Assembly (NCBI GenBank): GCA_902517815.1
Contig: CABYED010000005.1
Span: forward strand, 1-64,000
Source: an uncultured SAR116 cluster alpha proteobacterium
GTDB taxonomy: Bacteria; Pseudomonadota; Alphaproteobacteria; Puniceispirillales; Marisalimonadaceae
Direction of reading: 5' to 3'
Length of the DNA stretch: 64,000 bases
In this document: piece by piece, positions 1 to 64,000 of the stretch
Layout: every line of letters begins with the position of its first letter
Numbering within the stretch: position 1 is the first letter of the stretch
Position numbers and translations under genes: made by a program
Notes under the pieces: model-generated
What the model saw: the letters and a program-made list of their open reading frames with translations, nothing else
Told to the model about the DNA's origin: nothing
Databases searched by the model: none

Positions 1-1
1 G

Positions 2-214
2 GATAACACTACTAAAACTAATAAGATGGATATTGTCTTAGAAGAAGATAAGGATATAGAGTTATCAGCTATTTTAAGGGGTGATGTGAATGGATCATAT
101 AATGCAGGTCAACATGACAGGCCTGATCCATCACCTGCACCGACATCTAACCTAGCACCATTACCACTTAACAATGATGATGAGTTATTAACCATCAATC
201 TTGATATCGTCTAA
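2..214 (+). CDS. C-terminal end of a large surface/secreted-type protein (5' cut by window edge)
   Basis: The reading frame is open from the window's first bases through an in-frame ATG at 26 to TAA at 214, so this is probably the tail of a longer gene rather than a 62-residue protein. The visible tail is acidic, carries a GDVNGSY motif resembling the calcium-binding/dockerin-like loops at the ends of large bacterial surface proteins, then a Pro-rich linker and the end DELLTINLDIV. A diverged copy of the last ~20 codons recurs at 6998-7063, just upstream of the second tRNA fragment, so the gene end belongs to the repeated unit. Family not identified; surface role is inference. Confidence 0.5.
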   Translation, partial: DNTTKTNKMDIVLEEDKDIELSAILRGDVNGSYNAGQHDRPDPSPAPTSNLAPLPLNNDDELLTINLDIV

Positions 215-495
215 AGTTATAAAAGTAAAACAACAAATTTAATCGTAATAAAAAATCATTTAATGATTGAAGACAGAGTTATCTTCTGACTGTATTTTGG
301 TGTACGAAAAATGGTACGAAAATCGTCTAAACTCGCTTGATTGTGTTTACAATACATAATAACTATTAATTTTAAATTGAGGGAATACCTAGAATTACTT
401 GACTATGTTGATTATTCATAAGTGTCATCAAGTAACTCAAAAACCAGTGCCGCAAGGCTTCCCGGTTCGATACCGGGTATCCCTACCAAACCTCA
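130..495 (+). repeat. Island repeat copy 1 (gene tail + att-like region + tRNA-Leu fragment)
   Basis: This stretch is strongly similar to 6998-7340, and its right half also to about 11525-11710. It contains, in order, the last codons of the upstream gene, a conserved AT-rich spacer, two direct repeats GTACGAAAA (302-310 and 314-322), an inverted repeat TTACTTGA/TCAAGTAA (395-402 and 428-435) and the tRNA-Leu fragment (436-488). The non-coding 215-694 interval holds nothing else I can recognise. The layout resembles an integrase attachment region, with arm-type repeats beside a tRNA-derived core. That function is inferred; the repetition itself is seen directly. Confidence 0.8.
436..488 (+). 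pseudogene. tRNA-Leu(CAA) 3' fragment, copy 1
   Basis: From the anticodon loop CTCAAAA (anticodon CAA) the sequence reads as the 3' part of a class II tRNA: anticodon 3' stem ACCAG, variable arm GCC-GCAA-GGC, T-arm CCCGG-TTCGATA-CCGGG with a perfect stem, acceptor 3' strand TATCCCT, discriminator A and CCA. The D-arm and 5' acceptor strand (expected AGGGATA) are absent; unrelated sequence lies upstream. This is the usual product of integration at a tRNA 3' end. It is the best preserved of the three copies. Confidence 0.85.
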
Positions 496-694
496 CAAAT
501 AAAGGTTGATAAAAATTTCAGAGAGTTTGTGGTGTAATTAGACACTTTCTCAAGTATTATATGGTGCTCGTACATCATTGGGTTTGTTCCATGTGAGGAT
601 AACTTCTGGTGTTAGTGATAGATACTATATTACAATTTGTTGATTATCCGAATTTTAGTGTTTCCTCCATTTTTTGATTATATAATCATTTTAT

Positions 695-2026
695 TTAAAA
701 ATATGGATTAGTGATTTTTCCACGTGCAGTTTCGTATGCGTGTCCAATTCTTAATACTAAGCCATCATTGAATTGTCTTCCTAGGATCTGTAAACCGGTT
801 GGCATCCCACTTGAGGCGAGTTTCATTGGAACACTCAATCCTGTCATACTTAAAAAGTTTGCCACTCTCGTATGCTGACTCATTATAAATGAACTTTCAT
901 CAACTTCTGAAATTGGAGGAGCTGTTATTGGTGTTGTTGGGAGTACAATTGCATCGAGAAGATCCATAGCAATTTCCATTTCTATATGATCCAAATCTCT
1001 CATTCTCATTGTTGATTTAAACTCATGTGCGGTTATATCTTTTCCTCGTTTAAGTCGCGCCCTGTTAGGACTAGCAAGTTCTGAGTTGATATCTTCAACA
1101 ATCGCTTGGTATGTCGCGTAGCCCTCAACAGCTGAAATAATCATGTTACATGTTTCATAATAATCTAGGCTTTTTGGTAACGAGAATGGAACAAGTGACG
1201 CACCTAAATCTCTTAAAACATCAATAGCGTCATTGAAGCAATCTAACACCTCAGTTGAAAGGTGGGGCATTTCGTCAACATTGAGAACACCCAAACGCAT
1301 ACCAGAAATTCCTTTTTTAAGGTCTCTCAATACATTCTGGTGCCTATAACCATAAGTGGTTTTATCTTTAATGTCTGGACCTTGCATCACCTGAAACATC
1401 TGCGCGGCCATCTCTACTGACTGTGTCATTGGACCGATGGTATCGAGTGTTTCTGATAGAGGAGTAACTCCAGTTCGGCTTACTGAACCAATTGAGGTTT
1501 TTAGACCAACACAACCACAAAAAGAGGCTGGGATTCTAATGGATCCACCAGTATCAGTTCCAAGTCCAGCAGGAACAATTCCTGCTCCAACCAACACGCC
1601 TGTACCACTTGATGATCCCCCAGGGGCGTAAGGCATCTCTGTATTCCAAGGATTGCTGGGAGTGCCAAGTGTATAATTTGTACCCCAACCTCCAATCGCA
1701 AATTCCACGGTTTGTGTTTTTACCACAGGTATTGCACCTGCAGCTTTAAGATTTTTGATAACTGATGCATCAATTGTCGCAGGTGGGTTCTGCAATCGTG
1801 TTTTTGATCCTGAAACAGTTGGATAATTTTGCAAGTCGATTATGTCTTTTACTGCAATAGGTAAACCATCTAGAAATGTCTTGTTTTTCTCAAAAATTTG
1901 TTCTTCATCAAACTGCTTTGCATGATGAAGTGCCTCATTATCTATACGCAGTGCTACCGCCTTTAATATTTGATCATTTTGATCTAGAGAAGCTAAAATA
2001 CGCTTAATTTTCTGCTGATATTTCAT
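695..2026 (-). CDS. Amidase-signature family hydrolase
   Basis: This 443-residue protein is of the amidase signature family, which hydrolyses C-N bonds of amides through a Ser-cisSer-Lys triad. The catalytic lysine is probably K60 (IAVKD), the cis-serine lies in the GGSSSG stretch at 136-141 and the nucleophile is S162 in GTDTGGSIRIP. Length suits stand-alone amidases. It has no signal peptide, so it should act in the cytoplasm. It lies downstream of the binding-protein gene on the same strand, across a hairpin, suggesting that it cleaves an amide brought in by the adjacent ABC importer. The substrate cannot be read from sequence; a GatA role is unlikely because gatB and gatC are not beside it. 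Confidence 0.85.
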   Translation of the reverse strand: MKYQQKIKRILASLDQNDQILKAVALRIDNEALHHAKQFDEEQIFEKNKTFLDGLPIAVKDIIDLQNYPTVSGSKTRLQNPPATIDASVIKNLKAAGAIPVVKTQTVEFAIGGWGTNYTLGTPSNPWNTEMPYAPGGSSSGTGVLVGAGIVPAGLGTDTGGSIRIPASFCGCVGLKTSIGSVSRTGVTPLSETLDTIGPMTQSVEMAAQMFQVMQGPDIKDKTTYGYRHQNVLRDLKKGISGMRLGVLNVDEMPHLSTEVLDCFNDAIDVLRDLGASLVPFSLPKSLDYYETCNMIISAVEGYATYQAIVEDINSELASPNRARLKRGKDITAHEFKSTMRMRDLDHIEMEIAMDLLDAIVLPTTPITAPPISEVDESSFIMSQHTRVANFLSMTGLSVPMKLASSGMPTGLQILGRQFNDGLVLRIGHAYETARGKITNPYF

Positions 2027-2105
2027 TTTTAATGCTCATAGCTCAAAATTATTTGGTTAAACGATAAAAGATGAGGATTTTTATGAAGGAACCCTAAGAT
2101 TTACT

Positions 2106-2138
2106 CATCTGCTTGCCTTCGTGATTAGCAAGCAGATG
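2106..2138 (-). terminator. 11-bp intergenic hairpin after the binding-protein gene
   Basis: CATCTGCTTGC (2106-2116) pairs perfectly with GCAAGCAGATG (2128-2138) around an 11-nt loop. It sits directly after the stop of the minus-strand binding-protein gene and before the amidase. On the minus strand no T-run follows, so it is more likely a transcript-stabilising or attenuating hairpin than a full terminator. A hairpin in the same relative place occurs in cassette B. Confidence 0.6.
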
Positions 2139-2149
2139 ACAATTTTTTA

Positions 2150-3367
2150 TTAGCGACTAGGTGCCGGGTAAATTGGTTTCATGGTAGCAATAGCATTTGG
2201 ATAAACAACTTCAGGTCCATTCTTACTATTTTGCATAATCACAAATTCCATACTTACCTGCTTTCCGGTTGGCTCAATTTTGTAGGGTCCCGTCATTACT
2301 GTAAGCTTTTCATTCAAATCCAAAGCAGCTTGCTTCATTTTTGCTGGATCTATGCTGTCTGCTTTTATAATAATTTCTTCGAGAACTGCGCCTGCTGAGT
2401 ATGCCAAAGCCGTTTGAAAGTCTGGTTGGTACGCCACATTTGGAAATAGCTTGTTGTAACTAGCCATTACTTGTTCCCTGCTAAGGCCAGCGTTAACTTT
2501 CCAGTTTATTTTTTCATGTAAAAGTGTTTGACCCATGATATAATGAGCATCCTTGCCAATTTCTAAAAATTGAGGTTGAGCAGCATACACCATGTATGTT
2601 GCAGGAAAATTAGCACCTTGCTCGCGTAATTGACGCGCCATAATCATCTGGTCCCCTTCATAGCCTGTCGGGTAAAATGCATCAGCTCCTGTTGCTAGTG
2701 CTTTTTGGATGATTAATGAAAAGTCTTTAGTACCTTTTGCGAATTTTTCCTCCATGGTTACCTTCATGCCTAATTTTTTAGCATAAGCAATTGCCCCTTT
2801 GGTAACGCCGGCAGGAAAGGGTTCATCCAAATACGCAAATGCAATAGACTTAACGCCCACTGCCTTTAAAGCTCGAATACTTGGATGGCTCATTCGTGAT
2901 GCCGCAATTTGTGATCCTGATACTACGTACTTGTACCCTTGTTCATAAATTGCATCGGATGATGCTGACCATATCATTAAAAACTTATCAAATTGTTCAG
3001 TTGTATTGGCTGCTGCACCTGTCAATGTCGAGCCAAAAGGCCCAAATAAAATATCAACGCCCTTTTCTTTAATAAGAGTTTCATAGACCCTTGGAACCAT
3101 AGCTTTGTCACTTCGGTCATCCAATGATACGAGTTCTATCTTTCTTTTTTGGCCATTAATAGAAATTCCCCCTCGGCTATTTACATCATTAATCCAAATC
3201 TTCAGTCCCCGTTCACCAGATTGTGCAGCTAAGGCAAAACGGCCTTGAGAGGAAACTGTCATACCAATTTTAATTGGGTCTGCTGCTCCAGCTACTTCGG
3301 TAAAAGCCATGGCAAAAGCTATGGAGGACAGAGCTAAAGAGCTCAAAAAACGTTTTAAAAAAGTCAT
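2150..3367 (-). CDS. ABC importer substrate-binding protein, branched-chain amino acid/amide type
   Basis: This is a periplasmic binding protein of the type I (LivJ/UrtA/AmiC-like) family. The open frame extends to 3439, but the best start is the ATG at 3367, six bases after an AGGAG ribosome site, giving 405 residues that begin MTFLKRF with a typical Sec signal ending near VAGAADP. The mature protein opens with IKIGMTVSSQGRFALAAQSG, a family hallmark. It is divergent from the livM-like gene, sharing a ~146-bp promoter region, and is the ligand-recognition part of that importer. The amidase downstream suggests an amide or related nitrogen compound; branched-chain amino acids remain possible. 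Confidence 0.9.
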   Translation of the reverse strand: MTFLKRFLSSLALSSIAFAMAFTEVAGAADPIKIGMTVSSQGRFALAAQSGERGLKIWINDVNSRGGISINGQKRKIELVSLDDRSDKAMVPRVYETLIKEKGVDILFGPFGSTLTGAAANTTEQFDKFLMIWSASSDAIYEQGYKYVVSGSQIAASRMSHPSIRALKAVGVKSIAFAYLDEPFPAGVTKGAIAYAKKLGMKVTMEEKFAKGTKDFSLIIQKALATGADAFYPTGYEGDQMIMARQLREQGANFPATYMVYAAQPQFLEIGKDAHYIMGQTLLHEKINWKVNAGLSREQVMASYNKLFPNVAYQPDFQTALAYSAGAVLEEIIIKADSIDPAKMKQAALDLNEKLTVMTGPYKIEPTGKQVSMEFVIMQNSKNGPEVVYPNAIATMKPIYPAPSR

Positions 3368-3513
3368 ATCCATCTCCTTATATTTTCTATTTTTTGTACC
3401 TAAAGGCTTTGCTATAATCTTTCCGCATAGCTGTGGCACTTGACTCTACGGTGCCATTGGTTAATGTAAAAATCAATATAATATTATAAACTGACATATC
3501 TAATGGAGAATAG

Positions 3514-4497
3514 GTGGCTAAGTCAGGCACAATAAAACCCGACGATTTTAGTGAAGAAATATCTGCCCAGCGGCTTAAAAGTAGCTTATGGTACACAATC
3601 ATTACAGTACTTATTTTAAGTTGTTTTTTGGTACCCCTTCAAGATGGAAATCTTTCCTTTATGTTTTCACTAATGATGTGGGTTACCCTCGCCACGGGCA
3701 TTAATTTTATAGCAGGATTCACAGGTTATATGCCTTTCGGTTACGTTGCTTTCTATGGAATTGGGACTTATGTTACTGCTATCCTGGTAAAGGTACTTGG
3801 TGTCTCGGAATATTTAGCTGTACCAGCAGCTGGCCTTTCTGGAATTTTACTAGCGCTTTTGTTTGCTCCTACGCTTAGATTAAATGGGATTTTCTTTGCT
3901 ATTGTAAGTCTCTCACTTGCAGTTGTGTGTCAACGACTGATGTCGTTGTTGCCAGAAGAGATCACAGGCGGAAGTCATGGACTGAACTTAGGGGTCGCTA
4001 CCGATAGGACACATGGATACTACGCAATGTTAATCATAATGTTTGTTGCTCTAGTATCAGCATCTTGGCTTGGACAATCTCGTTTAGGCAAAGCGTTGAA
4101 AGCAATTCGTGATGATCCTGATGCGGCTGATGCTATGGGCATTCATGTATCAAGAGTTCGTTTATATGCGTGGATTATGTCAGCTTTCTTTGCTGCACTT
4201 GCTGGTGGTGCGCAGGCGTGGTTTACTGGTGCTCTTGACCCAATAACCGCATTCGATGTTTTGATAACAGCAAAAACAGTTATTTATGCTATGGCGGGGG
4301 GGCTTGGAACGATCATCGGACCTGTCGTTGGGACAGTCACTTTAGTTTGGATTGATGAAATTGTGTGGCAGCAGTTTCCTGTTTTGAACAATTTTTTACT
4401 CGGCCTCATCATCACTCTTCTTATTTTATTCATGCCTAGAGGTGTGGTTGGAAGTCTCATGCAACACTTCCCTCACCTCAGAAAATATATTATGTGA
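3514..4497 (+). CDS. livM: ABC importer permease, LivM-like
   Basis: A 327-residue inner-membrane protein with many hydrophobic segments and, near 192-212, the cytoplasmic loop LGKALKAIRDDPDAADAMGI that contacts the ATPase in the LivM/UrtC family. The GTG start at 3514 follows a GGAG site. It opens a four-gene transport operon and pairs with the LivH-like permease, whose start lies beside its stop. Together they form the membrane channel for the periplasmic binding protein encoded divergently. The charged N-terminal ~25 residues before the first membrane segment are slightly long but not unusual. Confidence 0.9.
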   Translation: MAKSGTIKPDDFSEEISAQRLKSSLWYTIITVLILSCFLVPLQDGNLSFMFSLMMWVTLATGINFIAGFTGYMPFGYVAFYGIGTYVTAILVKVLGVSEYLAVPAAGLSGILLALLFAPTLRLNGIFFAIVSLSLAVVCQRLMSLLPEEITGGSHGLNLGVATDRTHGYYAMLIIMFVALVSASWLGQSRLGKALKAIRDDPDAADAMGIHVSRVRLYAWIMSAFFAALAGGAQAWFTGALDPITAFDVLITAKTVIYAMAGGLGTIIGPVVGTVTLVWIDEIVWQQFPVLNNFLLGLIITLLILFMPRGVVGSLMQHFPHLRKYIM

Positions 4498-4505
4498 GAA
4501 TATTT

Positions 4506-5426
4506 ATGAATACTATTCTTTTACTCAATGGGCTTGTTGGTGGTGTAATTTTTGGTGCGATATATGCGCTCATTGGATGCAGTTTGAATGTTTTGTGTGG
4601 TGTCCTTAGAGTAGTCAATTTTGCACATGGGGAATTCATTATTGCTGGATCATTTCTCTCATATGTATTGCTTACATTATTTGGCCTCCATCCTATTTTG
4701 AGCCTTCCAATAGTTACCATTGCATTTTTCTTAATTGGCTTTGGCCTTTACTACCTATTAATTCCCCGACTCGCTAAATCTGATGAGCCTGAAACATCAA
4801 GTTTTTTGCTTATGTTTGGAGTTTCTTTGATGATGATTGCAGCTATGATGTGGATTTTCGAGGCTGATATTCGAGCAGTGGAATTTAGTTTTGATCCTAT
4901 AAATGTCTCATTGTTAGTGATACAGGATGCGTATGGAGAGGGGAGAGACGGTCGAGTAATTGTGCCGACAGCACGCTTGGTAGCATTGGGGATAAATGCA
5001 CTTCTTATAATTGTTTTGACATATTTTTTATACAGGACATTGACGGGAAAAGCTATAAGAGCAGCAATTATGAACCGTGAAGCTATACAGATTGTTGGGA
5101 TTAATATTCACAGCTTATCAGCCTCAGCATTTGGATTGGCTGCTGCACTCGCTGGCATAACAGGTGTCGTACTGGCTTTTGTAGTACCATCAATTGATCC
5201 CAATGGTGGGCAAGATATAAGTCTTATTGGTTTTATTATAATTGTTCTTGGAGGCTTGGGTCATCCTGTCGGGGCATTAATTGCAGGGATTCTATTTGGT
5301 TTGGTTGAACAAATTGCTACAGTTTTTCTCCCCCAAGCAGCAGCTCAAATGCTTGGGTTTATTATACTGATCACAGTAATTTTTGTTCGTCCTCAGGGTT
5401 TAATGGGAAGGATGACACTTCGATGA
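4506..5426 (+). CDS. livH: ABC importer permease, LivH-like
   Basis: This second permease of the LivH/UrtB family has about 306 residues from the ATG at 4506, which follows a GAGAA site; a GTG at 4494 overlapping the livM stop is the alternative. The N-terminus NGLVGGVIFGAIYALIG and the early segment VVNFAHGEFIIAGSF are hallmarks of the family, as is the late VLGGLGHPVGALIAGILFG. It should form the channel with the LivM-like subunit. Its last codons overlap the ATG of the following ATPase gene (ATGA), indicating translational coupling. Confidence 0.9.
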   Translation: MNTILLLNGLVGGVIFGAIYALIGCSLNVLCGVLRVVNFAHGEFIIAGSFLSYVLLTLFGLHPILSLPIVTIAFFLIGFGLYYLLIPRLAKSDEPETSSFLLMFGVSLMMIAAMMWIFEADIRAVEFSFDPINVSLLVIQDAYGEGRDGRVIVPTARLVALGINALLIIVLTYFLYRTLTGKAIRAAIMNREAIQIVGINIHSLSASAFGLAAALAGITGVVLAFVVPSIDPNGGQDISLIGFIIIVLGGLGHPVGALIAGILFGLVEQIATVFLPQAAAQMLGFIILITVIFVRPQGLMGRMTLR

Positions 5427-6145
5427 TACCGAAGATTGTGTTACAACTTAAAGGTTTAAATAAATCGTTTGGAGGTCTGCTCGCCGTAAAAAATGTTGAT
5501 ATGTTGGTGAATGAAAGTTCCATATCTGGATTAATAGGTATTAATGGGGCAGGCAAAACAACACTTATGAATTGTATTAGCGGAATTTATCGAGCTGACT
5601 CAGGTTCTCTAGATATTATGGGGGTTTCATGCTTGAATTGGTCACCGCATGATATTGCTAGATTAGGAGTTGGGCGGACATTCCAAATCCCTCGAATTTT
5701 TAAGCGTATTAATCTTATTGATAATGTCATGGTACCAGCACTTAATGACAATACTGATAATAAAACTCTCTATGAACGGGCCACTGAGTGCCTGGACAAG
5801 GTAAAACTATATGATCTGAGGCATAATAACGCTGAAGAGCTCTCTGGAGGGCAGCAAAAACTATTGGAATTGGCCCGTATTATGATGTTCAATCCTAGGA
5901 TTATTCTTCTTGACGAACCATTCGCTGGGGTTAATCCAACTTTGTGCCGTTTAATGATTGAGCGCATAAAAGAACTGAAAGAACAGGGTAAAAGTTTCTT
6001 ACTCGTTAGTCATGATCTTACATCAATTTATCAATTATCAGACCATATATATGTTCTTAATCAGGGTCAGGTAATCAGTGAGGGTAACGTGGACTATGTC
6101 AGAAATGACCCTGAAGTAATTGAAGCTTATCTAGGAAATGCATAG
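5423..6145 (+). CDS. livG: ABC importer ATPase, LivG-like
   Basis: A 240-residue cytoplasmic ATPase. Walker A is GINGAGKTT (39-47), the signature LSGGQ is at 140-144, Walker B IILLDEP at 160-166 and the H-loop histidine about 197. The GRTFQIPRIF stretch after the Q-loop region is typical of LivG/UrtD. It overlaps livH by four bases and is followed by the second ATPase after 20 bases, the standard order for this importer class, in which LivG and LivF form a heterodimer. Confidence 0.92.
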   Translation: MIPKIVLQLKGLNKSFGGLLAVKNVDMLVNESSISGLIGINGAGKTTLMNCISGIYRADSGSLDIMGVSCLNWSPHDIARLGVGRTFQIPRIFKRINLIDNVMVPALNDNTDNKTLYERATECLDKVKLYDLRHNNAEELSGGQQKLLELARIMMFNPRIILLDEPFAGVNPTLCRLMIERIKELKEQGKSFLLVSHDLTSIYQLSDHIYVLNQGQVISEGNVDYVRNDPEVIEAYLGNA

Positions 6146-6165
6146 AGCAATTTGGATTTGGTGAA

Positions 6166-6912
6166 ATGGACGAACTGAACGAACTTATACGAATGAACAA
6201 TGTCCATGCTGCATATCATGGCGATATATATATTCTAAATGGCGTATCGTTAAGCATCAAACGAAACAAAATAACTGGAATTATTGGCCCAAATGGAGCT
6301 GGGAAATCAACTGTTTTAAAAACACTTTATGGATTCCTAAAACCCACCCAAGGTGATATTCTATTTCAAGGGGAAAGTATTGTGGGAGCACAACCTTGGA
6401 ATATGGTAACAAGAGGTGCAGCGTATGTTCCCCAAAATAGATCTTTGTTTAACGATCTTTCTGTAGACGATAACTTGCGACTTGGATGTTGGCATTTTAG
6501 GAGAGATGACCTACGTGTAAAGCAAGCACTTGAAAAAACCTATGATATGTTCCCAATTCTTGCTGAGAAAAGATCTGATCTTGCTGGTAGCATGTCAGGC
6601 GGTCAACAGAGATTCCTTGAAATTGGACGAGCTTTGGTTCTATCACCTAAGCTCATATTGTTAGACGAGCCTACTGCAATGATTGCTCCAAAGGTCTCGC
6701 AGGAATTGTATCAATTTATAAGGAGTTTGCCTGAAATGGACGTAACAGTAGTCCTTGTAGATCAGAATGTGCGTCAATGCGTTGAGGTGTCTGATTACAC
6801 ATACGTACTTGAGTTAGGTAAGAACACAATAGAAGGCAGTAGGGAACAATTTGGAGATGATAATTCTATGCGGGCTATGATTAAAGACTGGCTGGATTAT
6901 CAAATAGATTAG
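6166..6912 (+). CDS. livF: ABC importer ATPase, LivF-like
   Basis: A 248-residue ATPase, partner of the LivG-like subunit. Walker A GPNGAGKST is at 41-49, the signature MSGGQQ at 143-148 and Walker B LILLDEP at 163-169. The H-loop position reads DQN, as commonly seen in LivF, where Gln replaces His. The usual LivF stretch after Walker B (SLGLAP) is TAMIAP here, a modest divergence. It is the last gene of the operon; after its stop there are ~85 bases of unremarkable sequence and then repeat copy 2. Confidence 0.9.
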   Translation: MDELNELIRMNNVHAAYHGDIYILNGVSLSIKRNKITGIIGPNGAGKSTVLKTLYGFLKPTQGDILFQGESIVGAQPWNMVTRGAAYVPQNRSLFNDLSVDDNLRLGCWHFRRDDLRVKQALEKTYDMFPILAEKRSDLAGSMSGGQQRFLEIGRALVLSPKLILLDEPTAMIAPKVSQELYQFIRSLPEMDVTVVLVDQNVRQCVEVSDYTYVLELGKNTIEGSREQFGDDNSMRAMIKDWLDYQID

Positions 6913-6997
6913 TCCTAACCATTCACGCTTCGGCCTTTACATTAGACTGCTCTCCGAACATAACACTAGATTTTCAAAATCAGTTTTTGGCTACCGT

Positions 6998-7063
6998 TCT
7001 CCAGCACCATTGCAACTTAATAATAATGATGAGTTACTAACAATCAATCCTGATATTGTGTAA
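6998..7063 (+). pseudogene. Remnant of the C-terminus of the surface-protein gene seen at 2-214
   Basis: In frame up to TAA at 7061-7063 the translation ends SPAPLQLNNNDELLTINPDIV. This matches the end of the protein at 2-214 (SPAP, a six-residue gap, then LPLNNDDELLTINLDIV). No start or upstream homologous sequence is present, so only the tail of the gene was carried along with the repeat. It ties the repeated unit to that gene end. Confidence 0.7.
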
Positions 7064-7277
7064 AGTTATAAAAGTAAAACAACAAAATAATAATAAATCA
7101 ATTAATGATCGAAGTCAGAGTGATCTTCTGACTGTATTTTGGTGTACGAAAAATGGTACGAAAATCAACTAAACTGGCTTGACTGTGTTTACAATACAGA
7201 ATAACTATTAATCATAGATTAAGGGAATACCTAGAATTACTTGACTATGTTGACTATACATAAGTGTCATCAAGTAA

Positions 7278-7330
7278 CTCAAAAACCAGCGCCGCAAGGC
7301 TTCCCGGTTCGATTCCGAATATCCCTACCA
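7278..7330 (+). pseudogene. tRNA-Leu(CAA) 3' fragment, copy 2
   Basis: It has the same order of parts as copy 1: CTCAAAA, ACCAG, the variable arm GCC-GCAA-GGC, T-arm, TATCCCT, A, CCA. The T-stem 3' strand is CCGAA instead of CCGGG, so the two outer pairs with CCCGG are lost and the fragment is decaying. The 5' half of the tRNA is absent. It forms the boundary between cassettes A and B. Confidence 0.82.
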
Positions 7331-7405
7331 AACTTCATAAATACATGTATGTAGTTGTTTTAGAAGATTATTCGTAGTTTTGAATTCAACCAACATTATT
7401 AAAAT

Positions 7406-8779
7406 TCAGCTTTTTGAAAACGCTAACTCTTCTGATCGCGCTCGGCGCCATAGCTCAGCGGCTGCAGTTTCTGCAGCTTCAAGAACAGCTGATTTGTCCA
7501 CTCGTAGCGGCTCTCCACCAGAAACAACAACCTCGCCCTCCACAATGACTGTATCTACGTCTCGACCCTGTCCTGTGTGTACAAGTGTTCCCAACACGTT
7601 TGTAAGCGGTCTCAAATGTGGGCGCCTAAAGTCAAACATTACTAAATCAGCGCGTTTGCCAACTGTTAAAGAACCAACCTCGTCTTCCAGACCAAGCGCC
7701 CGCGCACCTCCAATTGTAGCAGCCTCAAATACATTGGCAGGCTGCCAATCGTTGGTAATCTTACCATCTTGTAAACGACCCGAAGCTAAAGCCCATCTCA
7801 TCAATTCCACCATATCAGCATGCATGTTGTCGGTTGAAAGTGCCAAATTCATACCCGCGCGACGTAGAGCACTGGTCGGCGCCACCTGACCGTGTGTTTG
7901 ATTGCCCTTAGCTATATGAGCCAGATGAGCGCCTGCGCGTCCAAGTCGCTCAATATCTGTTTTCGAGACGTGTATACAATGCGCACCAATTAAACGATCA
8001 TCTAGCAATCCGACATCCTCCAATAATTCAGGTGGACTCATCTTGTCACGTTCTCGAATGAAATCAACTTCAACTTGACTTTGTGAAACATGAGTGTTGA
8101 TCCGCAACCCTTTGTCATCGCGCATATTGCGTACTTGGCGCAATAGATCTGGCGAACAAGTGTCTGGCGCGTGAGGTGCTAGGACCACCCCAGTGAGTAG
8201 ACTAATTGGATCGTGATTTTCTTCAATTAGATCCGAGGCTTCCCTGAGAGTCTGCTCTCCTATTTTTGTGTTATAGGTCCACTCACCGAGATGTACGCGT
8301 GTGAAATCAACATCGTGGATTCTTCCACAGCCCCATGCTCTGATCCCTGTTTCAGCCATGGCTGGAAGTGCAATATTTTGGTGTGTGAAGGTATCGTTGA
8401 TTATCGTTGATCCGAAGAGGAGTGCTTCTAAACCGCCCAGCTGAGCCATAGCATATGCCTCTTCTGGGTTTGGATCATGTCCATGAGGCACACCAATGGT
8501 ATAAGCCGGCGCAAACCCCATGTCTTCCGCCACTCCGCGAACCATACTAAGGATAGCGTGGGTGTGGACGTTAACGAACCCAGGTGTAATGACAAACCCC
8601 TTCGCATCAATTACTTTTGTTGCCGGGTGAATCCTGGCCGGCTTTTTGTCTTGAATTGACTCTATTCGGCCGTTATCGATAATTACCCAACCTTCTTGGA
8701 TGTAAGGTCTATTGGGATCTGAGGTAAGCAGAGTGCCTCCTGCTACGATCATATCCGGTATTGCAAGAGCCTCATTCAT
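7406..8779 (-). CDS. Metal-dependent amidohydrolase (MTA/SAH deaminase - chlorohydrolase type)
   Basis: This 457-residue enzyme of the amidohydrolase superfamily most resembles the deaminase/chlorohydrolase group (methylthioadenosine or S-adenosylhomocysteine deaminase, TrzA, AtzA). Likely metal ligands are H72 and H74 (NVHTH), H230 (NTHVSQ) and D317 (LSTDN), with further active-site histidines at 267 and 270 (GAHCIH). Such enzymes remove an amino or similar group from ring nitrogen compounds in the cytoplasm. Its start overlaps the end of the ATPase gene by 8 bases, so it is co-translated with the importer and probably acts on the imported compound. The substrate is unknown. Confidence 0.85.
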
Positions 8780-9518
8780 GGGTCAAATGCCTAAGAAACC
8801 GCTGTGCACCAGGCGATTTTGGTTCTCTGAACAGAATTTCTGGTGGACCCTCCTCAGCAATCCTACCATCCTCCATATAAATTACGCGGTCTGCAACTTC
8901 ACGCGCAAAATTCATTTCATGGGTAACTACTACCATAGTCATACCTCCGTTTGCTAATTCCTTCATCACATCTAGCACCTCTTGAACCAATTCAGGATCC
9001 AGAGCCGAAGTTGGTTCATCAAACAGCATAACTCTAGGCTTCATTGCTAGTGCTCGTGCTATTGCTACTCTTTGCTGTTGGCCACCGGATAGTTGTACTG
9101 GACGCTTCATTGCGTGATCAGACATATGAACCCGTTTGAGTTCAGCTGCAGCGAGAGCTCTTGCATCCGACTTAGACATCCCACGAACCTTTTCAGGCCC
9201 AATAGCTACATTATCGAGGGCAGAAAAATGAGGAAATAGATTGAACCTTTGGAAAACAAAGCCAAATTGACTGCGTTGGTCGGCGATTTGTTTTTCAGAA
9301 CCACTATTCATCACTGGGTTTCCATCTAACCGTACATTACCAGCGCTAGGCTCCTCCAATCTATTCAGGCAGCGTAGAAAGGTGGTCTTACCTGAACCAG
9401 AGGCTCCAATAATTACAACAGTCTCACCAGTTGCTACGTCCATCGATACACGACGTAACACAGAATTATCCCCAAAGCTTTTGCTAAGGTCTTGCACTTG
9501 GATTACTGGAGTTACCAT
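8772..9518 (-). CDS. Polar amino acid-type ABC importer ATPase
   Basis: A 248-residue ATPase of the GlnQ/HisP family. Walker [10 protein letters not shown] is at 38-46, signature LSGGQ at 143-147, Walker B VMLFDEP at 163-169, D-loop SALD at 171-174 and H-loop H200. [13 protein letters not shown] around 85-97 is the family's Q-loop. It overlaps the permease gene upstream by 7 bases and the amidohydrolase gene downstream by 8, forming a tightly coupled operon. It powers the permease encoded just before it. Confidence 0.93.
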
Positions 9519-10165
9519 GTTGGAAGCCTCCGCTCAAGTCGACCCGACAACCAGCTTAATACTTTAATAAGAACATAATAATACACCGCCAGCAGAGTAT
9601 AAATCTCAAATGGCACAAAGTGAACTGAGATTATCGCCTGACCTGCTCTTGTTAATTCATAAACTGATATTACTGAGAGCAAAGATGAATTTTTTACTAA
9701 GCTTATTAGCTCGTTTGTCAGTGGCGGAACCATTTGTCTATAAGCTTGTGGTAGTAAGATATATACGAGGATTTGCCTGTGTCGCATGCCTATGGCAGTG
9801 GCTGCTTCGGACTGGCCCCGCTCAATAGACCCCACGCCACCGCGCACAACTTCCGCTACGAATGCTGCAGAGTTCAAAGAAAGCGCAACTACACCGGCCC
9901 AAAATTCATCAAATCGTATACCAAGCGCAGGGAGTGCAAAAAAAACTAGAAAAATTTGAATCAGCAAAGGTGTACCGCGTATAAAATCAACATAACCTGC
10001 AACAATCAAACGAAGGGGTCTACTATGCGACAGTGAGCACAAACCCAAAACTACACCAAGCACCAAACCCAGGACAGATGCTAGTGCTGAGACTTGCAAC
10101 GTTACCACTACACCATGACCAAGGAGTGGGATGCTTTCTAATATAATGCCCCAATCAATAGTCAT
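9512..10165 (-). CDS. Polar amino acid-type ABC importer permease
   Basis: A 217-residue inner-membrane permease of the HisM/GlnP family, with about five membrane segments. The cytoplasmic coupling motif lies near [20 protein letters not shown], followed by [25 protein letters not shown], highly characteristic of the family. Only one permease is present, so it probably acts as a homodimer. The gene is separated from the upstream binding-protein gene by 63 bases containing a strong hairpin. Confidence 0.92.
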
Positions 10166-10180
10166 ATAACCACCTATTCA

Positions 10181-10213
10181 ACCTTGTCCCCTAACCTATT
10201 AAAGGGACAAGGT
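10181..10213 (-). terminator. 10-bp intergenic hairpin after the binding-protein gene
   Basis: ACCTTGTCCC (10181-10190) pairs perfectly with GGGACAAGGT (10204-10213) around a 13-nt loop. It lies between the minus-strand binding-protein gene and its permease gene. No T-run follows on the transcribed strand, so partial termination or protection of the upstream mRNA from 3' decay fits better than full termination. This would give more binding protein than membrane parts. Confidence 0.6.
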
Positions 10214-10228
10214 AAGTTAAATTAGCAA

Positions 10229-11083
10229 TCACGCAAATGACGGAATTGTGTCGGACAGTTCCATTTTGAACCCAAACCACTTTTCTTGCAACGCGTAAAT
10301 CTCTCCGCTATCTTTCAGCCTTGTGAGTTCAGCATCCATCCAATTGACAATTTCTGTATCTTCTTTACGCGCCGCTATCCCTGCCCAATTCAACTTTCCG
10401 ACTGGGCGTACCAATGCGTATGCACCTGGACGGTCTTTCATCACTTTTCCTAATGTTGGCAAAGTGTTAAGCACACCATCAACCGTTCCTTGACTGAGCG
10501 CAAGATAAGCAGAAGGATGATCATCATAAATTTTTACATCAGAAAAACCCTTTCCTTTGGCGGCTACGATTTCTTTTTCAAGAGCTGGCTTCATCATTTC
10601 ACCAGGTGATCCAAGTTTAACGCCAAGTACTTTGCCTGAAAGATCCTTCACTGACATGATTTTTGATGCATCATCTGCTCGAATAAGCATAGCTTGGCTT
10701 GCTTCAGCATACGGAATAGAAAAAGCGACCTTTTTTAAACGCTCTTTACGGTAACTCATAGACGACATAATCACATCGAACCTTCCAGCGTAGAGCGCTG
10801 GAATTACACCTGACCACTGCGTGTCAATAAATTCTGGCTTAACCCCTAATGAAGCACACATCAAATTTGCTAAGTCGACATCATAGCCCACTATCTTACC
10901 CGCGTCCCGAAAAGTAAAAGGGGGATAAGTTGCTTCACATCCTATTTGCAACACTCCCGCCGCTTTTACATCAGACAAAGTTTTACTTGCTGCGCGAGCT
11001 AAACTAGGTGCCAACATTGATACAGCCAAACCCGAGGCGGCAGTGACTAAAACTTGACGGCGTGAAAATTTAGTTGTTTTCAT
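10229..11083 (-). CDS. ABC importer substrate-binding protein, family 3 (amino acid type)
   Basis: This 284-residue periplasmic binding protein begins with a twin-arginine-like signal (KFSRRQVLVTAASG) and a cleavage region near LARAASK. The mature part has the family 3 hallmarks: CEATYPPFTFRDAGKIVGYDVDLA near 49-72 and later KLGSPGEMM and VDGVLNTLPT. It captures the substrate for the single-permease importer downstream. Family members bind amino acids, opines or related cations; the linked amidohydrolase hints at a nitrogen heterocycle or modified nucleoside, which is inference. The promoter presumably lies in 11084-11300. Confidence 0.9.
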   Translation of the reverse strand: MKTTKFSRRQVLVTAASGLAVSMLAPSLARAASKTLSDVKAAGVLQIGCEATYPPFTFRDAGKIVGYDVDLANLMCASLGVKPEFIDTQWSGVIPALYAGRFDVIMSSMSYRKERLKKVAFSIPYAEASQAMLIRADDASKIMSVKDLSGKVLGVKLGSPGEMMKPALEKEIVAAKGKGFSDVKIYDDHPSAYLALSQGTVDGVLNTLPTLGKVMKDRPGAYALVRPVGKLNWAGIAARKEDTEIVNWMDAELTRLKDSGEIYALQEKWFGFKMELSDTIPSFA

Positions 11084-11524
11084 ATTACATACTCCTATAT
11101 CTTTGCGTTAAGTTAAATACTTGCCGGAAAATATTGTTATGCATTATATAATACAATTTTTATCCTGCTTTTTTTCACTGAAAGCTCGGGGTGCTAAAAA
11201 ATTAAGCTAAATTAGTTAATCATTTTAATGAATGTTTAATAAAACAGCACAAATCGAATTTACTTATATATCGAAAATACAAACTCAATTACAGCATTTT
11301 ACTAGAGTCGCTTTACCCCTTGAATCGCGAAACTTATTGGATATTTGAAATTCTGTTAATGTTAAATCTAGGTGTGTCATTCGTATGTTGACACCTATTT
11401 ATCAACAAAATAACGTGACAGTTCAATGCGAATAGAGCAATTAAATAGAAAATACAAAGTAAATATTAATATCGCTAAAGCTATAATGATAAGTGCCGCC
11501 AACTTATTTTCCATAGCTGTTAAA

Positions 11525-11710
11525 TAAATGGTACTAAAATCAATTAAACTGGCTTGACTGTGTTGACAATACAGAATAACAATTAATTTGTAATTGGGGG
11601 AATGCTTAGAAATACTTTACTACTTTACATATACATTAGTGTCATCAAGTAACTCAAAAACCAGTGCCGAAAGGCTCCCCGGTTCACTTCCGGGTATCCC
11701 TAACACAATT
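11525..11710 (+). repeat. Island repeat copy 3 (shorter, most diverged)
   Basis: This aligns with the right half of copies 1 and 2, from the GGTAC-AAAATC element (here only one, altered to GGTACTAAAA) through TTGACTGTGTTGACAATACAGAATAAC-like sequence to the tRNA fragment. The left inverted-repeat arm is degraded to TACTTTAC while the right arm TCAAGTAA (11645-11652) is intact. It ends just before the first chromosome-like gene at 11740. In the 11084-11739 gap, the part before about 11525 shows no gene. Confidence 0.75.
11653..11705 (+). pseudogene. tRNA-Leu(CAA) 3' fragment, copy 3
   Basis: CTCAAAA, ACCAG, the variable arm GCC-GAAA-GGC, a perfect T-stem CCCGG/CCGGG and TATCCCT are all recognisable. 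The T-loop is TTCACTT, losing conserved bases, and the terminal CCA is ACA. The 5' half is missing. It marks the right end of the island. Decay at conserved positions says it is not a functional tRNA part. Confidence 0.78.
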
Positions 11711-11739
11711 CCTAATTAAGTGTAGGCAGAAATTTTAAA

Positions 11740-12204
11740 ATGGAACTTAATGATGAGGTCAAAATACCAGCAAAATTAGAATACGTTTACAATTGTTTAA
11801 ACGATCTTGAAGTTTTACAAAAATGTATTCCAGGTTGCGAAGAATTGTTAGAAAATACAGATGGTTCTTTGTCTGCTAGGGTAGTTTTAAAAATTGGACC
11901 AATAAAAGCAAATTTTAAAGGGAAAATTGTGTTAGATTTATCAAATGGCCCTGAAAAGTACTCGCTAAATGGTGAAGGGGATGGTGGCATGGCAGGTTTT
12001 GCAAAAGGAGGTGCTGATGTTGAATTAATTGAAGATGGTAATGAGACAATTTTAAAATACGTTGCTAAGAGTTCGGTAACAGGTAAGATTGCTCAACTTG
12101 GAAGTCGCTTAATTTTAAACACAGCTAAAAAATTATCTAAAACTTTTTTTGAAAATTTCAGAGAACATATCCGCAATGAAAAAAATGAAAATGTTCAATC
12201 ATAA
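11740..12204 (+). CDS. CoxG-like SRPBCC protein, copy 1
   Basis: A 154-residue protein of the CoxG family (SRPBCC fold), often annotated as carbon monoxide dehydrogenase subunit G. The N-terminus MELNDEVKIPAKLEYVYNCL and the core CIPGCEELLENTDGSLSARV with the GGADVELIEDGNETILKY strand are typical. No CO dehydrogenase genes are in the window. CoxG-like proteins also occur with other molybdenum hydroxylases or alone, so the role here is unclear. A second, clearly related copy follows 224 bases later. It is the first gene after the island boundary. Confidence 0.8.
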   Translation: MELNDEVKIPAKLEYVYNCLNDLEVLQKCIPGCEELLENTDGSLSARVVLKIGPIKANFKGKIVLDLSNGPEKYSLNGEGDGGMAGFAKGGADVELIEDGNETILKYVAKSSVTGKIAQLGSRLILNTAKKLSKTFFENFREHIRNEKNENVQS

Positions 12205-12428
12205 CTAATTGTAATTATTGTTTTCAATCTTAGATCTATACAATTCAAAAATTATCAAAATCTGAATAACACTTAGCTTGATATTCTGTAAGTTAATGTG
12301 CTAAAAAATTTTACAATAGTTAGGTAATTGATCTACATATAAGCTATGTAAAATAAGTCTTAATTGTTTAAATCTGTAATTAAATTTTTAAACCCTAATA
12401 AAAGGATTTCAAAAAGAGAATTAAATCT

Positions 12429-12881
12429 ATGGAATTGAATGACGAAATAAGAATCCCTGCAAAATTAGATTTTGTTTATAAATCCTTAAATGACCTACAT
12501 ATATTGCAGACTTGTATTCCTGGGTGCGAAGAATTAATAGAAGGTCAAGATGGCACCTTGAGTGCTAAAGTCATTTTAAAAATTGGTCCTATAAAAGCTG
12601 GCTTTAAAGGTAAAATAAACTTAGATCTCTCAAAAGGTCCTTCAAGATACTCGCTAACTGGTCAAGGTGATGGAGGTGTGGCAGGCTCAGCTTCTGGCGG
12701 TGCTGATGTTGAGTTAATAGAAGATGGTAATGAAACAATTTTAAAATATGCCGCTACAAGTAATGTTAAAGGAAAAATTGCTCAATTAGGTAGTAGATTG
12801 GTTTTGAGCACTGCTAAAAAGCTTTCAAGAGCATTTTTTGAAAATTTTAAGAATTATGTTATAGAAGAGCAAAAAAATTAG
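12429..12881 (+). CDS. CoxG-like SRPBCC protein, copy 2
   Basis: A 150-residue paralogue of the preceding gene; long blocks such as CIPGCEEL, LKIGPIKA, GGADVELIEDGNETILKY and KGKIAQLGSRL-type sequence are shared. The tandem arrangement suggests local duplication followed by divergence. It lies 36 bases before the deacylase gene and upstream of the sox genes on the same strand. The 224-bp gap between the two copies is AT-rich with no recognisable gene. Confidence 0.8.
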   Translation: MELNDEIRIPAKLDFVYKSLNDLHILQTCIPGCEELIEGQDGTLSAKVILKIGPIKAGFKGKINLDLSKGPSRYSLTGQGDGGVAGSASGGADVELIEDGNETILKYAATSNVKGKIAQLGSRLVLSTAKKLSRAFFENFKNYVIEEQKN

Positions 12882-12917
12882 AAAAATATAAAAATTTCAT
12901 TGTTGATAAACCTTAAA

Positions 12918-13439
12918 ATGGATCATCATTTAAAACTTCCAATATCATCTAATCAACTATTAAAACAATTAGATGATTGGAAAATCATTTATAAACACTT
13001 TACCCATGAACCATTGATTTCAGTGTATGAATCTAAATTAATTCAAGAAAAACTTTTTGGTAATGATAAAGAAAATGGTCATATAAAGAATCTTTATCTA
13101 AGAGATAAAAAGAAAAACAATATATTATTTGTAGCTCATCAAGATGCAGTTATCGACTTAAAGTTACTTGCAGAAAAAATGAACATGGGCCGTTTAAGTT
13201 TTGGTTCTAAAGAAAGATTAATGGAAAATTTAGGTGTATTACCAGGAGCTGTCTCTCCATTCGCCATGATTAATGGAGTTAAAAATAACGTTACTATTTT
13301 TTTAGACACAAAGCTTAAATCTTATAAAAGGATTTTTGCACATCCACTGGAAAATAATCAAACTCTTGAAATTACATTTGATCAACTTGAAAAATTTTTT
13401 AAGAAAATATTTGTGACAACTTATTGGATTGATTTATAG
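12918..13439 (+). CDS. ProXp/YbaK-type aminoacyl-tRNA deacylase
   Basis: A 173-residue protein from the ATG at 12918 (an in-frame TTG lies at 12900). It matches the YbaK/ProRS-INS editing family: NNILFVAHQDAVIDLKLL, the conserved LGVLPGAVSPFAMIN and a late strand with FLDTKL. Such free-standing domains hydrolyse mischarged tRNA, for example Ala-tRNAPro, in the cytoplasm. It sits between the CoxG-like genes and the sox locus with no obvious functional link to either. Confidence 0.82.
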   Translation: MDHHLKLPISSNQLLKQLDDWKIIYKHFTHEPLISVYESKLIQEKLFGNDKENGHIKNLYLRDKKKNNILFVAHQDAVIDLKLLAEKMNMGRLSFGSKERLMENLGVLPGAVSPFAMINGVKNNVTIFLDTKLKSYKRIFAHPLENNQTLEITFDQLEKFFKKIFVTTYWIDL

Positions 13440-13510
13440 ATATAATTTTTATTGATTTTGAATCATAACTTTATTTATTAATTATTCCAAAAATATATTA
13501 TGGTAAAACA

Positions 13511-13885
13511 ATGTTCTATAAATTAATAAAAATGTATTTTAAGTTTATTATTTGTATTATTTTTGTATTAAATTTAACAGTAAGTTCCTCTTCTGCGAAA
13601 GATAATTCTCTGTTGTTGATGATAACTGATAAGACATGTTTAATTTGTATGGTATGGGAAAAGCAAATAGGTAAAATATATCCCAAAACTGAAATTGCTA
13701 ATAAATTTCCTCTTTCAAGAATTGAAATGAACGATTTTGTAAATTACTCTAAACATAAAATAAAAAAAACAAATATAACACCAACATTTATTTTTATAAG
13801 AAATAATAATGAGCAGGGTCGAATTGAAGGATACACAAGTCCTGAAATGTTTTGGTGGCAAGTTGACGAAATAATTGGTGACTAA
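13511..13885 (+). CDS. SoxS-like periplasmic thioredoxin-fold protein
   Basis: A 124-residue protein with an N-terminal hydrophobic signal ending near SSSSAK, then a short thioredoxin-like core containing the Cys pair TCLICMVWE, the cis-proline region TPTFIFI and the C-terminal GRIEGYTSPEMFWW. It directly precedes soxY on the same strand. In Paracoccus-type loci SoxS is a periplasmic thioredoxin that reduces and activates SoxY. Position and motif support that role; without an alignment, another small thioredoxin remains possible. Confidence 0.65.
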   Translation: MFYKLIKMYFKFIICIIFVLNLTVSSSSAKDNSLLLMITDKTCLICMVWEKQIGKIYPKTEIANKFPLSRIEMNDFVNYSKHKIKKTNITPTFIFIRNNNEQGRIEGYTSPEMFWWQVDEIIGD

Positions 13886-13933
13886 TATAATATAATAAGT
13901 AATTATTAAACTATTAATTTTTTGGAGATTTCT

Positions 13934-14395
13934 ATGAAACGTCAAAAAATGATTATGATTTCAAGAAGAGATATTATGTATCTATTAGGCGGGGTTGCAA
14001 GTACTGCATTATTTTCAAATTATGCATTAGCCAAACCCAACTTAGCTCTTAAAAGAATCAAAGAAATAAGTAAAAATAATGTTGAAGAGAGTGATTTATT
14101 CTTAGATGTTCCTGAAATTGCTGAAAATGGAAATCAAGTAAAAGTTAGCTTTGATATTGATAGTCCTATGACTAACGATGATTTTGTTAAAACAGTTTAT
14201 TTATTAGCAGATGGTAATCCAGCTCCTAATGTAGCTAAATTTTCTTTTAGCACAGATATGGGGGCATGCTCAGCAACAACTAGAATGAGATTATCTAAAA
14301 CACAAAATGTTTATCTTTTAGCAGAATATAATAATGGCAAATTTGCCATGACAAAATCAAAAGTAAAAGTAACAATTGGTGGTTGTGGCGGTTGA
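13934..14395 (+). CDS. soxY: Sulfur-carrier protein SoxY
   Basis: A 153-residue periplasmic protein starting at the ATG 13934 behind a GGAG site. It has a twin-arginine signal (ISRRDIMYLLGG) and ends with the swinging arm GGCGG, whose cysteine carries the thiosulfate-derived sulfur during oxidation. It forms a heterodimer with SoxZ, encoded 15 bases downstream. The Tat signal lets it be folded, and probably bound to SoxZ, before export. The identification is firm from the C-terminus and the neighbours. Confidence 0.93.
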   Translation: MKRQKMIMISRRDIMYLLGGVASTALFSNYALAKPNLALKRIKEISKNNVEESDLFLDVPEIAENGNQVKVSFDIDSPMTNDDFVKTVYLLADGNPAPNVAKFSFSTDMGACSATTRMRLSKTQNVYLLAEYNNGKFAMTKSKVKVTIGGCGG

Positions 14396-14410
14396 AAGGA
14401 GAGATACTGT

Positions 14411-14737
14411 ATGTCTAAAATTAAACCAAGAGGAAAAGTACCAAAAAAAGCCTCTGTTGACGAAATAATAGAGATAAAAACACTTATAAGGCATCCAATG
14501 CATAGTGGACGTATGAAAGATAAAAATGGTAAAAACATCCCAAAACGTATAATTAACAAATTTTTAGTCAAGTTTAATAGCAAACAGGTTTTTGTAATGG
14601 ATTTAGAACCTTCCATATCAACAAATCCATATATTGCATTTCCTTATAAGGCAAAAGAAACAGGAACTTTTGACTTTGAGTGGACTGATGACAATGGTGA
14701 GAAATATACAATGTCCAGAAAAATGACAGTATCCTAA
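14411..14737 (+). CDS. soxZ: SoxZ
   Basis: A 108-residue partner of SoxY with an immunoglobulin-like fold. The N-terminal region EIKTLIRHPMHSGRMKDKNG followed by IPKRIINKF is diagnostic of SoxZ, and the end has GTFDFEWTDDNGE. It has no signal peptide and is thought to cross the membrane with SoxY via Tat. It follows soxY by 15 bases and precedes soxC by 13. Confidence 0.93.
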   Translation: MSKIKPRGKVPKKASVDEIIEIKTLIRHPMHSGRMKDKNGKNIPKRIINKFLVKFNSKQVFVMDLEPSISTNPYIAFPYKAKETGTFDFEWTDDNGEKYTMSRKMTVS

Positions 14738-14750
14738 ATAAGGTTTTGCA

Positions 14751-16028
14751 TTGAAAAAAAACAAAAAGAAAAACATAAAAATTAATCGCAGAGAGTTGCT
14801 AGCAGGTACTGCCTCATTTGGTGCTATCGCTCTTACAACAAAGGTAGTTAATTCTCAAGAAGCAAACCCCAATAATTTACCACCTAATGTTCCGGAGTGG
14901 ACTGCTGAATTAGGAACTGGGGTTGACGCTAATCCTTATGGAATGCCATCTGAATTTGAAAAAAATGTTATTCGAAGAAATGTAGAATGGTTAACAGCTA
15001 GTACTGAGTCCTCTGTTAATTTTACCCCTATACAAGATTTAGAAGGAATTATAACACCTAATGGTTTATGTTTTGAAAGACATCATGGTGGAGTTTCTAT
15101 AATAAACCCTAAAGATTATCGACTAATGATTAATGGTTTGGTTGATAGAGAAATGATTTTCACATTAGATGATTTGAAAAGATTTCCCCAAACTAATAAA
15201 TTTTATTTTTTAGAATGTGCTGCCAATGGAGGCATGGAATGGAAAGGATCACAACTTAATGGTTGTCAATATACTTTTGGTATGGTCCATAATGTCCAAT
15301 ATACTGGTGTAAAATTATCAGATTTAATTCTTGAAACTGGTATTAAACCCAAGGCTAAGTGGGTCCTAGCAGAAGGTAGCGATTCATCAGGTATGACAAG
15401 GTCAATTCCTATTGAAAAAATTCTTGATGACTGCATGATTGCGTGGGCTATGAATGGCGAAGCATTGAGATCTGAACAAGGGTATCCTGTCAGGCTTGTT
15501 GTTCCAGGTTGGGAAGGAAATATGTGGGTAAAGTGGTTAAGGAGGCTAGAATTTGGCGATATGCCATATATGACAAGAGAAGAGACTTCAAAATACACAG
15601 ATTTACTACCTGACGGAAAAGCAAGAATGTTTACTTGGGTTATGGATGCTAAATCTGTTGTTACCTCTCCAAGTCCAGAAAAGGCAATATTAAAAAAAGG
15701 AGTTCATCAATTAAGAGGACTTGCATGGTCTGGCAGAGGTAAGATCAAAAGGGTTGATGTTTCTTTAGATGGCGGAAAAAACTGGGAAACTGCAAAATTA
15801 CATGATCCTGTATTGAGTAAAAGCTTAGCCCGATTTACGTTACCATTTGAATGGAATGGTCAAGAGCTTTTGGTTCAATCAAGAGCTATTGACGAAACAA
15901 ATTATGTACAACCAACTATTCAAGAACTTCAAAAATTGAGAGGTGTTAATTCAATTTATCATAATAATTCCATTGCAACTTGGAAAGTTAATAAAGATGG
16001 AACAGTAGACAATGTTCGACTTGGTTAG
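14751..16028 (+). CDS. soxC: Sulfane dehydrogenase molybdenum subunit SoxC
   Basis: A 425-residue sulfite-oxidase-family molybdoenzyme. It starts with TTG at 14751, preceded by an AAGG site, as no nearby ATG fits. A twin-arginine signal (INRRELLAGT) is at 11-20, and the molybdenum-binding cysteine is probably C156 in FLECAANGGMEW. SoxCD oxidises the SoxY-bound sulfane sulfur, so complete oxidation to sulfate without sulfur globules is expected. The gene overlaps the start of soxD by 17 bases. Confidence 0.93.
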   Translation: MKKNKKKNIKINRRELLAGTASFGAIALTTKVVNSQEANPNNLPPNVPEWTAELGTGVDANPYGMPSEFEKNVIRRNVEWLTASTESSVNFTPIQDLEGIITPNGLCFERHHGGVSIINPKDYRLMINGLVDREMIFTLDDLKRFPQTNKFYFLECAANGGMEWKGSQLNGCQYTFGMVHNVQYTGVKLSDLILETGIKPKAKWVLAEGSDSSGMTRSIPIEKILDDCMIAWAMNGEALRSEQGYPVRLVVPGWEGNMWVKWLRRLEFGDMPYMTREETSKYTDLLPDGKARMFTWVMDAKSVVTSPSPEKAILKKGVHQLRGLAWSGRGKIKRVDVSLDGGKNWETAKLHDPVLSKSLARFTLPFEWNGQELLVQSRAIDETNYVQPTIQELQKLRGVNSIYHNNSIATWKVNKDGTVDNVRLG

Positions 16029-16656
16029 AAAACTAACAATTTTTTTTATAATGATAGCTATACCTATAATCCTTCACGCTAGTGAAAGAAAATTTAATTT
16101 AGGCAAAATTGCAACTAAAACTGAAATCGCTGGGTGGGATATCGATGTTAGACCTGACGGAATGGGTGCTCCAATAGGTAGTGGTAATGCAATAGATGGT
16201 GAAGAAGTATATGCAGAACAATGCGCTTCTTGTCATGGAGATTTTGGGGAAGGTCTTGATAGATGGCCAGAATTAGTTGGTGGCGAAGACAGTTTAGATA
16301 CTTATGATCCAGTAAAAACGACTGGAAGTTATTGGCCATACGCATCAACTATGTATGATTATATATATCGCGCAATGCCTTTTGGTGTTGCTCAATCATT
16401 AACACATGATGAAACATATAGAGTTGTTGCTTATCTTTTATATATGAACGAGATAATTGAAGAAGATTTTGTATTAAATGATAAAAATATTGGCAAGATA
16501 AAGATGCCAAATGTAGAGGGTTTTCTTCTACCAGATCCTAGACCAGATATTGCAAACTTAAATGGTAAACCATGTATGAAAAATTGTGTTTCGCCAACTA
16601 AAATTATTGGGAAAGCCCGTGATATAGACGTAACACCTGAGGACGAAAAATCGTAA
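16012..16656 (+). CDS. soxD: Cytochrome c subunit SoxD
   Basis: A 214-residue c-type cytochrome with an N-terminal hydrophobic export signal and one haem site, CASCH (C71, C74, H75). The surrounding text GEEVYAEQ...GDFGEGLDRWPELVGG and the later AMPFGVAQSLTHDETYRVVAYLLYMN are typical of SoxD. It takes electrons from SoxC. A later CMKNC pair lacks the histidine, so only one haem is predicted. The start overlapping soxC is the natural ATG; ATG 16051 is an alternative. Confidence 0.9.
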   Translation: MFDLVRKLTIFFIMIAIPIILHASERKFNLGKIATKTEIAGWDIDVRPDGMGAPIGSGNAIDGEEVYAEQCASCHGDFGEGLDRWPELVGGEDSLDTYDPVKTTGSYWPYASTMYDYIYRAMPFGVAQSLTHDETYRVVAYLLYMNEIIEEDFVLNDKNIGKIKMPNVEGFLLPDPRPDIANLNGKPCMKNCVSPTKIIGKARDIDVTPEDEKS

Positions 16657-16671
16657 ACAAAGGGAAAGTTC

Positions 16672-18360
16672 ATGCGTTCTAGACGTGAATTTATTCAACT
16701 GGCATCTATTTCAGCTATGTTGCTGGCAACCAAACCTTGGAACTCTATTGCCGCAAAACAAAGTTTAAACATTGAAGATCTTTTGGAGTTTGATACAAAA
16801 GGTCAAGTTACACTATTACATTTAACAGATTTACATGGTCAGTTAAAACCTGTTTACTTTAGACCACCATCAGAAAATTTTGGAGTAGGAAAATACGAGG
16901 GTATACCTCCACACTTAGTTGGAAAGGCATTCTTGAAACATTTTGGTATCTCACCAAAAACACCACTCGCATACGCTCATACTATGGTTGATTATATTCC
17001 ATTGGCTATGGAATATGGTAAATTAGGAGGTCTAGACCATACCTCTACATTAATAAATAAAATTCGTTCCGACAGAGGTAATGATAAGGTTTTACTTTTG
17101 GATGGTGGCGATACTTGGCAAGGTTCTTACACTTCACTTAAAACTCAAGGTGAAGATATGGTTGAACTTATGAAAGCAATAGGAACTGAGGCAATGGTAG
17201 GTCATTGGGAATTCACTCTTGGTAAAGAAAGGGTACAAGAATTAATTCAAAAAATGGAATATCCATTTATAGGAGGAAATGTATTCGACACTGAATGGGA
17301 TGAGCCAGTATTTGAAAGTACAGCTTTTTTTGAAAAAGGTGGAGTGAATATTGCCGTTATAGGTCAACATTTCCCATATACGCCTATTGCGAATCCAAGT
17401 TATCTTGTTAAAGGGTGGTCTTTTGGAATTAGGCCAGAGGCTATCCAAAAAAATGTAAATAAAGCACGAAAAAAAGGTGCAGAAATAGTTGTGCTTCTAT
17501 CCCATAATGGATTTGATGTAGACCAAAAGTTAGCAACAATGATTGAGGGTATAGACGTAATTTTAACTGGTCATACACATGACGCTATACCCAAAGCAAT
17601 AAGAATAAATAAAACGCTTCTTTTATCATCTGGTTCGCATGGCAAATATTTAGGTAGAATAGACTTAGAGGTTAAAAATGGCAAAGTTGTAGAAACATCT
17701 TCAAATTTAATTCCAATTTTTTCAGATGTAATTCCACCAGATCCAGAGATTTCAAATTTAATAAATAAAGTAAGAGCTCCTTTTGAAAAAGAGTGTAATC
17801 GTGTTATTGGTGAAACAGAAAAACTTTTATATAGAAGAGGTAATTTTAATGGAAGTTGGGATGACATTATTTGTGATTCTATCATTCAAGAGAGGGATAC
17901 AGAAATATCTTTAAGCCCTGGATTTAGATGGGGAACTACAATTTTACCCGGACAAAAAATTACAATTGATGATATTTATTCACAAACTGCAATGAACTAT
18001 CCTGAAGTTTACAGAGTAGAAATGTCTGGGAAAATGATAAAAGAAATTCTTGAGGATGTTTGTGACAATATTTTTAATCCAGATCCTTTTTTTCAACAAG
18101 GAGGAGACATGGTTCGAGTTGGAGGAATTAAGTACACTTGTAGTCCAAAAAATGAAATGGGAAAAAGAATAAGTAACTTAAGAATAGCTTCTACAGACCA
18201 ACCTCTAGAGGCTAGTAAAAAATACATAGTAGGTGGCTGGGGATCAGTTAATCCAGATGTCAATGGGCCACCCATATATTCAATTTTAGAAAAATATATA
18301 TTAGAAAAAAAAGTTATAAACTCAAAAAAATCCGAAATTATTGAAGTTCTTGGAATGTAA
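16672..18360 (+). CDS. soxB: Thiosulfohydrolase SoxB
   Basis: A 562-residue dimanganese enzyme of the 5'-nucleotidase/metallophosphoesterase fold that releases sulfate from SoxY-bound thiosulfonate. It has a twin-arginine signal (RSRREFIQLAS). Metal-site motifs are TDLHGQLKP (D53, H55), DGGDTWQGS (D147), GHWEF (around 177-181), LLSHNGFDVD and LTGHTHDAIP. The family-specific PVYFRPPSE follows the first motif. It is the last gene of the soxYZCDB run and ends at a bidirectional hairpin. Confidence 0.95.
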   Translation: MRSRREFIQLASISAMLLATKPWNSIAAKQSLNIEDLLEFDTKGQVTLLHLTDLHGQLKPVYFRPPSENFGVGKYEGIPPHLVGKAFLKHFGISPKTPLAYAHTMVDYIPLAMEYGKLGGLDHTSTLINKIRSDRGNDKVLLLDGGDTWQGSYTSLKTQGEDMVELMKAIGTEAMVGHWEFTLGKERVQELIQKMEYPFIGGNVFDTEWDEPVFESTAFFEKGGVNIAVIGQHFPYTPIANPSYLVKGWSFGIRPEAIQKNVNKARKKGAEIVVLLSHNGFDVDQKLATMIEGIDVILTGHTHDAIPKAIRINKTLLLSSGSHGKYLGRIDLEVKNGKVVETSSNLIPIFSDVIPPDPEISNLINKVRAPFEKECNRVIGETEKLLYRRGNFNGSWDDIICDSIIQERDTEISLSPGFRWGTTILPGQKITIDDIYSQTAMNYPEVYRVEMSGKMIKEILEDVCDNIFNPDPFFQQGGDMVRVGGIKYTCSPKNEMGKRISNLRIASTDQPLEASKKYIVGGWGSVNPDVNGPPIYSILEKYILEKKVINSKKSEIIEVLGM

Positions 18361-18365
18361 AAAAC

Positions 18366-18395
18366 AGAAGGTAACCTAAAATATGATTACCTTCT
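18366..18395. terminator. Bidirectional hairpin between convergent soxB and soxF
   Basis: AGAAGGTAA (18366-18374) pairs perfectly with TTACCTTCT (18387-18395). It lies between the converging stops of soxB and the flavoprotein gene, with A-rich sequence on the left and a TTTT run on the right. This is consistent with a terminator serving both strands. Confidence 0.6.
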
Positions 18396-18407
18396 ATTGG
18401 TTTTAAA

Positions 18408-19673
18408 TTATGAAAACATGTCGGATGTAATTCCTGAGTACCATCCGATTGATTCTTCATAGGTAGCTTTTCTTAAGTTACTGTCTTCACCAGTCTTAGA
18501 AATAAACCCACTGGTTTTGTCAATCTTTTCAGCTGTGGCTTTATAGTTTGCTCCAACTTTGATACCATCATTGGTTGCTACAAGTGACCAACAAGTATTA
18601 GCAAAACGCGGAGTAAATACTTTACTACCTGTTAAACTTCCTCTGATATGGTTTGCAGCAACTTTGGCTTGGCTGTTAGCAGAGAAACCAGACTTAGGCA
18701 TTGACTTAGCAATTGAAGCGTCACCTAAAACATAAATATTTTCATCAGCTTGAGCTTGCATAGATGCAGGAACAATCGGACACCAATCACCTTTGTTTAC
18801 ACCAGCGTTCATTGCTATACGTCCAGCTCTTTGAGCAGGAACAACACTTGCTGCATCTGCTTTGAAAGTGTCTAAATCAGTTTCAAACTCCATGGTTGCA
18901 GCATTAATTTTTTTGATACCGCCGTGAGTTTCTGCGCTTATCCATTCAATCATTCCTGGATAATGCTTCTGCCAACCTTCCATAAATAAGCCTTGTTTAG
19001 AAAACTTATTTTTAGGATCTAAAATTACAATTTTAGCTGTAGGATTAGATTTTTTAAATTGATGAGCAATCATTGAAACTCTCTCATATGGTCCAGGTGG
19101 GCAGCGATATGGGTTTGGTGGAGGTACCATAACAAATGTTCCACCTTTCTTCATACCTTTAACCTGATTCTTTAACAATTGAACTTGTGTACCAGATTTC
19201 CATGCGTGTGGCATTTTAGATTGTGCTTCTGCAGAATATCCGTTTACACTTTCAAACTTAAGATCAATTCCAGGCGAAATTACGAGTTTATCATATGAAA
19301 TACTTTCGCCAGAACCTAGATTTACTTTTTTTGCCGCATTATTAACGGATAAAGCCCATTCATGAACCATATTCACACCATGATTTACTGCTAATCCGTA
19401 ATAATTATGACCTATAGAACCATAAGCCCTAAAGTCTCCTAAATACAGATTTGAGAAAAAACATGTATAATATCTCTTTGATGCTTCAACTAAAGTAACA
19501 TCAATAGCTCCTTTTGAGTCTTTAGCAATATACTTTGCTGCAGTCGCTCCACCTGCTCCACCGCCAATTACGACTACTCTTGGCAGTGCCCCAAAAGCTA
19601 TTGAAGGCATTGAAAGCGCTGTTGTTGTGGCTGCTGCAAGCCCAACAAAGGTTCGTCTTTTGATTTTTGTCAT
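18408..19673 (-). CDS. soxF: Sulfide dehydrogenase flavoprotein (SoxF/FccB)
   Basis: A 421-residue FAD protein of the flavocytochrome c sulfide dehydrogenase family. A twin-arginine signal (KIKRRTFVGLAA) is followed by the dinucleotide-binding GGGAGG at 37-42. C191 (YRCPPGPYER) and C361 (FANTCWS) match the positions of the redox disulfide in this family; NIYVLGDASIAKSMPKSGFSAN is also typical. It oxidises sulfide, or activates the Sox system, and passes electrons to the small cytochrome encoded 71 bases upstream on the same strand. It is convergent with soxB. Confidence 0.92.
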   Translation of the reverse strand: MTKIKRRTFVGLAAATTTALSMPSIAFGALPRVVVIGGGAGGATAAKYIAKDSKGAIDVTLVEASKRYYTCFFSNLYLGDFRAYGSIGHNYYGLAVNHGVNMVHEWALSVNNAAKKVNLGSGESISYDKLVISPGIDLKFESVNGYSAEAQSKMPHAWKSGTQVQLLKNQVKGMKKGGTFVMVPPPNPYRCPPGPYERVSMIAHQFKKSNPTAKIVILDPKNKFSKQGLFMEGWQKHYPGMIEWISAETHGGIKKINAATMEFETDLDTFKADAASVVPAQRAGRIAMNAGVNKGDWCPIVPASMQAQADENIYVLGDASIAKSMPKSGFSANSQAKVAANHIRGSLTGSKVFTPRFANTCWSLVATNDGIKVGANYKATAEKIDKTSGFISKTGEDSNLRKATYEESIGWYSGITSDMFS

Positions 19674-19744
19674 TTAATCCTCCTCCAGAAGTTAATAACT
19701 AATTTAAATGTTATAGTTTTTTTATCTTAAGTAAAATTTTATTT

Positions 19745-20065
19745 TTATTTCAACTTGCTAAGGTAAAGAGCAAGTGAGTTTATTTCTTCTTCTCCAAGTC
19801 TTTCAGCAACCATTTGCATAACTGCGTTCTCTTTTTCTTTTGATTTGTAGGCCAAAATTTTGGTTATAAATTGACTCGTCTTCATTCCAGTTATTTTGGG
19901 TATACCTTTTCCTAATCCAGTTGAATTATGGCAAGTAACACATTCACCAAATAGATGTTCACCATAATTTGCATCTGCTCCAACCAGTTGTTTTGGGTCA
20001 GCAAATATACTGTTAGTAAAAATTAATGAAAATACAATTGATAAAAGTACTAATTTGGACTTCAT
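19745..20065 (-). CDS. Small cytochrome c, SoxE/FccA-like partner of SoxF
   Basis: A 106-residue secreted cytochrome c with a signal peptide ending near IFADPK, one haem site CVTCH (C42, C45, H46) and a possible axial methionine M61 in ITGMKTSQF. It precedes the flavoprotein gene in the same transcript, and the sequence around GKGIPKITGM with the C-terminal LALYLSKLK is like FccA/SoxE. It should accept electrons from the flavoprotein in the periplasm. Confidence 0.85.
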   Translation of the reverse strand: MKSKLVLLSIVFSLIFTNSIFADPKQLVGADANYGEHLFGECVTCHNSTGLGKGIPKITGMKTSQFITKILAYKSKEKENAVMQMVAERLGEEEINSLALYLSKLK

Positions 20066-20266
20066 AACCTCCCCCAGGTTTGAAAGTATAATAATATTTT
20101 ACTTTTAATAATCTAATTATTTCCAATTTAATTCTTTTTATCAAGAGATAATTATAATTCACAAAATTTTGTTGTTATGATTTTAGTTTACAAGTAAATT
20201 AAATGAAACTGTTTTACGAATATATTTTAGTATTTTAAGTTATATTTCAAATTTTTAGGAAAGATT

Positions 20267-23059
20267 ATGAGTTTATATATCGATTATTTGTCAGAAATAG
20301 AAAATCGTAAAAGAGAAGGCTTAAAACCAAAACCAATTGAAGATGGTGCTTTATTAAAAGAAATAATTTTTCAAATTAAAGATCCTAAAAATGATCACAG
20401 AAAAGAGTCCATTAATTTTTTGATTTACAACACTATCCCTGGGACAACATCGGCTGCTCTTGAAAAATCTAAATTTCTAAAAGAGATAATTTTAGAAAAT
20501 ATTAAAGTTGATGAAATAAAACCGTCATTTGCTTTTGAACTATTATCACATATGAAAGGTGGTCCATCTATCGAGGTTCTTCTTGATTTAGCACTTTGCG
20601 ATGACAAATCTTTAGCAATAGACGCCGCAGAAGTTTTAAAAACCCAAGTGTTTTTGTATGAGGCAGACACTTCTAGAATAGAAAATGCTTACAAAGATGG
20701 AAACAAAATTGCAGAAGATATTCTAAAAAGTTATTCTAATGCTGAATTTTTTACAAAACTTCCAGAAATTGAAGAAGAGGTAAAAGTTGTAACTTACGTT
20801 GCCGCAGAGGGAGATATTTCCACGGATTTGTTATCACCTGGAAATCAGGCACACTCTAGATCTGATCGAGAGCTACATGGTAAATGTATGATTTCAGAAA
20901 AAGCCCAATTGGAAATTACTGAATTAAAAAAGCAACATCCTGATAAGCGCGTAATGTTAATCGCAGAAAAAGGTACTATGGGCGTTGGATCATCACGAAT
21001 GTCTGGTGTTAATAATGTTGCCTTATGGACTGGAAAGCAAGCAAGTCCTTATGTGCCGTTTGTAAATATTGCACCTATTGTTGCTGGTACAAATGGTATC
21101 TCTCCAATATTTTTAACTACTGTTGGAGTTACAGGAGGAATAGGTGTAGACCTAAAAAATTGGGTAAAAAAACTTGATTCAGATGGAAATCCAATAATTA
21201 ACAATGATGATAATCCAGTTCTTGAACAAAAATATAGTGTAGATACTGGTACAGTATTAAAAATTAACACAAAAAAGAAAAAACTTTTTGATGAAACAGG
21301 AGAGAAAGAATTAGTTGATTTATCATCTTCGTTTTCACCTCAAAAACAAGAATTTATGAAAGCAGGTGGATCCTATGCAATTGTCTTCGGAAAAAAATTG
21401 CAAAGTTTTGCCTGTAAGGTTCTAAATGTTGAATTAAAGTCTGCTTTTGCACCTTCAAAACAAATCTATAATGAAGGGCAAGGATTTACAGCTGTTGAAA
21501 AGATATTTAACGCAAATGCAGTTGGTGTAGAAGAGGATGTGCTTTTACACGCAGGCTCTGATGTGAGGGTAAAAGTAAATATTGTTGGATCACAAGATAC
21601 TACAGGTTTAATGACATCTCAAGAATTAGAGGCAATGGCAGCAACTGTAATTTCGCCGACTGTAGACGGTGCTTATCAATCAGGTTGTCATACAGCCTCA
21701 GTTTGGGATTTTAAAGCTCAGGAAAATACGCCAAGACTGATGAAATTTATGCATAAATTTGGTCTTATTACTGCACGTGATCCAAAAGATTGTTATCATT
21801 CAATGACTGATGTTATCCATAAAGTATTGAATGATATAACTGTTGATGATTGGTCAATTATTATTGGTGGTGATTCTCATACTAGAATGTCAAAAGGAGT
21901 AGCATTCGGAGCAGACTCTGGAACTGTTGCTTTGGCCTTAGCAACTGGTGAGGCAACAATGCCAATACCAGAGTCTGTGAAAGTAACATTTAAGGGCAGA
22001 ATGGGCGATCACATGGATTTCAGAGATGTGGTTCACGCTACACAAGCCCAGATGCTTAAGCAGTTTGGCGATAATGTATTTCAAGGGAAAATTATCGAGG
22101 TTCATTTGGGAACTCTTCTTGCTGACCAAGCTTTCACTTTTACCGATTGGACTGCTGAGATGAAAGCGAAGGCATCAATATGTATTTCAGAGGATGCAAC
22201 ATTAATTAAGTCATTAGAAATTGCTAAAGACAGAATACAGGTCATGATAGATAAGGGAATGGAAAACGAAAATAAAATGCTTAATAAGTTAATAAGCATT
22301 GCTGAAAAAAGAATTTTGGAAATCAAATCTAGTGAAAAGCCTGCCCTAAGACCTGATGTAAATGCGAAGTATTCTGCAGAAGTTGAAGTTGATTTAGACT
22401 TAATAGATGAACCAATGATTGCTGATCCAGATGTTAATAATTCAGACGTGTCAAAGAGATATACACATGATACAATTAGACCAATTTCTTATTACAATGC
22501 TGAAAAAAAAGTGGATTTAGGTTTTGTCGGCTCTTGTATGGTACATAAAGGCGACGTAAAAATTGTTGCACAGATGCTTCGTAATCTTGAAAAAGCTTCG
22601 GGCCAGGTAAAGTTTAAGGCACCTTTAGTTGTAGCAGCTCCAACTTATAATATAATTGATGAACTTAAGGATGAGGGTGACTGGAGTATCTTACAAAAAT
22701 ATTCAGGTTTTGAGTTTGATGATAAAAATCCTAAGAAATCAGCTCGTCTAGAATATGAAAATATTCTTTACCTTGAAAGGCCAGGATGTAACCTTTGTAT
22801 GGGCAATCAAGAAAAAGCAGCAAAGGGTGACACAGTATTAGCAACTTCAACCAGACTTTTTCAAGGTAGAGTAGTTGAGGACTCCCAAGAAAAAAAAGGA
22901 GAGTCACTGCTTGCATCGACACCTGTTGTTGTTCTTTCAGCGATTTTGGGTAGAACCCCAACTATAGATGAGTATAAAATAGCTGTTGAGGGAATTGATC
23001 TTACTAAATTTGCACCACCATTAGAGAAAAATCAAAATAGTTTATCAGCGCATTTTTAA
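20267..23059 (+). CDS. acnB: Aconitate hydratase B
   Basis: A 930-residue [4Fe-4S] enzyme that interconverts citrate and isocitrate in the TCA cycle. Cluster cysteines are C757 (GSCMVHKGD) and C841/C844 (PGCNLCMGNQ). The N-terminal HEAT-like helical domain marks the B type rather than AcnA. It is somewhat longer than the E. coli enzyme. A 200-bp region separates it from the divergent cytochrome gene. AcnA is the usual form in Alphaproteobacteria, so an AcnB here is of note. Confidence 0.95.
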   Translation: MSLYIDYLSEIENRKREGLKPKPIEDGALLKEIIFQIKDPKNDHRKESINFLIYNTIPGTTSAALEKSKFLKEIILENIKVDEIKPSFAFELLSHMKGGPSIEVLLDLALCDDKSLAIDAAEVLKTQVFLYEADTSRIENAYKDGNKIAEDILKSYSNAEFFTKLPEIEEEVKVVTYVAAEGDISTDLLSPGNQAHSRSDRELHGKCMISEKAQLEITELKKQHPDKRVMLIAEKGTMGVGSSRMSGVNNVALWTGKQASPYVPFVNIAPIVAGTNGISPIFLTTVGVTGGIGVDLKNWVKKLDSDGNPIINNDDNPVLEQKYSVDTGTVLKINTKKKKLFDETGEKELVDLSSSFSPQKQEFMKAGGSYAIVFGKKLQSFACKVLNVELKSAFAPSKQIYNEGQGFTAVEKIFNANAVGVEEDVLLHAGSDVRVKVNIVGSQDTTGLMTSQELEAMAATVISPTVDGAYQSGCHTASVWDFKAQENTPRLMKFMHKFGLITARDPKDCYHSMTDVIHKVLNDITVDDWSIIIGGDSHTRMSKGVAFGADSGTVALALATGEATMPIPESVKVTFKGRMGDHMDFRDVVHATQAQMLKQFGDNVFQGKIIEVHLGTLLADQAFTFTDWTAEMKAKASICISEDATLIKSLEIAKDRIQVMIDKGMENENKMLNKLISIAEKRILEIKSSEKPALRPDVNAKYSAEVEVDLDLIDEPMIADPDVNNSDVSKRYTHDTIRPISYYNAEKKVDLGFVGSCMVHKGDVKIVAQMLRNLEKASGQVKFKAPLVVAAPTYNIIDELKDEGDWSILQKYSGFEFDDKNPKKSARLEYENILYLERPGCNLCMGNQEKAAKGDTVLATSTRLFQGRVVEDSQEKKGESLLASTPVVVLSAILGRTPTIDEYKIAVEGIDLTKFAPPLEKNQNSLSAHF

Positions 23060-23086
23060 TTAAGGTTTAAATTGTTGAGATCAAAA

Positions 23087-24226
23087 ATGAAAATAAACAA
23101 TTTAAATGAACTTGATACTCCTTGTTTGATTTTAGATAAAAACCTTTTAGAAAAAAATTGTAGTAAAGCTAGAGAAAAATGTGATGAATTAAACACAATA
23201 TTAAGACCACACGTTAAAACTCCTAAAAGTATTGAAGTTGCTAAAATTGCTCTTGGAAAAGAAGTTGGTCCTATTACTGTTTCAACCCTTGAAGAAGCTG
23301 AGTATTTTGCAAGTTCAGGTTTCAAAGATATCATCTATGCTGTCTGTATAATTCCTCCGAAACTGAAAAGATTAAATTATATTCAGCTAAAATATAATTG
23401 TGTGATACGTATAGTTATAGACTCAGTTGTTGTTGCTAAACAAATCGTAAATTATTGTAATACACATAGTACAAATTTTGAAATTCTGATTGAAATTGAC
23501 TGTGGTGAAGGAAGAAGCGGTTTAGGTTATCAAGATGAAAAAATTAGAGAAATATCTAAAGTTTTCGATACAAATTATCATACAAAGTTGATGGGGGTTT
23601 TAGCTCATGCTGGTCATAGTTATTCAACAAAAAATAAAAATGAAATTATATCAATTAGTAACACTGAACGTGAACAAGCTCTTGCCTCGTTAAAAAATTT
23701 TGTAAATTTCAAAAATGATTCTCCTATCATAAGTATAGGATCAACCCCTACAATGTTTTATGCTGAACATTTGAGAGGTATTACTGAAGTAAGAGCAGGA
23801 ATTTATATGTTTTGGGATTTAGCTCAGGCTTCGAGAGGAATTTGTGAAATAGAAGATATAGCTTTAACCGTCTTAGCAAGTGTGATTGGTCATAACCAAC
23901 AAAAGGGAAAAATATTAATTGATGCTGGTGCACTAGCTTTATCAAAAGACATAAGTGCAAATAATTTCATGCCAAAAGCTAGTTACGGATTAGTTTGTGA
24001 TCCTCACACTGCAATACCCTTTGAAGAACTTAGCATTTCTGAAGTACATCAAGAGCATGGATCAATTAAGGTTGATAATACTAACTGGTTTGATAAATTA
24101 CCAATAGGAAGCCTAGTACGCATATTACCAAATCACGCGTGTTTAACTTGTGCGGCTTATAGTAACTACAATATTTTAGAAAATGGAAATATTGGAGATA
24201 ATTGGTCTAGAACCAACGGTTGGTAA
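23087..24226 (+). CDS. D-serine dehydratase-like / D-threonine aldolase-like PLP enzyme
   Basis: About 379 residues from the ATG at 23087 (a TTG lies at 23072). It has the fold III, alanine-racemase-like N-terminal domain: DTPCLILDKNLLEKN, then LRPHVKTPKSIEVA with the probable PLP lysine K44, and later GSTPTMFYAEH and EVRAGIYMFWD. The C-terminal HQEHGS and PNHACLTC supply the metal site of the DSD1/D-threonine aldolase group. It acts on a beta-hydroxy D-amino acid; the exact substrate is not readable. It lies 27 bases after acnB and may share its transcript. Confidence 0.82.
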   Translation: MKINNLNELDTPCLILDKNLLEKNCSKAREKCDELNTILRPHVKTPKSIEVAKIALGKEVGPITVSTLEEAEYFASSGFKDIIYAVCIIPPKLKRLNYIQLKYNCVIRIVIDSVVVAKQIVNYCNTHSTNFEILIEIDCGEGRSGLGYQDEKIREISKVFDTNYHTKLMGVLAHAGHSYSTKNKNEIISISNTEREQALASLKNFVNFKNDSPIISIGSTPTMFYAEHLRGITEVRAGIYMFWDLAQASRGICEIEDIALTVLASVIGHNQQKGKILIDAGALALSKDISANNFMPKASYGLVCDPHTAIPFEELSISEVHQEHGSIKVDNTNWFDKLPIGSLVRILPNHACLTCAAYSNYNILENGNIGDNWSRTNGW

Positions 24227-24239
24227 TTACAAATTACAT

Positions 24240-24671
24240 TTAAACTATAATCGATGGCACCCAACAAAACCCATTATTATCAAGTATGTAACATTCTCTC
24301 ATACCATGAGGTTTATTCATTGAATTAGATAAAATAATATAATTTTCTTTTCTTGCTCTTTCTTCTGCTCTATCAGGATCACAACCTATTACTCTTAATT
24401 CTATTCCTAATCCTTTCGGTTTAGAACTTTTTATAATATTGATATAGGGGTGATTATCATAAGTATGGTATGAATGGATACACCATCTACTTCCAAACCC
24501 TTCTATTGCTGCAAAATCAGGATCTTGATATATAATTTTAGCCTTAATAATTTTTTGTAAAAAATGTAATGAATTTTTAATGTCCTCAACTAATAAATTT
24601 ATAGTTAAACCAGATAAATCTTTGGAGTATTCACTGGCAGATTTCCAAGGATCTTTTTTTCTTAATTTCAT
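24240..24671 (-). CDS. VOC (glyoxalase/bleomycin resistance-like) family protein
   Basis: A 143-residue protein with a pattern suggesting one VOC domain: LTINLLVEDIKNSLHFLQKII near the N-terminus, a middle strand FAAIEGFGSRWCIHSYH and a final RECYILDNNGFCWVP. Such domains occur in glyoxalases and dioxygenases. Metal ligands and substrate cannot be assigned. It converges on the preceding gene with only 13 bases between stops. Confidence 0.55.
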   Translation of the reverse strand: MKLRKKDPWKSASEYSKDLSGLTINLLVEDIKNSLHFLQKIIKAKIIYQDPDFAAIEGFGSRWCIHSYHTYDNHPYINIIKSSKPKGLGIELRVIGCDPDRAEERARKENYIILSNSMNKPHGMRECYILDNNGFCWVPSIIV

Positions 24672-24768
24672 AACTATTCCAATTCGAATAATAGATTAAA
24701 TGCTTTATTATTTATTTTAAGTAATTATATGTAAAATATAAATTCGTTTTAACTTTGAGAATTAAATC

Positions 24769-25494
24769 ATGTCAATTTGGGGAAGTTTATTAGGTGGTGT
24801 TATTGGTTTTTCTTTAGGTGGTCCCTTTGGAGCTTTGCTTGGATCATTTTTGGGAGGAAAAATTTCAAATATTAGCTCATCAAATACTTTTGGAAATCAA
24901 CAAAATTCACAACAAATTTTTGCTTTATCATTAATAATTCTCTCTGCAAAACTAAGTAAAGCTGATGGAAGAGTTAGTAAAGAAGAGCTAATTGCAGTAA
25001 AAGAGAAACTTCAAATACCAGATAGTGAAATTGATCAGGTAGCCAAGATTTTTAATAAGGCTAAAGATGAAAGCACTGGGTATGAACCTTATGCAAAACA
25101 AATTTCTGAAATTTTTAAGGGTAATCAGAATGTTTTAGAAGAAGTCATAAATATTCTTTTTTACATTGCAGAGGCTGACGGACATGTAAGTAATGAAGAA
25201 GAATCTATGATAGCTAACATTGCTTTTATTTTTGGCCTTAGTCAAAATCAATATGAAAGTATTAAAGAAACTAGAAAATCGTCAGATAAATTAAATCCTT
25301 ATATAGTTTTAGAAAGTCAACCAACTGATGATTTAAAATCAATTAGAAAAAAATATATAAAGCTTTCTAAAGAACACCATCCAGATCTTTTGATTAGCAA
25401 AGGTGTACCTATTGAAGTCATAAATGAGAGTAAGAATAAAATGAGAGCAATAAATGCTGCTTGGGATCAAATACAAAAATTGAAAAGTAACTAA
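24769..25494 (+). CDS. TerB-domain co-chaperone with C-terminal J domain (DjlA-like)
   Basis: A 241-residue protein. It has a Gly-rich hydrophobic N-terminus (LLGGVIGFSLGGPFGALLGSFLGG) that may insert in the inner membrane, a TerB-like helical domain (ADGRVSKEELIAVKEKL; EADGHVSNEEESMIANIA) and a C-terminal J domain with HPD in KEHHPDLLISKG. This is the DjlA domain order. It would stimulate a DnaK-type chaperone at the membrane. The ATG at 24769 is the only sensible start. Confidence 0.85.
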   Translation: MSIWGSLLGGVIGFSLGGPFGALLGSFLGGKISNISSSNTFGNQQNSQQIFALSLIILSAKLSKADGRVSKEELIAVKEKLQIPDSEIDQVAKIFNKAKDESTGYEPYAKQISEIFKGNQNVLEEVINILFYIAEADGHVSNEEESMIANIAFIFGLSQNQYESIKETRKSSDKLNPYIVLESQPTDDLKSIRKKYIKLSKEHHPDLLISKGVPIEVINESKNKMRAINAAWDQIQKLKSN

Positions 25495-25507
25495 ATTCCA
25501 CCTTAAC

Positions 25508-26329
25508 TCATTTAACACCATTTAAATCAAATTCATTTTCAAAAAATTTTTTCATGTCATTTTGATACCAATCATCGTAATCCCATGGCTCTGACGAAAT
25601 AAGATTGGCTTTTGGTAAATAGATTTGTACATCCTCAATATTTTTGATCGTATTAATTTTAATAAATTGTCTAAAAAAATTTTCACCTTCAAATCTATCT
25701 AATTTCATTAACTCATTGTATGTTAAATTTTTTGCTATTATTCCCTCAACTATGTCTTTTTTACTGTTAGTATATTTTATCAAAGGATAATGAGTGTCTT
25801 TAACTTTAAATACTTTATATTTTTGTAAAGTAGCAGTATCCATCATATTTTCCTTTATATCTTTGCCAAGGACTGCTGTTCTTACTTCTGATGATCTTAA
25901 TGTGCCATAAAAAAACACTGCATATTGAATATTATATTTTTTAAGTTCATCTTTAATTCTTTTTTCATAAGAAAAACAATTATTATTTTTATTAAATTTC
26001 TTAAAATATTCTTCTGTTTTCCCATCTAATTCATGATTAATGTAATCTGCACAGCTTTTGATATAATTGTTAATTAAAGAAGTAATTTCATGATTGTAAT
26101 TTTTAATATCAAACAAATTTGTAATGGAAATTAAATGCTTTAATTCGTTCATATTAAAATCTCTCAAAACAAAACTTAACTGTAAATATGTATCTTCAAA
26201 CCTATAATCATGTGGGAATTCTTCATTCCATAAATCAGTATCAAGGTTCCAGTTTTGTTTAAGGTTTTTACTTAAAATTTCTAATTTTAATATTTTTACG
26301 TCATCATTTATATTCAGTTGTTCTGCCAT
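25508..26329 (-). CDS. Protein with C-terminal AIG2/gamma-glutamylcyclotransferase-like domain
   Basis: A 273-residue protein. The N-terminal half is charged, helical and not recognised. The C-terminal half starts YAVFFYGTLRSSEVRTAVLG and continues with PLIKYTNSKKDIVEGIIAKNLTYNELMKLDRFEGENFFR, the pattern of AIG2-like cyclotransferase folds (YGTL substrate loop, then L-x-x-L-D-x-x-E-G). Activity is uncertain. It is convergent with the J-domain gene. Confidence 0.65.
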   Translation of the reverse strand: MAEQLNINDDVKILKLEILSKNLKQNWNLDTDLWNEEFPHDYRFEDTYLQLSFVLRDFNMNELKHLISITNLFDIKNYNHEITSLINNYIKSCADYINHELDGKTEEYFKKFNKNNNCFSYEKRIKDELKKYNIQYAVFFYGTLRSSEVRTAVLGKDIKENMMDTATLQKYKVFKVKDTHYPLIKYTNSKKDIVEGIIAKNLTYNELMKLDRFEGENFFRQFIKINTIKNIEDVQIYLPKANLISSEPWDYDDWYQNDMKKFFENEFDLNGVK

Positions 26330-26394
26330 TTTTTTATTATTTTTTTATTGATTATTTATTTATTATAATAATCTTTTTAATAAAATTAAAACTA

Positions 26395-26874
26395 ATGTTG
26401 AAGATAAATATGAAAAATACAAAGAAAGAAATTTTTAAATCATTTGACAAAAATCTAATTTATAAAGAAATGGTAAAAATATTATCCTTGCACGAAATAA
26501 AAATCTATCAAGCCAGAGTTGATAGGACGAATACAAGAATGCAAAGATATTTTAACTCTACACCTTTAAGAAATGTTTTTGCTAGAATTTGTAATTACGC
26601 GTATACCATAAACCAATTCTATACGATTTCATATGTTACCAAAGAGCTTAGAAGTACAAGACAGGCGATTTCCCTAATTGTGGATGAATGTGAAAATGAA
26701 GGATGGTTAAATATTCATAGAAGAGCAAATAAAGTTGAGTTCCAAGCCTCCGAAGAGCTTTATGAATCATGGAGAGATTATGTTTATGCAAGGACTAATA
26801 TAATGACTAGTGATGAACGTAATGATTGGATAAGCATGCTGACTTTATATAAAAACCTAAACGAAAAATATTAA
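26395..26874 (+). CDS. Winged-helix (MarR-like) transcriptional regulator candidate
   Basis: A 159-residue basic protein. The segment FYTISYVTKELRSTRQAISLIVDECENEGWLNIHRRANKVEFQAS reads as a winged helix: a helix-turn-helix followed by a two-strand wing. The rest is helical, as in MarR-like dimers. An alternative start is the ATG at 26410. It lies 85 bases before the dioxygenase and GMC genes on the same strand, so local control of them is plausible but not shown. Confidence 0.5.
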   Translation: MLKINMKNTKKEIFKSFDKNLIYKEMVKILSLHEIKIYQARVDRTNTRMQRYFNSTPLRNVFARICNYAYTINQFYTISYVTKELRSTRQAISLIVDECENEGWLNIHRRANKVEFQASEELYESWRDYVYARTNIMTSDERNDWISMLTLYKNLNEKY

Positions 26875-26959
26875 AATAGTGTAAAGTTACTTTGTATTGA
26901 TCATTTGATTTAGAATTTTAAAATAAAAATATATTTATAAATTTTAGGGAGGTCTAAAA

Positions 26960-27814
26960 GTGATTACATCCAAACTTGGTGATGCTATTGGTTTAGAAAT
27001 TAATGATCTAGATGTTACAAAGATTTCAGATAAAGAAACTATTAATAAAATATCAGATCTCTTATCAGAATTTTCTGTAGTTGTTATTAGAAATCAAAAT
27101 ATCACAGATGATGAGCACATAAAATTTAGTGAAAATTTTGGCACCCTTGAATTGACAAAAGTTGGGACAGATGGATCTGGTTCAAAACTTATTATTCTTC
27201 GTAACTTTGATGAAAATGGAAACATTGTTTCACCCACAGATAGACAAAGATTGAATAATTTAGCTAACCAAGAATGGCATAGTGATAGCTCATTTAAAAA
27301 AATTCCATCTAAAATGTCAATTTTATCAGCTAAAATGATCCCATCACTTGGAGGAAATACAGAGTTTTTGTCAATGAGAGCTAGCTACAATGCTTTACCT
27401 CAGGAATTAAAATTAAAGATTGATGATAAAATTTGTTGGCATGATTATTCTCATGGAAGATCAAAAATTGATCCAAACCTTGTTACTCCTGAAGAAAAAC
27501 AAGCTCTTCCTCCAGTTAAACAAAAATTAGTTTTGAGTGATAATAAGCATGGAAAATCTCTTTATTTAGGTGCGCATTGCAGAAATGTAGATGGGATGTC
27601 AGAAAATGATAGTAATGCTCTCTTAGCTGAAATTAACTCTTACATTGACACAGAAAAATTTATTTATTCTCATGTTTGGGAACCATTTGATTTAATTATG
27701 TGGGATAATAGAGCTGTATTACACAGAGCTACCCCAATAAAAGGCAAAATAGAAAAAAGGTTAATGGTTAGAACAACGGTAGCTGGCCAAACGTCAACAA
27801 CAAATGAATGTTAA
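26960..27814 (+). CDS. TauD/TfdA-type 2-oxoglutarate-dependent dioxygenase
   Basis: A 284-residue Fe(II)/2-oxoglutarate oxygenase. The iron facial triad is H107 and D109 (QEWHSDSSF) with H255 (RAVLHRATP), and R267 or R271 downstream should bind 2-oxoglutarate. GTG at 26960 is the start, behind a strong GGGAGG site. Family members hydroxylate sulfonates, aryloxyalkanoates and other small acids; the substrate is not assigned. It is followed after 10 bases by a GMC oxidoreductase, a likely two-step partner. Confidence 0.88.
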   Translation: MITSKLGDAIGLEINDLDVTKISDKETINKISDLLSEFSVVVIRNQNITDDEHIKFSENFGTLELTKVGTDGSGSKLIILRNFDENGNIVSPTDRQRLNNLANQEWHSDSSFKKIPSKMSILSAKMIPSLGGNTEFLSMRASYNALPQELKLKIDDKICWHDYSHGRSKIDPNLVTPEEKQALPPVKQKLVLSDNKHGKSLYLGAHCRNVDGMSENDSNALLAEINSYIDTEKFIYSHVWEPFDLIMWDNRAVLHRATPIKGKIEKRLMVRTTVAGQTSTTNEC

Positions 27815-27824
27815 ATAAAATATT

Positions 27825-29417
27825 ATGGAAAACTTTGATTATATAGTAGTTGGGGCTGGATCGTCTGGTTCGGTCATAGCTAATAGGTTATCAGAAAATA
27901 ACAAAATAAAAATTTGTGTTATTGAGGCTGGAGGAAGTAATCAGCATCCATATGTGAAGATGCCAGCAGGTTTTATTAAAACAATTAATGATAAAAGGTT
28001 TAATTGGTGTTTTAAAACTGAAGGAAGTGATTATGTAAATAATCGAGAAATATTATTTCCAAGAGGAAAAGGGTATGGAGGCTCAAGCTCCATTAATGGT
28101 CACCTTTATGTTAGAGGCCAACCAGATGACTATAATCAATGGGCACAACTAGGAAATCTGGGCTGGTCTTATGACGATGTTCTTCCATATTTTAAAAAAT
28201 CAGAATACAAAGAAAATGGAGATGAAGCTACTCGTGGAAAACAAGGTCCTCTGTATGTATCTGATATTGTTGAAAAACATCCTCTATGTGAAGAATTTAT
28301 TAGAGGCTCCAGTGAATTAGGTATACAAGTCCAAAACGATTATAATTCAGGTCAACAAGAAGGTATTTTTTACTATCAACGTACCATTAAAAATGGCACT
28401 AGATTTAGTGCTTATGATGCTTTTTTAAAACCAGCTTTAAAAAGAGAAAATGTAAATATTAAAAAGAATACAACAGTTTTAAAAATTATATTTAAAAATA
28501 AAAAAGCAGTTGGCTTATTGTGCAAGAAAAATAATAAAACATTTGAAATTTTTGCAAACAAAGAAATTATTTTGTGTGCTGGCGCAATTGGCACTCCACA
28601 TTTGCTCCAAGTTTCAGGAATAGGAGACGCTAAATATTTAAAATCTATAGGCATTGAACCATTATTTGAAATTAAAAATGTTGGCGAAGGATTGCAGGAT
28701 CATTATGCTGTTAGGGTTGCTAATAGAATAACTGAACCTATTTCATTAAACGAGAAAGCTCGTGGATTCAATCTAGTATTAGAAATAATAAAATGGTTTA
28801 CCTCCAAAAAAGGTTTAATTTCATATAGTCCAGCACATGTTGGAGCATTTTTAAAATCTTCTTCCAAAATAGACTTTCCTGATTTACAATTTGTTTTTAC
28901 TCCAGCCTCTTATACCGAGGGAATGATAGGCAAGCTTCAAAATTTTCCTGGAATGACATGTGGCGTGTGGCAATCAAGACCTCAAAGTAGAGGCTATGTA
29001 AGAGCCTCAACAAATGAGATAACAGACCCACCAATAATTCAGCCAAATTATTTGAAAGAAAAAATAGATCAAGACACTTTAGTTGAAGGTGTAAAAATTT
29101 GTAGGTCACTTTTAAGAACCTCTGAAATGAAAACAATTTCTGTTTGTGAAACACTTCCTGGAGACAATATAAAATCTGACGAAGAAATTCTTAATTTTAT
29201 TAGGAATAATGGTGCAACTGTATATCATGCAATAGGTAGTTGTAGAATGGGTGTTGATAATAAAGCAGTTGTTTCCCCATCTCTTAAAATTAATGGTTTA
29301 AGCAACATTAGAATTGCAGATGCTTCAATAATGCCAACAATGCCATCAGGAAACACAAATGCTGCAACGTTGATGATAGCAGAAAAAGCATCAGATTTAA
29401 TTAAACAAGATTTCTAA
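27825..29417 (+). CDS. GMC-family flavin oxidoreductase (choline dehydrogenase-like)
   Basis: A 530-residue FAD enzyme. It has the N-terminal dinucleotide fold VVGAGSSGSVIANRLSE, the GMC signature around FPRGKGYGGSSSINGHLYVRG and the catalytic histidine in VYHAIGSCRMG, ending in IMPTMPSGNTNAATLMIAEKA. It oxidises an alcohol to an aldehyde. Whether it acts on choline or another alcohol is open, since no betaine genes are adjacent. It is co-directional with and close to the dioxygenase gene. Confidence 0.9.
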   Translation: MENFDYIVVGAGSSGSVIANRLSENNKIKICVIEAGGSNQHPYVKMPAGFIKTINDKRFNWCFKTEGSDYVNNREILFPRGKGYGGSSSINGHLYVRGQPDDYNQWAQLGNLGWSYDDVLPYFKKSEYKENGDEATRGKQGPLYVSDIVEKHPLCEEFIRGSSELGIQVQNDYNSGQQEGIFYYQRTIKNGTRFSAYDAFLKPALKRENVNIKKNTTVLKIIFKNKKAVGLLCKKNNKTFEIFANKEIILCAGAIGTPHLLQVSGIGDAKYLKSIGIEPLFEIKNVGEGLQDHYAVRVANRITEPISLNEKARGFNLVLEIIKWFTSKKGLISYSPAHVGAFLKSSSKIDFPDLQFVFTPASYTEGMIGKLQNFPGMTCGVWQSRPQSRGYVRASTNEITDPPIIQPNYLKEKIDQDTLVEGVKICRSLLRTSEMKTISVCETLPGDNIKSDEEILNFIRNNGATVYHAIGSCRMGVDNKAVVSPSLKINGLSNIRIADASIMPTMPSGNTNAATLMIAEKASDLIKQDF

Positions 29418-29420
29418 GTA

Positions 29421-30110
29421 TTAATTATTTTTTAAGTGCAAAGAGATTGCTCTCATTTCTTTGTCAATTATATCTAATTCTTCAAGACTTTCTAAAGTAT
29501 ATTCAAAGTACTCTTTACAAGTTCCTAAAAATCCATTTGCTTTAGAAATCATACTAGCCTTCATTGAGGTGTCTTTTTCATTAAAATAATTTTTATGTTT
29601 TTTATCTACTGTGAAAGCTAATGAAGAAACTATTTGATCGTTATCTAACTTTGTTTTTAGTAATTTAGGTTTGTAAGCACCTGTTACCATTTCTCTTTTA
29701 AATAATATATCTATGTTTTTAATAGCATCATTTCTATTGAGTTTATATGCGGATCCTCTGCAAGATCCCCCTCTATCAAGCCCAAGCATTAGACCAGGAT
29801 ATTTAAACGATCCCCTGCCTAAATGAGTTTTCATGCAGAAACTTCTATGAAAACCATAGATTTTGGCCAAATGTTGAGTTTCATAATTTATTGTAGGGTT
29901 CCACAAAAGGGAACCATAACCAAAAATATAAATATCTTCTCCAATACCGACATCGGGTATTATTTTTCTTCTTTCCTCTATTAATTCTTTTTTGGTAAGA
30001 ACTTTGTCACTTCCGCTTATGCTCTTAATTTTCTCACCTAACCGACCGTCATTAATATTTTTCTTTGTAAGCTTTACTAATCCTTGATTTATTTTTTTTG
30101 AAGTAGGCAT
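29421..30110 (-). CDS. ChaC-like gamma-glutamylcyclotransferase
   Basis: A 229-residue protein of the ChaC family: IYIFGYGSLLWNPTINYET carries the YGSL loop, followed by FHRSFCMKTHLGRGS, LMLGLDRGGSCRGSAYKL and REMVTGAYKPKLL. ChaC enzymes cleave glutathione to 5-oxoproline and Cys-Gly. It follows the mechanosensitive channel gene, sharing one base (TAATG), so the two are co-transcribed. It converges with the GMC gene with three bases between. Confidence 0.88.
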   Translation of the reverse strand: MPTSKKINQGLVKLTKKNINDGRLGEKIKSISGSDKVLTKKELIEERRKIIPDVGIGEDIYIFGYGSLLWNPTINYETQHLAKIYGFHRSFCMKTHLGRGSFKYPGLMLGLDRGGSCRGSAYKLNRNDAIKNIDILFKREMVTGAYKPKLLKTKLDNDQIVSSLAFTVDKKHKNYFNEKDTSMKASMISKANGFLGTCKEYFEYTLESLEELDIIDKEMRAISLHLKNN

Positions 30111-30952
30111 TACACTAAATTTTTTGAGTTAATTACCCTATGTGGGTATGGTATTTCTATACCGGCTTCGTCTAATGCTGGTTTTAGTTTGCGCATTAAA
30201 TCTGTATAAAGAGCATACCAATCTTTTGTATGCGAATATAATCTTAATCTCACAACAATAGAGCTATCGTCGTATTTCATAACTAAAAATTGCGGCTCTT
30301 TAGGTTTATTTAATACCCTTTCATCTTCTGCTAATTTTAATAAAGTCTTGGACGCTATATCTAGATCTGTGTCATAATGTATTCCAATATCAACATCTAT
30401 TCTTCTAGTTTCATAGTGTGAATGATTAGTTATTGTACTATTCCAAATGCTTGAATTAGGTATCGAAACATAAACATTATCAAATGTATCAATTATTGTA
30501 GTAAAAAGACCAACCTCTTTTATTGTCCCAGAAACATCACCTGTTTCTACCCAATCGCCTGTGTTAAAAGGCCTTAATAATAATAACATTACTCCTGCAG
30601 CTACATTTGATAACGTTCCTTGAAGTGCCAACCCAATTGCTAAACCTGCAGCACCTAAGACAGCAATAATTGAAGTTGTTTGAACACCGAATTGTCCCAA
30701 AACAGCTATAATTGTAATAATAATTATTCCATATCTAATTATATTGCCAATTATTGGAACTATAAGGGGATCGATTTTTTTAATACGACTTAAATTTTTT
30801 CGTGCAATTTTACTTAATTTGCCAGCAAAATAGAAACCAATTATAAGTATAAATGTAGCGCCTAAGACTTGGCCAGCGTAAGAAACAAAAATTTGTATCG
30901 AGCTATTTATAAGGTTCGAAATAATTTCAAAATTTATGTTCATTTTGTCCAT
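30110..30952 (-). CDS. mscS: Small-conductance mechanosensitive channel (MscS family)
   Basis: A 280-residue membrane protein with three predicted membrane helices. The pore helix is rich in Gly/Ala (VLGAAGLAIGLALQGTLSNVAAG) and is followed by LLLLRPFNTGDWVETG, the MscS beta domain. The C-terminal part is the cytoplasmic vestibule. It would release solutes on osmotic downshock. It is the first gene of a two-gene unit with chaC. Confidence 0.92.
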   Translation of the reverse strand: MDKMNINFEIISNLINSSIQIFVSYAGQVLGATFILIIGFYFAGKLSKIARKNLSRIKKIDPLIVPIIGNIIRYGIIIITIIAVLGQFGVQTTSIIAVLGAAGLAIGLALQGTLSNVAAGVMLLLLRPFNTGDWVETGDVSGTIKEVGLFTTIIDTFDNVYVSIPNSSIWNSTITNHSHYETRRIDVDIGIHYDTDLDIASKTLLKLAEDERVLNKPKEPQFLVMKYDDSSIVVRLRLYSHTKDWYALYTDLMRKLKPALDEAGIEIPYPHRVINSKNLV

Positions 30953-31108
30953 TTAAAATTGACCCTTATTAAATTTACTTAAAGTTATGTGCTCGTTTAA
31001 TACTAATTGATGTAATAAAATTTTGTATAACAAAAATAATTACAAAGAGTATGAAATTGTTTATATATCAGCTTGAGTTTAAAAACTTAATATGGTTATA
31101 ACATTTCT

Positions 31109-32089
31109 ATGAAGATTATTAAATGGAAAATTGGTGATACCCCACCTTCTATTGAAGGGCAATTAGCTGTTGCTATTGGAAATTTTGATGGTATTCATAA
31201 AGGACATGTTAAACTTTTAAATGAATGTAAATTGCAAGCAAAAGAAAGCAACCTGGCTTTTGGTGTTGTAACATTTGATCCCCATCCAAGAGATTTTTTT
31301 AATCCTAAAAATCCTTCCTTTAAGTTATTAGATCATGAAGAAAAAGAAAGGTTATTAAATAAGCTTGGTGTTGAATTTCTAATAATCATTGAATTTAATG
31401 AACAGTTGAAAAACTGTAATGCTGAGCAATTTTTATCAGAAATTCTAAAACAGAATCTCAATATTGTAAAAATGTTTGCAGGTTCAAATTTTAAATTTGG
31501 GAAAAATAGAGAAGGAAGTATCGAAAACACAAGGAGCTTTGCTAACACATTAGAATTACAACTTATTTCGATAGGTTTAAAACAATTCTCTTCTTTAACT
31601 GAAAAAGATTATGAAGTGATCAGTTCCCAAAAAATACGAAAATTGATTCAGAATGGACAATTAAAACTAGCTAATGATTTGCTTGGTAGAAATTGGTGTA
31701 TAACTGGCAATGTAGAAAAAGGAAAACAGCAGGGAAGAGAGATTGGTTTTCCAACTGCAAATCTAAGTTTGAAGAACTTTTTAAAACCGCCATTAGGAGT
31801 TTATATTTCCAGGTTAAAAATAATTAGCTGTCAAAACATTGAAATATCAAATGTTTGGTTGCCATCTATATCAAATATAGGTACAAGACCTACTGTCTCT
31901 GGAGATTCTATAAATTTAGAAACTCATATAATTGATTTTAAAAACAACGCTGAGACAAATTTGTATGGAAAAAGAATAAATGTGGAACTTATTGAATTTT
32001 TACGACCTGAAAAAAAATTTAATTCTTTATTAGAACTGCAAAAACAAATCAAGGTCGATACTAAAAAAGCATTTGAATTTCATAAATAA
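31109..32089 (+). CDS. ribF: Bifunctional riboflavin kinase / FAD synthetase
   Basis: A 326-residue enzyme that makes FMN from riboflavin and then FAD. The N-terminal adenylyltransferase has GNFDGIHKGHVKLL and TFDPHPRDFF; the C-terminal kinase has QQGREIGFPTANLSL and the late PLGVYIS, PTV and ETHIIDF-type strand. Length fits the family. It begins the conserved run ribF-ileS-lspA. No riboswitch-like fold is evident in the 156 bases upstream. Confidence 0.95.
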   Translation: MKIIKWKIGDTPPSIEGQLAVAIGNFDGIHKGHVKLLNECKLQAKESNLAFGVVTFDPHPRDFFNPKNPSFKLLDHEEKERLLNKLGVEFLIIIEFNEQLKNCNAEQFLSEILKQNLNIVKMFAGSNFKFGKNREGSIENTRSFANTLELQLISIGLKQFSSLTEKDYEVISSQKIRKLIQNGQLKLANDLLGRNWCITGNVEKGKQQGREIGFPTANLSLKNFLKPPLGVYISRLKIISCQNIEISNVWLPSISNIGTRPTVSGDSINLETHIIDFKNNAETNLYGKRINVELIEFLRPEKKFNSLLELQKQIKVDTKKAFEFHK

Positions 32090-32132
32090 CAAAATAAGAC
32101 ATCAATAATTTGATTTATATAGAGACAATTTA

Positions 32133-34907
32133 ATGACTGATTACAAAGATACCGTTTATTTACCCAAAACTGATTTTTCAATGAGAGCTGGTCTTCCAAA
32201 TAAAGAACCACAAATATTAAAATTATGGGAAAAAATTAACCTTTTTAAAAAATTAAGGGAGCAAAGAAAAAATTCTGAGCCTTTTATACTTCATGATGGA
32301 CCTCCATATGCAAATGGAAATTTGCACATAGGCCACGCTTTAAACAAAATAATTAAAGATGTAATAAATAGGTCTCAATCCATGCTTGGTAAGAATGCAA
32401 ACTTTGTTCCTGGATGGGATTGTCATGGATTACCGATTGAATGGAAAATAGAAGAAAATTATAGAAAAAAGAAAAAAAATAAAGATGACGTACCAATTGT
32501 AGAATTTAGAAAAGAATGTAGGGATTTTGCTGCAAAATGGATGGATGTTCAATCTGAAGAATTTCAAAGATTAGGTGTGTATGGTAACTGGGAAGATCCT
32601 TATTCGACTATGAAGTTTGAATCTGAGGCAATCATAATGTCTGAAATAGGGAAATTCCTTATGAATGGTAGCCTGTATAGAGGAATTAAACCAGTTATGT
32701 GGTCTCCTGTTGAAAAAACTGCTTTAGCAGAAGCTGAGATTGAATATCATGATCATATAAGCACTACTATTTTTGCAAGATTTCCAGTTGTCAAAACATC
32801 ATTAGATATAATGAGCGATTTTGAAATTATAATTTGGACAACAACACCATGGACAATGCCAGGTAATAGAGCGGTAGCATATGGTAAAGATATTGATTAT
32901 TCACTTTTAGAAATTACTAGTGTAGGTGATAATTCTTTAGCAAAAATAGGTGATAAAATTATTATAGCTAAAGAATTAGTGGAAGATGTAATGAAAGAAA
33001 TTTCTGTCTTAAGTTTTAATTCTACTAAAACTCTTAAGGGTAAAGATTTTAAAGGAACAGTTTTAGCACATCCGCTAAATAACAACGGTTATAAACATGA
33101 GGTTTTACTTTTAGAAGCTGACTTTGTGACAATTGATCAAGGTACTGGCTTTGTTCATATTGCTCCGGGTCATGGCGCAGACGATTTTGAACTTGGAAGA
33201 AAAAATAATTTGCAAATACCAGAAACTGTTTCAGATAATGGGATATTAAATAATGATTTACCTTTATTAGGAGGACTTCGTGTTTTAAAGGATAATGAGA
33301 TAATTGCTGATATTATGTCTGAACATAATGCCTTAATTGGAAGAGGAAAATTAAATCACTCGTATCCACACAGTTGGAGATCAAAAGCCCCACTCGTTTT
33401 TAGAACAACACCTCAATGGTTTATTTCAATGACATCTAATAATTTAAGGGATACTTCTCTTAAAGCTTTGTCACAAACTGCTTTTTACCCGCCTCAGGGT
33501 CAAAATCGTCTTACAAAAATGATTGAAGATAGACCTGATTGGTGTATATCTAGGCAAAGAGCATGGGGAGTTCCTCTTGCAATATTTGTTAATAAAAAAA
33601 CTCAAGATCCGCTTCGTGATCAAGAAGTAATAGACAGAATTGTAAACGCCTTCAAGACAGATGGAGCAGATGCTTGGTTTCAAAAACCTTCTTCTTACTT
33701 TCTTGGATCAAAATATAATTCAGAAGATTATGAGGCAGTAACTGATATAGCAGATGTTTGGTTTGATTCTGGTTCTACCCATTCATTTGTTTTAGAGGAG
33801 AGGAATGATTTATTTTGGCCAGCTTCATTATATCTTGAAGGAACAGATCAACATAGAGGTTGGTTTCACTCTTCTTTACTAGAAAGTTGTGGGACAAGAG
33901 GCCGTGCTCCATATGATGCAGTTTTAACTCATGGTTTTGTTTTAGACCAACAGGGGAGGAAGATGTCAAAATCTCTTGGTAATATTACTGCACCACAAAA
34001 AGTAATTAATGAGTTTGGTGCAGATATTCTTCGTTTATGGGTGGTTGGCTCAGATTACTATGATGACCTTAGAATTGGAAAAGAAATTTTAATAAGACAC
34101 TCTGATCATTATAGAAGACTTAGAAATACTCTGAGATATCTACTGGGTGCATTAAACGAATTTGTTGAAGGAGAAAAAGTAAATTTTACTGAAATGCCCG
34201 AATTAGAAAAATGGGTTCTTCACAAAGTTTCTGAATTAAGTGAAAAAATACACTATAACACAGAAAAGTTTAACCTTCATGATATTTACCTAGATATTCA
34301 CAACTTTTGTACCATTGATTTGTCAGCTTTCTACTTTGATATCAGGAAAGATACCTTGTACTGTGAAGATCCAAGCAGTATTGAGAGAAAATCATGTAGA
34401 ACTGTAATGGATATTTTATTTCAATCTTTAACTACATGGTTAGCACCAATTATTTGCTTTACCGCTGAGGAAGCGTGGCAGAGTAGATATCAAGATAGCG
34501 AAAATTCTGTTCATTTACAAACTTACTTCAAAGGTGACAAAAATTGGGAAAATGATAAACTTGGTAAGAAGTGGTCTGATATAAGAGAGTTAAGATCGAT
34601 TGTTACAACATCTATAGAAGAGAAAAGAAAAGAAGGAATTTTAGGCTCTAGCCTACAAGCTAAAGTTTTAATAGAGGCAAATGAAGAATCTTTTAAAGTG
34701 TTAAAAGATGTAAACCTTACAGAAATTTTTATTTGTTCTGATGTAAAAATGGATTTAAACCAAAATTTATCGGAAGAAAAAATTAAGGTAAAAGTAGATT
34801 TGGCTTCAGGAGGAAAATGTATGAGATGTTGGAAAATAGTTCCAGAAGTAAAAGATAACATTGAAATTTGCAATAGATGTAAAAGCGTGCTTGAATTAAT
34901 TAAATGA
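32133..34907 (+). CDS. ileS: Isoleucyl-tRNA synthetase
   Basis: A 924-residue class I synthetase. HIGH is at 65-68, KMSKS around 610 (GRKMSKSLGN), and the editing domain contains TTPWTMPGNRA. The C-terminal zinc-binding pairs CMRCW and CNRCKS are present. It is cytoplasmic and charges tRNA-Ile. The last codon overlaps the lspA start (ATGA), so the two are translationally coupled. Confidence 0.97.
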   Translation: MTDYKDTVYLPKTDFSMRAGLPNKEPQILKLWEKINLFKKLREQRKNSEPFILHDGPPYANGNLHIGHALNKIIKDVINRSQSMLGKNANFVPGWDCHGLPIEWKIEENYRKKKKNKDDVPIVEFRKECRDFAAKWMDVQSEEFQRLGVYGNWEDPYSTMKFESEAIIMSEIGKFLMNGSLYRGIKPVMWSPVEKTALAEAEIEYHDHISTTIFARFPVVKTSLDIMSDFEIIIWTTTPWTMPGNRAVAYGKDIDYSLLEITSVGDNSLAKIGDKIIIAKELVEDVMKEISVLSFNSTKTLKGKDFKGTVLAHPLNNNGYKHEVLLLEADFVTIDQGTGFVHIAPGHGADDFELGRKNNLQIPETVSDNGILNNDLPLLGGLRVLKDNEIIADIMSEHNALIGRGKLNHSYPHSWRSKAPLVFRTTPQWFISMTSNNLRDTSLKALSQTAFYPPQGQNRLTKMIEDRPDWCISRQRAWGVPLAIFVNKKTQDPLRDQEVIDRIVNAFKTDGADAWFQKPSSYFLGSKYNSEDYEAVTDIADVWFDSGSTHSFVLEERNDLFWPASLYLEGTDQHRGWFHSSLLESCGTRGRAPYDAVLTHGFVLDQQGRKMSKSLGNITAPQKVINEFGADILRLWVVGSDYYDDLRIGKEILIRHSDHYRRLRNTLRYLLGALNEFVEGEKVNFTEMPELEKWVLHKVSELSEKIHYNTEKFNLHDIYLDIHNFCTIDLSAFYFDIRKDTLYCEDPSSIERKSCRTVMDILFQSLTTWLAPIICFTAEEAWQSRYQDSENSVHLQTYFKGDKNWENDKLGKKWSDIRELRSIVTTSIEEKRKEGILGSSLQAKVLIEANEESFKVLKDVNLTEIFICSDVKMDLNQNLSEEKIKVKVDLASGGKCMRCWKIVPEVKDNIEICNRCKSVLELIK

Positions 34908-35392
34908 AAAAAAATTATGGTATTTTTAATCTTCTTTTGATTTTTTTGGTTTTTATATATTTTGATTATGTTTCAAAATTATGGGCCATTGAAAATCTGT
35001 TTATTAAATATCAGTCTATTGAATTGACATCTTTTTTATCAATGACACCAGTATGGAATAGTGGAATTTCTTTTGGTTTTTTTCAAGATTCAGGTAAAAT
35101 AGGACGTTACGGTTTCACTATTTTTGCTTTTCTAGTGAGTATTTGGTTAATTTATTCTTCATTTAAACTACCTCGATATTCATCCCTCGGATTTATTCTT
35201 ATTGCTAGTGGGGCTATTGGTAACGCAATTGATCGAATTATTTATGGAAAGGTAGTAGATTTCATAGATTTTCATATTGAAGATTTACACTGGCCAGCAT
35301 TTAATCTTGCTGATACAATAATATTTGTTGGTGCAACTTTGTTTATTTATAATCAATTTTTTACTATTGAGAGAACTTTTTATGAAAATTAA
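34904..35392 (+). CDS. lspA: Prolipoprotein signal peptidase II
   Basis: A 162-residue inner-membrane aspartyl protease with four hydrophobic segments. The catalytic aspartates are D110 (GNAIDRIIYG) and D137 (FNLADT), spaced 27 residues apart as in E. coli. It removes signal peptides of lipoproteins. The following gene, overlapping by 11 bases, encodes a lipoprotein that would be one of its substrates. Confidence 0.95.
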   Translation: MKKNYGIFNLLLIFLVFIYFDYVSKLWAIENLFIKYQSIELTSFLSMTPVWNSGISFGFFQDSGKIGRYGFTIFAFLVSIWLIYSSFKLPRYSSLGFILIASGAIGNAIDRIIYGKVVDFIDFHIEDLHWPAFNLADTIIFVGATLFIYNQFFTIERTFYEN

Positions 35393-35900
35393 ATTTCTTC
35401 TATTTTTTGTTTTTTTGATACCTGTAGGGATTTTATCAAGTTGCTCAGATTTTAGAAAAGTGGTTGGCAAAGAAGTAGTTATTCCTGACGAATTTTCTGT
35501 AGCAGTAACACCTTCTCTTATAATTCCTCCAGGTTACGAAATAGATCCAAAGACTATTAAAAACAATGACTTATATAAGACCAATGATAATTTTAATCTA
35601 AAAGAAGAGATTAATATGAATGATAAAAAAGAAGTTAATAGTTTTAGTGAAATATTTGAAACAAAAAATGTTCCAAAAGATATAAGAAATTTAGTTGACG
35701 AAGAAACACTTGGCATTTCTTTAAGTGAAAGAACAGGAATAGATATTTTATTTGGAAACATCCCTAAAACAGGTGTGTTAATTGATCCCAAAAAAGAAGC
35801 CATAAGAATTAAGAAAAATAAATTATCAAAACAGGATATCAATTCAAACCCCTCTCCTGCAGTTGATATAAACTCAGGAAAGCCTTTGCTAATAAAATAA
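35382..35900 (+). CDS. DUF3035-type lipoprotein
   Basis: About 172 residues from the ATG at 35382. It has a lipoprotein signal with lipobox LSSC (FLIPVGILSSCSDF) followed by KEVVIPDEFSVAVTPSLIIPPGYE, typical of the DUF3035 proteins found next to lspA in Alphaproteobacteria. The rest is polar and probably poorly structured. Function unknown; an outer-membrane or periplasmic location is predicted. The longer open frame starting at 35325 would lose the clean lipobox signal and is rejected. Confidence 0.8.
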   Translation: MKIKFLLFFVFLIPVGILSSCSDFRKVVGKEVVIPDEFSVAVTPSLIIPPGYEIDPKTIKNNDLYKTNDNFNLKEEINMNDKKEVNSFSEIFETKNVPKDIRNLVDEETLGISLSERTGIDILFGNIPKTGVLIDPKKEAIRIKKNKLSKQDINSNPSPAVDINSGKPLLIK

Positions 35901-35913
35901 TTAGGTAATAAAT

Positions 35914-37710
35914 ATGGAAATTAGAAGGCTTCCACAAAATCTTATTAACCAGATAGCTGCTGGTGAAGTTGTAGAAAGACCTTCATCTGCTTTAAAAGAA
36001 TTAATTGAAAATTCTTTAGATGCAAATGCGACCCAAATAGATATTATTATAGAAAATGGTGGCAAAAATTTAATTTCGGTATCAGACAATGGTATTGGAA
36101 TTCAGAAAGATCAAATTCCTCTAGCGATTGAAAGGCATGCAACATCAAAATTGCCTGACAACACTCTTAATAAGATAGAATATTTGGGTTTTAGAGGAGA
36201 AGCACTTCCTTCAATTGCTGCAGTTAGTGAATTAAATCTGCAGTCAAAATATATTGATTCAAACCAAGCTTGGTCACTAGATGTTTTTGCAGGGGATTTT
36301 AAAGAGGTTTATCCTTCATCTCTAGAAACAGGTACCAAGGTCTCCATAAAAAAACTTTTTTTTGCAACTCCAGCAAGATTGAAATTTTTAAAATCTTCTC
36401 AAGTTGAAAAAAGTTACTGTCACCAAATCATCCTAAAGATGGCTTTAGTAAATCCAATTGTTGGTTTTAGTTTTAAAGCTGATGGTCGTGAATTGTTAAG
36501 TATTAAACCTGAAAACGAATTAGATGCATTATATCTTAATAGGATAAGAAATTTAATGGGGACAAGTTTTGCTGATGAAGCAATAAAAATTGAAAATTTA
36601 AAGCAAATCACAGATACAAAATTTCTAAAAATTCAAGGTTTAATTGGTCTGCCAACATTAAACAAATCAAATTACAATCAACAACACTTATTTATAAATG
36701 GGAGATCTATACAAGATAGAAATCTTTCAGGTGCAATAAGATCAGCTTATAGAGACACACTTCCCAAGGGAAGATTCCCAGTTTTTTGTTTATTTATTGA
36801 CGTGCCAACCGATTTTATTGATGTCAATGTTCATCCTGGAAAAACTGAAGTGAGATTTCAAGATAGTGCTTTAGTTAGAAGTTTATTAGTTGGGTCAATA
36901 AGCCAAGAATTAAATTCTAATTTTTTTCAAACCTCGAATGAAATCTCTAAAAAAACAATTGAAAGATTTACTATGAATGAAAGATTAAATAATAGTAAAT
37001 TTTCTAATTTGAACAACAATGAGTACGAGAAGCAATCATTTTTCAATAATATTGATGTTCAGCCTTTTAAAAAAGCTCTTAAACAAGATGATTGTGATAA
37101 TTACACAATTCAGACTATCGAAAATGAGAGTTTTCCGTTAGGTGCTGCACTTGGGCAATTCAATAAAAATTATATTATATCTCAAAACTCTAATGGTATT
37201 GTAATAATTGATCAACATGCTGCTCATGAAAGATTAACATTAGAAAAAATGAAACTTGCACGCCAGAATAAATCAATTGACAGACAGATTCTGTTGCTTC
37301 CAGAAGTTATTAATCTTGAGCCAGTTCCACTAGAAATAATAAAAGAAAATATTGAATTGTTAGCAGATATAGGTTTTGAAATAGAACCTTTTGGTGAAGG
37401 TGCTATAGTTGTAAGAGAAATCCCAGCATTGTTAGGAGATACTGACATTAAACAAATCATTATCGATTTAGGAGATGATCTGTCAGAAACTGGACTTCCA
37501 TCATCTTATCTTGCCAAAAGTGATCTTATATTAGGTAATATAGCGTGTCACAGATCAGTAAGGTCAGGACGTAATTTAAATCAGTTAGAAATGAATCAAC
37601 TGCTAAGAGAAATGGAAAAAACACCAAATTCTGGACAATGTAATCATGGAAGACCGACCTCTATTAGCCTTTCACTTAAAGATATTGAGAGATTATTTAA
37701 TAGAACTTGA
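35914..37710 (+). CDS. mutL: DNA mismatch repair protein MutL
   Basis: A 598-residue mismatch-repair ATPase. The GHKL N-terminus has ELIENSLDANATQIDI, DNGIG and FRGEALPSIAAVS. The C-terminal part has DQHAAHERLTLE, matching the metal-binding endonuclease motif DQHA-x2-E-x4-E, and CNHGRPTS near the end, so this is a nicking-type MutL, consistent with no need for MutH. Its 3' end overlaps the end of the convergent rsmD gene by 18 bases. Confidence 0.96.
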   Translation: MEIRRLPQNLINQIAAGEVVERPSSALKELIENSLDANATQIDIIIENGGKNLISVSDNGIGIQKDQIPLAIERHATSKLPDNTLNKIEYLGFRGEALPSIAAVSELNLQSKYIDSNQAWSLDVFAGDFKEVYPSSLETGTKVSIKKLFFATPARLKFLKSSQVEKSYCHQIILKMALVNPIVGFSFKADGRELLSIKPENELDALYLNRIRNLMGTSFADEAIKIENLKQITDTKFLKIQGLIGLPTLNKSNYNQQHLFINGRSIQDRNLSGAIRSAYRDTLPKGRFPVFCLFIDVPTDFIDVNVHPGKTEVRFQDSALVRSLLVGSISQELNSNFFQTSNEISKKTIERFTMNERLNNSKFSNLNNNEYEKQSFFNNIDVQPFKKALKQDDCDNYTIQTIENESFPLGAALGQFNKNYIISQNSNGIVIIDQHAAHERLTLEKMKLARQNKSIDRQILLLPEVINLEPVPLEIIKENIELLADIGFEIEPFGEGAIVVREIPALLGDTDIKQIIIDLGDDLSETGLPSSYLAKSDLILGNIACHRSVRSGRNLNQLEMNQLLREMEKTPNSGQCNHGRPTSISLSLKDIERLFNRT

Positions 37711-38274
37711 ACTTAATAACTTTAAGATAGTTAATTTTGAATTTCCGTACATTTTTACATCTAAAATTTGATAACCATCATAATTGAATGTTTCTGTTTT
37801 ACTATTCTCAGCAAAAATATAACTATCATGATTTATTAGATTAAATTCTTTTAATTTAAATAAACATTTTTCTGTAATATTTGTATTGTATGGAGGGTCC
37901 ATTAAAACTATTTGAAAAATCTTCTTAATATTTTTTAATGCTTTTGTTGCCTCACCTTTAATAATTTTAATATTATTATCAATTTGTTCATCAAACTTTA
38001 ACTTTAATATGTTTTTATTGACTAAGTTTATAGATCTATGATCTATATCGATAAAGTAAACTGAAATTGCTCCTCTCGATAAGGCCTCAATTCCTAATGA
38101 TCCACTTCCGCTACAAATGTCAAGAACATTACAACTTTCAATATTTATCATATATTTATTTGAAGTAATAATTGAAAAAATAGATTCTTTTAATCTATCA
38201 GACGTTGGCCTAATTTTAGAACCATCTGGCGATATAAGTTTTAAACCTTTGTATTTGCCACCTATTATTCTCAT
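37693..38274 (-). CDS. rsmD: 16S rRNA (guanine-966-N2)-methyltransferase
   Basis: A 193-residue SAM-dependent methyltransferase. It starts RIIGGKYKGLKL, typical of RsmD, with RPTSDRLKESIF, the SAM loop VLDICSGSGSLGIEALSRGA and the catalytic MDPPYNT. It modifies 16S rRNA in the small subunit. It follows rluB on the same strand by 22 bases and overlaps mutL tail to tail. Confidence 0.94.
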   Translation of the reverse strand: MRIIGGKYKGLKLISPDGSKIRPTSDRLKESIFSIITSNKYMINIESCNVLDICSGSGSLGIEALSRGAISVYFIDIDHRSINLVNKNILKLKFDEQIDNNIKIIKGEATKALKNIKKIFQIVLMDPPYNTNITEKCLFKLKEFNLINHDSYIFAENSKTETFNYDGYQILDVKMYGNSKLTILKLLSSSSIK

Positions 38275-38296
38275 AATATAATGTTAATTTATAAAA

Positions 38297-39067
38297 TTAT
38301 TTTCTATTTTTGTTAATTATTTTCGAAAATCCTAATTGATCATTAAGGATTTTGTTTTTAACTTCTTCTATCTCCCCAGAAGCCAGATTTTTAATTTGAA
38401 AAGGTCCAAAGGATACTCTAATTAGACGATTAACATTATATCCAAGATAATTCATTACTCTTCTAACTTCTCTATTTTTCCCTTCTCTTATACCCAAAGT
38501 AAGCCAGGCATTACTACCTCGTTGCTTGTCTAATTTAGCATCTATTTTACCATATCTAATTCCATCTATCGTGATACCATTTTTTAGTAATTCAAGATCT
38601 TTTTTTATCACATAACCATGGACTCTAACTCTATATTTTCGAAGCCAGCCAGTCGATGGTAATTCAAGTTTTCTTGCTAAATCACCGTCATTAGTAAGCA
38701 ATAATAAACCTTCTGAGTCCATATCTAAACGACCAATAGAAATAAACCTAGTATCTAATTTTTCCTTTAAATGATCAAAAATTGTAGGTCTGCCTTCTGG
38801 ATCATTGTTTGTTACTAAATATCCTCTTTGTTTATTGTAAAGCCACAATTTAGTTGCAATCTTTGTTGGTAAAGGCTGATTATTTACCTCGATTTGATCA
38901 GTTGAAGTGACATTTACACCACATTCTAATAATATTTTATTATTAACTTTTACATTACCGCTTATAATTAAACGTTCAGCTTCTCTTCTAGAACATAAAC
39001 CTGATCTAGCTATGACCTTTGCTATTCTATTGGTCTTTGTGTTAGATGATTCAATTTCTGGTTTCAT
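38297..39067 (-). CDS. rluB: RluB/RsuA-type rRNA pseudouridine synthase
   Basis: A 256-residue protein: an N-terminal S4 RNA-binding domain (IARSGLCSRREAERLIISGNVKVN), then the catalytic domain with the aspartate in IGRLDMDSEGLLLLTNDG and GKNREVRRVMNYLGYNVNRLIRVSFG near the end. Length and the GPFQIKNLASGEIEEV tail fit the RluB group better than RsuA. It forms a two-gene unit with rsmD, both acting on rRNA. Confidence 0.9.
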   Translation of the reverse strand: MKPEIESSNTKTNRIAKVIARSGLCSRREAERLIISGNVKVNNKILLECGVNVTSTDQIEVNNQPLPTKIATKLWLYNKQRGYLVTNNDPEGRPTIFDHLKEKLDTRFISIGRLDMDSEGLLLLTNDGDLARKLELPSTGWLRKYRVRVHGYVIKKDLELLKNGITIDGIRYGKIDAKLDKQRGSNAWLTLGIREGKNREVRRVMNYLGYNVNRLIRVSFGPFQIKNLASGEIEEVKNKILNDQLGFSKIINKNRK

Positions 39068-39173
39068 GTTTCAGATAGTTTTGGAATATATTTTTTTGTG
39101 AATTATTTTCATATTTCTGTATTATAGGTTTTAATTAGTATTAGCAACATTACTAATAACAAGGGCAAAGAAT

Positions 39174-39626
39174 TTGGTTTATCAAATTGATTATATGGAA
39201 TTAGCAATAAATGAAGCTATTAAAGCAAAAAATAAACAAGAAGTTCCTGTTGGTGCAATTATAGTAGATAAAAAAGGTAAAGTTATAGCTAAGGCACATA
39301 ACTTAGTAGAAACTAGAAATGATGCGACAAGCCACGCAGAAAAGCTAGTGATAGAAAAAGCTCTTAAAATTACAGGAAACAGATATTTAAATAATTATGA
39401 TATTTGGGTTACTTTAGAACCTTGCATAATGTGTGCAAGTATTATTGAGAAAACAAGAATAAGACGTTTATATTATGGTGCAGAAGATAAAAAAGGTGGG
39501 GCTATTGATAATGGAGTTAGAATGTTCTCAAATTACACATCTAAAGCCAAATTAGAAGTCTACTCAGGATTTTCTGCAAATAAGTCCCAAAAATTAATAA
39601 AAGAATTTTTTAAAGAAATAAGATAA
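39174..39626 (+). CDS. tadA: tRNA-specific adenosine deaminase
   Basis: A 150-residue zinc deaminase converting A34 to inosine in tRNA-Arg. Zinc ligands are H54 (SHAEK, with catalytic E56) and C84/C87 (LEPCIMCASII). The TTG start at 39174 has an AAGG site nine bases upstream; ATG 39195 is a possible alternative. It is divergent from rluB and convergent with purD (two bases between stops). Confidence 0.93.
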   Translation: MVYQIDYMELAINEAIKAKNKQEVPVGAIIVDKKGKVIAKAHNLVETRNDATSHAEKLVIEKALKITGNRYLNNYDIWVTLEPCIMCASIIEKTRIRRLYYGAEDKKGGAIDNGVRMFSNYTSKAKLEVYSGFSANKSQKLIKEFFKEIR

Positions 39627-39628
39627 TT

Positions 39629-40891
39629 TTAAAGTTTACCAATATCTTTCCTATAAAAACCTTTTTCCCAATTTATAGCTTCTACAACATCATATGCTTT
39701 TTTCCTGCAATCTTGTATATTGTCTCCAATAGATGTTATTGATAAAACTCTTCCACCATTTGAAATAAGATTTTCGTTTTTATCTTTGGAAGTTCCTGAA
39801 TGGAACACAGATATTTCATTTCTGTCATTAAAATTTTTAAGCGATGGTAATAAAACTCCTTTTTCAAATTCACCAGGATATCCCTTACTTGCTATTACAA
39901 CAGTAATTGCATTTTGCGGAATTAAATCAATAGTCATATTCTTAAGATTTTTCTTAATTGTTTTTTGAACAATACTTACCAAATCTGTATTTAAACGTGG
40001 GAGCACAACTTGTGTCTCAGGATCTCCAAATCTGCAATTAAATTCAATTACCTTGGGGCCCTTTTCTGTAATCATTACTCCAGCATATAAAATCCCCTCA
40101 TAAGGATGTCCCTCTAGTTTCATACCATTAATTGTAGGTGAAATAATATTATTAAATATTTCTTTATTTAAATTTTGATTTAATGCAGGAGCAGGAGAAA
40201 TAGCTCCCATGCCACCAGTATTTGGTCCCTCATCATTATCATAGGCCCTTTTGTGATCTTGAGCCGTTCCAATTAAAACCGCATTATGCCCATCTGAAAC
40301 TGCAAAAACACTTGCTTCAATACCATTTATTCTTTCTTCTATTAAAATCGAATTTCCTGCATCACCAAACTTATTTTTTTCTAACATTTCTCTTGATGCG
40401 ATTATTGCTTGATCCACTGTGTCACAAACAACAACGCCTTTTCCAGCGGCAAGGCCATCAGCTTTTACAACGCAATATCCTTTTAAAAGATCAATTTGCT
40501 TTTTTGCAGTATCTACATTGGTACAATATTTAAATTCTGGTTGTGGAATATTATGTCTTTTACAAAAATTTCTAGAAAAGGTTTTTGAACCCTCTAATTG
40601 AGCTGCTTTTTTTGAAGGCCCAAAAGCACTTATTCCTAATTTTGATAATTCATCTTTTAAACCCAGGACCAACGGTATTTCGGGGCCTATAAAAACGATA
40701 TCTGCCTTAATATCTTGTGCTAACTTGCATTGCCCAGGTATATCGTCAGCGGCTATTGGATAGCATTCAGCAAATATTTCAATCCCAGGATTTCCTGGAG
40801 CAACAATTAATCTTTTTGTTAAAGGTGACTTTGATAAAGTTGCAGCAATAGCATGTTCTCTACCACCTCCACCTACTACTAAAATATTCAT
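39629..40891 (-). CDS. purD: Phosphoribosylamine-glycine ligase
   Basis: An ATP-grasp enzyme of purine synthesis, 420 residues from the ATG at 40891. That start gives the canonical N-terminus MNILVVGGGGREHAIA and has a GGAG site; the frame extends 15 codons further but without support. Motifs include VIVEERINGIEASVF-type text, DHKRAYDNDEGPNTGGMGAISPAP and EFNCRFGDPETQVVLPRL. It is divergent from xseA. Confidence 0.95.
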   Translation of the reverse strand: MNILVVGGGGREHAIAATLSKSPLTKRLIVAPGNPGIEIFAECYPIAADDIPGQCKLAQDIKADIVFIGPEIPLVLGLKDELSKLGISAFGPSKKAAQLEGSKTFSRNFCKRHNIPQPEFKYCTNVDTAKKQIDLLKGYCVVKADGLAAGKGVVVCDTVDQAIIASREMLEKNKFGDAGNSILIEERINGIEASVFAVSDGHNAVLIGTAQDHKRAYDNDEGPNTGGMGAISPAPALNQNLNKEIFNNIISPTINGMKLEGHPYEGILYAGVMITEKGPKVIEFNCRFGDPETQVVLPRLNTDLVSIVQKTIKKNLKNMTIDLIPQNAITVVIASKGYPGEFEKGVLLPSLKNFNDRNEISVFHSGTSKDKNENLISNGGRVLSITSIGDNIQDCRKKAYDVVEAINWEKGFYRKDIGKL

Positions 40892-40976
40892 GAATATATT
40901 ACTCCAAAAGACTTTAGATTTTCTGAAATATGCCATACTATTTATTCATGATAAATAAAAATCTTAGTGAAATCTT

Positions 40977-42314
40977 ATGAATACTAATACAAATAATCCT
41001 GTGTATTCTGTAAGCGAATTTTCACACGTAATCAAAAAATTAGTTGAAACAAATTTTAGTTATGTTCGTATTAGGGGAGAAATTTCGCGCCCTTCATTTC
41101 CAGGTTCAGGACATGTTTATTTCACTCTAAAAGATACAGACGGTACAATTGCTGCAATCATTTGGAAATATACTTTACCAAGGTTATCAATAAAACCAGA
41201 AGAGGGTATGGAGGTGATTTGTACTGGGAAAGTAACTACTTTTGCAGGGCAATCTAAATATCAAATTATTGTTGAAAGTATGGAAGTGGCAGGAGAGGGT
41301 GCGCTTCTAAAAATGCTCGAGGATAGAAGAAAAAAACTTCTTAAAGAAGGATTGTTTAATGATGAGTTTAAAAAGCCAATACCCTATCTTCCTAAAATTA
41401 TAGGTGTTATTACTAGTCCTTCAGGCGCCGTAATAAAAGATATTCTTCATAGATTATCAGATCGTTTTCCTTCTCATGTTTATTTGTGGCCAGTAGCTGT
41501 CCAAGGCGAAGTGTCTGCAAAGCAGATTTCAAATGCAATTGATAAATTTAATCAATTGACAAATGAAACAAGTATAAAAAAACCCGACTTGCTTATAGTT
41601 GCAAGAGGTGGTGGTAGCTTGGAAGATTTATGGTCATTTAATGAAGAGATTGTTGTAAGATCAGTATTTAAAAGTTCTATACCGGTAATATCAGCTGTAG
41701 GTCACGAAACTGATACAACATTGATTGATTTTGTATCTGACTTGAGAGCTCCAACTCCAACAGCAGCTGCAGAAAAGGCAGTTCCAGTAAGAGATGAATT
41801 AATATCAAGAATTGACGAATTAAATTTAAGGATCAAGTCATCTTTCAATAATAAGTTATATAGTAATAAAGAACGTATTAATTACCTTATTAAGTTGTTA
41901 GGTAAGCCAGATCAAATTTTTGAGAACAAAACTCAAAAGTTAGATTTTATATACAAAGATTTTGAAAATTTATTTAAAGATATTTTTGTAGAGAAAAAAA
42001 ATAAAATTACTCAATATGCACAATGTTTATTTCCCCCCAAAATTTTGATAAGTAATCTATTTTCAAAACAACAACTTCTTGATACCAAATTTAAAAATTA
42101 TCTCAAAAACATAATCAATAGTAAAGAAACAAAATTAAATTCTTTAGAGCAGTTACTTGAGAATTCAAGCTTTAATAGAGTTCTTGAAAGAGGGTTTTCT
42201 CTTGTGATGAACAATAAAGGTAAACCAATAAAACTTAGCAGTGAGGCACCAAAAAACGCTAATGTAAAAATCAAGTTTTCAGATAAAATTAGAACAGCGC
42301 AATTAGATAAATAA
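40977..42314 (+). CDS. xseA: Exodeoxyribonuclease VII large subunit
   Basis: A 445-residue subunit of exonuclease VII. It has the N-terminal OB-fold region (YSVSEFSHVIKKLVE, FSYVRIRGEISRP, HVYFTLKD), then the catalytic part with GVITSPSGAVIKDILHRL, VARGGGSLEDLWSFNEE and SAVGHETDTTLIDFVSDLRAPTPTAAAE, followed by a long helical region and a GFSLV tail. The small subunit xseB is not in the window. Confidence 0.95.
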   Translation: MNTNTNNPVYSVSEFSHVIKKLVETNFSYVRIRGEISRPSFPGSGHVYFTLKDTDGTIAAIIWKYTLPRLSIKPEEGMEVICTGKVTTFAGQSKYQIIVESMEVAGEGALLKMLEDRRKKLLKEGLFNDEFKKPIPYLPKIIGVITSPSGAVIKDILHRLSDRFPSHVYLWPVAVQGEVSAKQISNAIDKFNQLTNETSIKKPDLLIVARGGGSLEDLWSFNEEIVVRSVFKSSIPVISAVGHETDTTLIDFVSDLRAPTPTAAAEKAVPVRDELISRIDELNLRIKSSFNNKLYSNKERINYLIKLLGKPDQIFENKTQKLDFIYKDFENLFKDIFVEKKNKITQYAQCLFPPKILISNLFSKQQLLDTKFKNYLKNIINSKETKLNSLEQLLENSSFNRVLERGFSLVMNNKGKPIKLSSEAPKNANVKIKFSDKIRTAQLDK

Positions 42315-42665
42315 GTTTTTTGTTTACTTAAACTAGGTGCAATCGTAGTGAACCATTTATGTTAAACAGTCAACCTAGATATTTGATAAGAAACGTATTT
42401 TTTAATATATGCTTGCAGGGATGACCAAATGGTAACTATTATAAAATTTTAATTTAATCAAAGCCAAATTTATATGAATTTAAATTAAAAATATAAAATA
42501 TTTAATATAAAAATTTAATATGGTAAATTTTACTATGAGAAAAGAATTAAAGCTATTTCTGTTTGTGGCAATTTTTTTATTTTGTTAAAAGGTTATATTT
42601 TTTTTATATATCTCGTTCAATATTAACTAACCCTAATATGGAATACAATTTTATAGTTAAATGAT
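42315..42665. other. AT-rich gap with a very short signal-like ORF
   Basis: This 350-bp interval is mostly A+T. It holds a 17-codon frame at 42535-42588 encoding MRKELKLFLFVAIFLFC, which looks like a bare signal peptide or lipoprotein leader; it has no clear ribosome site and I do not call it a gene. CTAGGT and ACCTAG about 40 bases apart (near 42334 and 42376) could pair, but no known RNA family is recognised. Confidence 0.3.
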
Positions 42666-42866
42666 ATGACAAAAAAAATAACAAATAATTTTGACCAATG
42701 GTGGAATGATGGAGAAAATAAATTTAAAAAATTAATTTATCTTTTTACAAGTTGGTGGGATGATGGAAATAATAAATTATTTAAAGCAATCTTCATATCT
42801 TTAGCTTTTCATATAATTTTTGCTATTTTTTGGTTTCTTTTTAAGGGATTGAACTATATATTCTAA
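42666..42866 (+). CDS. Small single-span membrane protein, unknown
   Basis: A 66-residue ORF. The N-terminal half has a repeated short motif, FDQWWNDGENKFKKLIY and FTSWWDDGNNKLFKAIF, in which WW-D/N-DG-N-K-x-x-K recurs, and the C-terminal half is one hydrophobic segment. The internal repeat and the membrane segment argue for a real product. No family is recognised. It lies between xseA and lpxL. Confidence 0.5.
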   Translation: MTKKITNNFDQWWNDGENKFKKLIYLFTSWWDDGNNKLFKAIFISLAFHIIFAIFWFLFKGLNYIF

Positions 42867-42883
42867 TAATAATAGGAAAAGAA

Positions 42884-42997
42884 TTGAAAAAAGACGGTAA
42901 ACCACATTCTTATATTTTTAAATGGTATCTTTGCGCATACATAATCATAGCGGTTACAGTAATTTACTTAGAATATGATAATTGGTTTGGTATGTGA
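42884..42997 (+). CDS. Very small membrane protein, unknown
   Basis: A 37-codon frame with TTG start at 42884 behind an AGGAAA site, 17 bases after the preceding small gene. It encodes a basic N-terminus, one hydrophobic segment (WYLCAYIIIAVTVIYL) and a short acidic, aromatic tail. The spacing suggests co-expression with the upstream small ORF. Its small size and alternative start make it tentative. Confidence 0.35.
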   Translation: MKKDGKPHSYIFKWYLCAYIIIAVTVIYLEYDNWFGM

Positions 42998-43105
42998 TTC
43001 ATAATTTTTCATTTAGATAACACCCCATCTGTTTTGTAGATTAAATATAAATATCTAGCCATACTCCGTGCACAGTGTTTAACTAATAGTGAACATAACC
43101 TAACT

Positions 43106-43993
43106 CTATTTGCCCCACCGTCTGTGTGCCCAAAGCCATTGTTCTGGTCTATCTATAATCCATTCCTCAATCCTTTTAGAAATTAATCTAGTAATTTCAT
43201 ATGTGGCTTTATCTTTATCTAAATTTTTTGGAAATTTAAGTTTATCCTCAACACTTAATTTAAACTTTATACCCTTAAAACGTTCCACTCTAACCATATA
43301 AATTGGAACATTCCATTTTAAAGCCATAACTGCAGCGGCCTGAGGTGTAGGTGTTTCAATTCCAAAAAAAGGAACCATAATTCCTTCTCTCAAAAGTTGA
43401 TCTCCTGTTAGTCCAACAACTTCACCATTTTTAATTTTACTAGTCATGCCTATTGCTGCAAGACGACCTTTTCTGTAAAAGTCAGCATTAGCATCTTTAT
43501 TCCTGTAAATTTGTATTTTATTTAATATCCAATTATTTATAGGTCTAAAAACATAGCCAGCTCGTCTTCCGGCAAGATCTCCAACTCTTAAAAGGAACTC
43601 CCAATTAGCCATATGTGCTCCTACAAGAATGGCAGGACCTTTTTTAATTTTTTCTAAACCTTCAGTTTCTAAATTACCTGATCTAATCAAATTATTGATA
43701 TGTGGCATTTCACCAACAGTCTGTCCAAGCATGAACCAATGTTTTGATGTAAGTTTATTTATCTCTTTTAAAGACTTTGCAGGAAAAACAATTTTTAAAT
43801 GTTTTTTTACTCGTTTGTTATAAGAAGTAAGTGGGGCTACTAAATACATTAATGCTCCACACAAGTAAGATGAAAATTTATACGGTAAAATCTTAAGTAT
43901 TATGAATAATGGAATAGTTATACTTGCCATTATTGGATCATGTATGTATCTATCAAATTGCTTTTTAATTCTAAAACTTAATGGATCAGGCAT
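43106..43993 (-). CDS. lpxL: Lipid A lauroyl acyltransferase (LpxL/HtrB family)
   Basis: A 295-residue inner-membrane acyltransferase. It has an N-terminal membrane anchor, the catalytic H-x4-E site in GAHMANWEFLL, then YRKGRLAAIGM, GLTGDQ and the C-terminal WLWAHRRWG, all typical of LpxL/LpxM. It adds a secondary acyl chain to Kdo2-lipid IV-A. Its start overlaps the end of lpxK by 8 bases, in one minus-strand lipid A unit. Confidence 0.9.
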   Translation of the reverse strand: MPDPLSFRIKKQFDRYIHDPIMASITIPLFIILKILPYKFSSYLCGALMYLVAPLTSYNKRVKKHLKIVFPAKSLKEINKLTSKHWFMLGQTVGEMPHINNLIRSGNLETEGLEKIKKGPAILVGAHMANWEFLLRVGDLAGRRAGYVFRPINNWILNKIQIYRNKDANADFYRKGRLAAIGMTSKIKNGEVVGLTGDQLLREGIMVPFFGIETPTPQAAAVMALKWNVPIYMVRVERFKGIKFKLSVEDKLKFPKNLDKDKATYEITRLISKRIEEWIIDRPEQWLWAHRRWGK

Positions 43994-44990
43994 TTAGTTT
44001 TTCCTGAAAAAATATTTCAAGATTCAATTTATCTTTCACGCTTAATTCCAATTCAATTGGTAAAAAATGTATATGGTTCTTATTTTCTGAAATTTTAACA
44101 TAATCCTTTTCAGTTGTAATAAGTTTTAAGTTTCGATTATTTGCATCAAAAATTAAATTGTTAACATCGTCTTTTTTATAAGCATAGTGATCAGGAAATA
44201 TTTTTGTAGATGATATTTCATATCCGTTCTTCTTAAGTGTTTCAAAAAACTTATTAGGATTAGCTAGGCCACAAAAAGCTAGTAATCTTTCTTTTTTTAT
44301 TTTTATTGGAATAGCTATCTTAACATTTGATTTAATAACTGGGATGTTAAAAGACTTAAATAAGTTTTTTTCGTTACTGTCGCTCTCTCCTGTTAATATT
44401 ATTTTGTCAATATCATTTAGACCACGTTCTATAGACTGTCTTAATGGTCCTGCAGGTAAACAATACCCATTGCCAAGCTTTAATTGTTTATCTACTAATA
44501 AAAATTTTATATCTTGTTTTAATTGATAATTTTGTAAACCATCATCCATTATAATAACATTAAATTTATCTTTGTGTTTTTCTATGAATTTAGCTCCTAA
44601 GTATCTGTTTCTAGAAACGATTGTGGTTCCAACTTTGCTTAATAATATTGGTTCATCCCCAACATCTTGAAAATGATGTGAATTATTAACTTCTAATGGT
44701 CCTTTCTTAAAACCACCATAACCTCTGGTTAAAAACACTGGATTATAACCTAAATTTTTTAAAAGCTTGTAAGTATAAATCGAAAATGGAGTTTTGCCTG
44801 TTCCTCCAACAGTAAGATTCCCTATGCAAACTACCTTTAATTTAGATTTATAGGTTTTTGAAAAGTAACTTTTAAACTCATCAATTAAAACCCACAAAAT
44901 AGAAAATGGATAGAGAAGTATAATTTGTAATTTTGATATACTGTTTCTTTTATACCAAAATTCAGGAGTTCTAAAAATTTTAAGCAACAT
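43986..44990 (-). CDS. lpxK: Tetraacyldisaccharide 4'-kinase
   Basis: A 334-residue membrane-associated kinase of lipid A synthesis. The N-terminal membrane helix is followed by the P-loop NLTVGGTGKTPFSI, then FLTRGYGG, VGDEPILLSK, VIMDDGLQNYQL and CGLANPNKFFETL, all LpxK hallmarks. It phosphorylates the 4' position. It overlaps waaA upstream by 11 bases and lpxL downstream. Confidence 0.95.
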   Translation of the reverse strand: MLLKIFRTPEFWYKRNSISKLQIILLYPFSILWVLIDEFKSYFSKTYKSKLKVVCIGNLTVGGTGKTPFSIYTYKLLKNLGYNPVFLTRGYGGFKKGPLEVNNSHHFQDVGDEPILLSKVGTTIVSRNRYLGAKFIEKHKDKFNVIIMDDGLQNYQLKQDIKFLLVDKQLKLGNGYCLPAGPLRQSIERGLNDIDKIILTGESDSNEKNLFKSFNIPVIKSNVKIAIPIKIKKERLLAFCGLANPNKFFETLKKNGYEISSTKIFPDHYAYKKDDVNNLIFDANNRNLKLITTEKDYVKISENKNHIHFLPIELELSVKDKLNLEIFFQEKLNA

Positions 44991-46299
44991 TTACGTTTTT
45001 ATATGTTTTTAATAGTTCAATTAAATTTATACTTGCTTCATCTGCACGTTGTTGAGCAAAACCAGAGGTAATTAAACTATTTCTACCCATATCTTCTAAG
45101 CGTTCTGAGTTACTAAGTAACTCAACAATATTATTAATAAAATTCTCATTCATTTTAGGTCCTTTTTCTATTTGTATGGCACCTCCAGACCAAACTAGAT
45201 CTTTAATCTGGGCATCACATTTTTCAGAATGTGGACCCATTATAACTGGTTTACCAAACTGAGATGCTTCAGATGGACTATGACCTCCAACAGGCACCAT
45301 AGAACCAGCTACAAAAACTAAATCCGATATTTCTATTAACGAGCCCATTTCCCCCATTGTATCTGAAAGGTAAAATATATCGTTTTTTGATGGATACTCG
45401 CCTTTGCTTCTTGATTTTATATCGAAACCAGCAGCTTTTATTCTATTTTGAATACCCAAGCTTCGATTAATATGTCTTGGTGCGATTATAATTAAAATTT
45501 TATCATGAGATTTTTTTCTTAGGAGATTAGCTAATTTAATCATTAACTCTTCTTCTCCTGGATGAGTTGAGGCTGCAATTAATATTTTTTTTCTAAGTAT
45601 ATTCTTTTTTAGTTTAAATACATAATTTTGATCTACAGGAGGTTTTTCAGCTATTGATTTAAGACTTGTTAAACTTTTAACATTTTTAGCACCTAATTTC
45701 TTAAACAAGACCTCTTGTTTGGGATCAACAGCTAATACATGATCAACTTTACTAAAAATTTTCTTTGCCAAAAAGTAACCTAATCCTGTCCAAAAACGAG
45801 CAGATTTATCTGACATTTGTGAAGATGCAAGAATAGTTGGAATATTAGAATTTGCAGTCAAATATATTAAATTAGGCCAAAAATCTGATTCCATAAAAAC
45901 AGCCATATTTGGTTTCCATTGATTTAAAAATTTTGAAACAAATTTAGGATGATCATAAGGATGATATTGATGAATTGCAGGTAAACCTTTTTTTATTTTA
46001 TCATTTATTAATTTGGCAGCAGAAGTAGTGTTAGTTGTTAACAAAAAACACTCTTTTTTATTTTTACCAAAACCATTTTTTTTCATTGAATTAGCCAGTG
46101 CTAAAGCTGCAACAGACTCACCAACACTTGTTCCATGTAACCAAACAATAATGCCATCAGGTCGAAGTTTTTTTGAAAGTCCATATCTTTCATTAAGTCT
46201 ATATTTATCTTCTTTTCCTTGTTTTTGTCGTCTTGATAAATAACTAGGCAAAAACAATTTTAATATTCTCCATAAAAAATTATATATAGATAGTGTCAT
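44980..46299 (-). CDS. waaA: 3-deoxy-D-manno-octulosonic acid transferase
   Basis: About 439 residues from the ATG at 46299 (an in-frame TTG lies at 46311). The N-terminal membrane anchor is followed by LNERYGLSKK, WLHGTSVGESVAALALAN, FLLTTNTTSAAKL, FMESDFWPNLIYL and, in the C-terminal half, SLIEISDLVFVAGSMVPVGG and GHSPSEASQFGKPVIMGP. It transfers Kdo to lipid IV-A. It lies in the order DUF374-waaA-lpxK-lpxL. Confidence 0.94.
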   Translation of the reverse strand: MTLSIYNFLWRILKLFLPSYLSRRQKQGKEDKYRLNERYGLSKKLRPDGIIVWLHGTSVGESVAALALANSMKKNGFGKNKKECFLLTTNTTSAAKLINDKIKKGLPAIHQYHPYDHPKFVSKFLNQWKPNMAVFMESDFWPNLIYLTANSNIPTILASSQMSDKSARFWTGLGYFLAKKIFSKVDHVLAVDPKQEVLFKKLGAKNVKSLTSLKSIAEKPPVDQNYVFKLKKNILRKKILIAASTHPGEEELMIKLANLLRKKSHDKILIIIAPRHINRSLGIQNRIKAAGFDIKSRSKGEYPSKNDIFYLSDTMGEMGSLIEISDLVFVAGSMVPVGGHSPSEASQFGKPVIMGPHSEKCDAQIKDLVWSGGAIQIEKGPKMNENFINNIVELLSNSERLEDMGRNSLITSGFAQQRADEASINLIELLKTYKNVNVA

Positions 46300-46326
46300 T
46301 GTAAGTCCCAAAATTTGTTATAAAGC

Positions 46327-46998
46327 TCAATTTATCTTACTTTCTAATATTTTTGTAAGTCTTTTGATTTCATTTTCAAGATTTTGTCTTTCAAGTTCAA
46401 ATCTATTTACATCTATTTTTGTTTCTATGTATATTGGTTTTCCAAAACTATATATTCCTTTTGAAAATGGATATGGTAAAACAAATTTATCCCATGAATT
46501 AATTATTTTAAACTTATTTGTAGTCCACACTAAAGGAATAATAGGAGTGTTTGTCATCTGAGCTAGTTTTATAATACCTTCCTTAACTTTTTCTTTAGGT
46601 CCTCTAGGTCCATCTGGTGTAATCGCTATACTTTCGCCTAATTGTAAATGTTTCACCATTTTTCTGAATGCCTGCATTCCTCCTTTTTTTGAGGAGCCTA
46701 GTATCACATTCATTCCAAGATATTGAAAAGCTATAGAAGTAATCATCCCGTCGGAATGACTAGACTGAAGTGCATTAATTACTCTGTTTCTTGGTAAAAG
46801 ATGAGGCCCTAAAAATAATTTATTATGCCAGCAACAAAAAATATATTTATGTCTATTATCAAAAATTTTTGATTTTTTGCTTTGCTCAAAATATTCCCAC
46901 CTAATTGAACGTGAAATTAATTTTGTAATAAAATAAAAGATAAAACCTATTAGTTTTTGACCAATACTAGTTTTACTAAAACGTTTTAAAACACGCAT
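46327..46998 (-). CDS. DUF374 lysophospholipid acyltransferase-like protein
   Basis: A 223-residue protein of the DUF374 group. It has an N-terminal membrane segment, then CCWHNKLFLGPHLL, SSHSDGMITSIAFQYLG with the acyltransferase-like H/D pair, GSSKKGGMQAFRKMVKHL and ITPDGPRGPKEKV. The family is commonly next to waaA in Alphaproteobacteria and may acylate a lipid A or phospholipid intermediate. It is the first gene of the minus-strand lipid A unit. Confidence 0.85.
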   Translation of the reverse strand: MRVLKRFSKTSIGQKLIGFIFYFITKLISRSIRWEYFEQSKKSKIFDNRHKYIFCCWHNKLFLGPHLLPRNRVINALQSSHSDGMITSIAFQYLGMNVILGSSKKGGMQAFRKMVKHLQLGESIAITPDGPRGPKEKVKEGIIKLAQMTNTPIIPLVWTTNKFKIINSWDKFVLPYPFSKGIYSFGKPIYIETKIDVNRFELERQNLENEIKRLTKILESKIN

Positions 46999-47127
46999 TT
47001 AAAATTCCAAATTACAGCAAATATTTAAAATTGAGTATTAAATTAAATTTACACAAAACAAAATAACTATCTATACATATAATTAGTATAATAGATTAAT
47101 ATAAATGATATATTAAATTGGATTAAT

Positions 47128-48876
47128 ATGAAAACAAACCAAATGAAAACAAACCAAAGTAAAAGTTTAATTCGAGAATTTTGGAATGATTTTGTATCCA
47201 ATTATAAGATTGATATTATATTAGCTTTTATATTATTGGTTGTTGTTGCAGCTACTGCTTCAATCTATCCTTATTTGATACAACTGGTTTTCGATAGTTT
47301 ATTTGATGATAATAATAACTGGACTATTTTCCCTCTTATTATTGCTATTGTTGCAATTATTAGAGGTGTTGCAATGTTTTTCCAAATACGTCAAGTTTCA
47401 AAAATCTCATTATCAATCTCGGTAGATATCCAAAAAATACTAACTAAGCAATTGATAACTGCTGACTTGGATGAATTGAATAAATTATCTTCAGGTAACC
47501 ATGTTTCTAAAATAATGAATGATGTTATTTTAATTAGAGATGGTTTTGAGAGAACTATAAATAATTTAGTCAGGGATACTTTTACAGTTGTAGCATTATT
47601 AATTTATCTAATTTGGTTGGATTGGCTTTTATCAATATTAGTTATTATAATTTACCCATTAGCGTTGAGGCCTGTAGTTAGGATTGGGAAAAAACAAAAG
47701 ATCATCGCAACATCTCTTCAAGAACAAATGGAAATAGTTACATCCACACTTACTGAGATGCTTCAAGGCATAAGAATGGTTAAATCGTACAATTTAGAGA
47801 ATATGGAAATTAATAGATCCAAAGGTGTTTTGGACTCGTTATTTAAAAAAATGTTTAGTTTAATAATTGGAAGAGCAAAAGTTTTGCCTATTTTAGAAAT
47901 TTTAGGAGGAGTTGCAGCAGCTAGTGTAATTGGTTTTGCAAGCTATCGTGTATCAATAGGTGAATTATCGCCTGGAAGTGTAGTGGGTTACGTAACAGCA
48001 TTATTAATGATCGCACAACCTGCTAGAGCATTAGGAACTTTCAATACTGTTTTTCAGGAGGCTCTCTCTGCTTTAGGAAGAATTTACACACAATTAAATA
48101 TTTTTCCAAAAGTTATTAGCTTATCATCTGCCCCTAATTTAAAAATAGCAAAAAACAAACCACCAAAAATAACTTTTAAAGGGGTCAGCTTCGGATATAA
48201 CAAAAAGAACAAAGTTTTAGATGAAATTACCTTTATCGTAAATTCAGGATCTAAAGTTGCACTGGTTGGGCAAAGTGGATCTGGAAAGTCTACAATAGTT
48301 AATTTGATTTCAAGATTTTATGATCCAATAACTGGAGAAATTTTAATAAATGAAGAAAACATTAAGGATGTAAGTTTAAATTCGCTTAGAAAAAATATTT
48401 CATTGGTTAGCCAGGAAACTATAATTTATAATAAAAGCTTTATGGATAATATTAGATTTGGCAATTTAGACGCTCCAGATCATAAAATCAAAAAAGCAGC
48501 AATGAATGCAGATATCCATGAATTTATAGCCAAATCTTTAGATGGTTATAATACAATTGTCGGAGAAGGAGGTAATACATTGTCTGGAGGGCAAAAACAG
48601 CGGATATCAATTGCTAGAGCCATTCTAAAAGATGCTCCTATCTTACTTTTAGATGAGGCGACAAGTTCCCTTGATGCTGAAACTGAGAGTGAAATTAATA
48701 AAACCCTTGAAATACTCACAAAGAATAAGACAACAATTACTATTGCGCACAGACTTTCCACAATAATTAATTCAGACCAGATAATTTTGATAAGTAAGGG
48801 TAAAATCGTAGATGTAGGAAGCCATAAAGAGTTAATCAAAAGTTCTGATTATTACAAAAAACTATATAATTCATGA
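47128..48876 (+). CDS. MsbA-like ABC exporter (fused membrane and ATPase domains)
   Basis: A 582-residue half-transporter. A six-helix membrane domain occupies about 25-310 and the ATPase follows, with Walker A GQSGSGKST, signature LSGGQKQRISIARAIL, Walker B PILLLDEATSSLDAETE and the H-loop IAHRLSTI. Divergent from the lipid A unit, it may flip lipid A core, but the family also exports other lipids and drugs. The first 15 coding bases (MKTNQ) are exactly duplicated in tandem at the start. Confidence 0.88.
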   Translation: MKTNQMKTNQSKSLIREFWNDFVSNYKIDIILAFILLVVVAATASIYPYLIQLVFDSLFDDNNNWTIFPLIIAIVAIIRGVAMFFQIRQVSKISLSISVDIQKILTKQLITADLDELNKLSSGNHVSKIMNDVILIRDGFERTINNLVRDTFTVVALLIYLIWLDWLLSILVIIIYPLALRPVVRIGKKQKIIATSLQEQMEIVTSTLTEMLQGIRMVKSYNLENMEINRSKGVLDSLFKKMFSLIIGRAKVLPILEILGGVAAASVIGFASYRVSIGELSPGSVVGYVTALLMIAQPARALGTFNTVFQEALSALGRIYTQLNIFPKVISLSSAPNLKIAKNKPPKITFKGVSFGYNKKNKVLDEITFIVNSGSKVALVGQSGSGKSTIVNLISRFYDPITGEILINEENIKDVSLNSLRKNISLVSQETIIYNKSFMDNIRFGNLDAPDHKIKKAAMNADIHEFIAKSLDGYNTIVGEGGNTLSGGQKQRISIARAILKDAPILLLDEATSSLDAETESEINKTLEILTKNKTTITIAHRLSTIINSDQIILISKGKIVDVGSHKELIKSSDYYKKLYNS

Positions 48877-48888
48877 ACTTAAGAATAG

Positions 48889-49551
48889 TTATTCTCTTTT
48901 CAAAAAATCATCTAATAATCTATTAACCCACCAAACAGATTGAAAATTACGCTCTAATTTTTCAGGATCATATTTTTCTTTTACCCAGTCTATAAACTTC
49001 ATTTTATTTTGTTTATATTGTTTTGAATATTCTTCAACAAAACTATCTAAAACTCCTGGTTTGGCCCATTTTACGTGAAGATATTTCCAAGATAATTGTT
49101 GTTTCGCAATATTTGGGTGCTCTTTTTTGTGAGTAAGCATATATAATGCAGACATTATTCCAGCCCTGTCAGCACCTGATTTACAATGTATTAAAGCCGG
49201 GTATTTAATAGATTTAAAAAGTTTTTCAGCTTTAAATATCATATCTTTTTCAGGCGCAGCGCGAGATCTTGCTCTAAAATCTATTAATTTTATGTTGTTT
49301 TTTTCACAAGCCTCGTTTTCTAATAACCAGCCACCATCCTTTCTAACTCCTCTTAGATTTATAATGGTTTTTATACCAAGTTCACCATAGTGTTTTATTC
49401 TAAGGGGCGTAGGCATATTTGACCTATATAATTTTTCATCAATTTGATGAAAATTGTGATAACAAAATCTTAGAAATCCATGATCTTTCACAATCATGTC
49501 GAACCAAGCTAAAATTCTGTTAAATTTTATTTTATCTGATGTGTTTATCAA
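48889..49551 (-). CDS. Protein tyrosine/dual-specificity-type phosphatase
   Basis: A 220-residue protein with the Cys-phosphatase loop HCKSGADRAG (C123, R129) and an N-terminal LYRSNMPTPLRIKHYGELGIKTIINLRG, typical of bacterial members of this superfamily. The C-terminal third is basic and helical. It is downstream of pmbA by one base on the same strand and near the lipid A genes. Its substrate could be a protein or a lipid phosphate; sequence does not decide. Confidence 0.78.
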   Translation of the reverse strand: MINTSDKIKFNRILAWFDMIVKDHGFLRFCYHNFHQIDEKLYRSNMPTPLRIKHYGELGIKTIINLRGVRKDGGWLLENEACEKNNIKLIDFRARSRAAPEKDMIFKAEKLFKSIKYPALIHCKSGADRAGIMSALYMLTHKKEHPNIAKQQLSWKYLHVKWAKPGVLDSFVEEYSKQYKQNKMKFIDWVKEKYDPEKLERNFQSVWWVNRLLDDFLKRE

Positions 49552-50910
49552 TTAATTACCTGCGATTGTCATATCCTCTATTAATAGAGTTGGACAATTT
49601 ATAGAATGTGAAAAATCAAGATCGTTAGCAGGTTTTAGTGTCTTAAACATATCCTTTAAATTACCTGCTATAGTTGCTTCTGTAATGGGGGCTGATAATT
49701 CACCATTTTTAATCCAAAAACCACTAGCACCACGGCTATAATCACCAGTAACCATTGATACACTGCTACCAATCATGTCTGTAACGTAAAAACCATTACT
49801 TAAACTAGAAATAAGGCTTTCAGGAGTATCTTTACCTGGTAATAGAAACAGATTAGTTATGCCTGGTGAAGGAGGGCCGCTAATGCCTCTTTTTGCATTT
49901 GCAGTTGGTAATATATCTAATTGTTTTGCTGATGATAAATCCAGAAGCCAATTTTCAAGCACTCCATCTTTTATTAAAACATGCTTTGAGGTGCCTAGTC
50001 CTTCTGCATCAAACAATCTTGAACCTAAGCCTCGTTTAAGAAAAGGATCATCAATTAGAGTAACAGCTTTGTTAGCGATGTTATTATTTAAAGAATCTTT
50101 TAAAAAACTAGTTTTGCGTGCTATTGATGATCCATTTATAGCTGATGCAAAGTGACTTGCTATTGACCTAGATACTCTTGGGTCGAAAATGACTGGATAT
50201 TGTCCAGTTACTGGTTTTTTAGCACCAATCCTGGCCAATGTTTTCTTTGCGGCTTCACGGCCGATTTTTTTGCCGTCTTTTAGATCTTCACCGTAAACTT
50301 TTGAAGAGTAATCATAGTCTCTCTCCATTTTCCCATTTTTTTCAGCAATAACAACTACTGACACGCTGTGATTAGATTTTTTTGATGAACCGAAAAAACC
50401 ATTAGATGTCATCAAGAGTGTTTCTCCTTCACCCCATGATGAATCTGCACCATCACTATTAGTAATACCTTTTACACTTAAAGCTATTTCTTCAACTTCT
50501 GATGCTCTATCTCTTATTACATCAACATTTGGTTCTACAGAATCATAACTATCAATAAACATACCTTCTTGTATTGGGAAATTTTGAAGCAACTCTTTAC
50601 TTGCTATAAAGCTATATTCATCTTCTGGTGCAATTTTAGCCATTTCTACAGCTCTTTTTGCAACCTCTTTTAGAGCTTTTTCAGAATTTTCATTAGTTGA
50701 AATCGATGAAATTTTATTATTAACAAATACTCTTAATCCAGTGTTAAAGTCTTCATACCTTTGAATATTTTCATCTTTACCTAACCTTCTTGTAATTGAT
50801 ACACCTCGACTTCTAGATAAAATGCAGTCTGCACTAGTTGCGCCATTTGAAATAGCTGTATCAATAAGAAGGTTCATGATATCTTTATCATTAATTTTTT
50901 TTGTAGACAT
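49552..50910 (-). CDS. pmbA: Metalloprotease-like protein PmbA (TldE)
   Basis: A 452-residue TldD/PmbA-family protein: the N-terminal domain has ADCILSRSRGVSITRRLGKDENIQRYEDFNTG-type text, and the C-terminal half has the family's GSRLFDAEGLGTSKHVLIKDG and GDYSRGASGFWIKNGE. It lacks HExxH, as expected for the partner of TldD, encoded at 61481-62929. The pair acts on peptides, such as microcin precursors and unfolded proteins. It starts a two-gene unit with the phosphatase. Confidence 0.93.
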   Translation of the reverse strand: MSTKKINDKDIMNLLIDTAISNGATSADCILSRSRGVSITRRLGKDENIQRYEDFNTGLRVFVNNKISSISTNENSEKALKEVAKRAVEMAKIAPEDEYSFIASKELLQNFPIQEGMFIDSYDSVEPNVDVIRDRASEVEEIALSVKGITNSDGADSSWGEGETLLMTSNGFFGSSKKSNHSVSVVVIAEKNGKMERDYDYSSKVYGEDLKDGKKIGREAAKKTLARIGAKKPVTGQYPVIFDPRVSRSIASHFASAINGSSIARKTSFLKDSLNNNIANKAVTLIDDPFLKRGLGSRLFDAEGLGTSKHVLIKDGVLENWLLDLSSAKQLDILPTANAKRGISGPPSPGITNLFLLPGKDTPESLISSLSNGFYVTDMIGSSVSMVTGDYSRGASGFWIKNGELSAPITEATIAGNLKDMFKTLKPANDLDFSHSINCPTLLIEDMTIAGN

Positions 50911-51015
50911 TTAAAAGTTGTTCCTATGAAAAAGAGAATTTACAAAAGATTTATATATGTTTTATTAATATACTGTTTTAATTGTTGCAACTTTATAAGT
51001 ATAAAATAGGTAAAT

Positions 51016-51960
51016 ATGAAAAAGGATATTTTTATTGATGGAGAAACTGGCACCACAGGTTTGCAAGTTCATGAAAAGTTAAGTAAGCATCCAAATGTTG
51101 ATATAATGTCAGTTGATCAATCTAAAAGAAAAAATATTTCTTATAAAAAAGAAATGTTAGCAAAATCGGATGTAACATTTTTGTGCTTACCTGATGAAAT
51201 ATCTATTGAAACTGTTAAGGTCGCTGATGAACTTGGAGATGAATCTCCAATAATTATTGATGCTTCTACAGCCCATAGAACTAACCCAAATTGGTCATAT
51301 GGACTTCCAGAGTTAGGAGAGAATTATAGAAAAAGTCTTGAAAATTCAAAACGCATTGCATCGCCAGGATGTTATTCTACTGGGGCTAATGTTATTTTAA
51401 AACCGTTGATTACAAATGGCATTTTAAGTAAAAATATTCCAATTATTATAAATGCTGTTAGTGGTTACTCTGGTGGTGGAAAATCAATGATTAATTATTT
51501 TAAGCATACAGATCATGAGCCTTTTTTTAATTATGGACTGAAATTAAATCACAAACATTTACCTGAAATTATGTATCATAATAACCTAGAATTAACTCCA
51601 ATCTTCAGTCCATCAGTAGGTGATTTTATACAAGGTATGATTGTTTCTATACCACTTCATTTTTCATGGTTAAATGACAAGATGGATTCAAAAAAAATTC
51701 AACGTTTAATGGAAGAATTTTACTCAGGAGCTAACTTTATTAAAGTTTTAAAAAAAGATGAAGGTATTAGCGATAAAGGATATTTTAGACCAGATAATTT
51801 AGTTGGAACAAACTTTTTAGATATCAGTATTTTCGGAAATGATGACAATGATCAGTTAATTATTTCCTCTAGACTAGACAATTTAGGAAAGGGTGCTTCT
51901 GGCGCTGCTATTCAATCTATGAATATTGCTTTAGGTTATGATGAAACTCTGGGTTTATAA
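51016..51960 (+). CDS. argC: N-acetyl-gamma-glutamyl-phosphate reductase, short (type 2) form
   Basis: A 314-residue NADPH enzyme of arginine synthesis. The N-terminal FIDGETGTTGLQVHEKL is the type 2 signature, the catalytic cysteine is in ASPGCYSTGANVILKPL, and NAVSGYSGGGKSMI and NHKHLPEI are also typical. Divergent from pmbA; the next gene follows after 14 bases. Confidence 0.94.
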   Translation: MKKDIFIDGETGTTGLQVHEKLSKHPNVDIMSVDQSKRKNISYKKEMLAKSDVTFLCLPDEISIETVKVADELGDESPIIIDASTAHRTNPNWSYGLPELGENYRKSLENSKRIASPGCYSTGANVILKPLITNGILSKNIPIIINAVSGYSGGGKSMINYFKHTDHEPFFNYGLKLNHKHLPEIMYHNNLELTPIFSPSVGDFIQGMIVSIPLHFSWLNDKMDSKKIQRLMEEFYSGANFIKVLKKDEGISDKGYFRPDNLVGTNFLDISIFGNDDNDQLIISSRLDNLGKGASGAAIQSMNIALGYDETLGL

Positions 51961-51974
51961 AAATATGATTTGTA

Positions 51975-52751
51975 ATGAAAAATGATAATCAAAATATTAA
52001 TGAAGAATTATTTCCTAATTTTTCGTCATTTGATAGAGCTATAAAGTATCCATATTTTGCACCCAATTATCCTTTTTCATTTTATAAGGGTGAATTTATT
52101 AAAGGCATTTGTGATGACCTTAATAATAGAATACCAATATTATCAGTTGGTTCTAATAGATCACCATATCAATTAAAAAGAAAATTTTCATTAAATCAGG
52201 ATATTTGTGTCACGCCTGCTATTTTAATAGATTCTGATATAGTGTATGCAGCGTCTTTGTCAGCCTATGGATCAATGCCAGCCACCCAATGGCCAAGCAA
52301 AGGAACTGAAGTAGATCTTAATGTATTATGGCTTAATGAAGAACAATTAGAAATTATGCATTTAAGTGAAGCGTTAGGAGTTGCATACAGTTTTGTAAAG
52401 TTAAAGTTAGACACTGTTAAAATAAAAGATTTTGAATATACAAAACAAGTATATGGATATATCTCAATTGCAGGTGTTTTCCCATTTAACGACAATAAAC
52501 CTAAAAGGTTATCCGAAATTAATGCTAAGAATATTACATTAAAAAGTATTAGTGAAAAAAAAGCATTATCATATTTAATTTATAGTTTAGGTATTGAAGA
52601 AGACAGGTTACCAGAATGGATTGATAAGGTTGTTAGTGACAAAACTTACAGAATAAGTCTTCATGAAAAGCTAAAGAGTAAAGCAATACAACCAAAAAAT
52701 CCTGAATGGGAAATTATTAAAAAAAGTATACGTGGTGATTTAATTATTTAA
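51975..52751 (+). CDS. Protein with gamma-glutamylcyclotransferase-like fold
   Basis: A 258-residue protein. ILSVGSNRSPYQLKRKF resembles the substrate loop of cyclotransferase-like folds (YGSN-x-SP), and the later AAYGSMPATQWPSKGTEVDLNVLWLNEEQLEIMHLSE-type stretch (from ~92) matches the following strands and L-x-x-x-E pattern. It has no signal peptide. Function unknown; it is probably co-transcribed with argC. It is the third GGCT-like protein in this window. Confidence 0.55.
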   Translation: MKNDNQNINEELFPNFSSFDRAIKYPYFAPNYPFSFYKGEFIKGICDDLNNRIPILSVGSNRSPYQLKRKFSLNQDICVTPAILIDSDIVYAASLSAYGSMPATQWPSKGTEVDLNVLWLNEEQLEIMHLSEALGVAYSFVKLKLDTVKIKDFEYTKQVYGYISIAGVFPFNDNKPKRLSEINAKNITLKSISEKKALSYLIYSLGIEEDRLPEWIDKVVSDKTYRISLHEKLKSKAIQPKNPEWEIIKKSIRGDLII

Positions 52752-53109
52752 TTTGAATTTTAAACAATAATTTTTTTGTTAAAAATTTGATTTATATTTA
52801 CTAATTTATACCTATTTTTAACTTTTAGACTAAAAATTTACATTAAAACTAGTTAGTTTTTATATGTAAATTCTAGCGAATTATAAAAATTTTCCTAATT
52901 TTTATTTGAAAATGATAATTGTTATCATAAAATTAATCTATATAAAACAATACGTTAATAATTTATATAAAAAAAAAATGCAATTAAATTACTTTTAATT
53001 GTTGCCTAACTTTAAATTCCCTTTTATTGTTTTCGCTAAATGTGCTATTTTGCATTAAATCTAGCAGTTGCTAGAAATTAAACATGACAAGTATAAGGGG
53101 AGTTTATAA
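52752..53109 (+). promoter_or_regulatory. Proteorhodopsin upstream region with two symmetric elements
   Basis: A 358-bp, very AT-rich intergenic region. It contains the palindrome ATGATAATTGTTATCAT at 52912-52928, similar to a Fur-type box (GATAATGATAATCATTATC), and the near-palindrome CTAGCAGTTGCTAG at 53061-53074, 36 bases before the ATG and just upstream of the AGGGG ribosome site (about 53096-53100). Either could bind a regulator; the second could also form a 5' UTR hairpin. I cannot fix a -35/-10 pair with confidence. Confidence 0.45.
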
Positions 53110-53874
53110 ATGTCTTTTTTAAAATATTTAATACCGGCTAGTTTTTTAGCCCTACTTCCAACACTTTCATTTGCAGGGTCACACGGTGGTAATCTAGACC
53201 CAAGTGATGCTGTTGGTATAAGTTTTTGGATAATATCTATTGCCATGGTTGCAGCAACTGTTTTCTTCTTAATGGAATCATTGAGGGTAAAAGGCAAGTG
53301 GAGAACATCTCTAGTTGTTGGTGCTCTTGTTACTCTAGTTGCAGCAGTTCACTATTTCTACATGAGAGATGTGTGGGTTTCCACAGGTGCATCTCCTACA
53401 GTATTTAGATATGTAGACTGGATTATTACAGTTCCACTACAAATGATTGAATTTTATTTAATCCTTGCAGCATGTACTGCAGTTGCTGGTGGAGTTTTCT
53501 GGAGATTATTTCTTGGATCTCTAGTTATGTTAATTGGTGGATACTTAGGTGAAGCTGGTTTTATAAATGCAACTATTGGTTTTGTAATTGGAATGGCTGG
53601 ATGGATATTCATTCTATATGAAATTTTTGCTGGTGAAGCTAGTAAAGTTAGTGCAGATAGCGCACCTGAATCCGTTCAATCAGCTTTTAATACAATGAAA
53701 TGGATTGTGACTATTGGTTGGGCCATTTACCCAATTGGTTATTTCATGGGCTATATGGCTGGTGGTGCTGACGCAAACAGCTTAAATTTTATCTATAACA
53801 TAGCTGATGTTATTAATAAAATTGCTTTCTGTTTAGCTATATGGGCCGCGGCAACCACTGAATCCGATGCATAA
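53110..53874 (+). CDS. Proteorhodopsin, blue-absorbing type, proton pump
   Basis: A 254-residue seven-helix retinal protein with a signal peptide (cleavage near SFAGSHG). In RYVDWIITVPLQMIEFYL the proton-pump triad is D103, T107 and E114 (D97, T101, E108 of green proteorhodopsin). The spectral-tuning position is Q111 (105 in the reference), which indicates blue absorption. The Schiff-base lysine is K237 (VINKIAF) and H81 is the conserved helix B histidine. It pumps protons outward in light. It is followed by a strong terminator and then the retinal synthesis genes. Confidence 0.97.
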   Translation: MSFLKYLIPASFLALLPTLSFAGSHGGNLDPSDAVGISFWIISIAMVAATVFFLMESLRVKGKWRTSLVVGALVTLVAAVHYFYMRDVWVSTGASPTVFRYVDWIITVPLQMIEFYLILAACTAVAGGVFWRLFLGSLVMLIGGYLGEAGFINATIGFVIGMAGWIFILYEIFAGEASKVSADSAPESVQSAFNTMKWIVTIGWAIYPIGYFMGYMAGGADANSLNFIYNIADVINKIAFCLAIWAAATTESDA

Positions 53875-53894
53875 GCATTAAAAAAAATAAAAAT

Positions 53895-53929
53895 AAAAGC
53901 CTGTAGGTAAATCTACAGGCTTTTTTTTT
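53895..53929 (+). terminator. Strong intrinsic terminator after proteorhodopsin
   Basis: A perfect 12-bp stem (AAAAGCCTGTAG with CTACAGGCTTTT) around a 6-base loop runs directly into a run of nine T. It begins 20 bases after the proteorhodopsin stop and ends three bases before the crtI ATG. It would end most transcripts and let a fraction read through into the carotenoid genes. Confidence 0.9.
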
Positions 53930-53932
53930 AAT

Positions 53933-55444
53933 ATGGTTAAGAATTTTATGAATTTATTAAATAAAAAACTAAATAATATTGATATCAGAAGCGTTGTAAT
54001 TGGTGGTGGTTTTGGTGGTATAGCAGTTGCCCTTAGATTAAAATCGCTCGGTCATCAAGTTACTTTAATTGAAAGATTAGGTTCTTTAGGTGGTAGAGCT
54101 CAAGTATTTAGAAAAAATGGTTTCAAACATGATGCTGGTCCAACTGTAATAACAGCTCCTTTTTTGTTTGATGAGCTTTTTGAATTATTTAATGAAAAAA
54201 GAGAAGAATATATTGAGTTCAAACCTTTAGAACCTTGGTACAGGTTTCATTTTCATGACAATCAAACTTTCGATTATTCCGAAAGTATACAAAAAACTAA
54301 AAAAGAAATGAAAAAATTTTCAAAAAAAGACGCAAATAATTATGATAAATTATTAGAAGCTTCTAAAGCTATTTTTGATGTAGGTTTTACTAAATTATCA
54401 GATAAACCTTTTAGCTCCTTTTTCTACATGATGAAACAAGTACCTGCCCTAATAAAGTTAAAAAGCTATTTAACAGTTTCTCAATTTGTAAATAAATATA
54501 TCAAAAATCCACATTTGAGAGCAGCTTTTTCTATACATCCTTTATTGGTAGGAGGAAACCCGTTTACTACTACCTCTATTTATGCGCTTATACATTTTCT
54601 AGAGAGAAATTGGGGAGTATATTTCAGCATGGGTGGCACTGGGAAACTGGTTGAAGAGTTAACAAAATTATTAGAGCGGACAGGGGTTGAAATAAAATAC
54701 AATACTGATATAAAAAATGCTTTTGAAACAAATGGCAAAATTGAAAAAATCGAATGCATGAATGGCGACACATTTTATGCTGATAACTATATCTTCAACG
54801 GTGACCCACCAACCTTCTATAATGAAATTTTGAAATCAAGAAAAAAAAGAAGAAAAAAATTCCTTCCAGAAAAATTAACTAGTTATTCCTTTGGGATGTA
54901 TGTTTTGTTCTTTGGGACTAAAAAACAATATTTAAATATTGCCCATCATTCGATATGGCTTAGTAAAAGATTTAAAGGCTTGTTAACTGATATTTTTGAT
55001 AACAAAATTTTAAGTGAAGATTTTTCATTATACATACATAGACCTACTGCAACTGATGAAAGTTTTGCTCCAAAAGGTTGCGATAGCTTTTATGTTCTTT
55101 GTCCTGTTCCTAATTTACAAGGTAATATTAATTGGGAAATTGAAGGTGATAAACTTAAAGACAGAATTGTAAACGCTTTAGAAAGTACAATTTTACCAGA
55201 ATTAAAAAATAATATTTGTGATGAATTTTATATGACTCCCGTTGATTTTAAAAATGATTATCGTTCTACTCATGGTGCAGGGTTTTCAATAGCGCCAAAT
55301 TTTTCACAATCTGCTTGGTTTCGATATCATAATAAAGATCCTCATATTGATAATTTATTCTTTGCTGCAGCTGGAGCTCATCCTGGTGCTGGTATTCCAG
55401 GTGTATTATCATCTGCAAAAGTTGTCGAAAGTTTATTAAAATAA
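53933..55444 (+). CDS. crtI: Phytoene desaturase
   Basis: A 503-residue FAD enzyme that converts phytoene to lycopene. The N-terminal dinucleotide fold is VVIGGGFGGIAVALRL followed by ERLGSLGGRAQVF and HDAGPTVITAP, with AAGAHPGAGIPGVLSSAK at the end, as in bacterial CrtI. ATG at 53933 is almost touching the terminator's T-run; ATG 53948 is an alternative start. It is the first of four genes for retinal synthesis. Confidence 0.95.
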   Translation: MVKNFMNLLNKKLNNIDIRSVVIGGGFGGIAVALRLKSLGHQVTLIERLGSLGGRAQVFRKNGFKHDAGPTVITAPFLFDELFELFNEKREEYIEFKPLEPWYRFHFHDNQTFDYSESIQKTKKEMKKFSKKDANNYDKLLEASKAIFDVGFTKLSDKPFSSFFYMMKQVPALIKLKSYLTVSQFVNKYIKNPHLRAAFSIHPLLVGGNPFTTTSIYALIHFLERNWGVYFSMGGTGKLVEELTKLLERTGVEIKYNTDIKNAFETNGKIEKIECMNGDTFYADNYIFNGDPPTFYNEILKSRKKRRKKFLPEKLTSYSFGMYVLFFGTKKQYLNIAHHSIWLSKRFKGLLTDIFDNKILSEDFSLYIHRPTATDESFAPKGCDSFYVLCPVPNLQGNINWEIEGDKLKDRIVNALESTILPELKNNICDEFYMTPVDFKNDYRSTHGAGFSIAPNFSQSAWFRYHNKDPHIDNLFFAAAGAHPGAGIPGVLSSAKVVESLLK

Positions 55445-55455
55445 AAGAGCTTAAT

Positions 55456-56376
55456 ATGGATTGCCATGTTGATGATGACAAAATAGTATTAAAAAAAAAT
55501 GGCAAAAGTTTTCATTGGGCTGGTAAGTTCTTAAATAAAGAATGCATAAATAGGGCGGCTGAGTTATATAGTTTTTGTAGAATTTTAGATGACATAGCAG
55601 ATAGTGGAGAATCTAATTCCCATAAGTATCTCATTAACATTAAATCTATTATTAAAAAGAATACAATTACAGAACTAGAAAATATTTATTCAATTAAGTA
55701 TCCTAAATTTTTAAAATCATCTTCTAAAAAAGTAGTAATAGATTTAATTGATGGACTTATTTTAGATCAAAAGGGTGTTTTATTTAAGCAGGAAGAGGAG
55801 TTAATTAGATATTCTTATCATGTAGCTGGAACTGTTGGAATAATGATGTGTGATGCTTTAAAGTGTGATAATGATCTTGCTAAATCATTTGCTATAGATC
55901 TCGGAATAGCTATGCAGCTTACAAATATTGCAAGAGATGTTTTAGAAGACGCTAAAATGGGAAGACGATATTTACCTGGGAGCTGGGTTCAGAATATTTC
56001 ACCTAAAGAAATAGTTTTAGCAGCTAAAACTAATGACTTAAAAAAAATTCATATGATTTCAAAAGGTATAAAAAAATTATTAATTCTAGCTGAACAATAT
56101 TATTTGAGTGGAGAAAAAGGTTTCCCTTTTTTGCCCTTTAATACAAGGGTTGCAATTTCTGTAGCATCAGGAGTTTACAGAGAAATTGGGGTGCAGTTAG
56201 AAAATGAAAATTTCAATTGGCAAAATGGAAGACAAATAACATCAATCTTCTCGAAAATAAAAATTACACTATTCAAGACTTTTAAAGAAATTTTTTATTT
56301 AAGAAATAAGAAAAAGCATAATTCTAAACTTCATATTTATTTAGAAAATTTAGTGAATGATAAAAAAGGAAATTAA
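55456..56376 (+). CDS. crtB: Phytoene synthase
   Basis: A 306-residue prenyl-condensing enzyme joining two GGPP molecules. The two Asp-rich motifs are FCRILDDIADSGE and NIARDVLEDAKMGRRYLP. The end overlaps the crtY start by 20 bases. The C-terminal ~40 residues are basic and slightly extended. A GGPP synthase (crtE) is not in the locus. Confidence 0.95.
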   Translation: MDCHVDDDKIVLKKNGKSFHWAGKFLNKECINRAAELYSFCRILDDIADSGESNSHKYLINIKSIIKKNTITELENIYSIKYPKFLKSSSKKVVIDLIDGLILDQKGVLFKQEEELIRYSYHVAGTVGIMMCDALKCDNDLAKSFAIDLGIAMQLTNIARDVLEDAKMGRRYLPGSWVQNISPKEIVLAAKTNDLKKIHMISKGIKKLLILAEQYYLSGEKGFPFLPFNTRVAISVASGVYREIGVQLENENFNWQNGRQITSIFSKIKITLFKTFKEIFYLRNKKKHNSKLHIYLENLVNDKKGN

Positions 56377-57472
56377 CATTATTGGAGGTGGTTGCGCAGC
56401 ATTATCATTGGCTAGGTTAATTCGCAAATTGCCTAACTACAAATTTAATTTAATTATAGGTAACAAAAATAAAACTAACAAAGATCATTTTTGGGGATTT
56501 TGGAAAGTAAAAATTAATGATGATGCTTATAAAAAAGCAAATCATGTGTGGTCTAAATGGTCAATTAATACTAATGACTCTAAACATATTCTAACGTCAG
56601 TTAAACATCCTTATTGTGTGATAAAAAGAAAAAAATGGTTGGATATATGTAAAAAACAACTTCCAAGTCAAAAATTTACCATTTTAGAAAATGATGTACT
56701 TGAAAAAGATGGTCAATTATTTGTTAAAAATAAGAAAATTAAAGGTGATTTAGTATTTGATAGTAGACCACCTAAAATTCCAACTAATATTTTGTTGCAG
56801 CACTTTGAAGGATTTGTAGTTACTTCCGAGAAAGATGTGTTTGATGAAGATGTAGTAACATTAATGGATTTCAGATGTGACCAGTCAAAAGGTATGCATT
56901 TTATTTACCTACTACCATTTAGTAAACGGAAAGCTTTGGTTGAATCTACAATTTTTTCAAAAATAGTTGAGAACAAAGAATTTTATTCAGCTGAAATTTC
57001 AAAATATCTCAAAAAATATTTTAACTTGGTCAAGTTCACAAAGAGTGATCACGAAAAAGGTGTTATTCCCATGCATTATATTTCTTGTGCATCTAAAAAA
57101 ATGTATAATATTGGTACAAGAGGGGGAGCAGTAAGGCCTTCTTCGGGATATGCTTTTACTTTTATTCAAAAACAGGCATTTCAAATAATTAGCCAAATAA
57201 ACAATAGAAAAAAAATTAATACTCAAATTCATAATACTATTGATTTATTTTTAGATAAAATATTTATAAATGTAATTAATGAGTATCCTGTCTTAGCTTC
57301 CAAAATTTTTTCAAGTTTAGCTAGAATTTTAACTGGTGACGAAATGGCTAAATTTATGTCTGGAAATGCTTCACTATTAACAACTTGCAAAATAATTATT
57401 TCAATGCCTAAAATACCATTTATCAAGTCATTTTTTTATGTTGTGTATAATAAATGGTTCAATTTACCTTAG
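56357..57472 (+). CDS. crtY: Lycopene beta-cyclase
   Basis: A 371-residue CrtY-type flavoprotein: INIIGGGCAALSLARLI at the N-terminus, FWGFWKV, a DSRPP motif and MDFRCDQ around the middle, and LPFSKRKALVESTIFS later. It cyclises both ends of lycopene to make beta-carotene. It overlaps crtB by 20 bases and blh by 19, indicating coupled translation. Confidence 0.93.
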   Translation: MIKKEINIIGGGCAALSLARLIRKLPNYKFNLIIGNKNKTNKDHFWGFWKVKINDDAYKKANHVWSKWSINTNDSKHILTSVKHPYCVIKRKKWLDICKKQLPSQKFTILENDVLEKDGQLFVKNKKIKGDLVFDSRPPKIPTNILLQHFEGFVVTSEKDVFDEDVVTLMDFRCDQSKGMHFIYLLPFSKRKALVESTIFSKIVENKEFYSAEISKYLKKYFNLVKFTKSDHEKGVIPMHYISCASKKMYNIGTRGGAVRPSSGYAFTFIQKQAFQIISQINNRKKINTQIHNTIDLFLDKIFINVINEYPVLASKIFSSLARILTGDEMAKFMSGNASLLTTCKIIISMPKIPFIKSFFYVVYNKWFNLP

Positions 57473-58275
57473 ATTGGTTAGATTATATCTCATTATTTTT
57501 TATTATTTTTATGGGTATTCCCCATGGATCTCTTGATGGAGCTATCTCTGTTACATTAGGTTTTACGAAAAGTTTTTATTTACAGGTACGATTTATAATT
57601 ACATATTTATTAGTCGCTACATTAGTTGTAGTTCTGTGGTATTTTTTACCAGTTTTTTCCCTCATTTTGTTCTTAATAGTAAGTATTTTCCATTTTGGTT
57701 GTGGTGATTTAAATTGGAAAAATAATAATTTATATTATATCTGTGGTTATGCTCATGGGGGGCTGGTATTATTGGGCATAATTTTTTTTAACAAAGATGA
57801 AGTTAATCATCTCTTTTCAATTTTATCTGGTAATCAATTGTATTTATTGTGGCAATTTCTTTATGCGGCTCTTTTGGTATGGATTTTATCATTAATTTTA
57901 ATATTATTTAATTATAAAAAAATTACTTTTTCTAAAAATTATATCAAATTATTTACTGTAATGGTTTTAGTGATATCACTTTTCCCACCTTTGCCAGCAT
58001 TTGCGATATATTTTTGTTTTGTTCACAGTATTCACCATTTTAAAAGAATTATACCAACGTTACTTAACTTTATGGAAAAGAAAAAATTATTGTTTCTAAT
58101 GATTATTTTTTCTGTATTAAGTTGGTTTGGTGGTGTAACCGCATACTATATTTTACTAAATTTATATTCATATACAGATACAATTATAAAAGTAACTTTT
58201 ATTGGTTTGGCAGCGTTAACTTTTCCACATATGATTTTAGTGGACGGTGTGTTTAGGCTTAAATATAAAATTTAG
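57454..58275 (+). CDS. blh: Beta-carotene 15,15'-dioxygenase (Brp/Blh family)
   Basis: A 273-residue membrane protein with many hydrophobic segments. Conserved histidines of the iron site occur in GIPHGSLDGA near the N-terminus, IFHFGCGDLNW and HSIHHFKRI, matching the Blh family. It splits beta-carotene into two retinal molecules, the chromophore of the rhodopsin upstream. It is the last gene of the locus and converges with ubiA. Confidence 0.94.
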   Translation: MVQFTLDWLDYISLFFIIFMGIPHGSLDGAISVTLGFTKSFYLQVRFIITYLLVATLVVVLWYFLPVFSLILFLIVSIFHFGCGDLNWKNNNLYYICGYAHGGLVLLGIIFFNKDEVNHLFSILSGNQLYLLWQFLYAALLVWILSLILILFNYKKITFSKNYIKLFTVMVLVISLFPPLPAFAIYFCFVHSIHHFKRIIPTLLNFMEKKKLLFLMIIFSVLSWFGGVTAYYILLNLYSYTDTIIKVTFIGLAALTFPHMILVDGVFRLKYKI

Positions 58276-58287
58276 AATCTCTGTTTA

Positions 58288-59202
58288 TTAACTTATATAA
58301 TTTCCTAAAGATGATAATGTTAACAATAGACCAAGGACGACATTTGATTTAAATATTTGCAATGGGTTATTATGTTCTATGTTTTTTATTTTTATTACTT
58401 GATAAGTAAGATGCAATCCACAAAGTGATACACCAATGTACCAAAAGATATTATTATTTAATAAATATCCACTAATAATTAATAAGCAAAACATTAAACT
58501 ATATGAACATCCTACAAAAAAAGTTAAGAAGTTTTTAGCTGATACAGCGGAATTTTTAATACCAAAAATTTCATCTTCATTTTTATCCTGGCATCCATAA
58601 ATTGTGTCATATCCAATGATCCAGAATACAGTTGCCAAATACATAATGAATATTCCTAAATTCCACTCTTCATTTGCAGCAGACCAAGCTGTTGGGACAG
58701 CCCAACTAAAGGTCAATCCTAAGATAATTTGTGGCCATTTTGTAAATCTTTTAGCTAGAGGATATAGAATAACTAGAGGTATCGCTGAGACAGCTACAAA
58801 CCAAGTGTAAACATTTAATTGATACAGACAAATTAAACCAATTAATAACATTGTAAATAAAAAATAGGTTGCGTGTAAAATTGAAATTTCACCACTGGCA
58901 AGCGGTCTTGTTTTTGTTCTAGAAATTTTTTTATCAATATCTTTGTCCCACATATCATTAATAGTACATCCAGCAGCTCTCATTACGATTGAACCTATTA
59001 AGAAAATAAACATTAGTTTTATACAGTTTATCAAATCTAAATTTGTTAATGGAAGCACCCACCACCCAGGTAGAAGTAGAAGCCAAAAACCGACTGGTCT
59101 GTCAAATCTTCCCAATCTTATCCATTTGATATAATGCTTAGGTAGTATGTCCCACCAACCACTATCTAGCATGTCAGAATTATTTTGTTTGGGTATATTC
59201 AT
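58288..59202 (-). CDS. ubiA: 4-hydroxybenzoate polyprenyltransferase
   Basis: A 304-residue integral membrane prenyltransferase of ubiquinone synthesis. The two Asp-rich motifs are NDMWDKDIDKKISRTKTRPLASG and DTIYGCQDKNEDE, typical of UbiA, and IRLGRFDRPVGFWLLLLPGWW is at the N-terminus. It is divergent from rsmE and convergent with blh; no special link to the carotenoid genes beyond prenyl metabolism. Confidence 0.94.
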   Translation of the reverse strand: MNIPKQNNSDMLDSGWWDILPKHYIKWIRLGRFDRPVGFWLLLLPGWWVLPLTNLDLINCIKLMFIFLIGSIVMRAAGCTINDMWDKDIDKKISRTKTRPLASGEISILHATYFLFTMLLIGLICLYQLNVYTWFVAVSAIPLVILYPLAKRFTKWPQIILGLTFSWAVPTAWSAANEEWNLGIFIMYLATVFWIIGYDTIYGCQDKNEDEIFGIKNSAVSAKNFLTFFVGCSYSLMFCLLIISGYLLNNNIFWYIGVSLCGLHLTYQVIKIKNIEHNNPLQIFKSNVVLGLLLTLSSLGNYIS

Positions 59203-59277
59203 AAATAATGCAATATCATTATACTATATTCTAATCAATGAGCAGTGAAATTAATTTAAGTTATACGGTTTTCGATA

Positions 59278-60033
59278 ATGTTAGACCTATCTTATAAAGC
59301 TAAAATCAGACTTTATTTTCCAGGAGAAATATCTTTAAAAAGTCAAGTTAAACTAGAAAATAAGCAAGTTCATTATTTAATAAATGTAATGAGAAAAAAA
59401 ATTGATGATTCAATTTTAGTTTTCAATAGCGTTAATGGTGAGTTTTTGGCTAAAATTTCTGAAATTTATAAAAATACAATTATTATTGATATCATTAAAA
59501 AAATACGAGATGTCAAAGTTGAAAATGATATCTGGTTATTATTTGCGCCAGTTAAAAAATCTCCAACTGAATATATAGTGCAAAAGGCAACTGAATTGGG
59601 AGTATCTAAAATTATCCCTGTAATTACAGAACGCACTATCACAAAAAATTTAAATCTAAAAAGAATGCAAGATATAGCTATTGAATCTTCTGAACAATGC
59701 GAACGCATAACGATTCCTGAAGTCTGTGCTGTAAAGAAACTTAAAGATTTAATTCCTAATTGGGATAAAGATCGAATTATATTTTTTTGTGACGAAACCA
59801 TTAGAAACAATGATTTCGTCAAAATAGAGTTTCAAAATTTATCAACAAAGTCTTTTGGTGCTATTCTAGTGGGTCCTGAAGGTGGTTTCAGTACAAATGA
59901 AACAAATTATTTAAGAGAAAAGAAGTTTATAAGACCAATTGATCTGGGACCTAGAATTTTGAGATCTGATACAGCAGTAATTGCTGCACTTTCTCTTTGG
60001 CCCTATTTAAATAGAGATATTAAAAATAATTAA
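59278..60033 (+). CDS. rsmE: 16S rRNA (uracil-1498-N3)-methyltransferase
   Basis: A 251-residue SPOUT methyltransferase. It has HYLINVMRKKIDD in the N-terminal PUA-like part, KSPTEYIVQKATELGVSKIIPV, and the SAM-binding knot LVGPEGGFSTNE and LGPRILRSDTAVIAAL. Its separation from ubiA is 75 bases. The following gshA starts 97 bases later. Confidence 0.93.
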   Translation: MLDLSYKAKIRLYFPGEISLKSQVKLENKQVHYLINVMRKKIDDSILVFNSVNGEFLAKISEIYKNTIIIDIIKKIRDVKVENDIWLLFAPVKKSPTEYIVQKATELGVSKIIPVITERTITKNLNLKRMQDIAIESSEQCERITIPEVCAVKKLKDLIPNWDKDRIIFFCDETIRNNDFVKIEFQNLSTKSFGAILVGPEGGFSTNETNYLREKKFIRPIDLGPRILRSDTAVIAALSLWPYLNRDIKNN

Positions 60034-60129
60034 TAATCTTATAATTAAGTTCAATCTAGATTAGAAATACTATAACATGTTAAGTGTTAATATTTTCAAT
60101 TTATACCATAATCTAAATATGAGATCTAA

Positions 60130-61476
60130 ATGCCAAGATTAAAAAAAGAACACCTCATAAATTGGTTTAAAGAAGGTGAAAAAAAAAGAGAAGATTGGAA
60201 AATAGGTACAGAACATGAAAAATTTGTTTTTCATTTAAATAACTTAGAAAGAGTTGGTTATTTTGGTAAATCAAGTGTAAGTGAACTATTAAATAATCTT
60301 GCAAAAGAAAATAAATGGGAAAAAATTTTAGAAAAAAACAATACGATTGCTTTAAAAGATGAAACTGGTGCATCAATTTCTCTTGAACCTGGTGGGCAAT
60401 TAGAATTATCAGGGTCTCCTCTGGATAACTTACATCAAACATGTAGAGAGACTGGAAGACACCTAAAAATCATGAAAAAAGCTATGAACAAACTTGGATT
60501 ATCAATGATTGGTCTAGGTTATGATCCTAAATGGTCTCGTTCAAAGCAAAATTGGATGCCAAAGGGTCGATATGAAATAATGAAAAATTTTATGCCTAAA
60601 GTTGGTCAACTCGGATTAGATATGATGTTAAGGACATGTACTATTCAAGTTAATCTGGATTATTTGAATGAACAGGACATGGTCCAAAAGTTTCAAACAT
60701 CCTTGGCATTACAATCCATTGCAACAGCTATTTTTGCTAATTCCCCATTTATTGAAGGTAAGGAAAGTGGATATTTATCTTCAAGAGCAATGGTCTGGAC
60801 AGATACTGACCCTAATAGAACAGGTGTACCAGAAATTGTTTTTAATGAAACTTTTGGCTATGAGAAATGGTTAGATTATGTCCTCAAGGTGCCAATGTAT
60901 TTTGTATACAGGGAAGGCAAGTATATTGACGTATCTGGAAGATCTTTTGTAGATTTTATGGATGGAAAATTAGAAGGTTTTGAAGGTCAATTTCCTTCTC
61001 TCAAAGATTGGGAGGACCATGTAACAGTTGCATTCCCAGAAGTTAGACTTAAACAATATTTAGAAATGAGAGGTGCAGATGGTGGCCCTTGGAATATAAT
61101 TTGTGCCCTCCCAGCGTTATGGGTGGGATTATTGTATGATAATGAGGCTCAATTAGAGGCCTATGATTTGGCAAAGCCATTTATGAATGCTCAGCTTCTA
61201 GAAGAAGGAAGAATTTCAGCTGCAAAATACGGTTTAAATGGGAAACTAGGATCAAAAAAAATTATTGATATAGCAGAAGAAATGATAAGAATTTCTAGTT
61301 TAGGTCTTCAAAGACGTAATAAATTAGATGAACGAGGTGTTGATGAAAGACAGTTTTTAGATCCACTGTACAATATCATTAGAAACAAAAAGACTGGATC
61401 TGAAATTCTTCTAGAAAAGTTTAATGGTATCTGGAAGAAAAATATAGACAAAGTATTTATCGATAACGCTTTCTGA
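60130..61476 (+). CDS. gshA: Glutamate-cysteine ligase (alphaproteobacterial/plant type)
   Basis: A 448-residue enzyme of the GCS2 family making gamma-glutamylcysteine. It has GTEHEKFVF near 28-36, ETGASISLEPGGQLELSGSPLDNL, DMMLRTCTIQVNLDY and VRLKQYLEMRGADGGPWN. This is the first step of glutathione synthesis and fits with the ChaC-like glutathione-degrading enzyme elsewhere in the window. It is convergent with tldD with four bases between. Confidence 0.94.
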   Translation: MPRLKKEHLINWFKEGEKKREDWKIGTEHEKFVFHLNNLERVGYFGKSSVSELLNNLAKENKWEKILEKNNTIALKDETGASISLEPGGQLELSGSPLDNLHQTCRETGRHLKIMKKAMNKLGLSMIGLGYDPKWSRSKQNWMPKGRYEIMKNFMPKVGQLGLDMMLRTCTIQVNLDYLNEQDMVQKFQTSLALQSIATAIFANSPFIEGKESGYLSSRAMVWTDTDPNRTGVPEIVFNETFGYEKWLDYVLKVPMYFVYREGKYIDVSGRSFVDFMDGKLEGFEGQFPSLKDWEDHVTVAFPEVRLKQYLEMRGADGGPWNIICALPALWVGLLYDNEAQLEAYDLAKPFMNAQLLEEGRISAAKYGLNGKLGSKKIIDIAEEMIRISSLGLQRRNKLDERGVDERQFLDPLYNIIRNKKTGSEILLEKFNGIWKKNIDKVFIDNAF

Positions 61477-61480
61477 TACT

Positions 61481-62929
61481 TTAGTTTGTATCAGTTCCTC
61501 CTACTGTGATGCCCCCCATTAATAACGTAGGTTGTCCAACACCCACAGGAACACCCTGACCTTCTTTTCCACATGTGCCAATTCCGTCATCTAAAGACAT
61601 GTCATTTCCAATAAGAGAAATTTTTGACATTGCATCGGGGCCATTACCAATTAGGGTTGCTCCTTTAAGTGGCTGCTTAACTTTTCCATTTTCTACTAGA
61701 TATGCCTCTGAAGCAGAAAAAACAAATTTCCCATTTGTAATATCAACTTGTCCACCAGCAAAATTAACAGCATAAATGCCTTTTTTAACTGTACTTATAA
61801 TCTCTTCTGGTTCAATTGTTCCATTATCCATGTAAGTGTTTGTCATTCTTGGCATAGGGTAATGAGAATAAGACTGTCTTCTCCCATTTCCAGTTGGTTC
61901 CATTTTCATCAATCTTGCATTCTGTCGGTCTTGCATATAATTTCTTAAAATTCCATTTTCTATTAAAATGTTCTTTGATGATTTTGTGCCTTCGTCATCA
62001 ATTGTTATTGATCCTCTTTTGTTTTCAATTGTTCCGTCATCAATAACTGTAACCCCGTCAGCAGTAACCTTTTCTCCAATTTTCCCTGAGAATATTGAAG
62101 TGCCTTTCCTATTAAAATCTCCTTCTAAACCATGACCTACAGCTTCGTGTAACATAACACCTGGCCAACCTGGACCCAAAATTACAGGCATTTCACCAGC
62201 AGGTGTAGGTATAGATTCAAGGTTGGTATTAGCAATTCTCAAAGCTTCTTTAACTTGACCTTTCCATCTGTCAGAATTAATCCATTCTTCATATCTTCCT
62301 CTTCCACCACATCCAGAATTTCCAGTCTCTCTCCTTCCATTTTTTTCAACAACTAATGATACGTTAAGTCTAATAAGAGGCCTAATGTCAGCGGTTCTCT
62401 TTCCATCACCTCTTAATATTTGAATTGCTTGATAAGAGGCAGAAATAGATGCTGAAACTTGAATAACTTTTTTATCAATTGATCTTGCGTAAGCATCAAT
62501 TTCTTGAAGTAAACTTGTTTTTATTTTAAATGAAGTTTTCTCTATTGGATTTATTGAAGTGTAAAGTGGTTTGTTAATTCCATGTGAAGGACCTGGAGCC
62601 ATGATGCCTGAATAGTTTTTTGATACGGACCTGACTGTTTCTGAGGCTCTTTTAAGAGAAGATTCTGTTATTTCGCCCGAATGAGCAAACCCTCTGGCTT
62701 CACCTGCAATTGCCCTTAAACCAAAACCCTTTGTGCTATCGTAAGCAATATTTTTCATTCGTCCGTCGTCAAATGAAAACGATTCTGATTTTGTTGACTC
62801 AAGATACAATTCTCCGTCATCAGCATCTTTTAGAGTGTCTGATACAATAGATTGAGCTTTATTAAGATCAAAATCATTATCCTTGTAAAACAATTTATCA
62901 GTTATTTCTAATGGTGATTTATTTTCCAT
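61481..62929 (-). CDS. tldD: Metalloprotease TldD
   Basis: A 482-residue catalytic partner of PmbA. The zinc motif is in MLHEAVGHGLEGD (HEAVGH), and the N-terminal half has SFDDGRMKNIAYDSTKGFGLRAI and the C-terminal half GTCGKEGQGVPVGVGQPTLLMG, all typical of TldD. It is divergent from coxB with 267 bases between, an order common in Alphaproteobacteria. Confidence 0.96.
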   Translation of the reverse strand: MENKSPLEITDKLFYKDNDFDLNKAQSIVSDTLKDADDGELYLESTKSESFSFDDGRMKNIAYDSTKGFGLRAIAGEARGFAHSGEITESSLKRASETVRSVSKNYSGIMAPGPSHGINKPLYTSINPIEKTSFKIKTSLLQEIDAYARSIDKKVIQVSASISASYQAIQILRGDGKRTADIRPLIRLNVSLVVEKNGRRETGNSGCGGRGRYEEWINSDRWKGQVKEALRIANTNLESIPTPAGEMPVILGPGWPGVMLHEAVGHGLEGDFNRKGTSIFSGKIGEKVTADGVTVIDDGTIENKRGSITIDDEGTKSSKNILIENGILRNYMQDRQNARLMKMEPTGNGRRQSYSHYPMPRMTNTYMDNGTIEPEEIISTVKKGIYAVNFAGGQVDITNGKFVFSASEAYLVENGKVKQPLKGATLIGNGPDAMSKISLIGNDMSLDDGIGTCGKEGQGVPVGVGQPTLLMGGITVGGTDTN

Positions 62930-63196
62930 TTTTGAGCCTATTAATTAAATTTTTTATGTATATGACATGATAATATAATTACTATTCTTCAAGATTAACA
63001 CTAAAAAATATAAATTTGATAATTAAATAATAATTTAATTTAAAAAAAATAATTTATTTGGTTTTAGATCTAGCATTTTTCATAAAAAAGTTTTAAGTAA
63101 TACATATAAAGACGTATTTTAGAATCATTTCAAATTAATCTAAATTTAATCTATTACTTTAGATTTGATTTGATTAAAGCTTGAGGAGCATAAATA

Positions 63197-64000
63197 ATGA
63201 AAATAACTTTCCACACTGTATTAAAAAGTTGGAAAAATATTTTAAATTATATTTTTTTAGCAACGGGAACAACGGTCTTTTTTTTGTTAAATATAGCTGT
63301 CGCATCAGAACCAAAACCATGGCAAATGGATCTGCAAGAACCTGCTGGAATAATTGCTACAAAAGCAACTGACCTTCACAACTTTCTTCTTGTTGTGATT
63401 ACTTTGATTTCAGTTTTTGTGCTTGGTTTGTTAGTTTATGTATGCATAAAATTTAGAGAAAAACCTAACGTAAAACCATCGAAAACTTCACATAATACAC
63501 TGATTGAGATTATTTGGACTGTGGTTCCGGTTTTGATTCTTGTTGTTATTGCTGTTCCTTCATTCAAGCTTCTTTATTTAACTGAAGCAGATAAGCCAGT
63601 TGATATGGTTGTCAAGGTGTCCGGGGCTCAATGGTATTGGAATTATGAATATCCAGATGAAGAAATTTCATTTGATTCATATATAATTGCAGAAAGTGAC
63701 TTAAAGGATAATCAAAAAAGAATGTTGGATGTAGATAATCCACTAGTTGTGCCTGAGGGTACAAGAATAAAATTTCTTGTAACTGGAAATGACGTTATGC
63801 ATTCATTTTTTGTTCCGTCTTTAGCTCTTCAAGTTTACTCTATTGCCGGAAGAATTAATGAAATTTGGACAGAAGTTCCCTTAGGAAAGAAAAAGTACTA
63901 TGGGCAGTGTAATCAAATATGTGGTGTTAACCACGCTTATATGCCAATAGTAATACAAGCTCTTCCTAAGAATGAATATGAAAAATGGCTAAAAAAAGCA
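63197..64000 (+). CDS. coxB: Cytochrome c oxidase subunit II (3' end cut by window)
   Basis: The frame starts with ATG 63197 behind a GAGG site and is open to the window end (268 codons). It has a signal-like segment, two membrane helices (TDLHNFLLVVITLISVFVLG; LIEIIWTVVPVLILVVIAVP), the aromatic stretch SGAQWYWNYEYPD, and the CuA ligands in NDVMHSFFVPSL and CNQICGVNHAYMP. It accepts electrons from cytochrome c. Only a few residues should be missing. Confidence 0.96.
   Translation, partial: MKITFHTVLKSWKNILNYIFLATGTTVFFLLNIAVASEPKPWQMDLQEPAGIIATKATDLHNFLLVVITLISVFVLGLLVYVCIKFREKPNVKPSKTSHNTLIEIIWTVVPVLILVVIAVPSFKLLYLTEADKPVDMVVKVSGAQWYWNYEYPDEEISFDSYIIAESDLKDNQKRMLDVDNPLVVPEGTRIKFLVTGNDVMHSFFVPSLALQVYSIAGRINEIWTEVPLGKKKYYGQCNQICGVNHAYMPIVIQALPKNEYEKWLKKA

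What the first reader, a model, noticed from the sequence alone, without database searches (positions are those of the whole stretch)
436..11705. Three tRNA-Leu(CAA) 3' fragments in direct orientation bound two stacked cargo cassettes
Seen: 53-nt fragments at 436-488, 7278-7330 and 11653-11705 each run from the anticodon loop CTCAAAA to the acceptor end and lack the 5' half. They decay differently: copy 2 in the T-stem, copy 3 in the T-loop and CCA. Known: tyrosine integrases often use a tRNA 3' part as attB, leaving such fragments as att remnants, and tRNA-targeting cargo elements (tycheposons) occur in marine cyanobacteria. Inferred: serial integration at one tRNA-Leu left two nutrient cassettes side by side, with the functional tRNA to the left of the window. 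No integrase is present, so the cassettes may move in trans or be fossils.
Basis: partly seen in the sequence, partly recalled or inferred. Interest (0 to 1): 0.85.

Follow-up and report, generated by a model that had tools for sequence, protein, structure and literature searches.

The report
Stacked nutrient cassettes at tRNA-Leu
In a common group of ocean bacteria, one tRNA gene works as a docking site where small packets of nutrient-uptake and other genes are inserted one in front of another, and most packets carry no integration enzyme of their own.

Summary
The window begins a contig of a SAR116-type alphaproteobacterium, not a cyanobacterium. The three 53-nt tRNA-Leu(CAA) pieces are cores of att sites, set in longer repeats with arm-type motifs at mostly fixed distances. 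The same genome holds the intact tRNA-Leu(CAA) on another contig, beside a tyrosine integrase gene. Relatives supply the missing arrangements: 12 clean empty sites, cassette B alone at the tRNA, and other cargo in other orders. Of 25 fully bounded elements in 19 genomes, 19 have no integrase trace and one has a full-length integrase. Pieces farther from the tRNA are more diverged in 9 of 10 adjacent comparisons (one tie). An integrase-less hydantoinase cassette is 98.1% identical between two genera whose IleS is 68% identical; the identical block runs from the first base of the tRNA core to just past the distal core. The array is therefore serial site-specific integration of cargo cassettes. 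Whether the integrase acts in trans, or in cis with later loss of its element, is unresolved. Window cassettes A and B lack left-arm motifs and are probably fixed now. The kind is known (additive islands, CIMEs, Dehalococcoides ssrA islands); this is an integrase-poor variant.

The parts
2..214 (+). C-terminal end of an ORF that runs off the contig, inside the element nearest the tRNA (presumably the integrase element of contig C18); dockerin-like by eye
   Evidence: similar C-termini elsewhere in the genome, one in an open frame of 2870 aa
246..435 (+). Right arm of the upstream element; arm-type motifs GTACGAA at 302-308 and 314-320
436..488 (+). att core copy 1: tRNA-Leu(CAA) 3' piece (1 edit of 53)
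489..694 (+). Left end of cassette A; about 70 nt resemble (by eye) the left ends of elements in G003, G006 and G025; no GTACGAA motif
695..2026 (-). Cassette A: amidase-family hydrolase
   Evidence: amidase models, below curated cut-offs; not found in the 39 other genus genomes at E<=1e-60
2150..3439 (-). Cassette A: branched-chain amino acid/urea-type ABC substrate-binding protein
   Evidence: below cut-offs
3514..4497 (+). Cassette A: LivM/UrtC-type permease
   Evidence: below cut-offs
4494..5426 (+). Cassette A: UrtB/LivH-type permease
   Evidence: below cut-offs
5423..6145 (+). Cassette A: LivG/UrtD-type ATPase
   Evidence: below cut-offs
6166..6912 (+). Cassette A: UrtE/LivF-type ATPase
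   Evidence: below cut-offs
7003..7277 (+). Right arm of cassette A, including the last codons of the ORF seen at 2-214; GTACGAA at 7144-7150 and 7156-7162
7278..7330 (+). att core copy 2 (3 edits of 53); collinearity with G038, where cassette B abuts the intact tRNA, starts exactly at 7278
7331..7405 (+). Left end of cassette B; 75% identical over 67 nt to the tRNA-side end of the integrase element; no GTACGAA motif
7406..8779 (-). Cassette B: amidohydrolase of the TRZ/ATZ, N-ethylammeline chlorohydrolase and deaminase group
   Evidence: below cut-offs; 10 of 58 family genomes at E<=1e-120, all 10 at this tRNA locus
8772..9518 (-). Cassette B: polar amino acid ABC ATPase (GlnQ-like)
   Evidence: below cut-offs
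9512..10165 (-). Cassette B: polar amino acid ABC permease (TIGR01726 above its cut-off)
10229..11083 (-). Cassette B: amino acid ABC substrate-binding protein
   Evidence: below cut-offs
11526..11652 (+). Decayed right arm of cassette B (no exact GTACGAA left)
11653..11705 (+). att core copy 3 (5 edits of 53): the displaced original 3' end of the chromosomal tRNA-Leu gene
11740..12204 (+). First chromosomal gene after the array (cluster c5; CoxG-like by recall); c5 follows the tRNA directly in the empty-site genomes G014, G018, G030 and G036

Best explanation
One tRNA-Leu(CAA) gene is a hotspot for a family of small integrative elements. A tyrosine integrase recombines an attP core, matching the tRNA 3' part from the anticodon loop to CCA, with the tRNA gene. 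Each insertion restores the intact tRNA with its own 3' piece and pushes the previous 3' end outwards, so elements stack with the newest nearest the tRNA. Most members are cargo cassettes without an integrase, and some keep both arm regions. In the window the inferred order is: cassette B first (amidohydrolase and amino acid transporter), then cassette A (amidase and branched-chain/urea-type transporter), then an integrase-bearing element whose start, with the intact tRNA, is on contig C18. Shown by sequence: the intact tRNA and neighbouring integrase, empty and alternative sites, boundaries at the core, arm motifs at mostly fixed positions, decay with distance, and recent cross-genus sharing of an integrase-less cassette. 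Inferred: that this integrase supplies the recombination (in trans, or in cis with a helper element later lost), that C18 and C5 are neighbours, and that the cargo serves organic-nitrogen scavenging.
For: Intact tRNA-Leu(CAA) followed after 133 nt by the 3' end of a 370-aa integrase gene (PF00589, E 3e-24), with an HTH_17 protein nearby. Empty sites with the same right flank. The window is collinear with G038 from 7278, the first core base, to 14643 at 95.1%; in G038 that base is the first core base of the intact tRNA. G056 (another genus) and G020 share one integrase-less cassette at 98.06% over 6889 bp, from the first core base to 2 nt past the distal core, with IleS 68.1% aa and third codon positions 97.5% against 54.1%. 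G003 and G020 share another at 98.8% over 3627 bp (G020's contig starts inside it) with different right neighbours. GTACGAA lies mostly at +86/+97 and -134/-122 of the core across elements with different cargo. Farther pieces are more diverged in 9 of 10 adjacent pairs, 1 tie, 0 reversed. Cassette B (two genes) is closer at third positions than IleS in 45 of 45 pairs of 10 genomes; its genes (two to four per pair) are closer than left-flank genes in 33 of 36 pairs of 9 genomes. Arrays also occur on contigs whose lengths equal those of records AG-321-K23, SCGC AAA015-N04 and AG-893-L10, names of the single-cell style (my recall of the naming), which speaks against binning artefacts.
Against: No excised circle, junction read or assay. 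Full-length copies of this integrase were found in only 2 of 58 family genomes, so most hosts have no visible helper, although many genomes are incomplete. The C18-C5 junction is not assembled. Cassette B has no other element beyond it in the 9 of 10 genomes where its far side was seen, which also fits an old resident. In G026, G039, G041 and G044 the arm motifs are partly or wholly missing. Similarity of cassette B does not follow IleS well, but a weak positive trend is not excluded (Spearman 0.17, permutation p 0.19). The excess of two-armed elements next to the tRNA (7 of 15 against 1 of 10) is suggestive only. Three of 36 pairs show cassette B no closer than the flank.
Confidence: 0.9

Rival explanations
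1. Cassettes move only in cis: a composite of integrase element plus cassette integrates as one unit, and the integrase element is later lost, leaving a CIME-like cassette.
For: Integrase remnants lie at the left ends of elements in G025 (74 aa and 42 aa), G034 (26 aa) and G055 (136 aa), and G006 has a truncated one. In G023 and G006, and by inference in G000, the integrase element is nearest the tRNA, in front of integrase-less cassettes. PMC5704250 describes this accretion route (passages).
Against: In G056 the cassette shared with G020 sits alone between the intact tRNA and the chromosome, and the identical block is a single cassette, core to core. Later loss of a composite partner could hide this.
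Confidence: 0.4
2. RecA homologous recombination between tRNA copies or arm repeats spreads the cassettes, without site-specific recombination.
For: Cores of 53 nt and arms of about 190-345 nt give some homology; G000 and G038 are also very similar in the right flank (96.8% third positions), which hints at flank exchange there.
Against: The displaced pieces found by BLAST start at tRNA position 33 or later and no 5' half of the tRNA is copied; the junction sequence before the core is element sequence in the inner copies. In the cross-genus pair G056/G006 the left-flank genes are only 62% identical, and for G056/G020 the identical block stops at the core.
Confidence: 0.06
3. The window's A and B are fossils: old insertions that can no longer move.
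For: Both lack GTACGAA right of their left core, and B also lacks it in its right arm. Cores 2 and 3 carry 3 and 5 edits. No further att piece was seen beyond B in 9 of 10 genomes that hold it; in G006 the fetched stretch ends inside B.
Against: B is closer between species than left-flank genes in 33 of 36 pairs (92% against 53% third positions for G000/G021), so it moved after those species split. The right arm of A keeps both motifs.
Confidence: 0.65
4. Assembly or binning artefact: repeats joined unrelated cassettes.
For: The genome is in 62 contigs and the window starts at a contig end inside a multi-copy gene end.
Against: Displaced pieces occur in 22 of the 41 genomes examined at this locus; G038 is collinear with the window from copy 2 through the right flank.
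Confidence: 0.03

Closest known systems
Dehalococcoides ssrA genomic islands (PMC3146451, passages read)
   Same: Tandem islands at one RNA gene, each bounded by a direct repeat of its 3' end; 15 of 31 without integration modules, suggested there to be cis-mobilizable elements spread by accretion; metabolic cargo.
   Different: Serine recombinase, tmRNA target, 20-bp repeat. Here a tyrosine integrase, a tRNA-Leu anticodon-loop core of 53 nt, recognisable arm motifs, and a near-identical integrase-less cassette shared between genera.
CIME / tandem accretion model (PMC5704250, passages)
   Same: Elements without integration genes that keep att sites and stack in front of one another at a tRNA gene.
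   Different: CIMEs are decayed elements that have lost integration and transfer genes. No conjugation gene turned up among the element proteins scanned here, but this was not searched systematically.
Additive flexible genomic islands with tRNA-targeted cassettes in Alteromonas (PMC4119200, passages) and Actinomarinales (PMC7771536, passages); tRNA-Lys repeats in Methylopumilus (PMC10872708, passages)
   Same: A tRNA as repeated insertion target for cargo cassettes, with tRNA direct repeats; Actinomarinales shows cassette exchange between genera (about 75% similarity).
   Different: Here the arms, a candidate integrase, the insertion order and a 98% cross-genus copy with boundaries at the core are resolved; I did not see these in the passages read.
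Tycheposons (original Cell 2023 paper not held; known here through PMC10872708 passages and recall)
   Same: tRNA-bordered cargo elements of marine bacteria with a tyrosine recombinase and nutrient genes.
   Different: 19 of 25 units here are 1.2-6.8 kb without any recombinase trace and they stack in series; homology of the integrases was not tested.
Islander tRNA islands (PMC4383910, passages)
   Same: Regenerated tRNA and displaced 3' fragment mark the ends; anticodon-centred attP sites are a listed class.
   Different: Islander resolves a tandem array only if each member has its own integrase, so arrays like this would be collapsed or missed; it lists 125 tandems of two or more and 4 of three or more, with 3919 islands in all.

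Membership tests
tRNA-targeted tyrosine-integrase genomic island | Intact tRNA at one end, displaced 3' fragment at the other, direct orientation | tested here: met
   in G000 itself the two ends are on different contigs
tRNA-targeted tyrosine-integrase genomic island | Tyrosine integrase gene inside the element | tested here: inconclusive
   Present beside the tRNA on C18, but absent from cassettes A and B and without trace in 19 of 25 bounded elements
CIME (cis-mobilizable element) | No integration genes but att sites on both sides | tested here: met
   19 of 25 bounded elements, A and B among them; whether the att sites still work is not known
CIME (cis-mobilizable element) | Derives from an ICE/IME and has lost transfer genes | not tested
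   Only integrase remnants were looked for
CIME (cis-mobilizable element) | Mobilised in cis by an adjacent element | not testable with these tools
   needs excision and transfer data
Additive flexible genomic island | Same tRNA locus with different numbers and kinds of cassettes in related genomes, absent in some | tested here: met
Tycheposon | tRNA-bordered element with a tyrosine recombinase, 4-200 kb (as summarised in PMC10872708) | tested here: inconclusive
   The integrase element fits in outline; cassettes A and B have no recombinase; 8 of 25 elements are under 4 kb
Tycheposon | Homology of recombinase and core genes to Prochlorococcus tycheposons | not tested
   no reference sequence used
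Integron cassette array | IntI integrase, attI and attC sites | tested here: inconclusive
   The repeats are tRNA 3' pieces with flanking arms and the integrase matches Phage_integrase with a SAM-like N-terminal domain, which does not look like an integron; IntI and attC models were not run

The most novel reading that the evidence does not exclude
SAR116 bacteria share a tRNA-docked, integron-like cassette economy. A scarce integrase, full-length in 2 of 58 family genomes here, moves a larger pool of integrase-free nutrient cassettes in trans between species and genera, and the tRNA pieces left behind record the order of arrival.
Probability: 0.4. Interest if true: 0.75.

Novelty: new variant of a known kind. 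Interest (0 to 1): 0.58.

Why it matters
SAR116 is an abundant surface-ocean group (abstract of PMC8547437, listing), and how its members gain nutrient genes seems little described: the 2021 SAR116 phylogenomics paper holds no occurrence of 'genomic island', 'flexible' or 'integrase' (term search). This locus gives a readable order of acquisition (nearest the tRNA is newest), element ends, arm motifs and a candidate integrase. The trans-versus-cis question for integrase-less cargo becomes directly testable. Island finders that require an integrase per island would miss most of these units.

Tried and rejected
Chance repeats: rejected (E 1e-21 or better, boundaries at the core, many genomes). 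Simple tandem duplication of the tRNA end: rejected, because the intervals hold different cargo and the sequence left of the core is element sequence. Purely vertical inheritance of cassette B: rejected by third-position comparison, although its outer position looked vertical at first. Phage vehicle: a 28-nt exact pattern across the element/core junction and the integrase gave nothing in viral contigs; this does not exclude phages. Cassette A elsewhere in the genus: only its amidase was searched, with none in the 39 relatives at E<=1e-60; its source is unknown. Bridging C18 to C5 through the ORF at the contig start failed: that C-terminus is multi-copy in this genome. Integrase beyond the family: 6 of 136 order genomes at E<=1e-60, five of them in the family plus G087 at 51%.

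Limits of the counts. Of 44 family relatives with a repeat match, 40 loci were fetched (G016, G042, G048 and G050 were not); many of the 66 matches are to the tRNA part alone. IleS was sought in 24 genomes; G023, G033 and G036 gave only weak hits to other synthetases and were dropped, and G002 is partial. G020 has no left flank and is absent. The edit counts give the truncated G006 piece 11 edits. The 10 adjacent pairs of the decay test come from 8 arrays and are not fully independent.
Full report
The window is C5:1-64000 of a 2.04-Mb genome in 62 contigs. Three named contigs that encode the integrase or a piece of it have the same lengths as G023:C4, G025:C2 and G034:C5 of the same genus: AG-321-K23 and AG-893-L10 are titled SAR116 cluster, SCGC AAA015-N04 is titled alpha proteobacterium. 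The names are of the single-cell style (recalled); the AG-893-L10 record is labelled MAG.

Observation. They are part of longer repeats that extend to the left. The intact tRNA-Leu(CAA) lies on contig C18 (L005:9051-9135). A 370-aa tyrosine integrase gene reads towards it and ends 133 nt after it (PF00589); small helix-turn-helix genes follow. C18 ends 7.4 kb beyond the tRNA with no displaced piece found. The window starts at a contig end inside the element before copy 1, so the simplest order is tRNA - integrase element - copy 1 - cassette A - copy 2 - cassette B - copy 3 - chromosome. The C18-C5 join is inferred.

Relatives. A search of 151 genomes, the own one included, with the 261-nt repeat matched 66, of which 45 lie in the same family; many matches are to the tRNA part alone. 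I fetched 40 relatives' loci. Displaced pieces are present in 22 of these 41 genomes. Where the left side of the tRNA is present it carries the gene clusters c0-c4 (31-34 members each). In 12 fetched genomes the tRNA is followed directly by genes also seen beyond the arrays of others: cluster c5 in G014, G018, G030, G036; c11 in G010, G013, G035; c15 in G046, G049, G051, G057; c32 in G007. In G014, G018 and G036 the flank reads like the flank after copy 3 of the window, so copy 3 is best read as the original tRNA 3' end. Six other fetched genomes with only the intact tRNA are not clean empty sites: G021 has cassette B with no distal piece found, G040 has the left end of an element, and G029, G037, G047 and G052 have other genes.

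Collapsed and alternative arrangements. Cassette B lies directly beside the intact tRNA in G002, G012, G022, G024, G038 and G021. It lies behind another cassette in G003, behind other cassettes in G020, and in G006 behind an element with a truncated integrase and a further cassette. The window is collinear with G038 from 7278, exactly the first core base, to 14643 at 95.1%. In 58 family genomes the cassette B amidohydrolase occurs in 10 at E<=1e-120, each time at this locus. The amidase of cassette A was found in none of the 39 genus relatives at E<=1e-60.

Anatomy. Elements share a right arm with GTACGAA mostly at -134 and -122 from the core start and, when intact, a left arm with GTACGAA mostly at +86 and +97 (some +109) from the core end. 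Spacing is similar although cargo differs, as expected for arm-type sites of this integrase class (established for phage integrases; here inference). Of 25 elements bounded on both sides in 19 genomes, one has a full-length integrase (G023), one a truncated one (G006), four have remnants (G025 twice, G034, G055), and 19 have no trace at E<=1e-4. The integrase element of G000 itself is split over two contigs and is not among the 25. At E<=1e-10, 7 of 58 family genomes match this integrase at all; full-length matches are G000, G023 (96%) and, at 52% identity, G056, whose copy sits at tRNA-Trp. Elements with at least one motif in both arms are 7 of 15 next to the tRNA and 1 of 10 farther out, suggestive only. 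In the window, cassette A keeps its right-arm motifs but has no left-arm motif, and cassette B has neither.

Order of arrival. If each insertion regenerates the tRNA and pushes the old 3' end away, farther pieces should be older. In 10 adjacent pairs of pieces (8 arrays) the farther one has more edits in 9, with one tie and no reversal; 30 of 34 intact tRNAs match the reference core exactly and 4 have one edit.

Horizontal movement. G056, in another genus, and G020 share a cassette (Bmp-type binding protein, 2OG-Fe(II) oxygenase, HyuA, HyuB) without an integrase. The match is 98.06% over 6889 bp, from the first base of the tRNA core to 2 nt past the distal core. IleS is 68.1% identical, and third positions are 97.5% in the cassette against 54.1% in IleS. 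G056's IleS lies on the same contig as its array, against contamination. A second cassette is 98.8% identical over 3627 bp in G003 and G020 (IleS 90.9%) with a different cassette on its right; G020's contig starts inside it. Two genes of cassette B are closer at third positions than IleS in 45 of 45 pairs, and its genes (two to four per pair) are closer than the left-flank genes in 33 of 36. These units moved after their hosts diverged.

Mechanism. Shown: target, boundaries, arms, order, sharing between species. Inferred: that the C18-type integrase does the work. Trans action and cis accretion followed by loss are both open. Homologous recombination alone is unlikely, because breakpoints sit at the core and no 5' half of the tRNA is copied.

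Cargo. Window cassettes carry hydrolases plus ABC importers. Names come from model hits nearly all below NCBI's cut-offs, so substrates are not established; organic nitrogen is my inference. Other elements carry a helicase-nuclease protein, a RecQ-type helicase, an McrB-like ATPase and an alginate-lyase-like protein, and some of these match defence-system models.

Novelty. Tandem RNA-gene islands with integrase-less members are published for Dehalococcoides, accretion of CIMEs is a standing model, and tRNA-targeted additive cassettes are described in Alteromonas and Actinomarinales. I saw no report for SAR116 in the listings of searches or in two papers on or with SAR116 searched by term; most subscription papers, including the tycheposon paper, could not be read. 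I therefore call it a new variant of a known kind.

Noticed in passing
L088:5481-10561 (G056:C27): A related element of about 5 kb at tRNA-Trp with a 52% identical integrase, a 61-nt match (84%) to the same right arm, and an HTH protein that by eye is very similar to L005:11308-11700 (DNA 74% over 1208 bp). The same gene kit may use integrases for different tRNAs.
   Followed up: partly
L126, L127, L128 (G049, G053, G043): The hyuAB operon of the G056/G020 cassette also occurs, about 93% identical, in genus-g2 genomes away from tRNA-Leu, with no att-arm match in the fetched stretches: a possible source of captured cargo.
   Followed up: partly
window 2-214; G000:C4, C17, C13: The contig starts in a C-terminus (dockerin-like by eye) that is multi-copy in this genome, one in an open frame of 2870 aa; its last codons also precede att copy 2 at 7003-7063.
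   Followed up: partly
L036, L037, L040 versus L005, L039 (left ends): Two types of left end follow the core (one seen in G000/G023, one in G003/G006/G025), possibly matching two integrase sublineages.
   Followed up: no
window 11740-12204 and 12429-12881: Tandem duplicate (74% DNA identity) of the c5 gene just outside the array, also in G038.
   Followed up: no
L037:2393-2430 (G006): Only tRNA positions 48-85 remain between two cassettes; probably a deletion that also took hyuAB and the right arm.
   Followed up: no
window 53110-58275: ORFs that read like a proteorhodopsin and carotenoid cluster; recognised by eye only, no tool run.
   Followed up: no
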